A DNA stretch of 64,000 nucleotides. It comes from Pyxidicoccus sp. MSG2. Lineage in GTDB: Bacteria > Myxococcota > Myxococcia > Myxococcales > Myxococcaceae. The first letter of the stretch is position 1. Every line of letters begins with the position of its first letter. Where the stretch lies: assembly GCF_026626705.1 (NCBI RefSeq), contig NZ_JAPNKC010000001.1, positions 12,091,001-12,155,000 on the forward strand. The letters run 5' to 3'. This document shows positions 1 to 64,000 of the stretch, piece by piece. The notes below the pieces were generated by a model, which saw nothing but the letters and a program-made list of their open reading frames with translations, searched no databases and was not told the origin of the DNA. The position numbers and the translations under genes are program-made.

Positions 1-2784
1 CTCATCGGCTACGTGGCCCACTCGGCGGCGTTCCGCACCAGCTTCGCGGGCGACCCGACCTTCCGCGAGCTGCTCGGCCGCGTGAAGAGTGAGGTGTCGG
101 ACGCGCAGTCCCGGCCGGACGTGCCCTTCGAGTACCTCGTCGAAGAACTCATCCCCGGCAAGGACATTGGCCAGGGCCGGATGGCGGACACCGTCTTCGT
201 GTACCACTCCAGTGTCGGCAATGGCGCGGCGGCGCTGGAGCTGACCGGCGTGCGCGGCTCGCTGGTGGAGGTGCCCAACGCCCCCGTGCAGTGGGGCGCC
301 ACGTTGTCCGACCTGACGCTCGTCCTCTCCGAGGAGGGCGGCCGCATCCACGGCGCGCTCGAGTACGCCACCGAGCTGTACGACGAGCCCACTGCGCGGC
401 GCATGGTGGAGCACCTCCAGGTCATGATGGCCGCCGCCCTCGCCCGGCCGGATGAGCTCATCTCGCGCCTGCCCCTGGTGACGGAAGCCGAGCGGCGCAC
501 GTGGCCCCTGCCCCGCCCCGCCTCCGTGTCCGCCTCCGTGCCCGCGCTGCTCGCGGAGCGCGCGCGCCGGAGCCCGCAAGCAGTGGCCGCGAGCCAGGGC
601 GACACGTCGTGGACCTGGGCGGAGCTGTCCGCCCGTGCGAGCCGCGTGGCCGCGCGCCTGCGGGCGCTCGGAGTGCGTCCGGGGGACCCGATCGCGGTGT
701 GCCTGGAGCCCTCGCCCGCGAAGCTCGCCGTCCTCTGGGGTGTGCTGGAGGCCGGCGGCGCCACGGTGACCCTTGGCGCCACCGACCTGGGTGGACTCGC
801 CGTCTACGCTCCGGAGGGCGCCACCGCGCCGGTGCTCGTCACCTGGCGCGGGATCACCACCTCCGCGAAGCTGGATGCCACGCGCACGGTGTACGTGGGG
901 GAGACCCTGGAGGTCGCCTCCGCGCCTGTGACGCTGGACGTCCAGGCCGACACGCTGGCGTGGCTGCTGCCGGTGGGCGCGGGCAGGCCCGCGTGGGCGC
1001 TGAACCACCAGTCACTGGCGGAGCTGTTCGACGCGATGGACGGCCGGCTGCGCCCCACCGAGGGAGGCACCTGGCTGGCGGCGGCCGAGTCCACGACGGA
1101 CCGTCCGGAGCTGGAGTCGCTATGGGCCCTCTCGCGCGGCATGCGCGTGGCCTTCCCGTCGCAGCGGATGGCCGCGCAGTTGGTGCGCCTGAATGGCGGC
1201 GGGCCGCGCACCCAGGCGATGGACCTGAGCCTCATCTACTTCGCCAACGATGAGGACACGCTCGCGGGCCCCAAGTACGAGCTGCTCGTCGAGGGCGCGA
1301 AGTTCGCGGATGCCCACGGCTTCTCCGCCGTGTGGACGCCCGAGCGGCACTTCCACTCCTTCGGCGGCCTGTACCCGCAGCCCGCCGTCGTGGCGGCGGC
1401 CCTGTCCACGGTGACGCGCAACCTGCGCCTGCGCTCGGGCAGCGTCGTGCTGCCGCTGCACGACCCGATGCTCATCGCCGAGCAGTGGTCCGTGGTGGAC
1501 AACCTCTCCAACGGCCGCGTGGGCCTGTCGGTGGCCACGGGCTGGCACGTGCAGGACTTCTCCTTCAACCCGTCCGCCTACGAGGACCGGCGCAACGTCC
1601 TGCTGCGCAACCTGGAGACGCTGCGCGCCATCTGGCGCGGCGAGAAGCAGCGGCGCAAGGGCGGCGGCGGAGTCACCGTCGAAGTGGCCCTGCGGCCGAA
1701 GCCGGTGCAGAAGGAGCTGCCGGTGTGGCTCACCGCCACCTCCAGCCCGGAGACCTTCCGGATGGCGGGCGAGCTGGGCGCGGGCGTCCTCACGGGCCTG
1801 CTGGCGCACTCGCTGGAGGAGATGAAGCCGAAGGTGGCGCTGTACCGCGAGGCATGGCGCCGCAACGGCCACCCGGGCCGGGGCCACATCACCTGCATGG
1901 TCCACACCTTCATCGGTGAGGACTACCAGGAGGTGCTGCGCACGGTGCGCAAGCCGCTGCTCAGCTACTTCCGCGGCTCGGCGGACATCGTCGCCAGCCT
2001 GCTCGCGGCCCAGGGGCACCAGGGGGAAATCGACAAGGTCTCCGAGGAGGACATCAACGCCATCCTGGAGCACTCCTTCGAGAACTACGCGAAGGTCACC
2101 GGCCTCATCGGCACGGTGGAAAGCGGCCTGCAGCGGATGCGCGACATGCGCGAGGCCGACGTCGACGAGGTGGCCTGCCTCATCGACTTCGGCGTGGAGA
2201 CGCCGGTGGTGCTGGACGGCCTGCGCCACCTCGCCGCGCTGCGCGAGCGGATGGAGGCCGAGGCCACCGTCCGCCAGGAGCAGGTGCTGGTGGAGAGCAG
2301 CCAGGGCGTGGGCGAGCTGCTGGAGCTGGCGCGTCAGTCAGGCACTGTCGTTCTGCACACCTCCGCGCGGCTGGCCCGCACGCTGACGGAGCTGCCGAAG
2401 GCCCGTGAGTCGCTGGCCCCGGTGGGCGCGCTGGTCCTCGAAGGCGCGTCGGCGGAGCTGGCCACCGCGCTGCACCAGAGCGCGGGCGTGGAGGTGTTGC
2501 TGGCGGGTGGCGCGGTGGAAGGCGCCCTGCTGCCGAAGGCCCCGGGCGAGCGCGTGCCCGCGGGCCTCCAGGTCTGGGTGCTGGACGAGGCGGGCCTGCC
2601 CGTGCCCACAGGCGTCGTGGGTGAGCTGGCGCTGGAAGGCGCGGGCCTGCCTCGCGGCCTCTGGCGCGCAGCCGAGGAGGAGCGCCGCCGGCTGGTGCCC
2701 CACCCCACGGGTGCGACCCGTCGCATCTACCGCACGGGTCGGCACGTCCGCCTCCGCGCGGATGGCCGTGTGGAGTCCGTGAGC
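1..2784 (+). other. Degenerate NRPS block: partial C, split A domain with inserted luciferase-like monooxygenase, no T domain
   Basis: Bases 1-500 are the end of a C domain. From about 535 an A domain starts (A1-like WTWAELSARA, A2-like LEAGGATVTLGATD), but at the A3 position the TSGSTG loop is missing. After a weak A4-like region the frame enters a MupA/Atu3671-type luciferase-like monooxygenase at about 1207-2265 (landmarks WTPERHFHSFGG and SVATGWHVQDFSFNP). A short A remnant follows (A6-like GELALEGAG, A7-like YRTG with the usual Asp replaced by Arg). A8, A9, A10 and the whole carrier domain are absent. An Ala/Pro/Lys-rich linker (2785-2925) leads into the next C domain. Monooxygenase insertions in A domains are known from myxothiazol-type lines, but there the A domain and carrier are kept. 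Here A* should be unable to form an aminoacyl adenylate. Confidence 0.88.
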
Positions 2785-5700
2785 ATGCCCGCCGCGAAGG
2801 CGCCCGTGGCTCCCGCGCCTGGCAAGGCCCCCACTGCTCCGGCACCCAAGGCTCCGGTGGCACCGAAGGCCCCGGCGCCTCGCGCGGTCTCGGCGCAGGC
2901 CATCCCGCGCGTGCCGCGAGATCGTCCGCTGCCGCTCTCCTTCGTGCAGCAGCGGTTCTGGTACCTCCAGCAGTTGGAGCCGACCAGCGTGGCCTACAAC
3001 AACGCGTCCAACTTCCGCCTCACGGGCGCGCTGGACACGGCGGCGCTCCAGGCGGCGCTGGACGAACTGGTCCGCCGGCACGAGGTGCTGCGGACCACGT
3101 ACTCGCTCGCGGACAACGGCACCGCGGTGCAGATCATCCAGCCGGGGGGCAGCCTGCCCATGCCGGTGGAAGACGTGCACGGCGCCACGCCCGAGGAGCT
3201 CGAGGCGGCACTGATTCGCCGCTGCCAGGAGCACGCCGGCCTTCCCTTCGACCTGGAGAAGGGACCGGTGGTGCGCGCGCTGCTGTTGCGCGCGGGGCCC
3301 GAGCACCACGTGCTCAGCCTCATCCTCCACCACGCCGTCTCGGACGCGTGGTGCAACATGGTGCTCGCGCGCGAGATGACCATCCTCTACGCCTGCTTCG
3401 GCGCGGGCCTTCCGTCGCCGCTGCCCGAGCTCCCCGTGCAGTACGCGGACTACGCGGTGTGGCAGCGCCAGTACCTGGAAGGCGCGGTGCTGGAGGAGCA
3501 GCTCCGCTGGTGGAAGGACCAGCTCTTCGGGGTGCCGGCGCTGGAGCTGCCCACGGACCGTCCTCGGCCCGCGGTGCAGTCGTACGCGGGCGGCCTCCAT
3601 ACCTTCGAGTGGCCACGTGAGCTGTCCGATCCGCTGCTCGCGCTGGGTCGTCGCGAGGGCGCCACGTCGTTCATGGTGATGATGGCGCTCTACCAGTTGC
3701 TGCTGGGGCGCTACTCGGGCCAGGACGACTTCGCGATTGGCACGCCCATCGCCGGCCGCTCCCAGCCGGAGGTGGAAGGGCTCATCGGATGCTTCCTCAA
3801 CACGCTTGCCTTCCGCACGCGGCTCTCCGGGGCTCCGACGTTCCGCGAGCTGCTGGGCCGCGTGAAGCAGCAGGCACTGGGCGCCTATACGCGCCAGGAC
3901 GCGCCCTTCGAGCGGCTGATGGAGCTGCTCCAGTTGCCGAGAGACCTGAGCCGCACGCCGGTGTTCCAGGTCATCCTCAACGTGCTCAACACGCCGGAGC
4001 CGGATGCGACGCCGCAGTCGCTCCAGATCGGCCAGGTGGTGGTGCCCGCGAGCACCGCCAAGTTCGACCTGGGCCTGGAGGTCTGGGAGCACCGCGGTGG
4101 AATGACGGTGCGCTTCGAGTACTCCACGAGCCTCTTCGACCGCGCCACCGTGGAGCGCATGGCCGAGCACCTCACCGGGCTGGCCCGCGCCGTCGTCGCC
4201 TCGCCCGACCTGTCGCTGCCGCTCCTGCCGCTGCTGACGGAGGCGGAACGGGAGCAGGTGCTGGTGGAGTGGAACGCCACCGCGTCGGACTACCCGCGCG
4301 AGGCGTGCATCCACCACCTGTTCGAGCAGCAGGCCACGCTACACCCGGACGCGGTGGCGCTGGAGTTCGGCGACGAGAAGCTCACCTACGCGCAGCTCGA
4401 CACGCGGGCCAACCAGATGGCTCACCTGCTGTGGCTACACGGCGTGGGGCCGGATGCGCTGGTGGCCGTGTGCCTGGAGCGCTCGGTGGAGCTCATCGTC
4501 TCGCTGCTGGCCATCCTCAAGGCTGGCGGCGCGTACCTGCCGCTGGACGCCTCGTATCCGGCGCAGCGGTTGGCCTTCATGCTGGAGGACGCGCCGCCCA
4601 GGCTGCTGATCACGACGCAGGCACTGCGCAAGGGCCTGCCCGTTGCGGAGTCGGTGCCGTGCCTCTTCGTGGAAGAGCTGCCCCTGGCAGCCCTGCCGCG
4701 CACGCGGCCGGTGTCCGGTGCCACGTCCCGCCATCTGGCGTACGTGGACTTCACCTCCGGCAGCACGGGCCGTCCCAAGGGCGTGGCCGTCGAGCACCGC
4801 GGCGTCATGCGCCTGTTGCACGGCGCTCGTTATGCGCACCTGGGGCCCGAGGAGACCTTCCTCCTCATCGCCCCCATCTCCTTCGACGCCTCCACCCTGG
4901 AAGTCTGGGGCCCGCTGCTCTTCGGCGGTCGCCTCGTCGTCTTCCCCGCCCAGTCCCCCAGTGACCTGGAGCTGCTGAGCACCGTGCTCACGCGCCACTC
5001 CGTCACCACCCTGCACCTCACCGCAGGTCTCTTCTCCCAGGTGGTGGACTTCAAGCCCGACTGCCTCAAGGGCGTTCGCCAGTTGCTCACCGGTGGCGAC
5101 GTCGTGAGTGCGCCCCACGTGCGCCGGGTGGTGGAAGGAATGTTCATTCCGGTGACGGCCTGCTACGGCCCCACCGAGTCCACCCTCTTCACCTCCACCT
5201 GGCGGATGACGGACGCCTCGCAGGTGGGCAGCGCCATCCCCATCGGCCGGCCCATTGCCAATACCCAGGTGTACGTGCTGGACGAGCACTTCCAGCCCGT
5301 GCCCCCCGGCATCCCCGGAGAGCTGTTCATCGGCGGCGACGGCCTGGCGCGCGGCTACCTCTCGCGGCCGGAGCTGACAGCGGAGCGCTTCATTCCCAAC
5401 CCCTTCAGCGCCGTGGCTGGAGAGCGCCTCTACCGCACCGGCGACAAGGCGCGCTGGCGGGCGGACGGAGTGCTGGAGTTCCTCGGCCGCATCGACACGC
5501 AGGTGAAGGTGCGTGGCTACCGGATTGAGTTGGCGGAGGTGGAAGCCGCACTGCTGACGCACCCAGGGGTGCGCGAGGCAGTGGCGGTGGTGCGCCAGGA
5601 CACTCCGGGCGACAAGCGCCTCGTCGCGTACGTCACCGGTGACGCAGGCCCGCTCGACTCGACGGAACTGCGCGCGTACGTGCAGGAGCGGCTGCCCGAG

Positions 5701-8700
5701 TACATGGTGCCCTCCGCGGTGGTGCACCTGGGCACCCTGCCCCTCACGTCCAACGGCAAGGTGGACCGCAAGGCCCTGCCCGCGCCGGACGTCGCCGTCG
5801 CCCAGCGTGGCCGGTACATCGCCCCGCGCACGCCGAATGAGCAGACCCTCGCGGACCTCTTCGCGCAGCTCCTCGGAGTCAGCCGCGTGGGCACGCAGGA
5901 CAGCTTCTTCGAGCTGGGTGGCCACTCGCTGCTGGCCACGCAGTTGGTCGCCCGTGTGCGCACCACCTTCGGCATGGAGTTGCCCCTGCGCGCCCTATTC
6001 GAGGCGCCCACGGTGGCCGCCCTCGCCGCGCGCCTGGACTCGCGGCAGCCGGCCTCCTCGGGCTCGCGGGCAGTGCCGCCGCTGACCCGGGCGGACCGGT
6101 CCTCGCGGCTGCCCCTGTCCTTCGCACAGCAGCGGCTGTGGTTCATCGGTCAGCTCGGCGCCGGGGCCAGCGCGTACAACATCCCCATGCCGATGACGCT
6201 GGAGGGCACGCTCGACGTGGCCGCGCTCCAGCAGGGCTTCGACGAGCTGGTGCGCCGCCACGAAGCGCTGCGCACCACCTTCAGCGCGGAGTCGGGTGAG
6301 CCCTTCCAGGTCATCCACCCCGCCACCTCGCTGCCCATCGAGTCCGTGGACCTGATGCGGCTGGCCGATGCCTCGCTGCGGCAGACGGAGGCCGTGCGCC
6401 TCGCCACCGAGGAGGCGCGCCGTCCGTTCGACCTGGTCAACGGCCCGCTGGTCCGCGCGCTCCTGCTGAAGGTGGAGGAGACCCGTCACCTGCTGGTGCT
6501 GAACCTGCACCACATCATCTCGGACGGCTGGTCCACCGGGGTGCTCGTGCGCGAGATGGCCGCCCTGTACGCGGCCTTCAGCCAGGGCCAGCCCTCGCCC
6601 CTGCCCGAGCTGCCGGTGCAGTACGCCGACCACGCCGTCTGGCAGCGCGGCTGGCTCCAGGGCGAGGTGCTCGACGAGCAGCTCGACTACTGGCGGAAGC
6701 AACTCACGGGCGCACCTGCGCACCTGGAGCTGCCCACGGACAAGCCGCGCCCGCCGCGTCAGTCCTTCCAGGGCGCGCCCATGCCGCTCAACCTCTCGCG
6801 CGAGCTGAGCGAGGCGGTGGAGGCCCTGGCGAAGCGCGAGGGCGCCACTCCCTTCATGCTCCTGCTCTCGGCCTTCCAGGTGCTGCTGGCGCGCTACTCG
6901 GGACAGGACGACATCTCCGTCGGCTCGCCCATCGCCGCCCGCCGCCACGCCGAGTCCGAGGCGCTGATCGGCTTCTTCGCGAACACGCTGGTGCTGCGCA
7001 CGCGGCTGCAATCCGGAGCCACGTTCCGCGAGCTGCTGGCCCAGGTGCGCGACACCACGCTCGGTGCGTACGAGCACCAGGACGTGCCCTTCGAGAAGCT
7101 GGTGGAGGACCTGCAGCCGGCGCGTGACCTCAGCCGCACGCCGCTCTTCCAGGTCATCTTCGCCCTCCAGAACGCGCCGATGCCGGAGCTGTCCCTGCCC
7201 GGCATGTCGATGCGCTCGATGGAGCCGGAGCATGGGCTCATCCGCTTCGACCTGGAGCTGTCCTTCCACCGCACCGGGGACGGCTTCCACGGCGGCTTCA
7301 ACTACGACACCGCGCTGTTCGAGCGCACCACCATTGCCGGCATGGCCGAGCACCTTCGCGTGCTGCTGGAGGCCGCCGTCGCGTCGCCGGACCTGCCGCT
7401 GTCCAGGCTGCCTCTGCTCACCCGCGAGGAGCGCCACCAGGTGCTGTCCGCCTGGAACGACACCACGGTGGACTTCCCGCGAGACACGCCCGTGCACGTG
7501 CTCTTCGCGAAGCAGGCGTCCCGCACGCCCGGCGCCGTGGCCCTGGCCCAGGGCTCGCGAACCCTCACGTACGGCGAGTTGGACGCGCGGTCGAATCAGC
7601 TCGCGCACCACCTGCGCACGCTGGGCGTGGGCCCGGGCGCCCGCGTCGGCCTGTGCGTGGAGCGCTCGGCGGAGCTGGTCATCGGAATCCTCGGCATCCT
7701 CAAGGCTGGCGCGGCGTACGTGCCGGTGGATGCCCACCATCCGGCGGAGCGCATCACCTGGATGCTGCGCGAGGCCGGCGCCAACGTGGTCCTCACGCAG
7801 CAGTCCCTGGTGGACGGACTGCGTGACGTCGGCGGCTCGCGCGTCCTGCTCGACGCGGAATGGAACGCCATTGCCTCCCGGCCCGCCACCGCGCCGGACG
7901 TGTCGGTGAGCGGCGAGGCCCTCGCGTACGTGATGTTCACCTCGGGAAGCACGGGCCGCCCCAAGGGCGTCTGCGTGCCCCACCGGGGCGTGGTGCGCCT
8001 GGTCCAGGGCAGCCGCTTCATGCGCTTCGGGCCCGAGGAGGTCATCCTCCAGCTCGCGCCCGCGGCGTTCGATGCGTCGACCCTGGAGCTGTGGGGCGCG
8101 CTGCTGCACGGCGCGCGGCTGGTGCTCGCTCCGGCCGGGGCTCTTGCCCTGGAGGACCTCGCGGCCCTGCTCGTGCGCGAGCGCATCAGCACGCTGTGGC
8201 TGACGGCGGCCCTCTTCGAGCAGATGGCGCTGAACCAGGGCGAGTCCCTGGCGAAGGTGCGTCAGGTGCTCGCGGGCGGTGACGTGCTGCCCGTGCAGCG
8301 GGTGCGCGAGCACCTCGCGCGGCTGTCCCCGAACGCCGTGCTCATCAACGGCTACGGCCCCACGGAGAACACCACCTTCTCCGCCACGCACGCCCTGCGC
8401 GCGACGGACGACGTGGGCCGCTCGGTGCCCATCGGCCGGCCGCTGTCCAACTCCACCGCGTACGTGCTGGATGCCTCCCTCCAGCCGGTGCCGCCGGGAG
8501 TGCCCGGCGAGCTGTACGTGGGCGGAGACGGCCTGGCCTGGGGCTACCTCAACCGCGCGGACCTGACGGCCGAGCGCTTCATTCCCCACCCCTTCGCCAC
8601 CACGCCCGGCGCGCGGCTGTACCGCACCGGAGACCAGGTGCGCTGGCGCGCGGACGGCACGCTCGAGTTCCTGGGCCGCGCCGACTTCCAGGTGAAGGTG

Positions 8701-11700
8701 CGTGGCTTCCGCATCGAGCTGGGAGAAATCGAAACCGTCCTCCGTCAGTTCACCGGCCTCCAGGAGGCCGTGGTGCTGGCCCGCGAGGACGTGCCCGGCG
8801 ACAAGCGCCTGGTGGCGTACGTGGTGCCCTCCACTCCGGGCCTGGACCCGGAGGCCCTGCGCGCCTTCGTCCAGCGGCAGCTCCCCGAGTACATGGTGCC
8901 GTCCGCCTTCGTGGAGCTGGGCACCCTCCCCCTCAACGCCAACGGCAAGGTGGACCGCAAGGCGCTCCCCGCACCGGAGGCCCCGGCCACCGCCGAGGGC
9001 CAGTTCGTGGCGCCGCGCGACGAGCTGGAGACGCGGCTCGCCGCCATCTGGGCGGAGGTGCTCCGCGTGGAGAAGGTCGGCATCAACGACGACTTCTTCC
9101 GGCTGGGTGGCCACTCGCTGCTGGCCACCCAGGTGGTGTCACGCATCCGCGCTTCGCTGGACGTGGAGCTTCCGCTGAGTGAGCTGTTCTCGGCGCCCAC
9201 CGTGGCGGGCCTCGCGGCACGTCTCGCCTCCGCCCGAGGCACGCGTGCTCCGACCCTCGCCCGCGCGGCGCGCACGCGGGACGTGCCCCTGTCGTTCGCG
9301 CAGCAGCGGCTCTGGTTCATCGACCAGCTCCACCCGGGCAACTCGCTCTACAACGTGCCGCTCGCGTTGCGACTGGACGGCGTGCTGGACGAGACCGCGC
9401 TCCAGCGCAGCTTCGAGGAGCTGGTGCGCCGTCACGAGTCGCTGCGCACCACCTTCCGCACCGATGCGGGCCAGCCCGTGCAGGAGATCCGCCAGACGCT
9501 GTTCGTGCCGCTCCAGCGGGTGAACCTGTCGAAGATCGCCGAGGAAGACCTCCGGCAGGCCGAGGCGATGCGCCTGGCGACCGAGGAGTCCCGCCGTCCC
9601 TTCGACCTGAGCCGCGGCCCGCTGCTGCGCACGCTGCTGCTGAAGCTGGGTGCGCGCGAGCACGTGCTGGTGATCCACATGCACCACATCGTCTCCGACG
9701 GCTGGTCCATGGGCGTGCTCGTGCGCGAGATGACCGCGAGCTACGAGGCCTTCCGCCGGGGCCTGCCCTCGCCCCTGCCGGAGCTGCCGCTGCAGTACGC
9801 GGACTACGCCGTCTGGCAGCGCGAGTGGCTGCAAGGGGCGACGCTGGAGGCCCAGCTCGCGTGGTGGAAGGAGCAGCTCGGCGGCGCGCCCCATGCGCTG
9901 GACATGCCGACCGACAAGGCGCGTCCGGCCGTCTTCTCGCACAAGGGCACGACGCTGCCGGTGCGGCTGCCGCTCGGCCTCACACAGAAGGTGGAGGCCA
10001 TGGCCCAGCGCGAGGGCGTGACGCCCTTCATGTTGCTGCTGGCCGTGTTCCAGACGTTGCTGCACCGCTACTCGGGGCAGGACGACCTGCTGGTGGGCTC
10101 GCCCATCGCCAACCGCAACCAGGGCGCAACGGAGGGGCTCATCGGCTTCTTCGTGAACACGCTGGTGCTGCGCGCGCGCTTCACCCCGGCGCTTACCTTC
10201 CGCGAGCTGCTCGCGCAGGTGCGGGACACCACCCTGGGCGCCTTCGAGCACCAGGCCGTGCCCTTCGAGAAGCTGGTGGAGGAGCTGCAGCCCGAGCGTG
10301 ACACGAGCCGCACGCCGCTGTTCCAGGCGATGTTCGCCATGCAGAACGCCCCGGTGCCGGAGCTGGTGCTGCCGGAGCTGTCCGTGCGCCAGGCGGACGT
10401 CGAGGACGCCGACGTGGCCCTGTACGAGTGGAGCCTGGACCTGTTCCGGCCTCCGGAGGGCTTCGTCGGAGCGCTGAACTACAGCACCGACCTGTTCGAG
10501 GCCTCCACCGCCACGCGCTTCTTCGAGCACTTCCGCCAGTTGCTGGAGGGTGTGCTCGCGCGGCCGGATGCCCGGGTGGATGGGCTGCCCCTGCTCGAGT
10601 CCGGTGAGCGCCATCGACTGCTGGTGGAGTGGAACGGCGTGCGCGAGGAGCTGCCCCGTGACGCTCGCATCCACGCGCTGTTCGAGGCGCAGGTCGCGCG
10701 GACGCCGGATGCTCCGGCCGTGACGGCCGGCGCCACGACGGTGACGTACCGGGAGCTGGATGCGCGGGCGAACCGGCTGGCGCACCAGCTGCGGCAGCTC
10801 GGCGTGGGGCTGGAGACGCGGGTCGCCGTGTGCGTGGAGCGCTCGGTGGAGCTGATGGCCGCGTTGCTCGGCGTGCTGAAGGCGGGCGGAGCTTACGTGC
10901 CGTTGGATCCGGAGTACCCGGCGGAGCGGCTGGCCTTCATGCTGGAGGACAGCGGCGCGCGAGTGGTGGTGTCGCGCGGTGCGCTCAAGGCGAAGCTCGG
11001 CGAAGCCGTCGGACGTGTCTGGGTGGACGTGGACGCGGTTCCGGACACGGCCGACGTGCCTGTCACGGGCGCCCAGGTGCCTCCCGAGGCGGCGGCGTAC
11101 GTGCTCTACACGTCGGGCTCGACGGGACAGCCGAAGGGCGTGGTGGTGCAGCACCGCTCGCTGGTGAACTTCACCCTCGCGGCGCACCGGACCTTCCCGG
11201 TGGATCCGGGCGACCGCGTGCTCCAGTTCGCCTCCATCAGCTGGGACACCAGCGCGGAGGAGATCTACCCGTGCCTCACGCGCGGCGGGACGCTGGTGCT
11301 TCGCACGCCGGACATGCTCGACGTGCCGGAAGCCTTCCTCGCGAAGGTGGAGGCGGCGGGCGTCACGCAGCTCAACCTGCCCACGGCCTTCTGGCACGAA
11401 GTCACGGCCAGCCTGGACGCGGGCAAGGCGCGGCTGCCGGCGGGCCTCAAGTGGGTGGTGATTGGCGGCGAGCGCGCGGTGCCCGAACGCGTGGCGCAGT
11501 GGCGCCAGCGCGTGGGCAGCTCGGTGCCGCTGCTGAACACGTACGGGCTCACGGAGGTGACGGCGGTGGCCACCTCTGTGGACCTGGCGTGCGCGTCCGA
11601 ACCCGTGCAGGACGGGCGTGAGGTCTCCATCGGCCGGCCGCTGACGAACGTGCTGCTGTACGTGCTGGACCCGGACCTCGTGCCGGTGCCAACGGGCGTC

Positions 11701-14700
11701 ATCGGTGAGCTGTTCATCGGCGGCGAGGGCGTGGCGCGCGGCTACCACGGGCGCCCGGACCTGACGGCGGAGCGCTTCGTCCCGAGTCCCTTCGGCAACG
11801 GAGAGCGGCTGTACCGCACGGGAGACCAGGCTCGCTGGAGGCGTGACGGGGGCCTGGAGTACCTGGGCCGTGGCGACACGCAGGTGAAGGTGCGGGGCAT
11901 CCGCATCGAGCCAGGCGAAATCGAGGCCGCGCTCCTGGCGCAGGCATCGGTGCGCGACGTGGTGGTGCACCTGCGTGAGGACGTGCCCGGCGACAAGCGC
12001 TTGGTGGCGTACGTGATTGCCTCCGAGGATGTCGACTCGCTGGACGTCACGGGCCTGCGGGCCGAACTGCGCAAGCACCTGCCCGAGTACATGGTGCCGG
12101 CGGCCTTCGTGGCGCTCACCGCCCTGCCGCTCACGCCGAACGGCAAGGTGGACCGGAAGGCCCTGCCCGCACCGGAGGCCTCGCAGCTCCAGTCCTCGGC
12201 GGCCCACGAGCCGCCCGCGACGCCGGTGGAGGCTCGACTGGCGGAGCTGTGGAAGGAGCTGCTGCGTGTGTCCGTGGTGGGCCGGCGGGAGAGCTTCTTC
12301 GATCTGGGAGGCCACTCCCTGCTGGCCACGCAGCTCGTGGCGCGCATTCGCGCCGCCTTCAACGTGGACCTGAGCCTTCGCAGCCTCTTCGATGCGCCCA
12401 CCGTGGCAGCCCTCGCCGAGCGCATCCAGTCCGCCACGGCGGGCAGCGAGCTCCCGGCGCTGACACGCACGGGCGGCGAGGGCCCGCTGCCGCTGTCCTT
12501 CTCGCAGCAGCGTCTGTGGTTCCTGGACCAGCTCCAGCCCGGCAGTGCGCTCTACAACATGCCGTCGGCCCTGCGGCTGTCGGGGACGCTGGAGCCGTCC
12601 GCGTTCCAGCTCGCCATCAACGAGCTGGTGCGCCGGCACGATTCGCTGCGCACGACGTTCCACTCCGAGGCCGGTGAGCCCTTCCAGCGCATCCACCCGG
12701 CCACGGCGCTGAAGGTGGAGGCGGTGGACCTGTCAGGCCTGCCGGATGAGGCCTACCGTCAGTCCGAAGCGGTGCGGCACGCGAGCGAGGACGCGCAGCG
12801 GCCCTTCGACCTGGCCACGGGTCCCCTGCTCCGCGTCACCCTGCTGAAGCTGGAGCCCGCCGAGCACGTGCTGCTCCTGTGCATGCACCACATCGTCTCC
12901 GACGGCTGGTCCATGGGCGTGCTGGTGCGCGAGGTGGTCACGCTGTACGAAGCGTTCCGCCGCGACCAGCCCTCTCCCCTGCCCGAGCTGCCGATGCAGT
13001 ACGCGGACTTCGCCGTCTGGCAGCGCGGCTGGCTGCGGGACGCGATGCTGAAGGCCCAGCTCGGCTGGTGGAGAGAGCAGCTCGAAGGCGCGCCGCCCGC
13101 GCTGGAGCTGCCCACCGACAAGCCCAGGCCGGCGACGCTCACGCACCGGGGCTCGATGGTCCCCGTGCACCTGTCGCCCGCGCTCAGCCAGGCGCTGGAG
13201 TCCCTGGCCCAGCGCGAGGGCGTCACGCCCTACATGCTCCTGCTGGCCGCCTTCCAGACGCTGCTGCGGCGGTACTCGGGACAGGACGACGTGCTGGTGG
13301 GCTCGCCCATCGCGGGCCGGCGTCACGCGCAGACGGAGGGCCTCATCGGCTTCTTCGTCAATACGCTGGTGCTGCGTGCGCGCTTCGCTCCGGCGCTCAC
13401 CTTCCGTGAGTTGCTGGCACAGGTACGCAACACCACCCTGGGCGCGTACGAGCACCAGGACATCCCGTTCGAGAAACTGGTCGAGGAACTGCAGCCCGCG
13501 CGAGACCTGGGCCGCACGCCGCTGTTCCAGGCGTTCTTCGTCCTGCAGAACACCCCGATGGCGGAGCTGTCGCTGCCGGAACTGACGCTGCGAAACGTGG
13601 ACGTGGAGGCAACGGCCAGCCGCTTCGAGCTGGAGCTCAGCCTCACGCGCACGCCGGCTGGCTACCAGGGCGCGCTGATCTTCAACACGGACCTGTTCGA
13701 GCGCCGCACGGCGGCCCGCCTGGTCGACCACCTGCGCTTGTTGCTGGAAGGCGCCCTGGCTCGGCCTGAGCAGGCCCTGTCGGCGCTGCCGCTGCTGACG
13801 GAGGGAGAGCGGGAGCAGGTGCTGGTGGAGTGGAACGCCACCGCGTCGGACTACCCGCGCGAGGCGTGCATCCACCACCTGTTCGAGCAGCAGGCCACGC
13901 TGCGCCCGGACGCGGTGGCGCTGGAGTTCGGCGACGAGAAGCTCACCTACGCGCAGCTCGACACGCGGGCCAACCAGCTTGCACACCTGTTGAAGCTGCA
14001 TGGCGTGGGGCCGGATGTGCTGGTGGCCGTGTGCCTGGAGCGCTCGGTGGAGCTCATCGTCTCGCTGCTGGCCATCCTCAAGGCCGGTGGCGCGTACCTG
14101 CCGCTGGACGCCTCGTACCCGGCGCAGCGGTTGGCCTTCATGCTGGAGGATGCGCCGCCCAGGCTGGTGCTCACTTCGAGGGCTCTGCGTTCCAGCTCGA
14201 GCATGCCGGAGTCGGTGTCGTGCCTCTTCGTGGAGGAATTGCCGCTGGACGCCCTGCCGCGCACGCGGCCGGTGTCCGGCGTCACGTCTCGCCACCTGGC
14301 GTACGTGGACTTCACCTCCGGCAGCACCGGCCGTCCCAAGGGTGTGGCCGTCGAGCACCGCGGCGTCATGCGCCTCTTGCACGGCGCTCGTTATGCGCAC
14401 CTGGGGCCAGAGGAAACCTTCCTCCTCATCGCCCCCATCTCCTTCGACGCCTCCACCCTGGAAGTCTGGGGCCCGCTGCTCTTCGGCGGTCGCCTCGTCG
14501 TCTTCCCCGCCCAGTCCCCCAGTGACCTGGAGCTGCTGAGCACCGTGCTCACGCGCCACTCCGTCACCACCCTGCACCTCACCGCCGGCCTCTTCTCCCA
14601 GGTGGTGGACTTCAAGCCCGACTGCCTCAAGGGCGTTCGCCAGTTGCTCACCGGTGGCGACGTCGTGAGTGCGCCCCACGTGCGCCGGGTGGTGGAAGGA

Positions 14701-17700
14701 ATGTTCATTCCGGTGACGGCCTGCTACGGCCCCACCGAGTCCACCCTCTTCACCTCCACCTGGCGGATGACGGAAGCCTCGCAGGTGGGCAGCGCCATCC
14801 CCATTGGCCGGCCCATCGCCAACACCCAGGTGTACGTGCTGGACGAGCACTTCCAGCCCGTGCCCCCTGGCATCCCCGGAGAGCTGTTCATCGGCGGCGA
14901 CGGCCTGGCGCGCGGCTACCTGTCCCGGCCGGAGCTGACGGCGGAGCGCTTCATCCCCAACCCCTTCAGCGCCGTGGCCGGAGAGCGCCTCTACCGCACC
15001 GGCGACAAGGCACGCTGGCGCGCGGACGGCGTGCTGGAGTTCCTCGGCCGCATCGACACGCAGGTGAAGGTGCGTGGCTACCGGATTGAGTTGGCGGAAG
15101 TGGAAGCCGCGCTGCTGACGCACCCAGGGGTGCGCGAGGCGGTGGCGGTGGTGCGACACGACACTCCGGGCGACAAGCGCCTCGTCGCATACGTCACCGG
15201 CGATGCGAGTCCGACAGAGCTGCGCGCGTACGTGCAGGAGCGACTGCCCGAGTACATGGTTCCCTCCGCGGTGGTGCACCTGGACACCCTGCCCCTCACG
15301 TCCAACGGCAAGATGGACCGCAAGGCCCTGCCCGTCCCGGACGCCTCGGCGGCCTTGACGAAGCAGTACGTGGCGCCTCGCACAGCCAGGGAGGAGATGC
15401 TGGCCGGTCTCTTCTCGCAGCTCCTCGGCACGGCGCGGGTCGGTGTGAACGACAGCTTCTTCGAGCTGGGCGGCCACTCCCTGCTGGCCACGCAGTTGGT
15501 GGCCCGCATCCAAGCCACCTTCAACGTCGAGCTGCCCCTGCGTGCCCTCTTCGAGGCCCCCACCGTGGCGGCCCTCGCGGAGCGCATCGGCACCACCACG
15601 ACGAGCACCCGCATGCCGCCGCTGGTCCGGGCTCGCACGGAAGGCCGCGTCCCACTGTCCTTCGCGCAGCAGCGCCTCTGGTTCCTGGATCAGCTCCAGC
15701 CGGGGCAGGCGCTCTACAACATGCCCTCCGCGCTACGCCTCACGGGCACCCTGGAGCGGGCCGCCTTCGAGCGCACCTTCGCGGAGCTGGTGCGCCGCCA
15801 CGAGTCGCTGCGCACCACCTTCCACTCCGAGGGCGGTGAGCCCTACCAGGTCATCCACCCCGCCACGTCGAGCCCGCACCCGTTCGTGGACCTGAGCACG
15901 CTTCCTCCCGAGCAGCGTCAGTCCGAGGCCCTGCGAATCGCCACCGAGGACGCGCAGCGGCCGTTCGACCTGTCCACGGGCCCGCTCCTGCGCGTCACGC
16001 TGCTGCGGCTGGAGCCGACCGAGCACGTGCTGCTCCTGTGCATGCACCACAGCATCTCCGACGGCTGGTCCATGGGCGTCCTCGTTCGTGAGGTCGCCGT
16101 CATGTACGAGGCCTTCCGTCGCGGAGCGCCCTCGCCGCTGCCCGAGCTGCCGGTGCAGTACACCGACTACTCCGTCTGGCAGCGCACGTGGCTGCGCGGC
16201 GAGACGCTGCAGGCCCAGCTCGGCTGGTGGAGGGAGCAGCTCGGCGGTGCACCGCACGCGCTGGACCTGCCCACCGACAAGCCCAGGCCGGCGACGCTCA
16301 CGCACCGGGGCGCGGCCGTGCCCCTGCACCTGCCATCCGCGCTCTCCCAGCGCGTGGAGGCCCTGGCCCAGAGCGAGGGCGCCACGCCCTACATGCTGCT
16401 GCTGGCGGCCTTCCAGGCGCTGTTGCACCGGCACTCGGGACAGGACGACGTGCTGGTGGGCTCGCCCATCGCGGGCCGGCGCCATGCTCAAACGGAGGGC
16501 CTCATCGGCTTCTTCGTCAATACGCTGGTGCTGCGCGCCCGCTTCGCCCCGTCGCTCAGCTTCCGCCAGTTGCTCGCCCAGGTGCGCAACACCACGCTGG
16601 GCGCGTACGAGCACCAGGACATCCCGTTCGAGCGGCTCGTCGAGGAGCTCCAGCCCGCGCGAGACCTGGGCCGCACGCCGCTCTTTCAGGCCCTGTTCGT
16701 CCTGCAGAACACTCCGGAGTCGGAGGTGTCCCTGCCCGAGCTGACGCTGCGAAGCCTGGAGGTGACTCCGGACACCACGAAGTTCGAGCTCAACCTCGGA
16801 CTGACTCCGACGCCCGAGGGCTACCGTGGAGGCCTGTCCTACGCCACGGACCTGTTCACGCATGCCACGGCGGTGCAACTGACGGCCCATTTCCAGCTCC
16901 TGCTGGAGGGCGTGGTGGCGTCGCCGGACACCGCGCTGTCCGAGCTGCCCCTGCTGACCGCGGACGAGCGCCAGCGGGTCCTGGTGGAATGGAACGGCGC
17001 GCGGGCCGACTTCCCGCGCGACGCGTGCCTGCACCAGCTCTTCGAGCAGCAGGTGGCCCGGACCCCTGACGCACCCGCGGTGGTCATGGGGGAGGAGGCG
17101 CTGTCCTTCCGTCAGCTCGATGCGAAGGCCAACCAGCTCGCCCACCTGTTGCGCTCGCTGGGCGTCGGCCCGGAGGTGCCCGTGGCGTTCTGCCTGGAGC
17201 GCTCCCCCGAGGCCCTCGTCACCGTCCTCGGCATCCTCAAGGCCGGCGGCGCCTTCGTGCCCATCGACCCGACGGCTCCGGCCCCACGCAGGAGCTTGAT
17301 ACTCGACGACTGCGGGGCGCCCATCCTCATCACCCGTCAGGCCATGGCCGACGCCTGGCGGCCCGAGGTCCGTCAGGTGCTGTGCCTGGACACGCTCCAG
17401 GCGCGGCTCGCGTCACTGCCGGACGAAGGCCCGCCGGGGCTCGCGAGCGCGGAGCATCTGGCCTACGTCATCTACACGTCGGGCTCCACGGGCACGCCCA
17501 AGGGAGTGATGGTGCGGCACCGCTCGGTGCTCCACCTGCACCGGGCGCTGGCGCTGTCCGTCCACGCGGGCCAGCCCGCGGGACTGCGGGTGAGCCTCAA
17601 CGCTCCGCTCTTCTTCGATGCCTCCATCAAACAGCTCATCCAGTGGGTGGACGGACACTGCCTGTGCATCGTGCCGGAGGAGACGCGGCTGGACCCCGGG

Positions 17701-19605
17701 GCCATGCTGGAATGGCTGGAGACCCAGCGGGTGGACGTGCTGGACTGCACGCCGTCGCTGCTGAAGCTGCTGCTGCAAGCGGGCCTGCTGGAGCGCACGC
17801 ACGTGCCCGGGCTGTTGCTGCCCGGAGGCGAGGCGCTCGACGAGGCCACCTGGAAGCAGCTCGCGAGCACCGAGCGCACCCGGGCCTTCAACGTGTACGG
17901 CCCCACCGAGTGCACCGTGGACGCGACCACCTGGAGCATCCAGCACTCGCCGGTCGACGTGCCCGTCATCGGCCGGCCGCTGGCGAACGTGAGGGCCCAT
18001 GTCCTGGACGCGCACCTGCGGCTGGTGCCACCGGGCGTGCCCGGAGAGCTGTATCTCGCGGGAGAGGGGCTGGCGCGCGGCTACCTGGGCCGGCCCGACC
18101 TCACCGCCGAGCGCTTCATCCCCGACGCGTTCAGCACCGAGCCGGGAGCACGCCTGTATCGCACCGGAGACAAGGCGCGCTGGAGACATGACGGCACGCT
18201 GGAGTACCTCGGCCGCCTGGACTTCCAGGTGAAGGTGCGCGGCTACCGCCTGGAGCTGGGGGAAATCGAGTCCGCCCTGCGCACGCACCCCGCGGTGAAG
18301 GACGCGTTGGTGCTGGCGCGAGAGGACGTGCCCGGCGACAAGCGCCTGGTGGCGTACGTGGTGGAGGCGCCGTCCTCCGAGTCGACCTCGCAGGCCCTGC
18401 GAGCCTGGCTGCAGGAGCGCCTGCCCGAGTACATGGTGCCCATGGCCTTCGTGCCCCTGGCCTCGCTGCCGCTGACGGCGAACGGCAAGGTGGACCGCAA
18501 GGCCCTGCCCGCGCCGCGCACCAGTGACTCGCCCACCGCGGCCCACGTGCCGCCGAGGGATGCGCTGGAGCTGCTGCTGGCCCGCGCGTGGGAGAAGGTG
18601 CTGGGTGTGCAGCCGGTGGGCGTGCGCGGCAACTTCTTCGAGCTGGGAGGCCACTCGCTGCTGGCCGTGCGCCTCATGGCCGCCATGCGCGAGGCCACGG
18701 GCCGACAGCTCCCGCTGGCCGCGCTGTTCCGGGCTCCCACGGTGGAGCAGCTCGCGACGCTGCTGCGCGGTGGAGACGCGGGGACGTTCTCACCGCTCGT
18801 GCCCTTCGGTGCGCCTGGGACGGGCACCGCGGCGCCGTTCTTCTGCGTCCACCCGGTCGGCGGCAACGTGCTCGCCTACGCCGAGCTGGCGCGGCTGATC
18901 GGAACGGAACGTCCGTTCTACGGCCTGCAGGCGCGGGGGCTGGACGGCAGTGCTCCGCTTGGCACGGTGGAGGAGATGGCCGCCGGGTACGTGACGGCGC
19001 TGCGCTCGGTGCAGCCGTCCGGGCCGTATCACCTGGGCGGCTGGTCGATGGGCGGCGTCATCGCCTACGAGATGGCGCGGCAGCTCCGGGCGAGCGGCGA
19101 GCAGGTGGCGCTGCTGGCGTTGATCGACTCCTACGTCCCGGCGGTGACGGTGGCGACGGAGCCAGAGCCGGACCGCGTGCAGCTGGCGTTCATGTTCGCG
19201 CGCGACTTGATGGGCGCGTCGCTCGCGGACCTGCCGCTGGACCTGGAGGGGCTCGTGGGACTGGAGCCGGACGCGGTGCTGGAGCGGCTGCTGCAAGCAG
19301 CGGCCAGCGCGGGCGCCCTGCCCCCGGGCATGGATGCCGAGCACCTGGGCGCACTGTTCCGCGTGTTCGAGGCCAACCTGCTCGCATCGCGGCGCTACCA
19401 GGCCCCGGCCTCCGAGGGCCGCGTGGTGTTGTTCAAGGCGAAAGACAACGCGGAGGGACTGCCGGAGGACGGCGGCTGGTCCGCGCTGGTGGGCGAAGCG
19501 CTGGAGCGCCACCTGCTGCCGGGCGACCACTACGGCCTGCTGCGGCAGCCGGGGGTCAGCATGCTGGCGGAGCGGCTGCGTGAGGCCTTGAAGGACGCGA
19601 AGTAG
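1..19605 (+). CDS. Giant nonribosomal peptide synthetase, 3' part (5' end outside window)
   Basis: The reading frame is open from base 1, so the gene is truncated by the left edge; 6534 residues are visible. Domain order is C(partial)-A*[monooxygenase]-(C-A-T)x5-TE. The five complete modules carry intact A3 (TSGSTG), A5 (YGPTE or YGLTE) and A10 (NGKxDR) cores, five GGHS carrier motifs and five C motifs of HHxxxDxW type. No epimerization domain is present, so the residues added here should stay L unless a C domain is dual-function. A thioesterase ends the protein, so this is the last gene of the line. The first visible block lacks a carrier domain and an A3 core. It ends in a strong hairpin and converges on a patatin-like gene. 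Product unknown; assignment to the NRPS class is certain. Confidence 0.97.
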   Translation, partial: LIGYVAHSAAFRTSFAGDPTFRELLGRVKSEVSDAQSRPDVPFEYLVEELIPGKDIGQGRMADTVFVYHSSVGNGAAALELTGVRGSLVEVPNAPVQWGATLSDLTLVLSEEGGRIHGALEYATELYDEPTARRMVEHLQVMMAAALARPDELISRLPLVTEAERRTWPLPRPASVSASVPALLAERARRSPQAVAASQGDTSWTWAELSARASRVAARLRALGVRPGDPIAVCLEPSPAKLAVLWGVLEAGGATVTLGATDLGGLAVYAPEGATAPVLVTWRGITTSAKLDATRTVYVGETLEVASAPVTLDVQADTLAWLLPVGAGRPAWALNHQSLAELFDAMDGRLRPTEGGTWLAAAESTTDRPELESLWALSRGMRVAFPSQRMAAQLVRLNGGGPRTQAMDLSLIYFANDEDTLAGPKYELLVEGAKFADAHGFSAVWTPERHFHSFGGLYPQPAVVAAALSTVTRNLRLRSGSVVLPLHDPMLIAEQWSVVDNLSNGRVGLSVATGWHVQDFSFNPSAYEDRRNVLLRNLETLRAIWRGEKQRRKGGGGVTVEVALRPKPVQKELPVWLTATSSPETFRMAGELGAGVLTGLLAHSLEEMKPKVALYREAWRRNGHPGRGHITCMVHTFIGEDYQEVLRTVRKPLLSYFRGSADIVASLLAAQGHQGEIDKVSEEDINAILEHSFENYAKVTGLIGTVESGLQRMRDMREADVDEVACLIDFGVETPVVLDGLRHLAALRERMEAEATVRQEQVLVESSQGVGELLELARQSGTVVLHTSARLARTLTELPKARESLAPVGALVLEGASAELATALHQSAGVEVLLAGGAVEGALLPKAPGERVPAGLQVWVLDEAGLPVPTGVVGELALEGAGLPRGLWRAAEEERRRLVPHPTGATRRIYRTGRHVRLRADGRVESVSMPAAKAPVAPAPGKAPTAPAPKAPVAPKAPAPRAVSAQAIPRVPRDRPLPLSFVQQRFWYLQQLEPTSVAYNNASNFRLTGALDTAALQAALDELVRRHEVLRTTYSLADNGTAVQIIQPGGSLPMPVEDVHGATPEELEAALIRRCQEHAGLPFDLEKGPVVRALLLRAGPEHHVLSLILHHAVSDAWCNMVLAREMTILYACFGAGLPSPLPELPVQYADYAVWQRQYLEGAVLEEQLRWWKDQLFGVPALELPTDRPRPAVQSYAGGLHTFEWPRELSDPLLALGRREGATSFMVMMALYQLLLGRYSGQDDFAIGTPIAGRSQPEVEGLIGCFLNTLAFRTRLSGAPTFRELLGRVKQQALGAYTRQDAPFERLMELLQLPRDLSRTPVFQVILNVLNTPEPDATPQSLQIGQVVVPASTAKFDLGLEVWEHRGGMTVRFEYSTSLFDRATVERMAEHLTGLARAVVASPDLSLPLLPLLTEAEREQVLVEWNATASDYPREACIHHLFEQQATLHPDAVALEFGDEKLTYAQLDTRANQMAHLLWLHGVGPDALVAVCLERSVELIVSLLAILKAGGAYLPLDASYPAQRLAFMLEDAPPRLLITTQALRKGLPVAESVPCLFVEELPLAALPRTRPVSGATSRHLAYVDFTSGSTGRPKGVAVEHRGVMRLLHGARYAHLGPEETFLLIAPISFDASTLEVWGPLLFGGRLVVFPAQSPSDLELLSTVLTRHSVTTLHLTAGLFSQVVDFKPDCLKGVRQLLTGGDVVSAPHVRRVVEGMFIPVTACYGPTESTLFTSTWRMTDASQVGSAIPIGRPIANTQVYVLDEHFQPVPPGIPGELFIGGDGLARGYLSRPELTAERFIPNPFSAVAGERLYRTGDKARWRADGVLEFLGRIDTQVKVRGYRIELAEVEAALLTHPGVREAVAVVRQDTPGDKRLVAYVTGDAGPLDSTELRAYVQERLPEYMVPSAVVHLGTLPLTSNGKVDRKALPAPDVAVAQRGRYIAPRTPNEQTLADLFAQLLGVSRVGTQDSFFELGGHSLLATQLVARVRTTFGMELPLRALFEAPTVAALAARLDSRQPASSGSRAVPPLTRADRSSRLPLSFAQQRLWFIGQLGAGASAYNIPMPMTLEGTLDVAALQQGFDELVRRHEALRTTFSAESGEPFQVIHPATSLPIESVDLMRLADASLRQTEAVRLATEEARRPFDLVNGPLVRALLLKVEETRHLLVLNLHHIISDGWSTGVLVREMAALYAAFSQGQPSPLPELPVQYADHAVWQRGWLQGEVLDEQLDYWRKQLTGAPAHLELPTDKPRPPRQSFQGAPMPLNLSRELSEAVEALAKREGATPFMLLLSAFQVLLARYSGQDDISVGSPIAARRHAESEALIGFFANTLVLRTRLQSGATFRELLAQVRDTTLGAYEHQDVPFEKLVEDLQPARDLSRTPLFQVIFALQNAPMPELSLPGMSMRSMEPEHGLIRFDLELSFHRTGDGFHGGFNYDTALFERTTIAGMAEHLRVLLEAAVASPDLPLSRLPLLTREERHQVLSAWNDTTVDFPRDTPVHVLFAKQASRTPGAVALAQGSRTLTYGELDARSNQLAHHLRTLGVGPGARVGLCVERSAELVIGILGILKAGAAYVPVDAHHPAERITWMLREAGANVVLTQQSLVDGLRDVGGSRVLLDAEWNAIASRPATAPDVSVSGEALAYVMFTSGSTGRPKGVCVPHRGVVRLVQGSRFMRFGPEEVILQLAPAAFDASTLELWGALLHGARLVLAPAGALALEDLAALLVRERISTLWLTAALFEQMALNQGESLAKVRQVLAGGDVLPVQRVREHLARLSPNAVLINGYGPTENTTFSATHALRATDDVGRSVPIGRPLSNSTAYVLDASLQPVPPGVPGELYVGGDGLAWGYLNRADLTAERFIPHPFATTPGARLYRTGDQVRWRADGTLEFLGRADFQVKVRGFRIELGEIETVLRQFTGLQEAVVLAREDVPGDKRLVAYVVPSTPGLDPEALRAFVQRQLPEYMVPSAFVELGTLPLNANGKVDRKALPAPEAPATAEGQFVAPRDELETRLAAIWAEVLRVEKVGINDDFFRLGGHSLLATQVVSRIRASLDVELPLSELFSAPTVAGLAARLASARGTRAPTLARAARTRDVPLSFAQQRLWFIDQLHPGNSLYNVPLALRLDGVLDETALQRSFEELVRRHESLRTTFRTDAGQPVQEIRQTLFVPLQRVNLSKIAEEDLRQAEAMRLATEESRRPFDLSRGPLLRTLLLKLGAREHVLVIHMHHIVSDGWSMGVLVREMTASYEAFRRGLPSPLPELPLQYADYAVWQREWLQGATLEAQLAWWKEQLGGAPHALDMPTDKARPAVFSHKGTTLPVRLPLGLTQKVEAMAQREGVTPFMLLLAVFQTLLHRYSGQDDLLVGSPIANRNQGATEGLIGFFVNTLVLRARFTPALTFRELLAQVRDTTLGAFEHQAVPFEKLVEELQPERDTSRTPLFQAMFAMQNAPVPELVLPELSVRQADVEDADVALYEWSLDLFRPPEGFVGALNYSTDLFEASTATRFFEHFRQLLEGVLARPDARVDGLPLLESGERHRLLVEWNGVREELPRDARIHALFEAQVARTPDAPAVTAGATTVTYRELDARANRLAHQLRQLGVGLETRVAVCVERSVELMAALLGVLKAGGAYVPLDPEYPAERLAFMLEDSGARVVVSRGALKAKLGEAVGRVWVDVDAVPDTADVPVTGAQVPPEAAAYVLYTSGSTGQPKGVVVQHRSLVNFTLAAHRTFPVDPGDRVLQFASISWDTSAEEIYPCLTRGGTLVLRTPDMLDVPEAFLAKVEAAGVTQLNLPTAFWHEVTASLDAGKARLPAGLKWVVIGGERAVPERVAQWRQRVGSSVPLLNTYGLTEVTAVATSVDLACASEPVQDGREVSIGRPLTNVLLYVLDPDLVPVPTGVIGELFIGGEGVARGYHGRPDLTAERFVPSPFGNGERLYRTGDQARWRRDGGLEYLGRGDTQVKVRGIRIEPGEIEAALLAQASVRDVVVHLREDVPGDKRLVAYVIASEDVDSLDVTGLRAELRKHLPEYMVPAAFVALTALPLTPNGKVDRKALPAPEASQLQSSAAHEPPATPVEARLAELWKELLRVSVVGRRESFFDLGGHSLLATQLVARIRAAFNVDLSLRSLFDAPTVAALAERIQSATAGSELPALTRTGGEGPLPLSFSQQRLWFLDQLQPGSALYNMPSALRLSGTLEPSAFQLAINELVRRHDSLRTTFHSEAGEPFQRIHPATALKVEAVDLSGLPDEAYRQSEAVRHASEDAQRPFDLATGPLLRVTLLKLEPAEHVLLLCMHHIVSDGWSMGVLVREVVTLYEAFRRDQPSPLPELPMQYADFAVWQRGWLRDAMLKAQLGWWREQLEGAPPALELPTDKPRPATLTHRGSMVPVHLSPALSQALESLAQREGVTPYMLLLAAFQTLLRRYSGQDDVLVGSPIAGRRHAQTEGLIGFFVNTLVLRARFAPALTFRELLAQVRNTTLGAYEHQDIPFEKLVEELQPARDLGRTPLFQAFFVLQNTPMAELSLPELTLRNVDVEATASRFELELSLTRTPAGYQGALIFNTDLFERRTAARLVDHLRLLLEGALARPEQALSALPLLTEGEREQVLVEWNATASDYPREACIHHLFEQQATLRPDAVALEFGDEKLTYAQLDTRANQLAHLLKLHGVGPDVLVAVCLERSVELIVSLLAILKAGGAYLPLDASYPAQRLAFMLEDAPPRLVLTSRALRSSSSMPESVSCLFVEELPLDALPRTRPVSGVTSRHLAYVDFTSGSTGRPKGVAVEHRGVMRLLHGARYAHLGPEETFLLIAPISFDASTLEVWGPLLFGGRLVVFPAQSPSDLELLSTVLTRHSVTTLHLTAGLFSQVVDFKPDCLKGVRQLLTGGDVVSAPHVRRVVEGMFIPVTACYGPTESTLFTSTWRMTEASQVGSAIPIGRPIANTQVYVLDEHFQPVPPGIPGELFIGGDGLARGYLSRPELTAERFIPNPFSAVAGERLYRTGDKARWRADGVLEFLGRIDTQVKVRGYRIELAEVEAALLTHPGVREAVAVVRHDTPGDKRLVAYVTGDASPTELRAYVQERLPEYMVPSAVVHLDTLPLTSNGKMDRKALPVPDASAALTKQYVAPRTAREEMLAGLFSQLLGTARVGVNDSFFELGGHSLLATQLVARIQATFNVELPLRALFEAPTVAALAERIGTTTTSTRMPPLVRARTEGRVPLSFAQQRLWFLDQLQPGQALYNMPSALRLTGTLERAAFERTFAELVRRHESLRTTFHSEGGEPYQVIHPATSSPHPFVDLSTLPPEQRQSEALRIATEDAQRPFDLSTGPLLRVTLLRLEPTEHVLLLCMHHSISDGWSMGVLVREVAVMYEAFRRGAPSPLPELPVQYTDYSVWQRTWLRGETLQAQLGWWREQLGGAPHALDLPTDKPRPATLTHRGAAVPLHLPSALSQRVEALAQSEGATPYMLLLAAFQALLHRHSGQDDVLVGSPIAGRRHAQTEGLIGFFVNTLVLRARFAPSLSFRQLLAQVRNTTLGAYEHQDIPFERLVEELQPARDLGRTPLFQALFVLQNTPESEVSLPELTLRSLEVTPDTTKFELNLGLTPTPEGYRGGLSYATDLFTHATAVQLTAHFQLLLEGVVASPDTALSELPLLTADERQRVLVEWNGARADFPRDACLHQLFEQQVARTPDAPAVVMGEEALSFRQLDAKANQLAHLLRSLGVGPEVPVAFCLERSPEALVTVLGILKAGGAFVPIDPTAPAPRRSLILDDCGAPILITRQAMADAWRPEVRQVLCLDTLQARLASLPDEGPPGLASAEHLAYVIYTSGSTGTPKGVMVRHRSVLHLHRALALSVHAGQPAGLRVSLNAPLFFDASIKQLIQWVDGHCLCIVPEETRLDPGAMLEWLETQRVDVLDCTPSLLKLLLQAGLLERTHVPGLLLPGGEALDEATWKQLASTERTRAFNVYGPTECTVDATTWSIQHSPVDVPVIGRPLANVRAHVLDAHLRLVPPGVPGELYLAGEGLARGYLGRPDLTAERFIPDAFSTEPGARLYRTGDKARWRHDGTLEYLGRLDFQVKVRGYRLELGEIESALRTHPAVKDALVLAREDVPGDKRLVAYVVEAPSSESTSQALRAWLQERLPEYMVPMAFVPLASLPLTANGKVDRKALPAPRTSDSPTAAHVPPRDALELLLARAWEKVLGVQPVGVRGNFFELGGHSLLAVRLMAAMREATGRQLPLAALFRAPTVEQLATLLRGGDAGTFSPLVPFGAPGTGTAAPFFCVHPVGGNVLAYAELARLIGTERPFYGLQARGLDGSAPLGTVEEMAAGYVTALRSVQPSGPYHLGGWSMGGVIAYEMARQLRASGEQVALLALIDSYVPAVTVATEPEPDRVQLAFMFARDLMGASLADLPLDLEGLVGLEPDAVLERLLQAAASAGALPPGMDAEHLGALFRVFEANLLASRRYQAPASEGRVVLFKAKDNAEGLPEDGGWSALVGEALERHLLPGDHYGLLRQPGVSMLAERLREALKDAK
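2926..6040 (+). other. NRPS module 2 (C-A-T), specificity code DALHLGCLFK
   Basis: C domain from about 2926 with HHAVSDAW at 3328-3351 (Ala where Gly is usual before Trp). A domain about 4320-5790 with A3 at 4750-4770. The code was read by alignment to the GrsA Phe domain: FDASTL, then TLHLTAG, LLTGGD and CYGPTESTLF give DALHLGCLF plus the A10 lysine. I cannot match this code to a known residue; the framework is that of hydrophobic-residue domains. T domain Ser at 5926-5928 in GGHSLL. The block from 4249 to about 5776 is duplicated in module 5. Confidence 0.85.
4249..5776 (+). repeat. Copy 1 of a 1.5-kb internal A-domain duplication
   Basis: Spans the C-A linker through A10 of module 2 and matches 13810-15328 at a constant offset of 9561 bases until about 5640. 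There the second copy lacks 9 bases (GDAGPLDSTEL versus GDASPTEL) and the offset becomes 9552. The stretch from A3 to A5 is almost base-identical even at third positions, which points to recent duplication or gene conversion. Confidence 0.9.
6100..9225 (+). other. NRPS module 3 (C-A-T), valine-like code DALWLGGTFK
   Basis: C domain starts about 6100 with HHIISDGW at 6508-6531. The A domain (about 7500-8975) has FDASTLELW, TLWLTAALF, VLAGGD and GYGPTENTTF, giving DALWLGGTFK. This differs from the published valine code DAFWLGGTFK only at position 239 (Leu for Phe), so a branched aliphatic residue, probably Val, is predicted. T domain Ser at 9115-9117. All core motifs look intact. Confidence 0.82.
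9280..12425 (+). other. NRPS module 4 (C-A-T), code DTENVGTAVK, residue unknown
   Basis: C domain from about 9280 with HHIVSDGW at 9682-9705. The A domain (about 10675-12165) is of a different subgroup from its neighbours: A4 reads WDTSAEE instead of FDAS, and A5 reads TYGLTE with Leu for Pro. Read-out is DTENVGTAVK. I know no reliable match, so no residue is predicted; Glu and Asn in the pocket suggest a polar or charged side chain. T domain Ser at 12316-12318. Confidence 0.8.
12485..15590 (+). other. NRPS module 5 (C-A-T), code DALHLGCLFK, duplicate A domain of module 2
   Basis: C domain from about 12485, HHIVSDGW at 12886-12909. The A domain (about 13870-15340) is nearly identical to that of module 2, including every code residue, so both modules should add the same building block. 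T domain Ser at 15478-15480. The C domain is not the module-2 C domain: it resembles that of module 6, so only the A segment was copied. Confidence 0.85.
13810..15328 (+). repeat. Copy 2 of the internal A-domain duplication
   Basis: Partner of 4249-5776. Differences cluster between A2 and A3 (about 14160-14235, where the copies differ at several residues) and after A9, so the best conserved core includes the whole binding-pocket region. Confidence 0.9.
15640..18770 (+). other. NRPS module 6 (C-A-T), glutamate code DAKDLGVVDK
   Basis: C domain from about 15640 with HHSISDGW at 16045-16068. The A domain (about 17035-18515) shows FFDASIKQL, VLDCTPSLL, LLPGGEAL and VYGPTECTVD, giving DAKDLGVVDK. 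This equals the published code of the glutamate-activating first domain of surfactin synthetase; the Gln code differs only by Gln for Lys at position 239. T domain Ser at 18655-18657. This is the last extension before release, so the peptide is expected to end in Glu. Confidence 0.84.
18790..19605 (+). other. Type I thioesterase domain (chain release)
   Basis: Alpha/beta-hydrolase thioesterase following the last T domain, opening with FFCVHPVGGNV. The nucleophile elbow GWSMGG places the catalytic Ser at 19045-19047, the Asp is in LIDSYVP (19126-19128) and the His in GDHYGLL (19528-19530). All three catalytic residues are present, so it should hydrolyse or cyclise the finished chain. Confidence 0.93.
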
Positions 19606-19620
19606 AAGTCCGGTTCCGGA

Positions 19621-19654
19621 TGTCGCCGCTCCAGGAGGCGCTGGAGCGGCGACA
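19621..19654. terminator. Bidirectional hairpin between convergent genes
   Basis: Perfect 13-bp stem TGTCGCCGCTCCA / TGGAGCGGCGACA with an 8-base loop (ggaggcgc). It lies 15 bases after the NRPS stop and 6 bases before the stop of the convergent patatin-like gene. There is no T-tract, as is common in GC-rich genomes, so it could act in either direction. Confidence 0.75.
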
Positions 19655-19659
19655 CCGGC

Positions 19660-22110
19660 TCACCACAGCGTGATGAGTACCTCCACTCCGAGGGAACTCT
19701 CCTTGAAGACCTTGGGCCACCCGGCACTCAGCGTCCTGTCGTGTTGCTTGAACAGGGCCACGGGCACCGTCAGCCGGAGTCCCACCATCTCCATGAGGTC
19801 CAGCCCCAACCGCAGTTCCGGGAGTTGGAGGGCCGCTTCGTGCGGCGAGCTCAGGTAGCTGCCAGAGAAGCCGGCTCCCGCGCGCCATCGGAGATAGGGA
19901 CCTCGATCGAGCCACGACAACTCTCCGTCGAAGCCATCCAGGTCAGAGACCCAGTCCACGTATCCGCCAAGCGAGAACCAGCGCACCCGGGTCTCATTGG
20001 GAACGATCTGGTCCATGTCCCGCACACCGAAAGCGGACGCCCAGACTCCCATCCTCCACTCACTCCGGTTGTACGCACCGCTCTCACGTCCATCCTCGAA
20101 CGCCGCGAGCGGTTCTTCCCAGCCGAGTCCCAGGCCCCGCTGACGGCTGAGCTGAAGGGTGATGGCGCCAGTGGGGTGCGTATACGTCAGCCACTCGTCG
20201 AGGAACGCTGCGCCGACAGGTCGCATGACCACCCGCATGCCCCCCTGCTGCTTGCTGACCATGTCGTGGAACGCGTGTCCGAGCCGCTCACGAACCGGCA
20301 TCAGGTCATTCCGGGTGCCAGTCGCCACAGCTCCATTGAAGACGCCGCTGCTGTAGCGGTAGTGCGCTTCACCAAGCGCCTTGAGGAGCGCGTCGACGTC
20401 GTCCTCCTCAAGTTTTCGGAGCAATGCAGCCCGCGATAGCTCTTTGGCAGCTGTACGCAGCCTCCCAAGCTCGACCAGTTCCTCGGTGCCTCTACATGCG
20501 CCATACACGACACACCGGAAGCCAGGAGAAGACACATCGAGCACCTCCGCGACCCGGTCTGCACGGTCCTGTAACGACTCATTCTCGATGGGGGGCACCA
20601 GGAGCTCGACTGCCCGCGTCGTAGAGAACTGAGTCGCCAGGAACCAGATGGCGTCCGACATCCCGCGGAAGAAATCATGCTCGCGAAAGCGTCGGTCGAA
20701 GAAGCCCATCATGGCGAAGCGGAACTCGGAAGGAAGCACCGACGTACGACGCGGAATCTTGATGCGTCCGGACAATTTCGGCTCGTGCTCCAACGTGTCG
20801 AGGACCACGCTGTCCTGCGCCCCGGACATGAGGTTGCCCGCGTACTGGAAGTAGGTCTCAGCCAGTGGGCTGTTGGACTCTGGCTTCCGGTGCCAGGGCT
20901 TTCGCAAACGCAGAGAAGCGAAGTCCTGGTCCATGTAGACGATGGGGAAACGACTGGAGTCGAAAACGAATCGCTGTTTTTCGCTCGGGTCGGCCCTCGA
21001 GTGCGACTCCTTCTCGTTCCAGCGCATGCCCAGTCGCACTGCCAGGTCGAGTGGGTTGTTGTTGAGGAAGCCGCCGTCCACCAGCTTCAAGGAATCGGGA
21101 TCCTCCCAGTTCTCCTCGTTGAAGAACGACGCATTGAGCTTTACGGGTGGAAACGCGAAGGGGAAGGAGCCAGAGGCTTGTGGGGCGAGCAGGAGGTTCT
21201 CAACCGAAACCTCCTGCCCCCCATCTTCCCTGGGCCGCGTTCCCAGCGCCGGATAGTAGCGTTGCTCATCCACGTCCACCGCGATGAACGGCCACGTGGC
21301 ACTCTTGGCCCCTTGTAGGAATGGAAGCCGCGCTGCGAGCTTCCCTCTTCCGTGGGTCATCACCTGGACAGCGAGCTTCTCCGTTACGCGCGTGAGGTGG
21401 GCCCTGGACTCAGGCCCTCCTTCTCCAAAGGGAACCGCGCGCCCACTCAGGTTCGTCACGGTGACGCCAAAGGCGAAGGTGCAGTCCTTGCGAAACTCCG
21501 TCTCCTTCGCTTTCACCTGGATGCGTTGGAGTGTTTCCCGCATGTATGACCCGCTGAAGAGGTGGTCGGTCCTGGCTGGATCCTCGAGTGGGAGCAATCC
21601 ATCGAGGTCGAGCCTCTTGATCCAGATCTCCCAGAACAGGCTCTCCTCAGGCGACCACCGAGGCTGAGCAAAAGCCTCATCGCATGACGCGAGCCCCCCC
21701 AGGAGAGCATTCACGGCGCCGGCTGAAGCGCCCGTCCATACACGGGGGGAAGGATCCCCCAACTGGGCGTCCGCTCCCTTCTGCCGCGCAAGACTCCAGA
21801 ATCTCACGAGGGTGGAGATGAACCCTGCCTGATATGCGCCGAGGCTGATGCCTCCGCTGACGACGACGACCGGCGGGCTCCGCTTCGTCTTGTCGGCCAG
21901 GACACGCGCGACGTCCGGGTCTTGGACATCCTGGGGCGGGAACTCCTCGATGCGAGCACTCGCACTGGCACCATCGACTGAAGGCCCGGCATCGGGCAGC
22001 TCAGCACCGAGCGTCTTCTCATCGGGTACTACGTCGGCGGTGTATTCCTGAGCGAAGCCGGTAAGCGAGAACAGCAAGACCGCGCACGCGCAAAGACTGG
22101 ATCTGGGCAT
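19660..22110 (-). CDS. Secreted patatin-like phospholipase with barrel-like C-terminus
   Basis: An 816-residue protein. The start at 22110 is chosen because it opens a signal peptide (MPRSSLCACAVLLFSLTGFAQ region); the frame continues upstream to 22212 but that extension looks non-coding. The patatin core has the oxyanion loop GGISLGAYQAG (residues 86-96), the nucleophile elbow GASAGA (Ser 129) and the catalytic Asp in DGGFLNNNP (Asp 345). The last 150 residues are rich in alternating hydrophobic and aromatic strands and end in LITLW, a C-terminal aromatic as in outer-membrane barrels. This suggests a surface lipase, possibly of the patatin/barrel (PlpD-like) kind. G+C is visibly lower than in flanking genes. 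It is transcribed alone and converges on the NRPS. Confidence 0.85.
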   Translation of the reverse strand: MPRSSLCACAVLLFSLTGFAQEYTADVVPDEKTLGAELPDAGPSVDGASASARIEEFPPQDVQDPDVARVLADKTKRSPPVVVVSGGISLGAYQAGFISTLVRFWSLARQKGADAQLGDPSPRVWTGASAGAVNALLGGLASCDEAFAQPRWSPEESLFWEIWIKRLDLDGLLPLEDPARTDHLFSGSYMRETLQRIQVKAKETEFRKDCTFAFGVTVTNLSGRAVPFGEGGPESRAHLTRVTEKLAVQVMTHGRGKLAARLPFLQGAKSATWPFIAVDVDEQRYYPALGTRPREDGGQEVSVENLLLAPQASGSFPFAFPPVKLNASFFNEENWEDPDSLKLVDGGFLNNNPLDLAVRLGMRWNEKESHSRADPSEKQRFVFDSSRFPIVYMDQDFASLRLRKPWHRKPESNSPLAETYFQYAGNLMSGAQDSVVLDTLEHEPKLSGRIKIPRRTSVLPSEFRFAMMGFFDRRFREHDFFRGMSDAIWFLATQFSTTRAVELLVPPIENESLQDRADRVAEVLDVSSPGFRCVVYGACRGTEELVELGRLRTAAKELSRAALLRKLEEDDVDALLKALGEAHYRYSSGVFNGAVATGTRNDLMPVRERLGHAFHDMVSKQQGGMRVVMRPVGAAFLDEWLTYTHPTGAITLQLSRQRGLGLGWEEPLAAFEDGRESGAYNRSEWRMGVWASAFGVRDMDQIVPNETRVRWFSLGGYVDWVSDLDGFDGELSWLDRGPYLRWRAGAGFSGSYLSSPHEAALQLPELRLGLDLMEMVGLRLTVPVALFKQHDRTLSAGWPKVFKESSLGVEVLITLW

Positions 22111-22247
22111 CAGCAATGACCCCGAGAAGCGCCCCTGGTTGGAGCAGCGCGAAGCCTTGCATTGCCTGCCGGAATCCAGCAACCCGCCAGGGCTCGCAAG
22201 AACAGGCGACACCGTGCTGTCGTTCAGGCCATTGCCGCGGTGGCGGG

Positions 22248-23339
22248 CTACTTCGAGGTCCGTGCAGAGGGAGTCGCCGATGCACCGAGGAAGCGGATGA
22301 CCTCCTCCAGCAACAGGGCACGGCCCCGCTCCGGCCGGTCCAGGTGCACGAAGTGCGTGGCCCCGGGCAGCTCGACGGCCTTCACCTCCGCAGCGCGCTC
22401 CAGGTGCTCCTGCATGCGTGTCACGTCCTCGGGCCGGCTCCAGAAGTCCTTCTCGGAGCGGAGGATGAGGACGCGCGCGGTGATGGAGGCCGCGTCCCAG
22501 AGCTGCCGTCCGGTGGCCAGGTAGAAGCTGTCCTCCAGCGCGCCCGACGGCGCACGGAACGCGGGCGGCGTGCGCGAGCCCGACAGTGGATCGCTCGCGA
22601 GCGCCTCACGTTGAATGGCCTCGGCCACCTCCGGTGCGCGCCACTGCGCCTTGTCCTCGGTGGGGATGCTCCGGTCCCACACTCCGAGCAGCGAAGCCGC
22701 CGTGTTCCACCGGTACGCCTCCAGACCCTCGGCATTGAAGTGGCCGGGCCGCTTCGGGTCCTCGAAGTCCGTGCCGCGCCCGAGCATCCTGTGCTCCGCG
22801 CTCCCGGCGTACAGTGAGTTGAGGACGATGAGGTGGCTGACCTGCTCCGGGTAGAGGCTCGCGTACATGCCCGCCCAGTGGCCACCGGTGGCCCAGCCGA
22901 GAATCGCGACCTGCGCCTTCCGCGTGCGCTTCTTCACGAAGCCCACCACCGCCTGCACGTCGCGGACGACCTCGTGAGAGCTCACGAGCGGCCTACCCGA
23001 CGCGGGCACGCTCATGGCCTTCGGTCGCGTGGAGCCACCGTAGCCCCGTGCATCCATGACGTAGACGGTGAACCCCGCGCGCGCGAGGTCCGCCGCAAGC
23101 GAGCCTCCCTCGACAGACAGGTCGAACGAGGCGCGCCCCGGGACTCGCGCGCCGTGGAGGCGGATGACGGGCGGCAGCGCCGGGGCCTTCGTCGTGGTGT
23201 CACGCACCTCGCGGACGGAGAGCGTCACCCCCGGCTCTCCGGGCACGCGCAGCTCCGCGCGTGACACCTCGGCCCGGGCGTTGCCCGCGAGCAGTGCTCC
23301 CATCAGGAGCAGGTTCCGAATGACGTGATGAACGCGCAC
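22248..23339 (-). CDS. Exported alpha/beta-hydrolase-like protein lacking the nucleophile serine
   Basis: 363 residues from a GTG at 23339, which has a good ribosome site (AAGGGAGG, about 23345-23352) and opens a signal peptide ending near GNARA. The fold is recognisable: an oxyanion-type RLHGARVPG, VMDARGYGGS, a late Asp in ILRSEKDFW and a His in GATHFVHLD. However, the nucleophile elbow reads G-W-A-T-G-G, with Ala (GCC, 22890-22892) where Ser belongs in GxSxG. It is either a non-catalytic relative or uses another residue. It follows the DedA gene by 53 bases on the same strand. Confidence 0.8.
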   Translation of the reverse strand: MRVHHVIRNLLLMGALLAGNARAEVSRAELRVPGEPGVTLSVREVRDTTTKAPALPPVIRLHGARVPGRASFDLSVEGGSLAADLARAGFTVYVMDARGYGGSTRPKAMSVPASGRPLVSSHEVVRDVQAVVGFVKKRTRKAQVAILGWATGGHWAGMYASLYPEQVSHLIVLNSLYAGSAEHRMLGRGTDFEDPKRPGHFNAEGLEAYRWNTAASLLGVWDRSIPTEDKAQWRAPEVAEAIQREALASDPLSGSRTPPAFRAPSGALEDSFYLATGRQLWDAASITARVLILRSEKDFWSRPEDVTRMQEHLERAAEVKAVELPGATHFVHLDRPERGRALLLEEVIRFLGASATPSARTSK

Positions 23340-23392
23340 CGCGGCCTCCCTTTCAGGACGGTCCGCGGATACTGACAGAAGGCGCCGCGAGG

Positions 23393-24196
23393 CTACGTCT
23401 TCTGCAGCGCTCCGCGCACGGGCTCGGACGCAACCCCCTTCTCGGGGCCCGAGGCCGCCGAGGTGACTTCCTTGAACAGGGGCTCGTTCTTGCCGGTGGC
23501 GGAATTGCGCGGGGACGAGGCCACCGGCTCCTGGACACGGGCCGCGACGGCCACGGCCTGTAACGCCGGGGTGACCGGGGCCGCCTTGCGGCGACGGCGG
23601 TACAGCACGTACGCCGCGACACCCGCGAGCAGCACGCCCATGACGACGTACTGGCCTTCCTTGAACTTGTCGATGAGGGTGTCGAGCTCGCTGCCGAAGT
23701 GGAAGCCGAGCCACACGAAGACGGGCGCGGACAGGAGCGCCGCGAGCCCGTCCCAGAAGATGAACCGCCAGTAGGACATGCCCACGGAGCCGGCGGTGAA
23801 GTACGTCACCGCGCGCACGCCGGGCATGAACCGGGCGATGCAGACGATCTTCTGCCCGTGTTTGGCGAACAGCCCTTCCACCTTGGCGCGCTTCTCGGCC
23901 GTGACGATGCGCGCGAAGAAACCCCCGCTGGCGCCCTCGTTGCGGCCCAGCTTCCCGCCCAGCCGGCGGCCGGCGAGGAAGATGAGGCTGTCACCCGCGA
24001 GGATGCCGGCGAAGCCCACCGCCATCATCACCGGCAGGCTGGCGGCGCCCTTGTGCGCCAGGAAGCCACCGAGGATGAGCGAGATGTCCTCGGGAAGCGG
24101 AATGCCCAGACCGCAGGCCACCAGGATGCTGAAGACGGTGGCATAGGCGACGAAGCCCTGTGCGTCGCCAAGCATGTGGGTGAGGAGTTCTTGCAC
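23393..24196 (-). CDS. DedA-family membrane protein
   Basis: 267 residues from a GTG start. It shows the DedA pattern: an N-terminal GIPLPEDISLILGG segment, the FARFMPGVR-type motif (IARFMPGVRAVTYFTAG) and about five membrane segments, followed by a short RRRR-bearing tail that is low in complexity and probably cytoplasmic. DedA/SNARE-associated proteins are lipid scramblases or transporters of the inner membrane and affect envelope homeostasis. The 16-base gap from the upstream secreted-protein gene suggests co-transcription. Confidence 0.9.
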   Translation of the reverse strand: MQELLTHMLGDAQGFVAYATVFSILVACGLGIPLPEDISLILGGFLAHKGAASLPVMMAVGFAGILAGDSLIFLAGRRLGGKLGRNEGASGGFFARIVTAEKRAKVEGLFAKHGQKIVCIARFMPGVRAVTYFTAGSVGMSYWRFIFWDGLAALLSAPVFVWLGFHFGSELDTLIDKFKEGQYVVMGVLLAGVAAYVLYRRRRKAAPVTPALQAVAVAARVQEPVASSPRNSATGKNEPLFKEVTSAASGPEKGVASEPVRGALQKT

Positions 24197-24212
24197 GCGT
24201 TGTCCCGTCCGT

Positions 24213-25208
24213 TCACTTCCGGTGGGCCTGCCCGGGGTTTACCCGGTTCAGCCCATCCAGCGCCCAGGCATCAACCGGGCGCGGGTCGTCAAAACTCCGG
24301 GCCAGGGCCTTCAAACCGAAGTACCCCTGGCGGCCAGCCGCCTCGTAGGCCGCTTCCTGGGCGCCCGTGGCCATCAGCGCCAGCGCCCGGCTCAGCAAAG
24401 CCACCCCGAACTCCCCTACCGTCGCCTCCCCCACCCCTGCTGCGCGGGCCTCGCGGAGTGCCACCGCGCCGCCCGTCCACCTGCTCTCCAAGCGTGCACC
24501 CATCCGGGACGAAAGCACTCCCCGGGCGAACTCCCTGACGAAAGGCTCCATCTCCGGCCGCCGGGTGGCAGGTCCCACCACCAATACCCACCCGCGCCCC
24601 GTCTCCACCCTCCGGATGCTGCCTTCCGCGTCGAGCAGATTAACCACCACCTCCAGAGGCGGCTTGCCTTCTGGCAGGCCCAGGAGTCGTGCCGCCTGTT
24701 GAAGCGGCGCATCCAACAGAGGCAGCCAGGCGCGCTGTTCCGCACGGTACAGGTCCAGCGTCTCCGCCCGGAGCGCCGCCACCGGCCACTCGGCCTCCGC
24801 GCGGGCCAGCAGCGCTTCCAGCCCGTCCAGCCCGCGGGCCGTTCCGGAAGCCTGGGGCCCACCCAAGAGCCGGGCCAGGTAGTCCTCCACCGGCACGGGA
24901 TGCGCGTCGAAGAAGGCCTGGGCCTGCGCCACCACCACCGGGGAGGCCGCCACCAGCGCGTCACGCACGCGCGTGCGGGCCGGGCCGTAGCGGTAGGCGG
25001 GCACCGGGTGCTCGCGGTAGCGCGGGCCGGCGTCGTAGCCCAGGCGGTTCAGCAGGGCGAACAGGGTGAAGACGCGGCCATCGGCCCTGACCTCGACGCC
25101 GCCAGCCGAGTACACGCTGGAGAACCAGTCCTCCGCCCCGGGCGCCTGCGCGAGCGCGGGCCCGGAAGCCCCGAGCAGGACGAAGATGACCAGGAGGGGG
25201 ACACGCAT
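24213..25208 (-). CDS. Secreted protein of unknown function
   Basis: 331 residues with a clear signal peptide (MRVPLLVIFVLLGASGPALA) and a GGGGG ribosome site before the ATG. The mature part is Ala/Leu/Arg-rich and probably helical, beginning with a segment VEVRADGRVFTLFALLNRLGYD. I recognise no catalytic motif. The gene lies between the cyclic-nucleotide-binding protein and DedA genes with short gaps, so an envelope-related role is possible but not shown. Confidence 0.75.
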   Translation of the reverse strand: MRVPLLVIFVLLGASGPALAQAPGAEDWFSSVYSAGGVEVRADGRVFTLFALLNRLGYDAGPRYREHPVPAYRYGPARTRVRDALVAASPVVVAQAQAFFDAHPVPVEDYLARLLGGPQASGTARGLDGLEALLARAEAEWPVAALRAETLDLYRAEQRAWLPLLDAPLQQAARLLGLPEGKPPLEVVVNLLDAEGSIRRVETGRGWVLVVGPATRRPEMEPFVREFARGVLSSRMGARLESRWTGGAVALREARAAGVGEATVGEFGVALLSRALALMATGAQEAAYEAAGRQGYFGLKALARSFDDPRPVDAWALDGLNRVNPGQAHRK

Positions 25209-25238
25209 GGGCGTGCCCCCGACGCTAGCACGGGGCCG

Positions 25239-25709
25239 TCAGGCGGCCGGGGCCTTTCCGACGAGCGTGCGCAGCATGTCCCGGTTGTCGCGCGCCTTCT
25301 GGCCGAAGTGGGCGACGATGCCCATCAACAGCTTCACGCACGCCTGCGGCTTGGAGGCCAACAGCTTCTGGAAATCCGAGGCGCGAATCTCAAGAGCCGA
25401 GACGTCCGTGGCGGCGGTGGCAGTGCACAGCCGCTCGCCCTTCTGGACCAGGGCCAGCTCCCCCAGGGGCTCGCCCGCGCCCACCTCGCCGAGGAGCACG
25501 TCGTCGCCCGAGGCGCTCTTCGCGCTCAGCCGCACGGTGCCCTCGCCGACGATGAGGAGTGACTCCCCCGTCTTGCCCTCGGTGAAGAGGGCGGTGCCCT
25601 TGGGGAACGCCCGGGGCACCGCGACGCCGGCGAAGATCTGGATGCCGGTGTCGGTGAAGCCCTTGAAGATGGGGCACGCCTTGAGGGTGGTCGCGGGCAC
25701 TAAAGCCAT
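25239..25709 (-). CDS. Cyclic-nucleotide-binding-domain protein without effector domain
   Basis: 156 residues, nearly all one CRP-type cNMP-binding beta-roll. Landmarks are FPKGTALFTEGKTGESLLIVGEGTV-like strands and the phosphate-binding-cassette region GEPLGELALVQ, where the usual Arg-Thr/Ser-Ala sequence is altered to QKGERLCTATA. A helix follows, but there is no helix-turn-helix, so it is not a CRP-like transcription factor on its own. It may bind a nucleotide and act on a partner. Single-domain proteins of this kind are common in myxobacteria. Confidence 0.82.
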   Translation of the reverse strand: MALVPATTLKACPIFKGFTDTGIQIFAGVAVPRAFPKGTALFTEGKTGESLLIVGEGTVRLSAKSASGDDVLLGEVGAGEPLGELALVQKGERLCTATAATDVSALEIRASDFQKLLASKPQACVKLLMGIVAHFGQKARDNRDMLRTLVGKAPAA

Positions 25710-25746
25710 GCGGAAATTCCTAACACGGGGCGCACGGGCCCGCGAG

Positions 25747-26262
25747 TCAGCGGCTCGCGCGGTGCTCGGCGGCGAGGTGGACGTAGTGCAGGGCGGAGAG
25801 CTGGAGGAACTCCCGCTCGGCGTCGGTAATCGGCCGCTTCACCTTGCCTGGAGAGCCAACGACCAGCGAGCCCGGGGGCACTTTCGTCCCGGGAGTCAGC
25901 AGCGCCCCGGCGCCGATGATGCACTCGTCCCCCACCTCGACGCCGTCCATGAGGATGGCGCCCATGCCCACCAGCACGCGGTTGCCCACGATGCAGCCGT
26001 GGAGGATGACCCGGTGGCCCACCGTGACGTCGTCGCCCACGTGGGTGGGGTGCTGCTCGGAGGTGACGTGGACCATGGTGAGGTCCTGGATGTTGGTGCG
26101 CTTGCCAATGCGGATGGGATTCACGTCCCCGCGCAGCACGGCGTTGAACCAGACGGAGGAGTCCTCGCCCAGCTCCACGTCGCCCACCACCTGGGCCGAG
26201 TCCTCCACGAAGCAGCTCGGGTGCACGCGGGGGGTGACCCCGCGGAACGGCCTCAACGCCAT
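25747..26262 (-). CDS. Gamma-carbonic-anhydrase-like hexapeptide protein
   Basis: 171 residues forming a left-handed beta-helix of hexapeptide repeats. The gamma-class metal ligands are visible: His in MVHVTS and the two His in VGHRVILHGC. It closely resembles the YrdA/PaaY group, a zinc or iron carbonic anhydrase-like trimer; activity in this group is variable. The start has GAGGT upstream. Gaps to MiaB (48 bases) and to the cNMP protein (37 bases) suggest one transcript. Confidence 0.9.
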   Translation of the reverse strand: MALRPFRGVTPRVHPSCFVEDSAQVVGDVELGEDSSVWFNAVLRGDVNPIRIGKRTNIQDLTMVHVTSEQHPTHVGDDVTVGHRVILHGCIVGNRVLVGMGAILMDGVEVGDECIIGAGALLTPGTKVPPGSLVVGSPGKVKRPITDAEREFLQLSALHYVHLAAEHRASR

Positions 26263-26310
26263 GACGTCACCTCGGTTGGGACGCGATCGGGCGGGACTGG
26301 GAACTGGAAG

Positions 26311-27699
26311 CTACGCCTCGGCGACGACGTGGAACGGCGAGGCAGCCGGAGCCAGGGGCAGCGGCTCCACGGTGGGCAGGGACAGCACGGAGAGCTGCTG
26401 GCCGGAGAGCGCGTTGGGCGTGGAGCGCTCCACCTTCACCTTCACCAGGGCGCCGGTGGGGGCATCCCCGTCGAAGTTGACGGTGCGGTTCTCCGGCGTG
26501 CGGCCGAAGCGCTTGGTGGCGTCGTAGCGCGAATGGCCCTCGACGAGCACCTCCACCTCCGAGCCCACCAGCGCCGCGGTGACTTCCGTGCTGATGCGCC
26601 GCTGCAGCTTCTGCAGGCGCTCCAGCCGGGCAATCTTCACCTCGTGCGGCACGGGGCCCCACTCGTTCTCCCGCAGGGCGGCGCCCGTCTTGGGGCGCGG
26701 GCTGAAGACGAAGGAGAACTGGTTGTCGTAGCGGACCTGCTCGGTCAGCTTCATCGTCATCTCGAACTCCTCCTCGGTCTCCCCGGGGAAGCCCACGATG
26801 ATGTCGGTGGTGACGGCGATGCCCGGCCGCGCGGCGCGCAGCTTCTCCAGCCGCTCCAGGTACTGCACCACGGTGTAGTCGCGGCGCATCATCTTCAGGA
26901 CGCGGTCGCTGCCGCACTGCACGGGCAGGTGGAAGTGCGGGGCAATCTTGGGCTGCGTGCGGAACGCTTCGATCAGCTCGTCGGACAGGTCGTGCGGGTG
27001 GCTGGTGGTGAAGCGCACGCGCTCGATGCCGGGAACCTCCGCGGTGCGCAGCAGCAACTGCGCGAAGGAGATGCCGCCCGCGTACGAGTTCACGTTCTGC
27101 CCGATGAGCGTCACCTCGCGCACGCCGACCTTCGCCAGGTCGTTGACCTCGAGGAGGACCTCCGGGAACGCCCGGCTGACTTCCCGGCCGCGGGTGTGGG
27201 GCACCACGCAGAACGAGCAGACGTTGTCGCAGCCCTTCATCACCGTGACGAACTCGGTGACCTTGCCGCGGGAGGTCTCCGGGTCGGCGCGCGGGAAGAC
27301 GTACTCCTCGGAGTGGACGAAGGCGGCCTCCACCACGCGCGCGCGGTCCTCGGACACGCGGCCGATGATGTCCGGCAGCTTGGCGATGTTGTCGGGGCCG
27401 AAGACGAAGTCCAGGTACGGCACCTTCTTGAGGAGCTTGTCCTTCTCCTGCTGCGCGACGCAGCCGCCCACGCCGATGAGCGCGCCCCGGCTGGCCTTCA
27501 CCGGCTTGTAGCGGCCGAGCGCGGACAGCATCTTGTCCTCCGCCTTCTCGCGGATGGCGCAGGTGTTGAGGATGATGAGGTCCGCGTTCTCGGGCACCGG
27601 AGTCGGCTCGTAGGACATCTTCGCCAGCACCTCGCTCATGCGGAGCGAGTCGTTGACGTTCATCTGGCAGCCGAAGGTGTGGATGAAGTAGCGCTTCAT
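26311..27699 (-). CDS. miaB: MiaB, tRNA-2-methylthio-N6-isopentenyladenosine synthase
   Basis: 462 residues in the standard order. The N-terminal MTTase domain has three cluster cysteines (FGCQMN, NTCAIRE, GGCVAQQ). The radical-SAM core has CxxxCxxC (CDNVCSFC) followed by VPHTRGREVSR, and a C-terminal TRAM domain completes it. It methylthiolates i6A37 in tRNAs reading UNN codons. All essential cysteines are present and length is normal for the family. Confidence 0.96.
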   Translation of the reverse strand: MKRYFIHTFGCQMNVNDSLRMSEVLAKMSYEPTPVPENADLIILNTCAIREKAEDKMLSALGRYKPVKASRGALIGVGGCVAQQEKDKLLKKVPYLDFVFGPDNIAKLPDIIGRVSEDRARVVEAAFVHSEEYVFPRADPETSRGKVTEFVTVMKGCDNVCSFCVVPHTRGREVSRAFPEVLLEVNDLAKVGVREVTLIGQNVNSYAGGISFAQLLLRTAEVPGIERVRFTTSHPHDLSDELIEAFRTQPKIAPHFHLPVQCGSDRVLKMMRRDYTVVQYLERLEKLRAARPGIAVTTDIIVGFPGETEEEFEMTMKLTEQVRYDNQFSFVFSPRPKTGAALRENEWGPVPHEVKIARLERLQKLQRRISTEVTAALVGSEVEVLVEGHSRYDATKRFGRTPENRTVNFDGDAPTGALVKVKVERSTPNALSGQQLSVLSLPTVEPLPLAPAASPFHVVAEA

Positions 27700-27772
27700 G
27701 TCAGAACCCTGAGGAAGAACGTGCCCTTATGCGATGCCCGGGCGCGGAATGCAACCTGACGCACGGCCCGAT

Positions 27773-28294
27773 TCATCCCCGACTGAGCAGGCGCGTCATC
27801 CGGGTGTGCAGCTCCACCAATTCCGTCTCCCTGGCACGCAGGAGGGCCAGGGTCTCCGGACCGAAGCGCCGGCCCAGGGCCTCGGTGGCGCGCTCCTGCT
27901 TCGTCAGCTCCTCGCGAAGCCGGGTGCGCAGGTCCTCCACGTCGGGGGTGTTGGCGCCCTCCACCTGGCGGAGCTTGTCCTGGAGCTTCAGGGCGGCCCA
28001 GCGCCGGCCGCAGAAGGAGCGCAGCATGGAGGTGAGCTGCTCCGCCGCCTTGGAGTCCAGCCCGGAGACGCGCAGCGCCTCCGTGTGGGCCCGGCCGAGC
28101 GCGTCCGTCCCCTGCCCTGCCTCGGCGTGGGACAGGTAGGCCTGCTGGTAGCGGACCAGGGAGTCGAGCAGGGCGCCGTCCACCGGCCGGTACGCCATGC
28201 GGAGGGTGCGGTCATCGGCGGCGTCCAGGTTGGTGGAGCGCTCGAAGTTCCGGACATCCTGAAAGCCAGCGTCGTCGAAGAGGGAAGGTGCCAT
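27773..28294 (-). CDS. Helical protein of unknown function
   Basis: 173 residues from the ATG at 28294, preferred because GAGAG lies just upstream; an in-frame ATG five codons earlier (28309) is also possible. The sequence is almost wholly predicted helical and charged, with a likely coiled coil in the second half (KLQDKLRQVEG to LHTRMTRLL). No signal peptide, membrane segment or known motif. It precedes miaB by 73 bases. Confidence 0.7.
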   Translation of the reverse strand: MAPSLFDDAGFQDVRNFERSTNLDAADDRTLRMAYRPVDGALLDSLVRYQQAYLSHAEAGQGTDALGRAHTEALRVSGLDSKAAEQLTSMLRSFCGRRWAALKLQDKLRQVEGANTPDVEDLRTRLREELTKQERATEALGRRFGPETLALLRARETELVELHTRMTRLLSRG

Positions 28295-28484
28295 GGATTG
28301 CTCTCGCATCTAACAGCCCGGAGCGCCGGGTTGTAGCGACTCCGACCGGGGCCGTCGTGTCTGGAGGCAGGCGGTCGTTGTACCCTGGATAAATGGGAAA
28401 TCGCGCTTGGAACCTGAAGCAGGGCCGCGGCTGTGGATCACCCGGTAGCCGCGGTGCAGGCGCGCACCTCACGCCGGAGCATCG

Positions 28485-29102
28485 TCAAGGCAGGTTGGCC
28501 AGATCATCCGTGAAGAACGCATCCAGCAGCGTGGGGGCGGGGTCCGTGCTGAGGTAGTTGAGCTGCCCGATACGAAGGCCCGGTAGCGGCACTGTCGCCA
28601 GCGACAGCGGAAATGGCCGGCAGTTCAGCACGCGCTCCGTATGGCGAGCCAACAGGTCCGCCTGGGCCTTGCCCACATTCCGAGGCTCCAGGCTCAGTAT
28701 GGGGCGGGAGGTACGGCCCGTGGGGTATCGCGTCTGGGTCGTCACGTAGACGATGTACAGAGGCGCGAGGACGCTCACGGCAACGGCCCACCGGGTCACC
28801 TGCCTGTTCCCGTCCGGCTGCGGTTCCTCTTTGTAGAGCTGACAGCGAAGGCACGCGGACACGAAGGGTTGAGTTCCTCCGCCAAGGGCATGCTCTGGGT
28901 GGGTTGCCCGAAGGTCCTCGACGAAGGCCCCCCACTCCTTCCAATCGAGCGCCGTCTTCCACGCGTCGATGAAGCGCTGGTGCTCAGGCGTGCGGTGATG
29001 CGCGGGGATGGACTCGCTTGCGTCATCCTCCTCGGGAGGAAACCCTCGTGGGTAGAACTGCCCGGCCCAATCAACGAGTGTCTCTTGTGTCAGGTCGCTC
29101 AT
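28485..29102 (-). CDS. Cytoplasmic protein of unknown function, coupled to an upstream lipoprotein
   Basis: 205 residues. The start is placed at 29102 because its ATG overlaps the TGA of the preceding lipoprotein gene (ATGA), a classical translational-coupling arrangement; the open frame extends further upstream within that gene. The protein has no signal peptide, one moderately hydrophobic stretch near its middle (VAVSVLAPLYIVYVTT) and a CLRC pair. I recognise no family. The base composition is less GC-rich than the surrounding genes. Confidence 0.7.
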   Translation of the reverse strand: MSDLTQETLVDWAGQFYPRGFPPEEDDASESIPAHHRTPEHQRFIDAWKTALDWKEWGAFVEDLRATHPEHALGGGTQPFVSACLRCQLYKEEPQPDGNRQVTRWAVAVSVLAPLYIVYVTTQTRYPTGRTSRPILSLEPRNVGKAQADLLARHTERVLNCRPFPLSLATVPLPGLRIGQLNYLSTDPAPTLLDAFFTDDLANLP

Positions 29103-29617
29103 CGCCTGGAATCCATCGGGGTATCGAAGCGCACGGTTTCGATCCCCGGGGTGCGGCACTCCGAAACCCGGGCACCGGCAATCTCATCCTTGAGCAGTCG
29201 CTCGTAGCGCCTTCTGAACTGGATGCAGTGTACGGCAATCATCTCCCCCGGCCGCGCCGCAGCCAGTACCCATTGGGCGGCCTGATTTGCGAGCTCCGCC
29301 GAGAGCCACCGAGCCTCCATCAGGGGAATATCCCCTTGCTGGCCATTGCGCAGGGGCAGTCCCACTTCGAACTTGCAGACATCGGTGGCCCCCGAGTCGC
29401 CCTCGGTGACGCGCGCGTTGATGCAGACGGCTCTCCATCCATCAGGCAGCGCTCTGCTGTCCGCTTCGACCACCGTCGTGAACCGGAAATGCTCCGGGGA
29501 GATGCGTCCCGCGACGGAATTGCTCCCATGGGCACATCCATATAGCCCTGTTGCCATCCATAGGACGGCCACGAGTCGAGCCAGGTGCGTCCACCGTGGG
29601 CGCGGCGAATTCTGCAT
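29099..29617 (-). CDS. Small lipoprotein of unknown function
   Basis: 172 residues with an N-terminal signal ending in a lipobox (GLYGC, Ala at +2), so probably lipid-anchored in the envelope. The mature part has three further cysteines (VCIN, DVCKFE, VHCIQF) and a mixed strand/helix pattern without a motif I know. Its ATG lies 3 bases after the stop of the CoxE-like gene, and its stop overlaps the start of the next gene, so all three are probably one operon. Confidence 0.75.
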   Translation of the reverse strand: MQNSPRPRWTHLARLVAVLWMATGLYGCAHGSNSVAGRISPEHFRFTTVVEADSRALPDGWRAVCINARVTEGDSGATDVCKFEVGLPLRNGQQGDIPLMEARWLSAELANQAAQWVLAAARPGEMIAVHCIQFRRRYERLLKDEIAGARVSECRTPGIETVRFDTPMDSRR

Positions 29618-29620
29618 CCG

Positions 29621-31018
29621 TCACGCCGGCACGAGCTGGTCCGCGATGCGGGCCAGGTCCGACACGGACGTAACGACCACGGCCTGGTGGCAGTGCTTCT
29701 CGTACGTGAGCATCTCGCTGTCGCCGATGCCCCAGTTGCCGCGCTCCTCGGGGCAGATCCACAGGAGGCGCTTCGCCTTGCGGCGCAGGTCCTTCAGCGC
29801 CCACGCGTTGTTCGCGTTGTAGTTGTTCCGCCCGTCGCCAATCACCATCACCGTGGTGCGGCGGGTGATGCTGCCCAGGTGGTCTCGCGTGAAGTCCGCC
29901 AGCGCGCGCCCGTAGTTCGAGTTCGCGCTCAGCGACACCGTCTTGCCCGCGGTGGCCATGTCGATGGCCTCGTCGACGTCCAGGTCCTTGAAGTACTGCG
30001 TCACTTCACCCACGTCGGACACGAAGACGAACGAGCGCACGCGCACGAACAAGGACTGCAGCGTGTGCATGAACAGCAACATCATCCGTGACGCGTTCCG
30101 CACCGAGTCGGACACGTCGCACAGGACGACCAGCTCCGGGCGCTCCGGCCGGCGACGCCGGAACTGAGGCACCATGGGCACCCCGCCCCACGGCATGTTG
30201 CGGCGCAGGGTGCGGCGCACGTTCAGCGCGCCCCTCCGGTGTGAGCGCTGCTTGCGGATGAGCCGGCTGCGCAGCTTCTCCGCGAGTGTCCGCACGGCGG
30301 ACTCCATCTGGTCCACCTCCGCCTGCGTCAATAGATGCAATGGCTTGTCCTGCACCGTGTCCGTGCGGCGGCGGATGCGAGCCTCGGCCTGGCGCTTCAC
30401 CTCCTGGCGCGCGGCCTCTTCAATCTTCCGCATCGCGGCCGCGACATGCCGGGACACAATCTCCACGCCCTCGGGAGCCAGGCCGCGCGCACGCAGCTCA
30501 TCCTCCAGGGACTTCATGTCGGAGCGGGCCTTCTCCATGCCCGCGCCGGCCAGCAATCGCCGAGAGAAGAAGCCGGCCTGGAGCGGGCTCTCCAATTGCG
30601 ACAGGTCCAACTGGAGCGACGCCATCCGGAAGATCTGCGCCAGCCGCGCCCGGTCTCCCTCGAGGATGGCCTGCGCCAGCGGAGACATCTCCGGCAGCAG
30701 CTGCGCCATCTGGATGATGACCATCTTCAGCAGGTCGCCCTCCAGGTAGCCCTCTTCCTTGAGCTGGTCCGCCAGCGACTTGTCGATGCCCTCGAACGTC
30801 TTCGCCGCGCCGGAGAAGTAGAAGTCGAACGCGCGGTTGAACGTGTCCACGTCCAGCTCGCGCTTCACCAGCGTGGTGCGGAGCACGGAGCGGAACACGC
30901 CCCGTTCCTTCAGCCCCACCTCGGCGGTGGCGCGCAGGGCGTCCTGGACCTCGGACGTACTGACGCGCACGCCGTTCTGGCGGAGCACTTCGGCGAACTC
31001 GACGATGCGGGCATCCAC
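29621..31018 (-). CDS. CoxE-like VWA-domain protein
   Basis: 465 residues from the GTG at 31018 (start of VDARIVEFAEVLRQ, where family members usually begin); an earlier in-frame start at 31102 gives a low-quality extension. The N-terminal half is helical and basic (RRTDTVQDKP, RKQRSHRRGALN). The C-terminal half is a von Willebrand A domain with a MIDAS motif DVSDS followed by a T/D-bearing region (VIGDGRNNYN). CoxE-type proteins usually pair with a MoxR AAA ATPase in metal-cofactor or complex maturation; no MoxR gene is in the window. Confidence 0.85.
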   Translation of the reverse strand: MDARIVEFAEVLRQNGVRVSTSEVQDALRATAEVGLKERGVFRSVLRTTLVKRELDVDTFNRAFDFYFSGAAKTFEGIDKSLADQLKEEGYLEGDLLKMVIIQMAQLLPEMSPLAQAILEGDRARLAQIFRMASLQLDLSQLESPLQAGFFSRRLLAGAGMEKARSDMKSLEDELRARGLAPEGVEIVSRHVAAAMRKIEEAARQEVKRQAEARIRRRTDTVQDKPLHLLTQAEVDQMESAVRTLAEKLRSRLIRKQRSHRRGALNVRRTLRRNMPWGGVPMVPQFRRRRPERPELVVLCDVSDSVRNASRMMLLFMHTLQSLFVRVRSFVFVSDVGEVTQYFKDLDVDEAIDMATAGKTVSLSANSNYGRALADFTRDHLGSITRRTTVMVIGDGRNNYNANNAWALKDLRRKAKRLLWICPEERGNWGIGDSEMLTYEKHCHQAVVVTSVSDLARIADQLVPA

Positions 31019-31234
31019 CCAACCATCATGTCCGGGCCCGGCTCCGGCGCAATCCGGAATGAGGCAGGCGTGAGCAGGCGGTCGCTTCCCCTCCTGGTAC
31101 ACGCGGTGTAATCACTAAAATTCCTTGAGATGCAGATTAAGCGGGTATCGCTCCACTCTGGAGTGGCGCTCCACCCCGGAAGCAGCCCGCGCAACCCGAG
31201 AAGCCGAATACGTACTTTCAGTGCGGGTTGCCCT
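31019..31234 (-). promoter_or_regulatory. Leader/intergenic segment upstream of the CoxE-like operon
   Basis: Separates the methyltransferase stop from the CoxE-like start. It contains a less GC-rich patch (about 31108-31150) that is a plausible promoter location, and a 6-bp inverted repeat CCACTC-tg-GAGTGG at 31153-31166. No clear -35/-10 pair was identified. Confidence 0.3.
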
Positions 31235-32530
31235 TCAAGCCTTCCGCTCGAAGGACATGACGGCTTCCACGTGGTGCGTCTGGGGGAACATGTCCACCAC
31301 CTGGAGGGCCAGGGGCTTGTAGCCCGCCTCGACCAGCCCCGCCGCGTCGCGGGCGAGGGAGGCTGGATCGCACGCCACGTAGACCACCCGGCGCACGCCC
31401 AGGGCCGTCATCCACTTCGCCAGCCCGGGCGCTCCGGTGCGCGGCGGGTCCGCCAGGCACACGTCGAACTTCCGCCCTTCCGACACCAGCCCATCGCACG
31501 CCTTGCGCGCGTCGCCCTGGATGAAGCGCACGTTCCCCACCCCACCCTCGCGCGCGCTGCGCTGGGCCAACTCCACGCCCACGGGTGAGGACTCCACGCC
31601 CAGCACGGACGCGGAACCGGCCGCCAACGGGAAGGTGAAATTGCCATTCCCCGAGTACAGCTCCAGCACGGAGTCGCCGTCCCGCGCCGCCAGCTCGTAC
31701 ACGGCCGCCGTGACGAGCCCCACGTTGGCCTCGGCATGCGCCTGCGCGAAGGCATCCGGCCGCAGGTACAGGGGCACCTCTGGCCGCAGCGGCGAGTACG
31801 AGCGCAGCACCGGCTTCCCCAGCACGCGCGGCGAGCCCTCCTTCGGCACCAGCACCGCGCCCTCCAGCCGCAGTGCTCGCACCGCCGCCTCCGCCGCCTC
31901 CACGTGCCGCGCCGTCACCGGCCCTGTCAGATTCACAGCGAAGGCGGCCTTGTCGCCCTCGGCCAGCAGGAGCACCTCCTCGGTGTCCTTCGCCAGCGGC
32001 TTGAGCAGCGGAGCCAGCTTCCCCGGCAGCTCCCTCAACACGGGCGTCAGCGCCCCGCACTCCGTCACGGGGACGCGCTCATGGCTCCGCCGCCCGAAGT
32101 ACCCCAGCGTCCCCTTCCCCGTCGGGTGCAGCACCGCGCGGCGCCGGTAGCTCCAATCCCGGGGCGCCACCAGCAGCGGCCGCACGGTGAAGGACGTCCT
32201 CGACAGATGGCCCAGGTGCTCCAGGGTGGAGAGGACGATCTCCTGCTTCGCGGCCCGCTGCGCCGGCTCGGCCAGCCCCAGCCAGTCACAGCCGCCACAT
32301 TCGCCAGCATAGGGGCACTGCGGCTCGCGCCGGTCCGGCCCGGGCGTCACCACCTGCCGCAAGAGCCCTCGGAGCACACGCCCCTGCACCTCCAGGTGCA
32401 CGCGCACGGTGTCGCCGGGGAAGGCGCCTGGGATGAACACGGTGCGCCCCTGCCAGGAGGCCACGCCCTCGCCGAGCTGGCCCAGGCGCTCAATCTTCAA
32501 TTCAACGGGAGTCTCAGGTAACGGCTGCAT
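31235..32530 (-). CDS. TrmA/RlmD-family RNA (uracil-C5) methyltransferase
   Basis: 431 residues: N-terminal TRAM domain, then an iron-sulfur cysteine cluster (CPYAGECGGCDW), and a class I methyltransferase with ELYSGNGNF (SAM site), ADPPRTG and the VACDPASLARD segment carrying the nucleophilic cysteine. This architecture is that of RlmD/RumA and relatives, which make m5U in 23S rRNA. TRAM plus the Cys cluster argue against TrmA itself; the exact target base cannot be decided from sequence alone. Confidence 0.9.
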   Translation of the reverse strand: MQPLPETPVELKIERLGQLGEGVASWQGRTVFIPGAFPGDTVRVHLEVQGRVLRGLLRQVVTPGPDRREPQCPYAGECGGCDWLGLAEPAQRAAKQEIVLSTLEHLGHLSRTSFTVRPLLVAPRDWSYRRRAVLHPTGKGTLGYFGRRSHERVPVTECGALTPVLRELPGKLAPLLKPLAKDTEEVLLLAEGDKAAFAVNLTGPVTARHVEAAEAAVRALRLEGAVLVPKEGSPRVLGKPVLRSYSPLRPEVPLYLRPDAFAQAHAEANVGLVTAAVYELAARDGDSVLELYSGNGNFTFPLAAGSASVLGVESSPVGVELAQRSAREGGVGNVRFIQGDARKACDGLVSEGRKFDVCLADPPRTGAPGLAKWMTALGVRRVVYVACDPASLARDAAGLVEAGYKPLALQVVDMFPQTHHVEAVMSFERKA

Positions 32531-32572
32531 TCAGGGGCTCGGTGGGCGGCGCCCTGGACCGAGCGCCACCTG

Positions 32573-32968
32573 TCACTTCCGGGTAACCACGGCCGGCTCG
32601 TCCGGGGGGAACTCCGTGCGCAGGCGCTCCACGAACTCCCCGATGCGCGACCGCTTCTCATCGTCAACGTCCACGAACTCCACCGCCATCCCCGGCGACT
32701 GATTCGCCGCGTGCGAGCCCGGGGCATTGGTGCGCGTCACCCGGCCCTTCAGCTCCACCGGGAAGTGCGCGCCGGGCAGCGTCACCAGCAGGCGCACCAC
32801 CGTGTCCACCGGCAGCGGCTTGTCGGTGTTGATGTACAGGCCCCCGCGCGACAGGTTCACCGCCCAGTCCGTCACGAACCCGGCCACGCTGCTGTAGGCC
32901 ACGGGCAGCTCGTACTCGACGCGCGGCGCGCGGTCACTGGGGTTGGACTTCTGCGAAGTGTCGGCCAT
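32573..32968 (-). CDS. PilZ-like domain protein of the myxococcal paralogous type
   Basis: 131 residues. It matches the compact PilZ-like module with N-[LS]-S-R-G-G-L-Y-I, but the upstream c-di-GMP-binding RxxxR is degenerate (only APRVEYELPVAY). This type is expanded in Myxococcus (TIGR02266-type). It may therefore work as a protein-interaction module rather than a c-di-GMP sensor. It stands 42 bases upstream of the methyltransferase gene. Confidence 0.82.
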   Translation of the reverse strand: MADTSQKSNPSDRAPRVEYELPVAYSSVAGFVTDWAVNLSRGGLYINTDKPLPVDTVVRLLVTLPGAHFPVELKGRVTRTNAPGSHAANQSPGMAVEFVDVDDEKRSRIGEFVERLRTEFPPDEPAVVTRK

Positions 32969-33030
32969 GGATGGAGTCCCCCGCGGGCTCGTAACCTCAA
33001 CCCGCGGGGCGCCACCCTAGCCCCGTGCGC

Positions 33031-33687
33031 TCAGAATTTCATCTCGCGCACGTCCGGAGCGACCTTCAGCGTCGGCTCCGTCAGCTTCCGCACCTGCTCC
33101 ACCGTCACGCCGGGGGCCACCTCGCGCAGCACCAACCCCTCGGGCGTCACGTCGATGTACGCGTGGTCCGAGACGATGTGGTGCACGCACTTGAGGCCCG
33201 TCAGCGGCAGCGAGCACTTCTTGAGGATCTTCGGCTGGCCATCCTTGTTGGCGTGCTCCATGGCCACGTAGATGCGCCTGGCACCCACCGCGAGGTCCAT
33301 GGCGCCGCCCATCCCCTTCACCATCTTCCCGGGGATCATCCAGTTGGCCAGGTCACCCTCTTCGCTGACCTCCATGGCGCCCAGGACGGCCATGTCGATG
33401 TGGCCGCCGCGGATCATCCCGAACGACAGCGCGGAGTCGAAGAACGACGCGCCCTTCACCGTCGTCACCGTCTCCTTGCCGGCGTTGATGAGGTCCGGGT
33501 CCTCGGTCCCCTCGACGGGGTACGGGCCGATGCCGAGCAGGCCGTTCTCCGACTGGAGCACTACCTCCACGCCGGCCGGGATGTAGTTGGAGACGAGCGT
33601 GGGGATGCCGATGCCCAGGTTGACGTAGAAGCCGTCCTTCAGCTCCTGGGCGATGCGCATCGCAATCTGTTCACGAGTCAGTGGCAT
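33031..33687 (-). CDS. scoB: 3-oxoacid CoA-transferase subunit B
   Basis: 218 residues with the catalytic-glutamate motif SENGLLGIG and the full subunit-B length. With subunit A it moves CoA between succinyl-CoA and acetoacetate. Its ribosome site GAGGAG overlaps the TGA of scoA (TGAGGAG), and the gap is only 7 bases, so translation is probably coupled. Part of a thiolase-scoA-scoB operon for acetoacetate and acetyl-CoA interconversion. Confidence 0.93.
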
Positions 33688-33694
33688 GGGCTCC

Positions 33695-34393
33695 TCACGC
33701 CTGCTTGCGGACGGTGCGCCGCTCGATCCACTTCTTGAGGTTCTTCGCCTGGACGATGCGGTGCACGAAGATGCTCGGGAGGTGCACCATGTCCGGGTCC
33801 AGCTCGCCCGGCTGCACGATGTGCTCCACCTCGACGATGGTCGTCTTCGCGGCCATGCACATCATGGGCGAGAAGTTCCGCGCGGTCTTGTTGAACACCA
33901 GGTTGCCCCAGGTGTCCGCCTTCCACGCGTGGATGATGGCGAAGTCCGCCTTCAGCGGCTTCTCCAGGACGTGGAGCCGGCCGTCGATCATCCGCGTCTC
34001 CTTGCCCTCGGCCACCTGCGTCCCGGCGCCCGTGGGGGTGAAGAAGCCGCCGATGCCGCAGCCGCCGGCGCGGATGCGCTCGGCCAGGGTGCCCTGCGGA
34101 TTCAGCTCCACCTCCAGCTCGCCGGAGAGGAACTGCCGCTCGAACTCCTTGTTCTCACCCACGTAGCTGGACACCATCTTCTTCACCTGCTTGTTCTGAA
34201 GAAGGATGCCGAGCCCGAGCTCGGTGGTGCCGCAGTTGTTGGCGATGATGGTGAGGTGCTTCACGCCCTTGCGATGAAGCGCCTCGATGAGATTCTCAGG
34301 GTTGCCGCACAGGCCGAAGCCGCCGCTCATGAGCGTGCAGCCATCCGGGATGTCGGCGACCGCCTCGTCCGCGTTCGCGTAGACCTTGTTCAT
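33695..34393 (-). CDS. scoA: 3-oxoacid CoA-transferase subunit A
   Basis: 232 residues with the conserved [13 protein letters not shown] CoA-binding loop and the [14 protein letters not shown] segment typical of subunit A. GGGAGG lies 5 bases before the ATG. It is separated from the upstream thiolase by 79 bases that contain a strong hairpin. Confidence 0.93.
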
Positions 34394-34445
34394 CCGCCCT
34401 CCCGATACGGAAACGGGGTGAAGGCCGGAAAGGCCCCCACCCCGC

Positions 34446-34469
34446 CCCTCTTCCCCGAAGGGAAGAGGG
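34446..34469 (-). terminator. Hairpin between thiolase and scoA
   Basis: Perfect 10-bp stem CCCTCTTCCC / GGGAAGAGGG with a CGAA tetraloop, 3 bases after the thiolase stop codon. It may partly terminate the thiolase transcript or stabilise it, allowing unequal expression within the operon. Similar hairpins recur as intergenic repeats in many GC-rich proteobacteria. Confidence 0.55.
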
Positions 34470-34472
34470 AGA

Positions 34473-35654
34473 TTACCTCTCCACCATCAGCGCGATGCCC
34501 TCGCCGCCGCCGATGCACAGCGACGCGACGCCCCGCTTCTTGCCCAGGTCCTTCATCGTGTGCAGCAGCGTCACCAGCACGCGCGCGCCCGAGGCGCCAA
34601 TCGGGTGGCCGAGCACCACCGCGCCGCCGCGCACGTTCACCTTCGACGGATCCAACCCGAGGATGCGGTTGTTGGCCAGCGACACCACCGCGAACGCCTC
34701 GTTGATCTCCCACAGGTCCACGTCACCCGCGGCGAGGCTCTTCTTCTTCAGCAGCTTGTTGATGGCGTCCGCCGGAGCAATCGTGAACTCCACCGGCTTG
34801 CGAGCGGCCTGGTCGTAGCCGGTGATCCGGCCCAGGATGGTGCGGCCCTCCGCCTTGGCGCGCTCCTCGCTCATCAGCACCAGCGCCGCGGCGCCGTCGT
34901 TGATGGAGGACGCGTTGGCGGCCGTCACCGTGCCGTCCTTCTTGAAGACGGGCTTGAGGCCCGGAATCTTGTCCGGCTTCGCGTTGCGGGGACCCTCGTC
35001 ATCAGTGACGGTGACGACGTCCTCCGGCTTCTTGCCGGGGATCTGCACCGGGACGATCTCCGCCGTGAAGAGGCCTTCCTTCTGGGCCTGGATGGCGCGG
35101 CGGGTGGACTCGAGCGCGAACTCGTCCTGCTGCGCGCGGCTGATGCCCTGCGAGGTGGAGCACTCCTCCGCGCACAGGCCCATGTGGACGTTGCCGTACA
35201 CGTCCCAGAGGCCGTCGTGGATCATCGCGTCCTTGAACTCCACGTTGCCCATGCGGGCGCCGCCGCGCATGGTGTGGCTGAGGTAGGGCGCGTTGCTCAT
35301 GGACTCCATGCCGCCAGCGACGACGACGTCCACGTCACCCAGGGCAATGGCCTGCGCGCCCGCGATGACGGCCTTCAGGCCGGAGCCACAGACCTTGTTC
35401 AGCGTGGTGGCGGGAACCGTCTCTGGGATTCCAGCGAAGATGGTCGCCTGGCGGGCGGGCGCCTGGCCCACACCGGCCTGGAGCACGCAGCCCATCACCA
35501 CTTCCTGGACGGCCTCCGGCTTCACGCCAGCGCGCTCGAGCGCCGCCTTGATGGCGACCGCGCCCAGCTGCGGGGCCGTCAGCTTGGACAGCGCGCCCTG
35601 GAAGGAGCCGATGGGAGTACGGGCCGCGCCCACGATGACGACTTCACGAGCCAT
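34473..35654 (-). CDS. Acetyl-CoA C-acetyltransferase (thiolase)
   Basis: 393 residues from the ATG at 35654, chosen for its GGAGG site and match to the family N-terminus (MAREVVIVGAARTPIG); the frame continues upstream without family similarity. The active-site Cys is in NKVCGSG, the His in GHPIGASGA, and the second Cys in CIGGGEG. It condenses or cleaves acetoacetyl-CoA; operon context with scoA/scoB supports ketone-body or acetoacetyl-CoA metabolism. Confidence 0.94.
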   Translation of the reverse strand: MAREVVIVGAARTPIGSFQGALSKLTAPQLGAVAIKAALERAGVKPEAVQEVVMGCVLQAGVGQAPARQATIFAGIPETVPATTLNKVCGSGLKAVIAGAQAIALGDVDVVVAGGMESMSNAPYLSHTMRGGARMGNVEFKDAMIHDGLWDVYGNVHMGLCAEECSTSQGISRAQQDEFALESTRRAIQAQKEGLFTAEIVPVQIPGKKPEDVVTVTDDEGPRNAKPDKIPGLKPVFKKDGTVTAANASSINDGAAALVLMSEERAKAEGRTILGRITGYDQAARKPVEFTIAPADAINKLLKKKSLAAGDVDLWEINEAFAVVSLANNRILGLDPSKVNVRGGAVVLGHPIGASGARVLVTLLHTMKDLGKKRGVASLCIGGGEGIALMVER

Positions 35655-35711
35655 GAAAACTGCCTCCGTTCGAGGATGACCGAATGACCTTCGGTAACAG
35701 CGACGAGGGCC

Positions 35712-35740
35712 CTTATCACCGGGCACTCCCTGGAGTTCAA
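35712..35740 (-). promoter_or_regulatory. Candidate promoter of the thiolase operon
   Basis: On the minus strand TTGAAC (35735-35740) and GATAAG (35712-35717) are separated by 17 bases, about 55 bases upstream of the thiolase ATG. A reasonable sigma-70-like match in otherwise GC-rich DNA; not verified. Confidence 0.4.
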
Positions 35741-36109
35741 GCGTCCTCGCTCGGGCTCCAGACGGGAGCGTCCACTGTGCATGGCGCACCGCGACATCCG
35801 TCGTAACCCCTTGACTGGACAGGGGTCAGGCTCCGGACGGGAGGCCCGGGCCCCGCCCGACCGGTCGGACGGCGACACGTCCTTCACGGAGTCACCCGGT
35901 GACAGGTGGCCCGGGGCCCGCGGGCAGTGAGGCCGCACGCCCGAAAGCCCCGCCCGGAAGGGCCGCGCGGACAGGCGGTCAGCACCGGGACGCGCACCAT
36001 CACACCCGCCGGGGCGCCTCACCGTCCTGCGTGACCCCGAGGTGGTGACGTGCCGGAACGCTCAGGCGCACCGGGCACCCACCGCCTCCCATCCGAGGAG
36101 CATGCCACC
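35741..36109. other. Divergent intergenic region, no gene recognised
   Basis: Rest of the spacer between the thiolase and the secreted cysteine protein. It is GC-rich with no convincing open frame with coding character. GAGGAG at 36095-36100 is the ribosome site of the gene at 36110. Confidence 0.5.
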
Positions 36110-36643
36110 ATGCAGCGACCTGTCCGTTCCCTTTCCCACGCCGCCCTGCTCGCGGCGCTCTGCCTGCTGACGAGCGTTTCCTCCGCCCTGGCCGCGCCTC
36201 GCTGGGGCTCGTTCAAGAAGGACCAGTGCACGGCAGCGGGGCTCCGACAGCATTCCTCCGTCCTCCACGACATCCAGGGCTCCTGGGAGGAGGCCTGCTT
36301 CAAGACGGGCGCCACCATCGAAGGCCACACCTTCGCGCAGCCGGCCCGCTGCAAGAACGCCACCTTCAACATGTGGGGCGAGTTCGACGTCCCGGACGAA
36401 AGCTGCATGCCCCACTGGGGAGACTTCAAGGCCGACCACTGCGTCGGCGTGGGCCTGAAGCAGTACTCCGCCGTCCTCTGGAACATCAAGGACTTCTCCT
36501 GGGAGGACGCGTGCATGACGATGCCCGCGCAGATCAACGGCGTGCAGTACGAGCACCCCACGCGGTGCCGGCACAGCGGCCTCAACATGTGGGGCGAGTT
36601 CGACGTCCCGGATACGTCCTGCGGCCCCGCCCCCATCCCCTGA
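36110..36643 (+). CDS. Secreted protein of two tandem cysteine-rich repeats
   Basis: 177 residues from the ATG at 36110, nine bases after GAGGAG; it opens a signal peptide ending at SSALAAP. The mature protein is two copies of about 70 residues, each running from WG-F-K-D-C through GL-Q-S-VL, W-E-AC, P-RC and ending in the identical block NMWGEFDVPD plus -SC. Four cysteines per copy occupy matching positions, suggesting two internal disulfides each. I know no family. Probably co-expressed with the nuclease-like gene 31 bases downstream. Confidence 0.82.
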   Translation: MQRPVRSLSHAALLAALCLLTSVSSALAAPRWGSFKKDQCTAAGLRQHSSVLHDIQGSWEEACFKTGATIEGHTFAQPARCKNATFNMWGEFDVPDESCMPHWGDFKADHCVGVGLKQYSAVLWNIKDFSWEDACMTMPAQINGVQYEHPTRCRHSGLNMWGEFDVPDTSCGPAPIP

Positions 36644-36674
36644 GCCGCCGCGCGAGGAAACGAGGCCAACTGCC

Positions 36675-37544
36675 ATGAACAGCCACACCCGTCACTTCAC
36701 GCGACTGCTCCCGCTCCTGCTCGTCCTGGGGACCGCGAGCCTGGCCTGGGCGGACACCCCGGTGCGCATCGTCACCTGGAATGTCCATCCGCGCAGCATC
36801 GCCGGGGAGACTCCCGAGGGCCGGATGAACCGCCTGCTCACCTTCGCCGCAGGCCAGGGCGTCGACATCATCGCCTTCCAGGAGGTGCCCCGCTCGCTCC
36901 TCAACACCCCGGCCCGGCTGGACCCGCTGATGGCCGCGGCGACGCAGGCGGGGTTCGAGGTCGCCGCCCTGCCGGGCGAATACCCGAACACGCCGGGCCG
37001 GACCCCCACGTCCAACATCCACAACGCATACATGGTGCTCTACAACCCCAACGTCGTCACGCCCGCCAACGTCGCACCCGGGACGGATCCGGCGATGACC
37101 TTCTTCCGTCCCGAGCTCTTCACCCAGGGCCCCCTCAACCAGGCACGGCCTCCGGCGACGCTCACCTTCGACGTGCGGCACGCGGATGGAGGCACGTCGC
37201 CCCTGCACCTGCTCACCTGGCACAACGAAGCGGGCTCGCTGGCCGCCGGGCACGTGCGGCAACTGGAGGGCGCCATCCAGAATCATCTGGCGACGCAGCA
37301 GGGTAACTGGGTCGTCGTGGGAGACTTCAATGTCGCGGACTCGACCGCGGAGATGCAGGACCTGGACGCGGATTACCACCTGCTCACCCACGACGAGAAC
37401 GGCATCGACCACATCCTGTCCAATGCCACCATCACCAACGTCGTCAACGACGACGCGGCCCATCCCATCGACCCCCGGTTCAGGAGCGATGGGCGCCATC
37501 TGGCCCTGTTCGGTGAGCTGAACATCCCCCGCGGGTCCCAGTAG
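36675..37544 (+). CDS. Secreted endonuclease/exonuclease/phosphatase-family protein
   Basis: 289 residues with a signal peptide (cleavage after SLAWA). The EEP fold motifs are in order: VTWNVH, FQEV (metal-binding Glu), HNEAG, VVVGDFNVADS (catalytic Asp and Asn), IDHILS and a terminal SDGRH, a variant of the usual SDH with two inserted residues. The family includes DNases, sphingomyelinases, phosphatases and CdtB toxins; substrate cannot be fixed from sequence. Export and pairing with a cysteine-rich repeat protein suggest an extracellular hydrolase. Confidence 0.85.
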   Translation: MNSHTRHFTRLLPLLLVLGTASLAWADTPVRIVTWNVHPRSIAGETPEGRMNRLLTFAAGQGVDIIAFQEVPRSLLNTPARLDPLMAAATQAGFEVAALPGEYPNTPGRTPTSNIHNAYMVLYNPNVVTPANVAPGTDPAMTFFRPELFTQGPLNQARPPATLTFDVRHADGGTSPLHLLTWHNEAGSLAAGHVRQLEGAIQNHLATQQGNWVVVGDFNVADSTAEMQDLDADYHLLTHDENGIDHILSNATITNVVNDDAAHPIDPRFRSDGRHLALFGELNIPRGSQ

Positions 37545-37548
37545 CTTC

Positions 37549-37584
37549 CGCGGGCGCGGACGGTGTCAGCCGTCCGCGCCCGCG
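37549..37584 (+). terminator. Strong hairpin after the nuclease-like gene
   Basis: Perfect 15-bp stem (CGCGGGCGCGGACGG and its complement) with loop tgtcag, 4 bases past the stop codon. First of two hairpins between convergent genes. Confidence 0.8.
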
Positions 37585-37593
37585 ACATGGGAA

Positions 37594-37625
37594 CGGCCGG
37601 GCTCCCATGGCAGGAAGCCCGGCCG
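37594..37625 (-). terminator. Second hairpin, serving the convergent SLH-protein gene
   Basis: 10-bp stem CGGCCGGGCT / AGCCCGGCCG with a 12-base loop, 33 bases past the stop of the leftward gene at 37659. Together with the hairpin at 37549-37584 it isolates the two convergent transcripts. Confidence 0.65.
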
Positions 37626-37658
37626 CCTCGCAATCACGTGCTGGATGCCTCGGGACTA

Positions 37659-39326
37659 CTACCGCAGCCCGGCCGCGTACTCGCGCAGCATCTGCGGGAC
37701 GCCGGAGGTCGTCCCGTCGAAGCGGAAGTACGCGTCGAAGTCCCAGTCGAGCGGGCGCGGCTCGTTGCGCAGGTAGCCGTGCCCGGCAATCCACAGGCAC
37801 TGGGTGTCCGCCGGGCGCCCCTCCATGTCACGCAGGTCGCTCAGGATGTAGTTCACCGCGTTGATGTCGCTCTGGGCCACGGGGTTGCCGCCCTCGGTGG
37901 CCAGCGAGTTGAACCCGCGCCCGAGGATGCCTCCCGCGGTGTTGCGGAACCACTCGCTGTAGATGGCGCCGCCGCCCTGCTCTCCCACGTCATACGGGTG
38001 CGTGGCGATGAAGGCGTTGCGGAAGAGCTGGCCGCCGTACCGGTTGTCGTTGAACCACTTCAGGTTCCACATCATGTCCGAGAAGAAGTTGTAGATGGCG
38101 TTGCGGCCGGCCGCGTCGTACGCCGGCTTGTACTCCATGGGCGGAGTCCCCACCGCCATGCGCCGGCCGGCGCCCTCCAGGCCGTTGATGCCGTTCATCA
38201 CGAAGGCCACCTTCTCCGCGTAGGCCCAGCGGTTGGTGACGGCGGGCGGACGCGTGGGCTCGTTGTCGATCTGCACGATGCGCACGCCCATGTCGTAGAG
38301 CGCACTGGCGGCGCTGACGTGCCGGTCGAGGATGTACTGCGGCGCGTTGTCGAACGACTGGCCAAAGTCCCAGACGAGCCGGACCACCGGGGTGATGCCC
38401 TCCTGGTGCATGCGCTGGATGGTGGGGTTCATCGCCCACGGGTCATTCACGTTCACCAGGATCACCGAGAAGCCCACGCCCATCTGCTTCACGCGGCGCA
38501 GGACGTCCCGCTCGCGCGCGTCGTTGTAGCTGCCCTGCGCCGGCCCCCAGTGCAGGCCCAGGCGGCTGCCCACCCAGATGCCGGAGATGACCTGGAAGCC
38601 GTTGTAGACGCTCCGGCCGATGACGTTGCGGCACGGCACCGTGTAGTTGTTGGCACGCGTGAGGATCTGCGCCATCTCCGCGCGAGACACGAAGCGCTCC
38701 GGGCAGAAGTTGGGCCTGTCGCCGTTGCGGCCGCAGCCGGGGATGTACTCGGCGGCGTTCTCCACCCAGCCGCCCGCCCAGTAGCCGCCGGGCACGTCGG
38801 CGTAGATGCCGCGCATGCCCGGCTGGCCGAAGACGCCGCGCAGGCGCTGGGTGAACACCGCCATCTGCGCGCGAGTCACCGGGTCCTCGGGACAGTAGTA
38901 GCCGCTGCCACAGCCGGTGGTGATGCCGTCGTCAGCGGCCTTCTTGATCCACTTCGCGGCCCAGTAGCTCGGAGGCACGTCCGTGTAGACGTTGCTCGTC
39001 GGGTTGGGCAGCGTGTTGTCGATGTTGGGGCCGTACTTCGCGCGCATGAGGAACACGGCCATCTCCGCCCGCGTGACGTTGCGGGTGGGACAGAAGCTGG
39101 TAGCGGAGCAGCCCTTCGTCACACCCGACGCGGCCAGCGCTTGAATCTCCGTCCAGGCCTCGTTGTTGGCGGCGACGTCGTCGAAGTAGACGCAGGCGCC
39201 GTTCTGCGTCGCCGCTCCCTCCACGGCGCCGACTTCCTCCTGGGGCTGTGACGGCTGCGACGATTCCGACGGGCCACAGCCGGCGACGGCCAGCATGGCG
39301 AGCACGCACACTGCATTGCGAATCAT
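37659..39326 (-). CDS. Lipoprotein with three SLH repeats and a glycosidase-like domain
   Basis: 555 residues from the ATG at 39326 (GGAGG 5 bases upstream). A lipobox (LAVAGC) gives a lipid anchor. Three S-layer-homology-type repeats follow (about residues 50-200), each with an F/Y-D/T-DV start and a VTRAEMA-like end, and with paired cysteines unusual for SLH domains. The rest resembles a TIM-barrel glycoside hydrolase: VSVILVNVNDPW-like strands, an RIVQIDNEPT segment whose N-E pair would be the acid/base site of a clan GH-A enzyme, then ATHPYDVG. Likely a surface polysaccharide-active protein; substrate unknown. Confidence 0.8.
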   Translation of the reverse strand: MIRNAVCVLAMLAVAGCGPSESSQPSQPQEEVGAVEGAATQNGACVYFDDVAANNEAWTEIQALAASGVTKGCSATSFCPTRNVTRAEMAVFLMRAKYGPNIDNTLPNPTSNVYTDVPPSYWAAKWIKKAADDGITTGCGSGYYCPEDPVTRAQMAVFTQRLRGVFGQPGMRGIYADVPGGYWAGGWVENAAEYIPGCGRNGDRPNFCPERFVSRAEMAQILTRANNYTVPCRNVIGRSVYNGFQVISGIWVGSRLGLHWGPAQGSYNDARERDVLRRVKQMGVGFSVILVNVNDPWAMNPTIQRMHQEGITPVVRLVWDFGQSFDNAPQYILDRHVSAASALYDMGVRIVQIDNEPTRPPAVTNRWAYAEKVAFVMNGINGLEGAGRRMAVGTPPMEYKPAYDAAGRNAIYNFFSDMMWNLKWFNDNRYGGQLFRNAFIATHPYDVGEQGGGAIYSEWFRNTAGGILGRGFNSLATEGGNPVAQSDINAVNYILSDLRDMEGRPADTQCLWIAGHGYLRNEPRPLDWDFDAYFRFDGTTSGVPQMLREYAAGLR

Positions 39327-39369
39327 GGACTTCCTCCTTCGGGGGAATGGCACATGGGAAAAGTTCGAT

Positions 39370-41013
39370 TCAGAAGCGGCTGACGGAGTCGCCGACGACT
39401 TCCCAGTCGGTCCACGCCTCGCTGCTCGCGGACACCTGGCGGCGCATGTGCAGCACGCCGTTGTTGCCGAGGATGAAGACGACGCCGCGCCCGTCCGCGT
39501 AGCGCCCGGCGGCCGGGTTGGACGCGGTGACGCCGCCCAGGTCCACCCAGTTGGACCACGCGCCGCTGGTGTAGAGGCGGCGGGTGTAGAGCGCGCCCGC
39601 CGTGCCCCGGACGAACACGTCTAGCGAGCCGTCGGTGTTCACCCCCACGGCCGCGTCCGAGGTGATGGGCCCACCGAGGGACAACCAGCTCCCCCAGCTT
39701 CCATTGGCCGCGGTCTGGGCGCCGTAGAACAGCTCGTCGTTGTTCAGGCCGCGCACGAAGAGGAACACGCGCCCGTCCGCGTGGCGCCGGGCCACCGTCT
39801 CCGCGTGGAGCTCCCCCGCCAGGCTGCTCCACCCGCCCCAGCTCCCGTTGGGAGCGCCCTGCGTGCGGCGCAGCACGTTGCGGCCCAGGCCCCGGCCGTA
39901 CATTTCCAGCCGGCCGTCCTGCCAGGCCGCCAGCGTGGGCCGGTTGGAGATGGCGCCCCCGCCCAGCAGCGTCCAGTTGCCGAACCCGCTGTTCGCCGCC
40001 GTCTGCGAGCGGACGTAGACCTCACCGCTGTTGCCCCGTGTGGCGAACGTCAGGCGCCCATCCAGGTTGGACGCCACCGCCGGGTCCAGGTTGGTGCGGC
40101 CGCCCAGGCCACTCCAGCCGCTCCAGCCACCGGAGGCCTGGTTGATGACCCACAAATCCTTGCTCGGCCCGCGCACGAAGAGGGACAGGCGCCCGTCCTG
40201 GTTGCGCCCCACCACCGGGTTGCCCGCGAGCTGTCCGCCCAGGCTGCTCCAGCCGCTGAAGCCTCCATTCGGCACGCCCTGCGCCGAGCGGTAGATGGCT
40301 CCGTCGCGGCCCTTCATGAACACCTCCAGGCGGCCATCGGAGTTCGTCCCCACGCCCGGCGTGGGCGCGGCCTGGATGAGCAGGTTGTGGATGGGCCGGT
40401 GGAAGAACGCGAAGCCCGTGTAGACGCGGAAGTACGCGCCGTTCATCGAGGACGAGTTGTCGTAGACGTAGAACGCCCCGTCCGCGCCTCGGCCGCCGAA
40501 GATGGCGCCGTGCCACTGGTCTCCCCACGCATGGCCCTGGTGGGTGGACAGCACGTCACCGGGGACCAGCTCGTTCCAGTCGGTGATGGCCTCCCAGTCC
40601 GCGCTCGGGTAGTCCGCCACGGGCAGCCCGCCCGAGACGCCGAGCCAACGCGCGCGGTTGTACGCGTTGGGGGAGTAGTCCTCCGGGTGCGTGCCGCCGT
40701 CCGCGAGCAGCGCGTTCCACACCTGTCGGACGAAGCCGTAGCAGTCCTGGACCCCGTCGAAGATATAGGGCCGGTTCTGCGCCATGATGCCGCTGGCGCG
40801 CTCCATCACCTTGCGCTGCAGGCCCACGCCGGAGTTGCCGTACTGGCCCGACAGCCGCGAGAGATTGGACTGGAGCGCCGCCGATACGGCCTGCCGCTGC
40901 TGGCCCGCCGGCGCCGCCGCTGGAATCTCCGGTTCCACCTCGGGCCCACAGGCGGCGAGCAGCCCCGCCACCAGGGCCAGGACACACGTCTGGCTCCACA
41001 TGCCGCGTCTCAT
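39370..41013 (-). CDS. Lipoprotein: NlpC/P60-like peptidase plus seven-bladed PLL-type propeller
   Basis: 547 residues from the ATG at 41013 (GAGGT upstream; a GTG at 41022 is the alternative). Lipobox LLAAC. Residues about 40-200 resemble NlpC/P60 cysteine hydrolases, with Cys in DCYGFV and His in QWHGAIFGG. The rest is seven repeats of about 47 residues with the pattern N-x-DGRL-x-(V/L)F-x-G, then a W-x-x-W-x-(S/L)LGG end, as in fucose-binding PLL-type lectin propellers. Suggests a surface peptidoglycan- or glycan-targeting enzyme with a sugar-binding propeller. It precedes the SLH lipoprotein by 43 bases, so the two may be co-transcribed. Confidence 0.82.
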   Translation of the reverse strand: MRRGMWSQTCVLALVAGLLAACGPEVEPEIPAAAPAGQQRQAVSAALQSNLSRLSGQYGNSGVGLQRKVMERASGIMAQNRPYIFDGVQDCYGFVRQVWNALLADGGTHPEDYSPNAYNRARWLGVSGGLPVADYPSADWEAITDWNELVPGDVLSTHQGHAWGDQWHGAIFGGRGADGAFYVYDNSSSMNGAYFRVYTGFAFFHRPIHNLLIQAAPTPGVGTNSDGRLEVFMKGRDGAIYRSAQGVPNGGFSGWSSLGGQLAGNPVVGRNQDGRLSLFVRGPSKDLWVINQASGGWSGWSGLGGRTNLDPAVASNLDGRLTFATRGNSGEVYVRSQTAANSGFGNWTLLGGGAISNRPTLAAWQDGRLEMYGRGLGRNVLRRTQGAPNGSWGGWSSLAGELHAETVARRHADGRVFLFVRGLNNDELFYGAQTAANGSWGSWLSLGGPITSDAAVGVNTDGSLDVFVRGTAGALYTRRLYTSGAWSNWVDLGGVTASNPAAGRYADGRGVVFILGNNGVLHMRRQVSASSEAWTDWEVVGDSVSRF

Positions 41014-41097
41014 GTGCTTCACCTCGTCCGGTTCGGTTGACGCGAACGAGGTACCGCGCGGTATGCGGGAATCGAAGGGTTGGCGGATTAAATCGGG

Positions 41098-43677
41098 TTA
41101 GAAGTCCGTCCCCGGCGCGTCGAGGTACTCGAAGCCCTCGGGCACCTTCAGGAGGTAGCCGGTGTCGTCGAACTCCACGGACAGGGGGCTGCCGGCGAGC
41201 AGCTCGCGCAGGTAGCGCACGTTGACGCGCAGCGCGTTGTCGTGGCGCAGCGGGTCATACCCGGCGGACCAGATGGCGACGGCCAGTTCCTCCTTCGTCA
41301 GCACGATGCCCGGCCGCGAAGCGAGCGCGTACAGCAGGCGGCGCAGCACCGGCCGGCGACGGAGGGACACCTGCCGGCCGCCGAGGCTCAGCACGTGGCC
41401 GCGTGCGTCCAGCAGGGCCTGGTAGCGCACCGGGGCGAGCCGCTCGAACAGGGCGGGCACCACTTCCGGGTCCACCCTGCCCTCGGCGGCGACACGTCCG
41501 GCCTCGGCCAGCGCGCGAGCGGACTCCTCGCCCCGCCCCTCCCGCCGCGCGGCCACCGCCAGCGCCAGGTGACCCAGGGCGCGATCCAGCGCGAAGTCCG
41601 GCGTGGCGGGAGGCCGGGCCTCCTCCAGCAGGACGTGCAGGCGCCTCGAGTCCCCCTGCCGCGCGGCATCCAGCGCCGCCAGGGCCCGCGCGCGAAAGGA
41701 CGTGGCCCGGCCGGTGGCGGGCGGCGCTCCCGCCTCCCATTGCCCCACGAGGTCCGCCTTCCGGGCCCGCTCGACGAAGCGCAGCCCCGCCTCCATCGCC
41801 GCCCCGCGCATGCCCTGCTCGGCGTCCGCGAGCGCCTCCCGCCCTTCCCGCACCCGCCCCAGCTCCACCAGCCACCCGCCAATCCACGCCCGCGTCCACA
41901 GCGCCCACAGCACCTCGCCGCCCCGTGCGAGCGCGTCCAGCACCGCGCGCAGCTCGGCCAGGGCGCGCAGCCGCTCGCCGCGCTCGAAGTGGAGCACGGC
42001 CTTCGACGCGCGCAGGTACATGCGCATGCGCACGTCCTCGCCCCGCTTCACCGCCGCCTCGGCGACAGCCTGCATCTGCTCGGCCTCGTCGAGCTGGCCC
42101 AGGGTGGCCAGCAGCACCATGGCGAAGGCGGGCGCCAGCACCGCGCCGCGGAAGGTGGCGGGCGCCTCCTGGAAGATGGCCAGGGCCGTGCGCATCGGCT
42201 CCTCGGCCTCCTCGGGGCGCCCGTCCAGCCACAGGGTGAAGGCCGTGCAGAACCACAGGAAGCCCCGCTCGAAGCCGGGGTACTTGCTCCGGGCATACGC
42301 CAGCCGCTCGCGCGCCGTCTCCCCTCCGCCCAGGTACGTCCCCGTCAGCGCCAGCCCCAGGCCCGCGCGCAGGCGCAGGGCCGGCGGTGCCTCGCCGGGC
42401 GCGGACGAGAGCACCTCCTGCATCGCCACCGCCGCCACGTCGAGCCGCGCCGTCAGCATGGCCAGGTGCCCATAGGCGAGCTTCAGCTCGAAGCGGGGCG
42501 ACACGCCCGACTCCACGAGCCCGTGCAGCTCCTCGTACGCCCGCCGCACCTCCAGCAGCCTCGCCAGCGTCCGCGAGCGGAGGATGCGGACCTCGGGGGT
42601 CCTCCGCACGGGAGGAATCGCCTCTAGCGCGCGCAGCAGCTCCGCCGTGGCCCCGTCGCGCACCCACTGCGCGGCCGTCTCCGCCAGCACGCCGCCCGCC
42701 TCTTCGTGGCGCCCCAGGGCCCGCAGGTGCCGGCACAGCTCCGCCACCCGCGCCACCGGCTCCAGCTCCGCCTCGCGCAGCAGCGACGCCAGCGCCTCGT
42801 GCAGCTCGCGCCGCTCCGCTTCCCCGAGCGCCGCGGTGACGGCCTCGCGGAACAGGTCGTGGAGCGAGCAGCCCCCGGCCCCGTCCAACGACACCACCAT
42901 GCGTGTCACCAGCCGCCGCAGCACCGGGCGGCCGTCCGGCGCGGGCAGCAGCTTCAGCAGCGCGGCGGTGGGCAGCGGCACGCTCGCCAGTGCCAGCGCC
43001 CCGGCCAGCCGCCGCTCGGGCGCGGACAGCTGCGCCACGGAGCGGGCAATGGGGTCCTCCTCGGACAGGTCACCGGCGTGCCCACGGCGCAGGAGGAAGG
43101 GGTTGCCCCGGAAGCGCGCCCACGCCAGCTCGAAGCCCGTGGACGGGCCGTACAGCTCGTCCAGCGATGTCCACAACAGCCGCGCGCCCGACTCGTCCAG
43201 GCCGTCCAGCCGCAGCTCCAGCCGGTCCGGCGCATCCGGGCCCAGCACATTCAGCTCCCGGGACGTGGCCACCAGCCTCCCGGTGCGCAGCTGGCCCGCG
43301 AGCTGGTGGAAGAAGAGCGCGGGTCCTCCGGGGCCCAGCCGGTGCACATCGTCGATGAGCAGCAACGCCGACGCGGCGTCCAGCCGCTCCGCCAGTTCCG
43401 CCACGCGCTCGGCCTCGGGCGTGGACGCTGGCACCGCGTCCCGCGCGAGCTGGTGCAGCGCCCGGTCCACCACCACGCCGGCCGGCTCGTCCTCCTCCAC
43501 GCGGTGGTAGATGACGGGGTGCGGCCACCGTGCCGCCAGCGCGTACGCGAGCGTGGACTTGCCCACGCCGGCCACCCCGAAGACGAGCGCGGAGCGGACG
43601 CGGTCGAGCATGGACCGGAGCCGCTCCAGCTCCGCGTCGCGCCCGAGGAACAGCGTCGGTGGTGAGGGGACACGCAC
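41098..43677 (-). CDS. Large AAA/STAND-type ATPase regulator with C-terminal winged helix
   Basis: 859 residues from the GTG at 43677; the open frame reaches 43755 but that part has no family character. The N-terminal ATPase has Walker A GVAGVGKST and Walker B LLLIDDV followed by an R-rich sensor region. The middle (residues 300-750) is Ala/Leu-rich helical repeats of TPR type. The last 100 residues form an OmpR/PhoB-type winged helix (LTKEELAVAIW, HDNALRVNVRYLRELL). In MalT-like regulators the DNA-binding part is also C-terminal but of LuxR type; in SARPs the winged helix is N-terminal. Probably an ATP-dependent transcriptional regulator; target genes unknown. Confidence 0.83.
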   Translation of the reverse strand: MRVPSPPTLFLGRDAELERLRSMLDRVRSALVFGVAGVGKSTLAYALAARWPHPVIYHRVEEDEPAGVVVDRALHQLARDAVPASTPEAERVAELAERLDAASALLLIDDVHRLGPGGPALFFHQLAGQLRTGRLVATSRELNVLGPDAPDRLELRLDGLDESGARLLWTSLDELYGPSTGFELAWARFRGNPFLLRRGHAGDLSEEDPIARSVAQLSAPERRLAGALALASVPLPTAALLKLLPAPDGRPVLRRLVTRMVVSLDGAGGCSLHDLFREAVTAALGEAERRELHEALASLLREAELEPVARVAELCRHLRALGRHEEAGGVLAETAAQWVRDGATAELLRALEAIPPVRRTPEVRILRSRTLARLLEVRRAYEELHGLVESGVSPRFELKLAYGHLAMLTARLDVAAVAMQEVLSSAPGEAPPALRLRAGLGLALTGTYLGGGETARERLAYARSKYPGFERGFLWFCTAFTLWLDGRPEEAEEPMRTALAIFQEAPATFRGAVLAPAFAMVLLATLGQLDEAEQMQAVAEAAVKRGEDVRMRMYLRASKAVLHFERGERLRALAELRAVLDALARGGEVLWALWTRAWIGGWLVELGRVREGREALADAEQGMRGAAMEAGLRFVERARKADLVGQWEAGAPPATGRATSFRARALAALDAARQGDSRRLHVLLEEARPPATPDFALDRALGHLALAVAARREGRGEESARALAEAGRVAAEGRVDPEVVPALFERLAPVRYQALLDARGHVLSLGGRQVSLRRRPVLRRLLYALASRPGIVLTKEELAVAIWSAGYDPLRHDNALRVNVRYLRELLAGSPLSVEFDDTGYLLKVPEGFEYLDAPGTDF

Positions 43678-43761
43678 GGGGGCCCAGCTTACGGGCGTAG
43701 GAGGTCCCCAAGGCAACGGCCGGCCCCGGGCCGCGTCAAGCCATGGCACGCCCAAACGGCA

Positions 43762-43793
43762 ACGGCCGGGCCCCCTTTCGGGAACCCGGCCGT
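43762..43793 (-). terminator. Terminator of rpsA
   Basis: 9-bp stem ACGGCCGGG / CCCGGCCGT with a 14-base loop, about 32 bases past the rpsA stop. On the minus strand it is followed by TGCCGTTTGGG, a weak T-rich tail. Confidence 0.75.
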
Positions 43794-43824
43794 CTTGCGC
43801 CGTGTGGCGCGTGCCGCTGAACGA

Positions 43825-45537
<1,713 letters not shown>

Positions 45538-45625
45538 GAAGTTGAAGTCCTTTGAAACGGTACAGCTGCCCCCTGATGGTGGGTAATACGGAGCAGCCTG
45601 CGGGGAGCAACGGGCCGCTGCGTTC

Positions 45626-45643
45626 GTCCTCCTCATTGAGGAC
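45626..45643 (-). promoter_or_regulatory. Small hairpin in the rpsA leader
   Basis: GTCCTC / GAGGAC stem with a 6-base loop, about 90 bases upstream of the rpsA ATG. rpsA leaders in other bacteria fold and are bound by S1 for autoregulation; whether this hairpin does so is unknown. Confidence 0.35.
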
Positions 45644-45665
45644 TGGAATGTGATGGAAGCCGCGC

Positions 45666-45695
45666 ACCCTAGACACCGATAATTCCGGGAGTCAA
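45666..45695 (-). promoter_or_regulatory. Candidate rpsA promoter
   Basis: On the minus strand TTGACT (45690-45695) and TAGGGT (45666-45671) are 18 bases apart, giving a leader of about 120 bases before the rpsA ATG. Confidence 0.4.
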
Positions 45696-46175
45696 GCGAG
45701 GGCGTGCCCCATGTGCTGATCGGTGGATGGCCCACCCCGGGCATGTCAAGCCCCGGTGCCGGTGTCCGGCCGCAGGGTCACCAGGCGGACGGACGCGAAT
45801 CCCGGCCGGATGGACCCTGCACCTACTTATGAACGGCCAGCCCCCCGTGCAGCCCTCCCGCCGCGAGCGCCCCCCCGAGCGCCTCGGTGGCCCGGCCGGT
45901 GTGCGGACGTCCTCCAGGTGCCCGAATCGGCTGTAAATCCCGGGGATTGCGACATGTTCCAGCCGCCTTCGTTCAGGACTCGGGTGGAGGCCCGCGAGTC
46001 CACTGACCGGCGTATGTCATGGGGAGGTGCGCCCGGGGGGGTGAACTGTTCCCGAACGTCGGCGGCCGCGGGCTCCTCCCCTCTTTGCCTTTCTTGAGAC
46101 GGCGGGCACACGCGGCCTTCTGGTGGGCGGCCAACCTGCATAAGCTCACACGTCCCCGTTGAGCCAGGAATCACC
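45696..46175. other. Divergent intergenic region, no gene recognised
   Basis: Spacer between rpsA and the desaturase-family gene. Short open frames exist on both strands but none has a ribosome site or recognisable protein. AGGAA at 46165-46169 is the ribosome site of the next gene. Confidence 0.5.
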
Positions 46176-47300
46176 GTGTCCACCCTCATCTCTCCCGCCG
46201 TCCGCACGGACCTCGGCAAGCGCGCCGGTGTCACGGCCGGCCTGCTCGGCGTGCTGTGCATCCTCGCCGAGTTCTGCTTCCTCTTCCCGCACCTGCTGGT
46301 GACGAACGACGCCCGGGGCTTCTACGCCGACCACATCGGCGTGTTCCGCGCCATCCTCCAGGGCTCCATCATCCTCACCTTCGCGCTCGGCATGCTGAGC
46401 GTGCTCACGCTGCGCTCCAAGGCGCACGGAGGCATCGCCATGGCGCTGGCGCTGGTGGCGCTGCTGATGGGCGGCGCGGAGGCCGAGCCCCTCACCCACC
46501 AGGCGCGGGGCTTCAGCGCGGGGCTGGACTACTTCATCCTCGAGCTGCTGGTGCTGGGCCTGCTCTTCATTCCCATGGAGCGGCTGTGGGCGCAGACGGA
46601 GCAGCCCATCTTCCGGGTGGGCTGGCAGACGGACCTGAAGCACCTCTTCGTCAGCCACATGGGCGTGCAGCTCATCGCCTTCGCCACGCTGATTCCGGCG
46701 CAGATGTTCTTCACCTGGGCGGTGAAGCTGGACTTCCAGGCCGCGGTGGCCGCGCAGCCGCTGTGGCTCCAGTTCTTCGAGATCCTCTTCGTCATCGACC
46801 TCGTGAGCTACTGGATCCACCGCGCCTTCCACCACTTCCCGTGGATGTGGAAGTTCCACGCCATCCACCACTCCAGCCTGCACATGGACTGGCTGGCCAG
46901 CTCGCGCTCGCACCTGGTGGACGTGCTGGTGAACCGGACGCTGGGCTTCGTGCCCGTCTTCATCCTCGGCTTCGCCCCGCCCGCCATCTACGCGTACCTG
47001 GTCTTCGTGTCGTTCCACGCCGTGTACATCCACGCCAACGTCAACCACCGCTGGCCGGTGCTGCGCTGGGTGTTCGCCACGCCCGAGTTCCACCACTGGC
47101 ACCACACGTCCGACGACGAGGGCATCGACAAGAACTTCGCCGTCTTCCTCTCCTTCATCGACTGGATGTTCGGCACCGCCTGGCTGCCGGCCCACATGCC
47201 GAAGAACTACGGCACCACGAAGTTCCAGCCGCCGGAGACGTACCTGGGCCAGCTCGCCTACCCCTTCCAGAAGCACGAAGAGGAGACGCCGTACGGGTAG
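46176..47300 (+). CDS. Sterol-desaturase/fatty-acid-hydroxylase family membrane protein
   Basis: 374 residues from a GTG start with AGGAA 6 bases upstream. The di-iron histidine motifs are all present: HRAFHH, HAIHH and HHWHH, plus FHAVYIHANVNH. Several membrane segments surround them, and an N-terminal part of about 110 residues adds further transmembrane helices. The family hydroxylates or desaturates lipids such as sterols, carotenoids or acyl chains in the membrane. The substrate cannot be predicted. It is transcribed alone. Confidence 0.88.
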   Translation: MSTLISPAVRTDLGKRAGVTAGLLGVLCILAEFCFLFPHLLVTNDARGFYADHIGVFRAILQGSIILTFALGMLSVLTLRSKAHGGIAMALALVALLMGGAEAEPLTHQARGFSAGLDYFILELLVLGLLFIPMERLWAQTEQPIFRVGWQTDLKHLFVSHMGVQLIAFATLIPAQMFFTWAVKLDFQAAVAAQPLWLQFFEILFVIDLVSYWIHRAFHHFPWMWKFHAIHHSSLHMDWLASSRSHLVDVLVNRTLGFVPVFILGFAPPAIYAYLVFVSFHAVYIHANVNHRWPVLRWVFATPEFHHWHHTSDDEGIDKNFAVFLSFIDWMFGTAWLPAHMPKNYGTTKFQPPETYLGQLAYPFQKHEEETPYG

Positions 47301-47399
47301 TACGGGTCGCTCGCACACAACCCGGATGTTTCACGGTTGAGACATTGAGCAGGGCTGAGCAACGCTTGTAGCCGCTGACGCCACAATCTCTGTCGCGGT

Positions 47400-47416
47400 G
47401 TTGCTCCGGAAGCAAC
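47400..47416 (+). terminator. Small hairpin after the desaturase-family gene
   Basis: GTTGCT / AGCAAC with a 5-base loop, 100 bases past the stop codon. Weak candidate terminator for the rightward gene. Confidence 0.35.
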
Positions 47417-47452
47417 AGCCACCCGGCCGTGCCAGGAAATCAGAAAGCAAGA

Positions 47453-47485
47453 CCGGCCGGCGGGAGTTGCTGATCCGCCGGCCGG
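47453..47485 (-). terminator. Terminator of the small outer-membrane protein gene
   Basis: Perfect 11-bp stem CCGGCCGGCGG / CCGCCGGCCGG with an 11-base loop. On the minus strand it is followed by TCTTGCTTTCTGATTT, a T-rich tail, 10 bases past the stop at 47496. Confidence 0.8.
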
Positions 47486-47495
47486 GCCCTTCGCC

Positions 47496-48143
47496 TCAGA
47501 AGCTGCCGAACTTGAAGAACAGCGTGCCGGCGAAGTTGCTGAGATCACTGCTCTTCAGCCCCTCCAGGTCCACGCCGCCCAGATAGCGGTAGCTGATCCC
47601 CGCGCCCACCCGGAAGAAGCTCAGGACGTTGACCTCGGTCGTCACCGTGGGCTCCACGGCGAAGAGGGCGTCGAACCCCAGGGTCTCCTCTCCGGGGAAC
47701 TCCCCATGGCGTCGTCCCAGCCACCCTCCTCCGAGGAGAACGCCCACCGTGGAGTGCAGCACGCGGTGAGGCGTGAAGACGTACTCCAGCCACAATCCGC
47801 CATAGCCCAGGCGAAGATCGTAGCGCTCGCCCGTTCTGAGTGGGTACGCAGATTGCGTGGGGATCAGGCCATTGACCGCACCCCCCACGCCGAAGCGCCC
47901 ATCGAGGAGCCATGCGCCGCGCCCACCCACGAGCAGCACGTTCGAGCCCAACATCCGTGAGTACGTCGCCGAAGGACCGCCGTATCCCCCGTGCTCAAAG
48001 TCGCCCCCCAGCAGCGTCTGCTGCTCGGGACGTGACCCGGGCGATCCATCACTGGCAGTTGGCACTGTCTCTGCATTGGCTGCGCTTCCAGCCAGCAGCA
48101 GCGCGGTCATCATCCCGTAGGAACCTACAACTCGATGTTTCAT
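47496..48143 (-). CDS. Small predicted outer-membrane beta-barrel protein
   Basis: 215 residues from the ATG at 48143, preceded by AGAGGGGG at about 6 bases, and opening a signal peptide that ends near SAANA. The mature part is made of Gly-rich amphipathic strands (NVLLVGGRGAWLL, YDLRLGYGGLWLEYVF, STVGVLLGGGWLG) and ends in LFFKFGSF, the C-terminal Phe typical of barrels. No known family. It is divergent from the PKS gene and shares a 199-base AT-rich control region with it; the two starts also share the unusual AGAGGGGG ribosome site. Confidence 0.75.
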   Translation of the reverse strand: MKHRVVGSYGMMTALLLAGSAANAETVPTASDGSPGSRPEQQTLLGGDFEHGGYGGPSATYSRMLGSNVLLVGGRGAWLLDGRFGVGGAVNGLIPTQSAYPLRTGERYDLRLGYGGLWLEYVFTPHRVLHSTVGVLLGGGWLGRRHGEFPGEETLGFDALFAVEPTVTTEVNVLSFFRVGAGISYRYLGGVDLEGLKSSDLSNFAGTLFFKFGSF

Positions 48144-48217
48144 GACTGCCCCCTCTGTGAGCCAACTGAACACCGGGCGATTTCGAATCTGTCACCCGGA
48201 AATTACGAAAAGCAGTA

Positions 48218-48247
48218 TTGACCTACTGTAAAGTTCTATTGTACTAA
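48218..48247 (+). promoter_or_regulatory. Candidate PKS-NRPS operon promoter
   Basis: TTGACC (48218-48223) and TACTAA (48242-48247) with an 18-base spacer, in the most AT-rich stretch of this part of the window (about 48180-48260). The leader to the PKS ATG would be about 90 bases. Confidence 0.4.
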
Positions 48248-48253
48248 ACATTT

Positions 48254-48291
48254 TTTGCGGGTTTAGAGCTGTCTATTAGGGGACCCGCAAA
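48254..48291. promoter_or_regulatory. Inverted repeat in the PKS leader (operator or hairpin)
   Basis: Perfect 9-bp inverted repeat TTTGCGGGT (48254-48262) and ACCCGCAAA (48283-48291) with a 20-base centre. It sits just downstream of the predicted -10, 51 bases before the PKS ATG. A position and symmetry fit for a dimeric regulator, or for an RNA hairpin in the leader. Confidence 0.55.
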
Positions 48292-48342
48292 GCGACCTGT
48301 CAATCATTGGGGAAGGTCGCGATACACAGAGGGGGAATCACC

Positions 48343-51300
48343 ATGGACGGGAGCACCGTCGAGAGCGGTATTGGTCTGTCTTCAGCTCAGAACCAGCAAT
48401 CCCTGCTGGAGCCCATCGCAATCATTGGCATGGGCTGCCGGTTTCCTGGGGCGAGCCGGCCCGAGGCCTTCTGGAAGATGCTGACGGGCGGCGTGGATGC
48501 CGTCGGTGAGATTCCGAAGGACCGCTGGGACATCTCCACGTTCTACGACGCGTCACCCGACCGGCCGGGGAAGGCGACCACGAAGTGGGGGGGCTTCGTG
48601 AATCAGCCGCTGGGGGCGTTCGACGCCCTCTTCTTCGGAATGTCGCCGCGCGAGGCCGCCTACCTGGACCCGATGCAGCGGTGGCTGCTGGAGGTGGCGT
48701 GGGAGGCGATGGAGGACGCGGGCTTCAAGCCTGAGTCGCTGGCGGGCAGCAAGACGGGCGTCTTCGTGGGCGCCTTCACGGTGGACGCCTCCATCTTCCA
48801 GCTCCAGCCGAGCAACGCGGAGCTCCTCGGGCCCCACAGCGGCACGGGCACGGCGATGACCATGGTGTCCAACCGCCTGTCCTACTGGTTCGACCTTCGC
48901 GGGCCCAGCGTGTCGCTGGACACGGCGTGCTCGTCCTCGCTCGTGGCGGTGCACCTGGCCTGCCAGAGCCTCTGGAGCGGCGAGTCCACGCTGGCGCTGG
49001 CGGGAGGCGCCTCCGCCATCTTCCAGCCCGGCTACACCGTGTCCGAGTCCAAGGCGGGCATGCTGTCGCCGGACGGGCGCTGCAAGACGTTCGACTCGCG
49101 CGCCAACGGCTACGTGCGCGGTGAGGGCGCGGGCCTCGTGGTCCTCAAGCCCCTGTCGAAGGCGATCGCGGACGGCGACTCCATCTACGCCGTCATCCGC
49201 GGCACGGCGGCCAACCAGGACGGCCGCACCAACGGCATCACCGTCCCCAACGGGGAGGCCCAGAAGGCGGTGGCCCGCGAGGCGCTGAGGCGCTCCGGCC
49301 TGTCGCCGCACCAGGTGCGCTACATCGAGGCGCACGGCACCGGCACGCCGGTGGGCGACCCGATTGAAGCGCGCGCGCTGGGCGAGGTGTTCGGCCAGGG
49401 GCGTGGCGAGGGCGAGCGCTGCGTGGTGGGCTCGGTGAAGACGAACATCGGCCACCTCGAGGCGGCGGCGGGCATCGCCGGGCTCATCAAGGCGGCGCTG
49501 TGCCTCAAGCACGGGCAGATTCCGCCGCACCTGCACCTGCAGCGCACCAACCCCAACATCGACTTCGACGGGCTGAAGCTGCGCGTCCCCCGCGCGCTGG
49601 AGCCCATGCCCCAGGGCGAGGGGCCGGCGGTGGTGGCGGTGAACTCCTTCGGCTTCGGCGGCACCAACGCGCACGCGGTGCTCTCCGAGGCGCCGCCGGC
49701 GCAGCAGGCCGCGGCGGACACGGTGGCCCCGGTGCAGCCGGGGCCGTCCCTGATGACGCTCTCCGCGCGCAGCCCGGAGTCGCTGCGCCAGATGGCCTCG
49801 CGGTGGAAGGAGCTGGCCCAGGCGAACGCGCACGACGGCGCGCCCGCGCTGCGTGAGCTCGCGGGCGCGGCGGCCGCGCGCCGCCAGCACCACCCGCACC
49901 GGCTGGCGCTGGTGTCGGGCTCCTACCGCGAGCTGGCGGACACGCTGGGCGGGTGGCTGGAGGGCGCGGAGCGGGCGGGCCTGTCCTCGGGGCAGGCGTC
50001 GTCGAAGGCGCGCGGGGAGCTGGCCTTCGTCTACACGGGCATGGGCCCGCAGTGGTGGGGCATGGGCCGGGCGCTCCTGGCCGCGGAGCCGGTGTTCCGG
50101 CAGGCGGTGGAGCGCTGCGACGCCATCCTGGGCCAGTGGACGGATTGGTCGCTGATGAAGGAGCTGACGGCGGACGAGTCCGTCTCGAAGATGACGGAGA
50201 CGCGCATCTCCCAGCCGGCCAACTTCGCGGTGCAGGTGGGGCTCACGGAGCTCTTGCGCTCCTGGGGCATCAACCCGTCGGCCATCGTCGGCCACAGCAC
50301 GGGCGAGGCGGCGTCCTTCTGGGCCTCGGGCGTGCTCACGCTGGAGCAGGGCTGCAACGTTGTCTACCACCGCAGCCGGCTGCAGCACCTGACGGCCGGC
50401 CAGGGCAAGCTGGTGGCGGTCGGCATCCCCTACGAGGAGGCCGTGACGCTCATCGACGGCTGCGTGGGGGTGTCCATCGCCGCGGTGAACAGCCCCAGCT
50501 CGGTGACGCTGGCGGGCGACCCGGCGGTGCTGGAGAAGCTGGTGGCCCCGCTGTCCACGCGCGGCGTCTTCGCGAAGTTCCTCAAGGTGGACGTGCCGTT
50601 CCACAGCCACTACATGGACCCGCTGCGCGACGAGCTGCTGTCGTCGCTGGCGGACCTGCGCCCGGTGCGCGCGAAGGTGCCGCTCTGGTGCACCGTGACG
50701 GGCCAGCGCGCCGCCGGCCCGGAGCTGGACGCGCATTACTGGTGGCTCAACGTGAGAGACCCGGTGCGCTTCGCGCTGGCCGCGCAGAACATGATGGCGG
50801 ACGGCTACCGCACCTTCCTGGAGATCGGCCCGCACCCGGTGCTCGGTGGCTCCATCACCGAGTGCGCCCAGCAGCGCAACTCGCCCGTGCGCACCCTGCC
50901 CACGCTCAAGCGCGGTGGGGATGACGTGCAGGGGATGCTGGGCACGGCCGGCGCGCTGTACACGCTGGGCGTGCAGCCGGACTGGGAGGGGATGTTCCCG
51001 GGCGCGGCGAAGCGCCCTACCCGGCTGCCCGCGTACGCATGGGACCGGCAGATCTACTGGCACGAGGCCGCGGAGTCCCGCGCCCAGCGCCTGGAGCCCA
51101 TCACCCACCCGCTGCTGGGCAAGCGCCAGGTGGCCCCGGTGCCGACGTGGAAGGGCCAGGTGATGCGCAACGGGCCGACGTGGCTGGAGGACCATGCCAT
51201 CCAGGGCGCGGTGGTGTTCCCCGGCGCGGGCTACCTGGAGATGGGGCTGGCGGCGCTGCGTGAGGCCACGGGGCGCGCGAGCGGCCCGGTGGAGCTGCAC

Positions 51301-54048
51301 GACATCCGCTTCCGCAACGCCCTCTTCCTGCGCGAGCCCACGACGCTGCAGACCGTGCTGGACACGGACGAGCCGCGCTTCACCGTCTACAGCCGCGCCA
51401 GCGCGGCGGACCCGAACTGGCAGCCGCACACCGAGGGCCGCTTCCGCGCCATCACCGCCCAGCCCACCGCGCCCGGGAAGCTGGCGGCGGTCCGCGCGTC
51501 CTTCGCGGGCGCCCCGGAGTCCGGCACCGCGGAGTGCTACGAGCGGCTGCGCGCCCAGCACTTCGAGTACGGCCCGCGCTTCCAGGGCATCCAGAAGCTG
51601 TCCACGCGGGGCGACGAGACGCTCGCCCTGGTGGAGCTGAAGGACACGGCGGACCTGGCCGGCCTCGAGCTGCCCCCGCCCCTGCTGGACGTCTGCTTCC
51701 AGGTGCTCATCGCCGGCTCGCTGGCGTCGGGCGCGAAGGAGGCCTCGCTCCCCGTTGGGATTGATCGGCTCTCCCTCTTCGGGCCGCTGACCGGACGGGT
51801 CTGGGTGCACGGCCGGGTGCGCAACACCAGCCGGCGGGCGATGACGGGCTCGCTGGACGTGTACGCGGAGGACGGGCGGCTGCTGGTCGCGCTGGAGGGC
51901 ATCCGCGTGCAGTCGCTGGAGGCCTCGGCCCGCTCGCACGCGACGCCGGAGATGTTCTACGAGATGACCTGGCACCCGCTGGAGAACGCCCCGGCCGCAG
52001 AGCCGGCGCGAGCCCCGGGGGCGTGGCTGGTGTTCGAGGACGGCCAGGGCCTGGGGGACAGGCTGGCCACGACGCTCGAGGCGGCGGGCGGCACCGTGGT
52101 GCGCGTGCGGCCTGCAACGGCCTACCGTGCGTCGCGGGACGGGCTGCGCTTCGAGCTGAACCCGGACAAGCGCAAGCACTTCGACCGGCTGCTGGACGAC
52201 GTGGGCAGCCGCCTGCGGCCGGACGGCGTGCTGCACCTGTGGGGCCTGGATGCACAGGCCACGCGCGAGCTGACCACGGACGGGCTGATGGAGGCCCAGG
52301 GCCCCGGCCTGGTGGCGTTGATGCACCTGACGCAGGCGCTGCAGGCGGCGGCCTGGCCGAAGCCCCCGCGCCTGTGGGTGCTCACCCGGGGCGCGAAGCA
52401 CGTGCCGGGTGACGTGCGCCCGCTGGAGGTCGCCCAGAGCCCGCTCTGGGGCTTCGCCAGCGCCCTCTTCCAGCAGGAGTTCCCGGAGCTGGCCGGCGGC
52501 GCGGTGGACCTGGACCCGTCCGCGCCCGTTGCGGAGGTGGAGCGGCTCCTCTCGCTGCTCCAGCGCCCGTCCACCGACTCCCTGGTGGCCATGCGCGGCG
52601 AGCAGCTCTGGGGCGAGCGGATGGTGCCGGCGCCGAAGGTGGCCTCGGGCTCGCTGCCGGCGCAGCTGCGTCCGGACGCCACGTACCTCATCACCGGTGG
52701 TCGTGGCGGCCTGGGGCTGGTGTTCGCCCACTGGCTGGTGAAGCGCGGGGCGCGCCGGCTGGTGCTGGCGGGCCGCACGGCGCTGCCCGACCGGCGCAGG
52801 TGGCACATGCTGGATGCGACGTCGTCCATCGGCCGGCAGGTGGCCGCGGTGCGCGAGCTGGAGGCACTGGGCGCGAGCATCCACCCGGTGGCGCTGGACG
52901 TCACCGACGAGAAGCGCATGAAGGAGTTCGTCGAGAACTTCCGCCGTGAGGGCTGGCCGTCCATCCGGGGCGTCATCCACGCGGCGGGCGTCGTCCAGCC
53001 CCGGCGCTTCGCGGACCTGGAGTCCTCCCAGCTCCGCGACACGCTGGCACCGAAGCTGGCCGGCGGGTGGAACCTGCACAAGCTGCTGGCGGAGGAGACG
53101 CTGGACTTCTTCATCCTCTGCTCGTCCGTCAACGCGCTCGGCTTCTCCATGGGCGTGGCGGACTACGCCGCCAGCAACTCCTTCCTGGACAGCCTGGCGC
53201 ACTCCCGGCGCAACCAGGGGCTGCACGCGCTCTCCGTCAACTGGAGCGCCTGGGACGAGGTGGGCATGGCCAGCGAGGAGCAGGTGGCCCACGACTTCGA
53301 GCGGCGCGGCATCATCCCCATCCGCCCGGCCCAGGGCGTGGAGGCGCTGGAGCGCAGCCTGGAGCACGACCTCCATCAGGTCGTCGTGCTGGCGGCGGAC
53401 TGGCAGCGCATCCTTCGCACCGGCTACCCGACGACGCAGCCACCGGCCATGGTTCTTCCCATCGTCGAGCAGCTCGCGGCGAGCACTCCGGCCCAGGAGG
53501 GCGAGGGACAGCAGGACGACGTGCGCGCGAAGCTCGCGGAGGCCGCGGACGACAAGTCCCGCCGGCAGGTGCTGGAGGACTTCCTGGCGGACGTGGTGGC
53601 TCGCACGCTGCGGCTGTCGAAGGAGCAGGTGGACCGGCAGCAGTTCCTCCAGGGACTGGGGCTGGACTCCATCGTCGCGGTGGAGCTGCGGCTCCAGGTG
53701 GTGAATGGCCTGGGCGTGGGCCCCACCCTCATCGAGCTGCTGCAAGGCGCGAGCGTCACGTCGCTCGCGGTCCTGCTGCTCTCGCGGCTGCAACCCGCCG
53801 CCGGAGCCACGGCCACTCCCGAGCCGGCCAAGGTGGTCCAGGCCCGGGTGGAGCCCGTGAAGGTCCAGCCCGTCGCCGCGATCGTCCGGGAGCTGCCGCC
53901 CGCGCCGCAGCCAGTCGCGGAGGTCGGTGACCTGGCGGCCACCCTGAAGGACCTGTCCCAGGAGGAGCAGGAAGCGCTCCTCCTCGCGGTGGAGCGGGAA
54001 CTCGCGCAGCAGGCGGAGCATGCCGGCGTCGAGCGTGTGACCCACTAG
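48343..54048 (+). CDS. Type I polyketide synthase, one module (KS-AT-DH-KR-ACP)
   Basis: 1901 residues from the ATG at 48343, eight bases after AGAGGGGG; an in-frame TTG at 48307 lacks a ribosome site. KS with Cys in DTACSSSL (48928-48930) and both His motifs (EAHGTGT, NIGH). AT with GHSTGE (Ser 50296-50298) and VPFHS, closer to malonyl than methylmalonyl type. DH with DHAIQGAVVFP and DVCFQ. KR with GGRGGLG and YAASN, lacking the B-type LDD. One ACP with GLGLDSI (Ser 53668-53670). No loading module or enoyl reductase. It should add one C2 unit and leave an alpha,beta-double bond. A C-terminal helical tail probably docks on the NRPS downstream. Confidence 0.96.
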   Translation: MDGSTVESGIGLSSAQNQQSLLEPIAIIGMGCRFPGASRPEAFWKMLTGGVDAVGEIPKDRWDISTFYDASPDRPGKATTKWGGFVNQPLGAFDALFFGMSPREAAYLDPMQRWLLEVAWEAMEDAGFKPESLAGSKTGVFVGAFTVDASIFQLQPSNAELLGPHSGTGTAMTMVSNRLSYWFDLRGPSVSLDTACSSSLVAVHLACQSLWSGESTLALAGGASAIFQPGYTVSESKAGMLSPDGRCKTFDSRANGYVRGEGAGLVVLKPLSKAIADGDSIYAVIRGTAANQDGRTNGITVPNGEAQKAVAREALRRSGLSPHQVRYIEAHGTGTPVGDPIEARALGEVFGQGRGEGERCVVGSVKTNIGHLEAAAGIAGLIKAALCLKHGQIPPHLHLQRTNPNIDFDGLKLRVPRALEPMPQGEGPAVVAVNSFGFGGTNAHAVLSEAPPAQQAAADTVAPVQPGPSLMTLSARSPESLRQMASRWKELAQANAHDGAPALRELAGAAAARRQHHPHRLALVSGSYRELADTLGGWLEGAERAGLSSGQASSKARGELAFVYTGMGPQWWGMGRALLAAEPVFRQAVERCDAILGQWTDWSLMKELTADESVSKMTETRISQPANFAVQVGLTELLRSWGINPSAIVGHSTGEAASFWASGVLTLEQGCNVVYHRSRLQHLTAGQGKLVAVGIPYEEAVTLIDGCVGVSIAAVNSPSSVTLAGDPAVLEKLVAPLSTRGVFAKFLKVDVPFHSHYMDPLRDELLSSLADLRPVRAKVPLWCTVTGQRAAGPELDAHYWWLNVRDPVRFALAAQNMMADGYRTFLEIGPHPVLGGSITECAQQRNSPVRTLPTLKRGGDDVQGMLGTAGALYTLGVQPDWEGMFPGAAKRPTRLPAYAWDRQIYWHEAAESRAQRLEPITHPLLGKRQVAPVPTWKGQVMRNGPTWLEDHAIQGAVVFPGAGYLEMGLAALREATGRASGPVELHDIRFRNALFLREPTTLQTVLDTDEPRFTVYSRASAADPNWQPHTEGRFRAITAQPTAPGKLAAVRASFAGAPESGTAECYERLRAQHFEYGPRFQGIQKLSTRGDETLALVELKDTADLAGLELPPPLLDVCFQVLIAGSLASGAKEASLPVGIDRLSLFGPLTGRVWVHGRVRNTSRRAMTGSLDVYAEDGRLLVALEGIRVQSLEASARSHATPEMFYEMTWHPLENAPAAEPARAPGAWLVFEDGQGLGDRLATTLEAAGGTVVRVRPATAYRASRDGLRFELNPDKRKHFDRLLDDVGSRLRPDGVLHLWGLDAQATRELTTDGLMEAQGPGLVALMHLTQALQAAAWPKPPRLWVLTRGAKHVPGDVRPLEVAQSPLWGFASALFQQEFPELAGGAVDLDPSAPVAEVERLLSLLQRPSTDSLVAMRGEQLWGERMVPAPKVASGSLPAQLRPDATYLITGGRGGLGLVFAHWLVKRGARRLVLAGRTALPDRRRWHMLDATSSIGRQVAAVRELEALGASIHPVALDVTDEKRMKEFVENFRREGWPSIRGVIHAAGVVQPRRFADLESSQLRDTLAPKLAGGWNLHKLLAEETLDFFILCSSVNALGFSMGVADYAASNSFLDSLAHSRRNQGLHALSVNWSAWDEVGMASEEQVAHDFERRGIIPIRPAQGVEALERSLEHDLHQVVVLAADWQRILRTGYPTTQPPAMVLPIVEQLAASTPAQEGEGQQDDVRAKLAEAADDKSRRQVLEDFLADVVARTLRLSKEQVDRQQFLQGLGLDSIVAVELRLQVVNGLGVGPTLIELLQGASVTSLAVLLLSRLQPAAGATATPEPAKVVQARVEPVKVQPVAAIVRELPPAPQPVAEVGDLAATLKDLSQEEQEALLLAVERELAQQAEHAGVERVTH
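48409..49690 (+). other. PKS ketosynthase domain
   Basis: Full KS: IAIIGMGCRFPGA at the N-terminus, active Cys, and both catalytic His. It is an extending KS (DTACSSSL), not a decarboxylating KSQ, and is preceded by only 22 residues, so the starter must come from a separate enzyme or acyl-CoA. Confidence 0.93.
50020..50925 (+). other. PKS acyltransferase domain
   Basis: FVYTGMGPQWWGMG start, GHSTGE nucleophile. The specificity site VPFHS aligns with HAFH (malonyl) rather than YASH (methylmalonyl). Malonyl-CoA is the best guess. Confidence 0.75.
51091..51925 (+). other. PKS dehydratase domain
   Basis: Catalytic His in DHAIQGAVVFPGAG (codon 51193) and Asp in LLDVCFQ (51688), with FEYGPRFQG between. 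Both active-site residues are present, so it should be functional. Confidence 0.88.
51955..53420 (+). other. PKS ketoreductase with structural subdomain
   Basis: A structural half-domain (51955-52660) precedes the catalytic KR with TYLITGGRGGLG (from 52681), CSSVNALG, and catalytic Tyr at 53164 and Asn at 53176. No LDD triad (the sequence is GVVQPRR), so B-type stereochemistry is not supported; the hydroxyl would anyway be removed by the DH. Confidence 0.88.
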
Positions 54049-54092
54049 CCGGGCCTTCCTGTCCCAATCCAGCAAGTCATCCACACATCGGG
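54049..54092 (+). other. Spacer between PKS and NRPS genes
   Basis: First part of the 100-base gap between the two synthase genes; no gene. The hairpin at 54093-54130 follows, and GAGAG at 54134-54138 is the weak ribosome site of the NRPS start. Confidence 0.5.
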
Positions 54093-54130
54093 GGGGCCCC
54101 CTTGGGCCCCTGCCTTGTCTGTTCTTTTTT
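54093..54130 (+). terminator. Intercistronic hairpin with T-tract between PKS and NRPS
   Basis: 7-bp stem GGGGCCC / GGGCCCC with a CCTT loop at 54093-54110, followed by a T-rich stretch that ends in TTTTTT (54125-54130). The T-run begins 15 bases after the stem, later than in a standard intrinsic terminator, so it could be a partial terminator or a processing site. Confidence 0.5.
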
Positions 54131-54148
54131 CCAGAGAGTGACGCGGAC

Positions 54149-57100
54149 ATGCAGAACTCGTTGAAGGATCGGTTGGCGGCGTTGTCTCCGGAGCAGCGGC
54201 AGCAGCTCGCGCAGCTCTTGAAGCAACAGGGTGCGCCGAGTTCGAACACGCTGTTCCCGCTCTCGCAGAACCAGTGGGGCCTGTGGTTCCTGTACCAGCT
54301 CGCCCCGGAGGCCGCCGCGTACAACGTGGCGCTGCCCATCCGCGTCCACGCGCCCGTCGAGCTGAGGGCCATGGAGCGCACCCTGGAGCGCATGGCCGCG
54401 CGCCACGCGGTGCTGCGGACGACCTACGAGACGACGGCCGAGGGCCCCCGCCAGCGGGTGAATGAGCGGCAGGGCATCGCGCTGGAGCAGCACGACGTGG
54501 CCGACGTGACGGATGCCCAGCTCTTCGTCCACATGCGCAAGAGCTACCTGCGGCCCTTCGACCTGCAGCATGGCCCGGTGGCGCGGCTGGACATCTTCTC
54601 CGTCGGGCCGGAGGACCACGTCCTGCTGCTCGTCATCCACCACATCGCCACGGACCTGTGGTCGATGGCGATGTTGCTCGAGGAGCTACAGCAGCTCTAC
54701 CGCGAGGAGACGGGCGGAGCGAAGGCGGAGCTGGCGCCGCTGCCGGTGGACTATGCGGGCTACGTGCGCCAGCAGCGGGAGATGCTGGACGGGGCGCGCG
54801 GGGCGAAGATGGAGCAGTACTGGCTGGGCGAGCTGCAGGGCGGCCCCCAGCCGCTGGACCTCCCGGCGGACCACCCTCGCCCGCCGGTGTGGACGTTCCG
54901 GGGCGCGGTGCATGAGCTGAGCTTCGGCCCGGAGCTGTCCGCCAGCGTCCGGGCGCTGGCGCGCGCCGAGGGCAAGACGGTCTTCGCGGTGATGCTCGCG
55001 GCCTGGCAGGCGCTGCTGCACCGCTACACCGGGCGCACCGACATCATGGTGGGCACGCCCATGTCGGGCCGCACGCAGCCCGACCACCAGCGGCTGTCCG
55101 GGTACCTGGTCAACTTCGTGGTGATGCGCGGCGACCTGGAAGGTGACCCCACCTTCCGCGAGCTCACGGAGCGGCTCTACCGCAAGGTGCTCGGCGCACT
55201 GGAGCACCAGGACTTCCCCTTCCACCGGCTGTCCGAGCGGCTGGGGATGAAGCCGGACTCGAGCCGCCCGCAGTTCATCGAGGCGGGCATCTCCGTGGAT
55301 GCGATGCTGCGCCTGCCCGGCCTGGGCGCGGGCTCGTCGCTGCCCGGCGAGCCGGTGCCCTTCTTCTCGCAGCAGGACGGCCAGCTCGACGTGCACCTGC
55401 ACCTGGTGGACACGGGCTACGACATGATGGGCGCGCTGCGCTACTCGGCGGACCTGTTCACGCCGGAGACCGCGGCGCGCATGGTGACGCACCTGCGCCG
55501 GCTGCTGGAGGGCATCGTCCGCAGCCCCGGCATGCGTGTGTCCGAGCTGCCGCTGCTGGCCGAGGACGAGCGCCGCCGGCTGATGGTGGACTGGAACGCC
55601 TCCGCCGTGGCCCTGCCCGGCGATCCCCTGGCACACCACGTCTTCCACCAGCAGGTGGAGCGGACGCCGGACGCACTCGCCGTCGTCGCGGGGGACGTGT
55701 CCCTCACGTACCGCCAGCTCCAGCAGCGCGCGCGCCAGCTCGGCGGGCACCTGCGCTCGCTCGGTGTCGGCGTGGAGAGCCGCGTGGCGCTGTGCCTGGA
55801 GCGCGGCAGCGCCGACCTCGTGGTGGCCATGCTCGCCACCCTGGAGGCGGGCGGCGCCTTCCTGCCGCTGGACCCGGCGCATCCGCCGGAGCGACTGGCG
55901 TACCTGCTCCAGGACTCCGCCGCGCAGGTGCTGCTGACGCACCGCGCGCTGAAGGAGAAGCTCCCCGCGCACGGCGCGGTCGTCCTGTGCCTGGACGTCG
56001 AGTCCGAGGCCCTGTCGCGGCAGGCCGAAACGGCCGCGGCCCCCGCCCTCTCGCCGGACGACCTGGCCTACGTCATCTACACGTCCGGAAGCACGGGGCG
56101 GCCCAAGGGCACGCTGCTGCACCATCGCGGCCTGGTGAACACGGCGCTGGCGGCGGCGGCCAGCCTGCGCCTGGGGCCCGGGGAGCGTGCGCTGCAGCTC
56201 GCGTCGCCGGCCTTCGACGCGTCGGTGTGGGAGGTCTTCTCCGTCCTGCTGTCCGGGGCCACGCTGGTGCTGGCGTCGCGCGAGCAGTTGATGCCGGGCG
56301 ACGAGCTCCAGGCCCTGCTGTCCGCCGAGCGCATCACCGCCATCACCTCCACGCCGACGGTGCTCTCACGCCTCCAGCCGGAGGCGCTGCCCGAGCTGCG
56401 CACGGTGGCCTCCGCAGGTGAAGCCCTGCCTCCGGCCCTGGCGCGCCGCTGGGCCGAGGGCCGCTTGATGCTGAACGCGTACGGCCCCACGGAGACGACG
56501 GTGTGCGCCTCGGTGACGCCGGGCCCGGTGGACCCGGACCGCATCACCATTGGCCGGCCGTTCGCGAACACGCGGCTGTACGTGCTGGACGCGCGGCTGC
56601 GGCCGCTGCCCGTGGGCGTGCCGGGCGAGCTGTACATCGGCGGCACGGGCGTGGCCCGGGGCTACCTGGGGCGGCCGGAGCTGACGGCGGAGCGCTTCGT
56701 CCCGGACGCCTTCGGCACGGAGCCTGGAGCGCGGCTGTACCGCACGGGCGACCGGGCCCGGTGGCTGCCAGACGGCGAGCTGGAGTACCTGGGCCGCCTG
56801 GACTTCCAGGTGAAGGTGCGCGGCATCCGCATCGAGCTGGGCGAGGTGGAGTCCGAGCTGGTGAAGCACCCCGCCGTGAGCGACGCGGTGGTGGTGGCGC
56901 GCGGGGACGCGGAGGACACGCGACTGGTGGCCTACGTCGTCGCCCCGAACGCGGACACCGCGGCCCTGCGCGCCTGGCTGCGCGAGCGCCTGCCCGAGTA
57001 CATGGTGCCCACGGCCTTCGTGGCCCTGGAGCAACTGCCGCTGACGCCCAACGGCAAGCTGGACCGCAAGGCCCTGCCCGCGCCGGAGGCGGCCCAGCCG

Positions 57101-60100
57101 GTGTCCGTCGACCCGTCCGAGGCCCCGCGCTCGCCGGTGGAGCAGTTGGTGGCGGACGCCTTCGCGGAGGTGCTCGGCGTGCCACGCGTGGGCGTGAATG
57201 ACGACTTCTTCGCGCTCGGAGGCCATTCGCTGCTGGCCACGCGCGTGGTGTCCCGCATCCGCGCCAGCCTGGGCCTGACGCTCACGCTGCGCAGCCTCTT
57301 CGAGTCGCCCACCGTCTCGGCGCTCGCCCGGAATCTGTTGGCCTCCGCGACGAAGGCGCAGGCGCCCGCCCTGGTCCGTGCCTCGCGCAACAGCACCCTG
57401 CCCCTGTCCTTCGCCCAGCAGCGCCTCTGGTTCGTGGACCAGCTCATCCCCGGGGACGCCGCGTACAACATCCCCGCCGCCCTCTGGCTGTCCGGCCGGC
57501 TGGACGTGGAGGCGCTGCGCCAGGCCTTCGAGGAAATCGTCCGCCGCCACGAGGTGCTGCGCACCACGTTCACCGTGAAGCACGGCGAGCCGGCGCAGCT
57601 CATCCACCCGCCCGCGCGCTTCGAGCTGCCGGTGGTGGAGCTCTCCGCCGAGTCCACGCCGGAGTCTCGTGACGAGGCGCTGCGCCGCTGCCAGGACGAG
57701 GCGCGCCAGGCCTTCTCCCTCTCCGAGGGCCCCCTGCTCCGCGCCTCCCTGATGCGGCTGGGCGACGAGGAGCACGTGCTGCTGCTCAACATGCAGCACA
57801 TCATCTCCGACGGCTGGTCCGTGGGCGTGCTGGTGCGCGAGCTGGCCACGCTCTACGGCGCCTTCCAGGCCGGCCGGGCCTCCCCGCTGCCGGAGCTGCC
57901 GGTGCAGTACGCGGACTACGCGGTGTGGCAGCGCGACTGGCTGAAGGGCGAGGTGCTCGACTCGCAGCTCGGCTGGTGGAAGGAGCAACTCCAGGGCATC
58001 GCGCCGCTGGAGCTGCCCACGGACTTCGCGCGTCCCGCGGTGCGCCGCCAGCGCGGCGGCATGGTGGGCGTGGGCTTCCCGCAGGCGCTCGCCGAGAGCC
58101 TCAAGACGCTGGCCCGGCAGGAAGGGGCCACGCTGTTCATGGTGCTGGTGGCGGGCTTCCAGGTGCTGCTGTCCCGGTACTCCGGACAGAAGGACGTGAC
58201 GCTCGGCACGCCCATCGCGGGCCGGGGCAGCCAGGAGCTGGAGTCGCTGCTCGGCGTGTTCGTCAACACGCTGGTGCTGCGCGGACGCATGGAGGACCGG
58301 CCGACGTTCCGCACCCTGCTGTCCCGGGTGAAGGACATGACGCTGGGTGCCTTCGCCCACCAGGACGTCCCGTTCGAGAAGCTGGTGGAGGAGCTGGAGC
58401 CCACGCGTGATTTGTCCCGCCAGCCGCTCTTCCAGGTGATGTTCGCCCTGCAGAACGCGCCCATGGGCGACCCGGCGCTCCCGGGCCTCTCCGTGCGCCT
58501 GCAGGAGATCGACAACGGCACGTCCAAGTTCGACTTCACGCTGTCCCTGGCGGAGACGGCGCAGGGGCTGGGCGGCTACCTCAACTACGACGCGGACCTC
58601 TTCGAGGCCGCCACCATGGAGCGGCTGGTCGCGCACTACCAGCGGCTGCTGGAGGGCATCTGCCGGACGCCGCAGCAGCGGGTGGACACGCTGGCGCTGA
58701 TGACGGAGGCGGAGCAGCGCGAGGTGCTGGTGGAGTGGAACGCCACCGGCACGGAGTTCCCGCGCGAGGCCTGCGTGCACTCGCTCTTCGAGGCGCAGGC
58801 GGAGCGCACGCCGGAGGCCGTCGCCATCGTCGCGGGCGACGAGACGGTGACGTACGCGCAGCTGGAGCACCGGGCCAACCGGCTCGCGCGCCGGCTGGTG
58901 GGCATGGGCGTGGGGCCCGAGGTGCGCGTGGGCATCTGCATGGAGCGCTCGGTGGACCTGGTGGTGGCGATGCTCGCCATCCTCAAGGCCGGCGGCGCCT
59001 ACGTGCCGCTGGACTCCGCGCACCCGTCCGAGCGGCTCGCGTACATGCTGGCCGACAGCGGCGTCCCCATCCTCCTGACGCACGGCACGCTGGGTGAGGG
59101 ACTGGAGGCCCCCGGCATCCTCCCGCTGAACCTGGACACGGAGCAGTCCGTCCTCAACGCCCTGCCCCACCAGCGCGTGCGCTCGCACGTCACGCCGGAG
59201 GGGCTGGCGTACATCATCTACACCTCCGGCTCCACGGGCCGGCCCAAGGGCGTGGCCGTGCACCACCAGGCCATCGTCCGGCTGGTGATGGAGACGGACT
59301 ACGTCCGGCTGACGCCCGAGGACCGGGTGGCGCAGCTCTCCAACACGTCCTTCGACGCGGCGACCTTCGAGGTGTGGGGCGCGCTCCTGTGCGGCGCGCG
59401 GCTGGTGCTGGTGCCACGCGACACGTCGCTGGTCCCCGCGGACCTGGCGAAGGCCGTGCGCGACAACGGCATCACCACCCTGTTCGTGACCACGGCGCTC
59501 TTCAACCGCATGGCGCGCGAGTACCCGAAGGGCTTCAGCACGGCGAAGCACGTGCTCTTCGGCGGCGAGGCGAGTGACCCGGAGGCGGTGCGGCGCCTGT
59601 TGGAAGTGGGGGCACCGCGGCGCCTGCTGCACGTGTACGGCCCGACGGAGACCACCACCTTCGCGACGTGGCACCGGGTGGAGTCGGTGGACGCCGGGGT
59701 GCGGAGCATTCCCATCGGCCGTCCGCTCGCGAACACGACGGGCTACGTCCTGGATGCGGCCCTGCGGCCGGTTCCTCGGGGCGTGGTGGGCGAGTTCTAC
59801 CTGGGCGGCGACGGCGTGGCGCGCGGGTACCACGAGCGTCCGGACCTGACGGCGGAGAAGTTCATCCCGGACCCGTTCTCCAAGGTGCCGGGAGCGCGGC
59901 TGTACCGCACGGGCGACCTCGTGCGCCTGCGCGCCAGCGGGGACATCGAGTTCGTGGGCCGCGTGGACCACCAGGTGAAGCTGCGCGGCTTCCGCATCGA
60001 GCTGGGGGAGATTGAGACCGCGCTCCAGGCGCACCCGGACGTGACGGAAGCGGTGGTGCTGGTGCGCGAGGAGCACGGGGACCGCAAGCTCGTCGCCTAT

Positions 60101-63100
60101 CTGGTGGCCCCGGACGGCAAGGTGCCCGCGCCCTCGGCGCTCCGTGAGCACCTGTCGCGCACGCTGCCAGAGTACATGGTGCCCGCGGCCTTCGTCACCC
60201 TCCCCGCCTGGCCGCTCAATGCGAACGGCAAGGTGGACCGCAAGGCGCTGCCCGCGCCGACGGGCGCCGACGCCGCGACGACGCTGACGGCCGATGATGC
60301 CCCGCGCACGCCGGTGCAGCAGTTGGTGGCGGACGCCTTCGCGACGGTGCTCGGCCTGCCCGCGGTGGGCCTGAGCGACGACTTCTTCGCGCTGGGAGGT
60401 CACTCGCTGCTGGCCACGCGCGTGGTGTCGCGCGTCCGCTCCAGCCTCGGCTTCGAGTTCCCCCTGCGCATGCTGTTCGAGGCCAGCACTCCGGGCCGGC
60501 TCGCCGAGCGCATCGAGACGCTCGGGCTGACGGGCACGCGGCTCCCGCCGCTGGTGACGACGTCGCGAGAGAAGCCCCTGCCGCTGTCTTTCGCGCAGCA
60601 GCGCCTGTGGGTCGTGGACCAGCTCATGCCGGGCGACGCCTCGTACAACATGCCGGTGGCACTGTGGCTCACGGGCACGCTGGACGTGGAGTCGCTGCGC
60701 CGGGCTTTCGAAGCGCTCGTCCACCGTCACGAGGTACTGCGCACCACCTTCGCGGTGGGCCAGGACGAGGGCCAGCCGGTGCAGGTCATCCATCCGCCCG
60801 CCCGCTTCGAGCTGGCCGGGGTGGACCTGTCCTCCCTGTCCGACGCCGAGGCTCGCGCGGAGGTGCAGCGCCGCGCCATGGAGGACGCACGCGCGCCCTT
60901 CTCCCTCGCCGAGGGCCCGCTGATGCGGACCTCGCTGCTGAAGCTGGGAGAGCACGCACACGTGCTGATGCTCAACACGCACCACATCATCTCGGACGGC
61001 TGGTCCGTGGGCGTGCTGGTGCGCGAGCTGGGCGCGCTGTACGTGGCCTTCCACTCCGGCCAGCCCTCACCGCTGCCGGAGCTGCCGGTGCAGTACGCGG
61101 ACTACGCCGTCTGGCAGCGTGGCTGGCTCCAGGGCGAGGTGCTCGACTCGCAGCTCGGCTGGTGGAAGCAGCAGCTCGCCGGGCTGGAGCCGCTGGAGCT
61201 GCCCACCGACTTCCCCCGTCCCGCCGTGCGCCGCCAGCGAGGCGGCACGGTGGCCGCGCGGTTCCCCAAGGCGGTGACGGAGGGCCTCAAGACGCTGGCC
61301 CGTCAGGAGGGCGCCACGCTGTTCATGGTGCTGGTGGCCGGCTTCCAGACGGTGCTCAGCCGCTACTCCGGAAAGAAGGACCTGGCGGTGGGCACCCCCA
61401 TCGCGGGCCGCCGCACGCAGGAGCTGGAGTCGCAGCTCGGCATGTTCATCAACACGCTGGTGCTGCGCGCCAGCCTGGAGGGCAACCCGACCTTCCGTGA
61501 GCTGCTGGCCCGGGTGAAGGACTCCACGCTGGGCGCCTACGCCCACCAGGACATCCCCTTCGAGAAGCTGGTGGACGTGCTGGAGCCCACGCGCGACCTG
61601 TCCCGCCAGCCACTGTTCCAGGTGATGTTCGTCCTCCAGAACGCGCCGACGAGCGCGCCCGAGCTGCCCGACGTCTCCGTGCGGCTCCAGGAGCTCGACA
61701 ACGGCACGTCCAAGTTCGACCTCACCGTCTCCGTGCAGGAGACGGCGGACGGGCTGGAGGGCACGTTCAACTACGACGCGGACCTCTTCACGGCGTCCAC
61801 GATCGAGCGCATGGTGCGGCACTTCGGGCGGCTGCTCGAGGGCGTGGCCACCTCCGCGGACCAGCGGCTGGCCGAGCTGCCGATGCTGGCGGACGCCGAG
61901 TGGAAGCAGCTCGTCGCCGGTGGCAACGCCCAGTCCGCTGACTACTTCAGCGACGCGTCGCTCTCGTCCCTCTTCGAGGCCCAGGTCGCGCGCACGCCGG
62001 ACAACGTCGCCGTGGTCTACGAGGAGCAGCACCTCACCTACCGGCAGCTCGACGAGCGTGCCAACCGCATCGCGCACCACCTGCGCTCGCTGGGCGTGGG
62101 CCCCGAGGTGCCGGTCGGCCTCGCGGTGGAGCGCTCGCTGGAGCTGGTGGTGGGCCTGATGGCCATCCTCAAGGCCGGCGGCGCCTACCTGCCGTTGGAC
62201 CCGGCCTACCCGAAGGACCGCCTCGCCTTCATGTGTGAGGACACCCGCGTGCCGGTGGTGCTCACCCAGCGCCACCTGCGTGACGAGGTGCCCACCGGAA
62301 ACGCCCGGGTGCTCTGCCTGGACGACGCGTCCCCGGCCTGGGCCAATGAGCCGTCGCACACGCCGATCTCCGACGTGCAGCCGCACAACCTGGCCTACAT
62401 CATCTACACCTCCGGCAGCACCGGCCGGCCCAAGGGCGCGCAGATCGAGCACCGGCAGGTGGTGCGCCTGTTCCGCGCCACGGATGCCTGGTTCGACTTC
62501 GGCCAGAAGGACGTGTGGACGTTGTTCCACTCGTACGCCTTCGACTTCTCCGTGTGGGAGCTGTGGGGCGCGCTGCTCTACGGCGGCAAGCTGGTGGTGG
62601 TGCCCTTCGAGGTGAGCCGCACCCCGGCGGACTTCCACGCGCTGCTGCGCCGCGAAGGCGTCACGGTGCTCAACCAGACGCCCTCCGCCTTCCGTCAGCT
62701 CATCCACCACGAGGAGCGCACGGGCGAGCACGAAGGGCTGTCGCTCCGCTACGTCATCTTCGGCGGCGAGGCGCTGGAGTTCGCCAGCCTCAAGCCCTGG
62801 TACGCGCGCCACCCGGAGGACGCGCCCCGGCTGATCAACATGTACGGCATCACCGAGACCACGGTGCACGTGACGTACAGGCCCCTGGCCGAGGTGGACT
62901 CGCGCGAGGCGCCGGGCAGCGACGTGGGCGTGCCCATCCCGGACCTGAAGGTGTACGTGCTCGACGAGCACATGCAGCCGGTGCCGGTGGGCGTGCCCGG
63001 AGAGATGTACGTGGGCGGCGCGGGCCTGGGCCGTGGCTACCTGGGCCGGCCGGAGCTCACGGCGCAGCGCTTCGTGCCGGACCCGTTCTCCACGGTGCCG

Positions 63101-64000
63101 GGTGCGCGGCTCTACCGCAGCGGCGACAAGGCGCGCTGGAGGGAGAGCGGCTCGCTGGACTACCTCGGCCGCCTGGACTTCCAGGTGAAGATCCGCGGCT
63201 TCCGCATCGAGCTGGGAGAGATTGAGACCGCGCTGCTCGCGTACCCGGGCGTGCGCGAGACGATGGTGCTGGCGCGCGAGGACGAGCCGGGCCACAAGCG
63301 CCTCGTGGCGTACGTCGTCCCCTCTCCCGTGGCGGAGGGGGCGGAGCCCGTCTCCCTGGATGTGACGGCGCTGCGCGGCCACCTCCAGCAACGGTTGCCC
63401 GACTACATGGTGCCGGCGGCCTTCGTCGTGCTGGAGGCCATGCCCCTCACCCACAACGGGAAGATCGACCGCAAGGCGCTGCCCGCACCGGACGCGTCCA
63501 ACAACGCCCAGGTGGGCTCGAACTTCGTCGCGCCTCGCGACGAGGTGGAGCAGAAGCTGGCCGACATCTGGGCCGCCGTCCTGCGCCTGCCCCGCGTCGG
63601 CATCCACGACAACTTCTTCTCCCTCGGCGGCGACTCCATCCTCAGCCTCCTGGTCGTCTCTCGCTCGCGCCAGGCCGGCTTCCCACTCACCGCCCGTCAC
63701 CTCTTCCAGCACCAGACCGTGGCGCAGCTCGCCGTCGCTGCCCGGACCGCCTCCGCCCTGGCCTCCATCGACCAGGGTCCCGTCACGGGCCCCGTCCCGC
63801 TGACGCCCGTGCAGACGTACTTCCTCCAGCACCAGGCCTCCCATCCGCACCACTTCAACCAGTCCCTGCTGCTGGCCGCGCATCAGCCGCTGCAACTGGA
63901 CGTGCTGGACAAGGCCCTGCGCACCCTGCTCGTCCGCCACGACGCCCTGCGCCTGCGCTTCCGCAAGCAGGACGACGGCTCCTGGGCCCAGGACAACGCC
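54149..64000 (+). CDS. Nonribosomal peptide synthetase, at least three modules (3' end outside window)
   Basis: 3284 residues are visible; the frame is open to base 64000. Order is docking helix, C-A-T, C-A-T, C-A-T-E(partial). The start at 54149 opens MQNSLKDRLAALSPEQRQQL, a helical docking segment typical after a PKS. The A codes read DAWTAAAVCK (Phe-like), DAFFLGVTFK (Ile-like) and DFWNIGMVHK (Thr). The last carrier has GGDSI instead of GGHSL, characteristic of carriers that precede an epimerization domain, and the E domain start (GPVPLTPVQTYFLQ, HHFNQS) is seen before the edge. The first C domain takes the polyketide from the PKS ACP. Class certain; residue predictions by hand. Confidence 0.96.
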   Translation, partial: MQNSLKDRLAALSPEQRQQLAQLLKQQGAPSSNTLFPLSQNQWGLWFLYQLAPEAAAYNVALPIRVHAPVELRAMERTLERMAARHAVLRTTYETTAEGPRQRVNERQGIALEQHDVADVTDAQLFVHMRKSYLRPFDLQHGPVARLDIFSVGPEDHVLLLVIHHIATDLWSMAMLLEELQQLYREETGGAKAELAPLPVDYAGYVRQQREMLDGARGAKMEQYWLGELQGGPQPLDLPADHPRPPVWTFRGAVHELSFGPELSASVRALARAEGKTVFAVMLAAWQALLHRYTGRTDIMVGTPMSGRTQPDHQRLSGYLVNFVVMRGDLEGDPTFRELTERLYRKVLGALEHQDFPFHRLSERLGMKPDSSRPQFIEAGISVDAMLRLPGLGAGSSLPGEPVPFFSQQDGQLDVHLHLVDTGYDMMGALRYSADLFTPETAARMVTHLRRLLEGIVRSPGMRVSELPLLAEDERRRLMVDWNASAVALPGDPLAHHVFHQQVERTPDALAVVAGDVSLTYRQLQQRARQLGGHLRSLGVGVESRVALCLERGSADLVVAMLATLEAGGAFLPLDPAHPPERLAYLLQDSAAQVLLTHRALKEKLPAHGAVVLCLDVESEALSRQAETAAAPALSPDDLAYVIYTSGSTGRPKGTLLHHRGLVNTALAAAASLRLGPGERALQLASPAFDASVWEVFSVLLSGATLVLASREQLMPGDELQALLSAERITAITSTPTVLSRLQPEALPELRTVASAGEALPPALARRWAEGRLMLNAYGPTETTVCASVTPGPVDPDRITIGRPFANTRLYVLDARLRPLPVGVPGELYIGGTGVARGYLGRPELTAERFVPDAFGTEPGARLYRTGDRARWLPDGELEYLGRLDFQVKVRGIRIELGEVESELVKHPAVSDAVVVARGDAEDTRLVAYVVAPNADTAALRAWLRERLPEYMVPTAFVALEQLPLTPNGKLDRKALPAPEAAQPVSVDPSEAPRSPVEQLVADAFAEVLGVPRVGVNDDFFALGGHSLLATRVVSRIRASLGLTLTLRSLFESPTVSALARNLLASATKAQAPALVRASRNSTLPLSFAQQRLWFVDQLIPGDAAYNIPAALWLSGRLDVEALRQAFEEIVRRHEVLRTTFTVKHGEPAQLIHPPARFELPVVELSAESTPESRDEALRRCQDEARQAFSLSEGPLLRASLMRLGDEEHVLLLNMQHIISDGWSVGVLVRELATLYGAFQAGRASPLPELPVQYADYAVWQRDWLKGEVLDSQLGWWKEQLQGIAPLELPTDFARPAVRRQRGGMVGVGFPQALAESLKTLARQEGATLFMVLVAGFQVLLSRYSGQKDVTLGTPIAGRGSQELESLLGVFVNTLVLRGRMEDRPTFRTLLSRVKDMTLGAFAHQDVPFEKLVEELEPTRDLSRQPLFQVMFALQNAPMGDPALPGLSVRLQEIDNGTSKFDFTLSLAETAQGLGGYLNYDADLFEAATMERLVAHYQRLLEGICRTPQQRVDTLALMTEAEQREVLVEWNATGTEFPREACVHSLFEAQAERTPEAVAIVAGDETVTYAQLEHRANRLARRLVGMGVGPEVRVGICMERSVDLVVAMLAILKAGGAYVPLDSAHPSERLAYMLADSGVPILLTHGTLGEGLEAPGILPLNLDTEQSVLNALPHQRVRSHVTPEGLAYIIYTSGSTGRPKGVAVHHQAIVRLVMETDYVRLTPEDRVAQLSNTSFDAATFEVWGALLCGARLVLVPRDTSLVPADLAKAVRDNGITTLFVTTALFNRMAREYPKGFSTAKHVLFGGEASDPEAVRRLLEVGAPRRLLHVYGPTETTTFATWHRVESVDAGVRSIPIGRPLANTTGYVLDAALRPVPRGVVGEFYLGGDGVARGYHERPDLTAEKFIPDPFSKVPGARLYRTGDLVRLRASGDIEFVGRVDHQVKLRGFRIELGEIETALQAHPDVTEAVVLVREEHGDRKLVAYLVAPDGKVPAPSALREHLSRTLPEYMVPAAFVTLPAWPLNANGKVDRKALPAPTGADAATTLTADDAPRTPVQQLVADAFATVLGLPAVGLSDDFFALGGHSLLATRVVSRVRSSLGFEFPLRMLFEASTPGRLAERIETLGLTGTRLPPLVTTSREKPLPLSFAQQRLWVVDQLMPGDASYNMPVALWLTGTLDVESLRRAFEALVHRHEVLRTTFAVGQDEGQPVQVIHPPARFELAGVDLSSLSDAEARAEVQRRAMEDARAPFSLAEGPLMRTSLLKLGEHAHVLMLNTHHIISDGWSVGVLVRELGALYVAFHSGQPSPLPELPVQYADYAVWQRGWLQGEVLDSQLGWWKQQLAGLEPLELPTDFPRPAVRRQRGGTVAARFPKAVTEGLKTLARQEGATLFMVLVAGFQTVLSRYSGKKDLAVGTPIAGRRTQELESQLGMFINTLVLRASLEGNPTFRELLARVKDSTLGAYAHQDIPFEKLVDVLEPTRDLSRQPLFQVMFVLQNAPTSAPELPDVSVRLQELDNGTSKFDLTVSVQETADGLEGTFNYDADLFTASTIERMVRHFGRLLEGVATSADQRLAELPMLADAEWKQLVAGGNAQSADYFSDASLSSLFEAQVARTPDNVAVVYEEQHLTYRQLDERANRIAHHLRSLGVGPEVPVGLAVERSLELVVGLMAILKAGGAYLPLDPAYPKDRLAFMCEDTRVPVVLTQRHLRDEVPTGNARVLCLDDASPAWANEPSHTPISDVQPHNLAYIIYTSGSTGRPKGAQIEHRQVVRLFRATDAWFDFGQKDVWTLFHSYAFDFSVWELWGALLYGGKLVVVPFEVSRTPADFHALLRREGVTVLNQTPSAFRQLIHHEERTGEHEGLSLRYVIFGGEALEFASLKPWYARHPEDAPRLINMYGITETTVHVTYRPLAEVDSREAPGSDVGVPIPDLKVYVLDEHMQPVPVGVPGEMYVGGAGLGRGYLGRPELTAQRFVPDPFSTVPGARLYRSGDKARWRESGSLDYLGRLDFQVKIRGFRIELGEIETALLAYPGVRETMVLAREDEPGHKRLVAYVVPSPVAEGAEPVSLDVTALRGHLQQRLPDYMVPAAFVVLEAMPLTHNGKIDRKALPAPDASNNAQVGSNFVAPRDEVEQKLADIWAAVLRLPRVGIHDNFFSLGGDSILSLLVVSRSRQAGFPLTARHLFQHQTVAQLAVAARTASALASIDQGPVTGPVPLTPVQTYFLQHQASHPHHFNQSLLLAAHQPLQLDVLDKALRTLLVRHDALRLRFRKQDDGSWAQDNA
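54245..57395 (+). other. NRPS2 module 1 (C-A-T), Phe-like code DAWTAAAVCK
   Basis: C domain with HHIATDLW (54638-54661), a Leu in the usual Gly position, consistent with a domain accepting a polyketide chain. The A domain gives FDASVW, AITSTPT, VASAGE and AYGPTETTVC, i.e. DAWTAAAVCK; eight of ten positions equal the GrsA phenylalanine code. Carrier Ser at 57227-57229. Confidence 0.82.
57396..60570 (+). other. NRPS2 module 2 (C-A-T), Ile-like code DAFFLGVTFK
   Basis: The C motif reads QHIISDGW (57794-57817): the first His of HHxxxDG is Gln, while the second, catalytic His is kept. A code from FDAATF, TLFVTTALF, VLFGGE and VYGPTETTTF is DAFFLGVTFK, eight of ten equal to an isoleucine code (DAFFYGITFK). 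Carrier Ser at 60404-60406. Confidence 0.78.
60571..64000 (+). other. NRPS2 module 3 (C-A-T-E partial), threonine code
   Basis: C motif HHIISDGW at 60980-61003. The A domain (about 61970-63490) gives FDFSVW, VLNQTPS, VIFGGE and MYGITETTVH, i.e. DFWNIGMVHK, which equals the standard threonine code. Carrier Ser at 63635-63637 in GGDSI. An epimerization domain starts about 63785 and is cut at the window edge, so the residue should become D-allo-threonine. Confidence 0.87.

Follow-up and report, generated by a model that had tools for sequence, protein, structure and literature searches.

Luciferase-like monooxygenases (LLMs) inserted into adenylation (A) domains are known from the myxothiazol and melithiazol assembly lines (MtaG, MelG) and from crz-like C-A-MOx-A-T modules. 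In modules of the MtaG/MelG kind, the A domain is intact and glycine-activating (specificity code DILQLGMIW or close) and is followed by its own carrier domain (T); such LLMs are thought to oxidise alpha to the thioester on glycyl-T, the residue of their own module (myxothiazol model, PMC11342130). In PuwE of the puwainaphycin line, a PKS module, an aminotransferase, an oxygenase (Ox) and an NRPS module follow each other, and the oxygenase between the PKS and the NRPS module has been assigned 2-hydroxylation of the acyl chain (PMC4219810). Chain shortening by an LLM has been described for CalD (calyculin) and MndB (mandelalide) (PMC8739492), and an Ox domain with a one-carbon extension in the calyxamide and keramamide lines (PMC12858407).

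The block characterized here carries an LLM of the same family as MtaG and MelG at the same A-domain insertion site, but combines it with a dead A domain, no T and a PKS module just ahead; it lacks the intact glycine A domain and the own T of an A-MOx module of the MtaG kind. As in PuwE, the LLM lies between a PKS ACP and an NRPS condensation (C) domain. PuwE, however, has an aminotransferase and no C-A* scaffold, whereas our block places a C domain and an N-terminal A remnant (C1 and A*N) between ACP and LLM, and is therefore not a PuwE-type unit, in which a PKS carrier and an aminotransferase precede the LLM. Aminotransferase-LLM relatives are present in genomes of the same family, in genus g8 (L076, L079, L081).

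Layout of the block and its gene

The window, a 64,000-nt stretch of DNA, opens inside an NRPS/PKS gene that was already open before base 1 and whose 3' part occupies positions 1-19605, with frame +1 open throughout. Reading the assembly upstream of the window revealed a single open frame of 14,406 aa (G000:C1:12067385-12110605). According to purpose-built profiles and Pfam, the gene starts with an acyl-ligase-like loading domain, followed by C-A(MT)-T, four C-A-T modules and KS-AT-ACP; the remainder comprises C1-A*N-LLM-A*C, five C-A-T modules and TE. The KS-AT-ACP module lies just upstream of window base 1 and contains a KS with its active-site cysteine in YTACST and a malonyl-type AT; KR is absent, as the stretch from AT to ACP is an Ala/Pro linker. 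The carrier-less block is thus flanked by a PKS carrier on one side and a complete C2-A-T module on the other (Table 1).

Table 1 Features of the carrier-less block and its surroundings in the window
Feature	Position	Strand	Evidence and remarks
C1, C-terminal part	1..498	+	full domain protein aa 7590-8038; HHVVCDT upstream of window; profile match and motif
A*N, N-terminal degenerate A core (A1, A2 kept; A3, A4 lost)	532..1209	+	profile, alignment, model
LLM, MupA/Atu3671 family (TIGR04020), inserted between A4 and A5 positions	1219..2250	+	489 bits
A*C, second degenerate A part (A5 lost, A6 kept, A7 TGD to TGR), stops before A8	2302..2829	+	profile 218-388/490, alignment
Ala/Pro-rich linker replacing A8-A10 and carrier domain	2830..2928	+	alignment; no T profile match
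C2 of the complete module that follows (motif HHAVSDA), probably accepting the oxidised chain	2929..4296	+	663 bits, motif
Intact A of next module, code DALHLGCLF	4321..5790	+	profile, specificity code
T of next module, first carrier after the cassette	5824..6036	+	profile
Patatin gene beside megasynthase gene	19660-22212	minus	neighbouring gene

The gene probably belongs to the myxoprincomide type (MXAN_3779, BGC0000393), as it is a giant single gene, has a patatin neighbour, shares the module with Myxococcus xanthus AM003, through which the comparison was drawn, and comes from one of the genera for which the cluster is reported; it may depart from MXAN_3779 in the number of modules and in residue codes. 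Patatin counterparts are 60-61% identical in AM003, G077 and G063, and in G077, where the locus sits near the middle of the chromosome, the distance to the module is about 19 kb, as in the window. MXAN_3779 has a corresponding location, having been placed at 180 degrees (PMC3778016), and conservation of the myxoprincomide cluster in Myxococcus and Pyxidicoccus has been reported (PMC12224551; PMC10435759). If the assignment is right, the gene and locus themselves are likely already published. The literature searched, which excluded the primary 2012 paper, yielded no description of the carrier-less class, its anatomy, single origin, PKS partner rule or C1 signature.

When aligned with intact A domains found elsewhere in the protein, the degenerate core (A*) retains recognisable A1, A2 and A6. 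A3 reads PVGA--GRP-A versus YTSGSTGRPKG, A4 (FDAS) is lost, A5 is GGAVE versus YGPTE, A7 is TGR versus TGD, and A8, A9 and A10 are absent. The A profile covers positions 3-218 and 218-388 of 490 (170 and 89 bits) and ends at 388, and no T domain profile matches between A* and C2. A* hence lacks the hallmarks of functional adenylation (A3 P-loop, A5, A7 Asp, A8 hinge and A10 Lys) and has no usable specificity code, in contrast to the DILQLGMIW of intact A-MOx modules. A structure model of the whole block (mean pLDDT 55, 27 sequences) is usable for A*N only, for which A domains in the PDB give Z scores of about 22-25 across some 190-225 residues (about 25 for a match of 213). By sequence, A* is thus an A fold without its adenylation motifs, conserved as a scaffold for the LLM.

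The LLM itself matches TIGR04020 with 489 bits (cut-off 244.45) over the full model (1-341/341) and belongs to the MupA/Atu3671 family of FMN-dependent luciferase-like monooxygenases. It splits the A profile at about 212-218, the same site in carrier-less and intact A-MOx modules. Its closest solved relative is the PuwE oxygenase 6ket (354 bits, 45% identity), and 58 of the 63 residues invariant across LLMs of intact modules, aminotransferase-type units and PuwE are retained, so that the domain looks intact at the level of its residues.

An earlier note on this DNA had described a complete luciferase-like monooxygenase within a broken A domain, the loss of A3, A5, A8, A9, A10 and T, and an Ala/Pro linker running into the next C domain, all of which profiles and alignment bear out. 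Among the flanking pieces it listed, A1, A2 and A6 stand, and A7 turned out to be degenerate. The C domain it assigned to the block is present, but starts upstream of the window and only its C-terminal part falls inside. The preceding carrier to be sought upstream was found and is the PKS ACP; the fold modelling that the note suggested succeeded for A*N, the rest of the model being too weak.

Carrier-less modules and their PKS partner

LLM-bearing modules come in three kinds. Type I contains an intact glycine A domain (DILQLGMIW or close variant) and T, and type II, represented by the window module, is carrier-less. In type III the LLM is followed by C-A-T; in the three modules with readable upstream sequence a PKS carrier comes first and then a stretch that looks aminotransferase-like by eye, the order known from PuwE. 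Among the 50-odd carrier-less copies annotated, all 47 with readable upstream sequence lie directly after the KS-AT-ACP of a PKS module; in five further copies the locus ends at the carrier, and one contig at least (L039/L072) enters this tally twice. The gap between AT and ACP spans 58-322 aa across carrier-less copies. The malonyl signature HAFH is present in 50 of the 54 ATs in LLM-bearing lines, the other four giving no pattern match. According to the specificity codes, residues before and after the cassette vary, with Ser-, Pro-, Asp/Asn- and hydrophobic-type codes downstream, and the PKS step is constant. Since the unit recurs directly after the polyketide step wherever upstream sequence is readable, the chain is most likely oxidised and not lengthened at this point.

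C1 carries the motif HHxxxDT in 54/54 type II sequences, a few of which are overlapping copies of one locus, whereas ordinary C domains of the same lines mostly show HHxxxDG or HHxxxDA, and C2 domains HHxxxD[GAS]. The four type III C domains comprise three DG and one DT. Few ordinary post-PKS C domains entered this comparison, and DT could be a mark of the cassette or, more broadly, of any C domain that accepts from a PKS. In a FastTree phylogeny, C1 domains group together with support 1.0. A tandem duplication giving rise to C1 and C2 was considered but not adopted: the two are neighbours in that tree, but its deeper branches have support of only 0.1-0.2. As the unit has no acceptor carrier of its own, C1 should be unable to elongate and no residue would be added, yet the retained HHxxxD leaves C1 possibly still catalytic.

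We consider it likely that C1-A*-LLM-A* is a cassette that oxidises without elongating and is coupled to the PKS module before it. This fits the suggestion of the earlier note that the monooxygenase works on a neighbouring carrier, which the 47 readable cases would name as the PKS ACP. The LLM substrate could in principle reside on another carrier. A precedent for oxidising the residue that the next A-T loads, or the chain once C2 has condensed it, would be type I LLMs: in the myxothiazol model (PMC11342130) these work on the residue of their own module, which lies downstream of the preceding carrier. We regard such a downstream target as improbable, because the downstream residue varies widely while the upstream KS-AT-ACP is constant, and because PuwE-type LLMs act on a PKS acyl chain.

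Recurrence, selection and origin

The same module was identified in 28 other loci, of which 27 belong to named isolates of Myxococcus, Corallococcus, Pyxidicoccus and Archangium, including M. xanthus AM003, and one to a Myxococcaceae MAG. Alignment of 26 of the 28 gave 63-95% identity to the window module, the closest named relative being that of Pyxidicoccus caerfyrddinensis (94% in the best segment). Matches with E up to 1e-100 occur in 61 of the 96 genomes of the family, the window's own counted. Seven of these (genera g8, g20) were set aside, as their modules are intact, of the aminotransferase type, or not carrier-less where examined, leaving strong, nearly full-length matches in 54/96 genomes. 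Across 12 pairs, dN/dS lies between 0.14 and 0.44 in A*N, between 0.04 and 0.31 in A*C, and between 0.03 and 0.27 in the LLM. On average, pairs are 62% identical in A*N, 69% in A*C and 81% in the LLM, compared with 59% at the start of the working A domain that follows. The dN/dS ratios place A* under purifying selection.

A maximum-likelihood tree of 67 LLMs unites all type II LLMs, among them a copy shortened by a contig end (L043), in one clade with support 100/99, which under midpoint rooting is nested among type I LLMs. On account of this nesting, adenylation and carrier were most likely lost a single time, from a glycine-oxidising module that became coupled to a PKS module, pointing to a single origin of the carrier-less cassette. 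Outside the family, the four matches in other families of the phylum that were examined are all type I. Likewise, the carrier-less architecture was not found among the seven plasmid records examined of 80 matching ones (Streptomyces, Nostoc, Deinococcus, Aminobacter, Shinella), all of which are type I with T. The best reading of these comparisons is that the cassette is restricted to its lineage.

That the block is a decaying relic of an old C-A-MOx-A-T module, its function gone, which the line skips while it is being lost, might seem plausible because the carrier and every key adenylation motif of A* are gone. It is very unlikely, given purifying selection on both A* and LLM, the conserved LLM residues, one old LLM clade with full-length matches in dozens of genomes, and a C1 motif fixed as HHxxxDT. 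Matches in 54/96 genomes, selection on A* and the invariable position after KS-AT-ACP (47/47) argue strongly against sequencing error or decay. We give equally little credence to trans-complementation by a stand-alone A-T whose aminoacyl carrier would replace the missing one, as in albicidin-type lines, although dead A domains are known to be served in this way (PMC8949500): profiles detect no own carrier in any of the 50-odd copies, which is contrary to what would be expected from albicidin-type modules. There, modules with an inactive A domain keep their own carrier. These results favor the non-elongating cassette and agree with the earlier note in two further respects: its view of the A fold as scaffold only, and its non-elongating tailoring module, derived from the myxothiazol kind, fit the lost adenylation motifs, the selection on A*, the recurrence in dozens of genomes and the nesting of the LLM clade among LLMs of intact glycine modules.

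Putative oxidative role of the cassette

Within such a cassette, the PKS ACP would carry a beta-keto-gamma-amino acyl chain and visit the LLM, where reduced flavin and O2 would allow hydroxylation of the activated alpha-carbon between ketone and thioester. C1 would probably serve as a docking or gating domain for the ACP, though it may instead be skipped or have some other part, and C2 would couple the amino acid that follows to the oxidised chain. The product could be either an alpha-hydroxy-beta-keto unit or, upon over-oxidation and subsequent loss of the thioester carbon, an alpha-ketoamide residue extended by one carbon, of the keramamide/calyxamide kind. The likeness to these Entotheonella lines is confined to PKS modules with an oxygenase domain and products with a one-carbon extension (PMC12858407). 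Literature joining MOx, alpha-ketoamide and PKS was not found in our search. A 2-oxo-beta-amino acid residue is part of myxoprincomide and would agree with an alpha-keto outcome. A bolder reading, which we put forward only tentatively and hold to be rather unlikely, is that the cassette constitutes a transplantable oxidative homologation unit that, together with a malonyl PKS module, converts an amino acid to its one-carbon-longer alpha-keto (beta-amino-alpha-ketoamide) form. C1 with its HHxxxDT would then represent a new functional class of C domains that delivers the ACP-bound chain for oxidation, or joins in C-C cleavage and hand-over, without forming a peptide bond.

Predictors that count modules could misread the cassette as an extra amino acid. 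The sequence rule of KS-AT-ACP, a C domain with HHxxxDT and A*-LLM-A* lacking T flags lines likely making oxidised or alpha-keto residues, and such residues act as protease-inhibiting warheads in other natural products. The strict partner of the cassette is a PKS module, which in the window gene has no KR. Collectively, the carrier-less modules of this family illustrate how a complete elongation module, with what looks like a single origin, appears to have become a device for tailoring alone that keeps its dead A core as scaffold.

LLM modules in the window's own genome and their relatives

The genome from which the window derives harbors seven full luciferase-like monooxygenase (LLM) domains, comprising four in carrier-less (type II) modules, two in type I modules with an intact glycine-type adenylation (A) domain and a carrier, and one, at locus L017, positioned behind a condensation (C) domain with no recognizable A domain. 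Loci L013 and L014, one harboring a type I and the other a type II module, are spaced by 18 kb and probably belong to one cluster. We also observed a paralog of the cassette (L016/L073) that is distributed over two reading frames, with the break between the C1 domain and the degenerate A core. In four relatives (L060, L065, L066 and L067) the cassette is encoded in a single frame; the break reflects either a natural gene split or a frameshift.

Among the loci compared, the A domain of L082 and L090 is apparently interrupted twice: an LLM lies between A4 and A5, and the same domain holds a stretch resembling a methyltransferase between A8 and A9. The A domains of L093 and L094 are probably doubly interrupted likewise, as judged from a gap of methyltransferase-like size.

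Motifs and specificity codes in related lines

In related lines, 10 of the 21 C domains that follow an acyl-ligase loading domain read HHL[IV]TDF, a further deviation from HHxxxDG. In myxoprincomide-like loci, the A-T module preceding the KS displays a recurring specificity code, DGLHHGGVI/DGMHHVGII.

Neighborhood of the NRPS gene

The patatin-like phospholipase gene has ~60% identical counterparts in M. xanthus AM003 and in genomes G063 and G077; genome G054, which belongs to the same genus and has the NRPS module, yielded none. The layout of the second assembly line resembles that of myxochromide.

Coordinates of the loci and genes described in this part
Feature	Position	Strand	Remark
Patatin-like phospholipase	window 19660-22212	minus	adjoins NRPS
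Second assembly line	window 48307-64000		KS-AT-DH-KR-ACP PKS, then NRPS of at least three modules, running past window end
L013	G000:C1:11768680		
L014	G000:C1:11786834		
L016/L073	G000:C1 about 8,367,000-8,370,000
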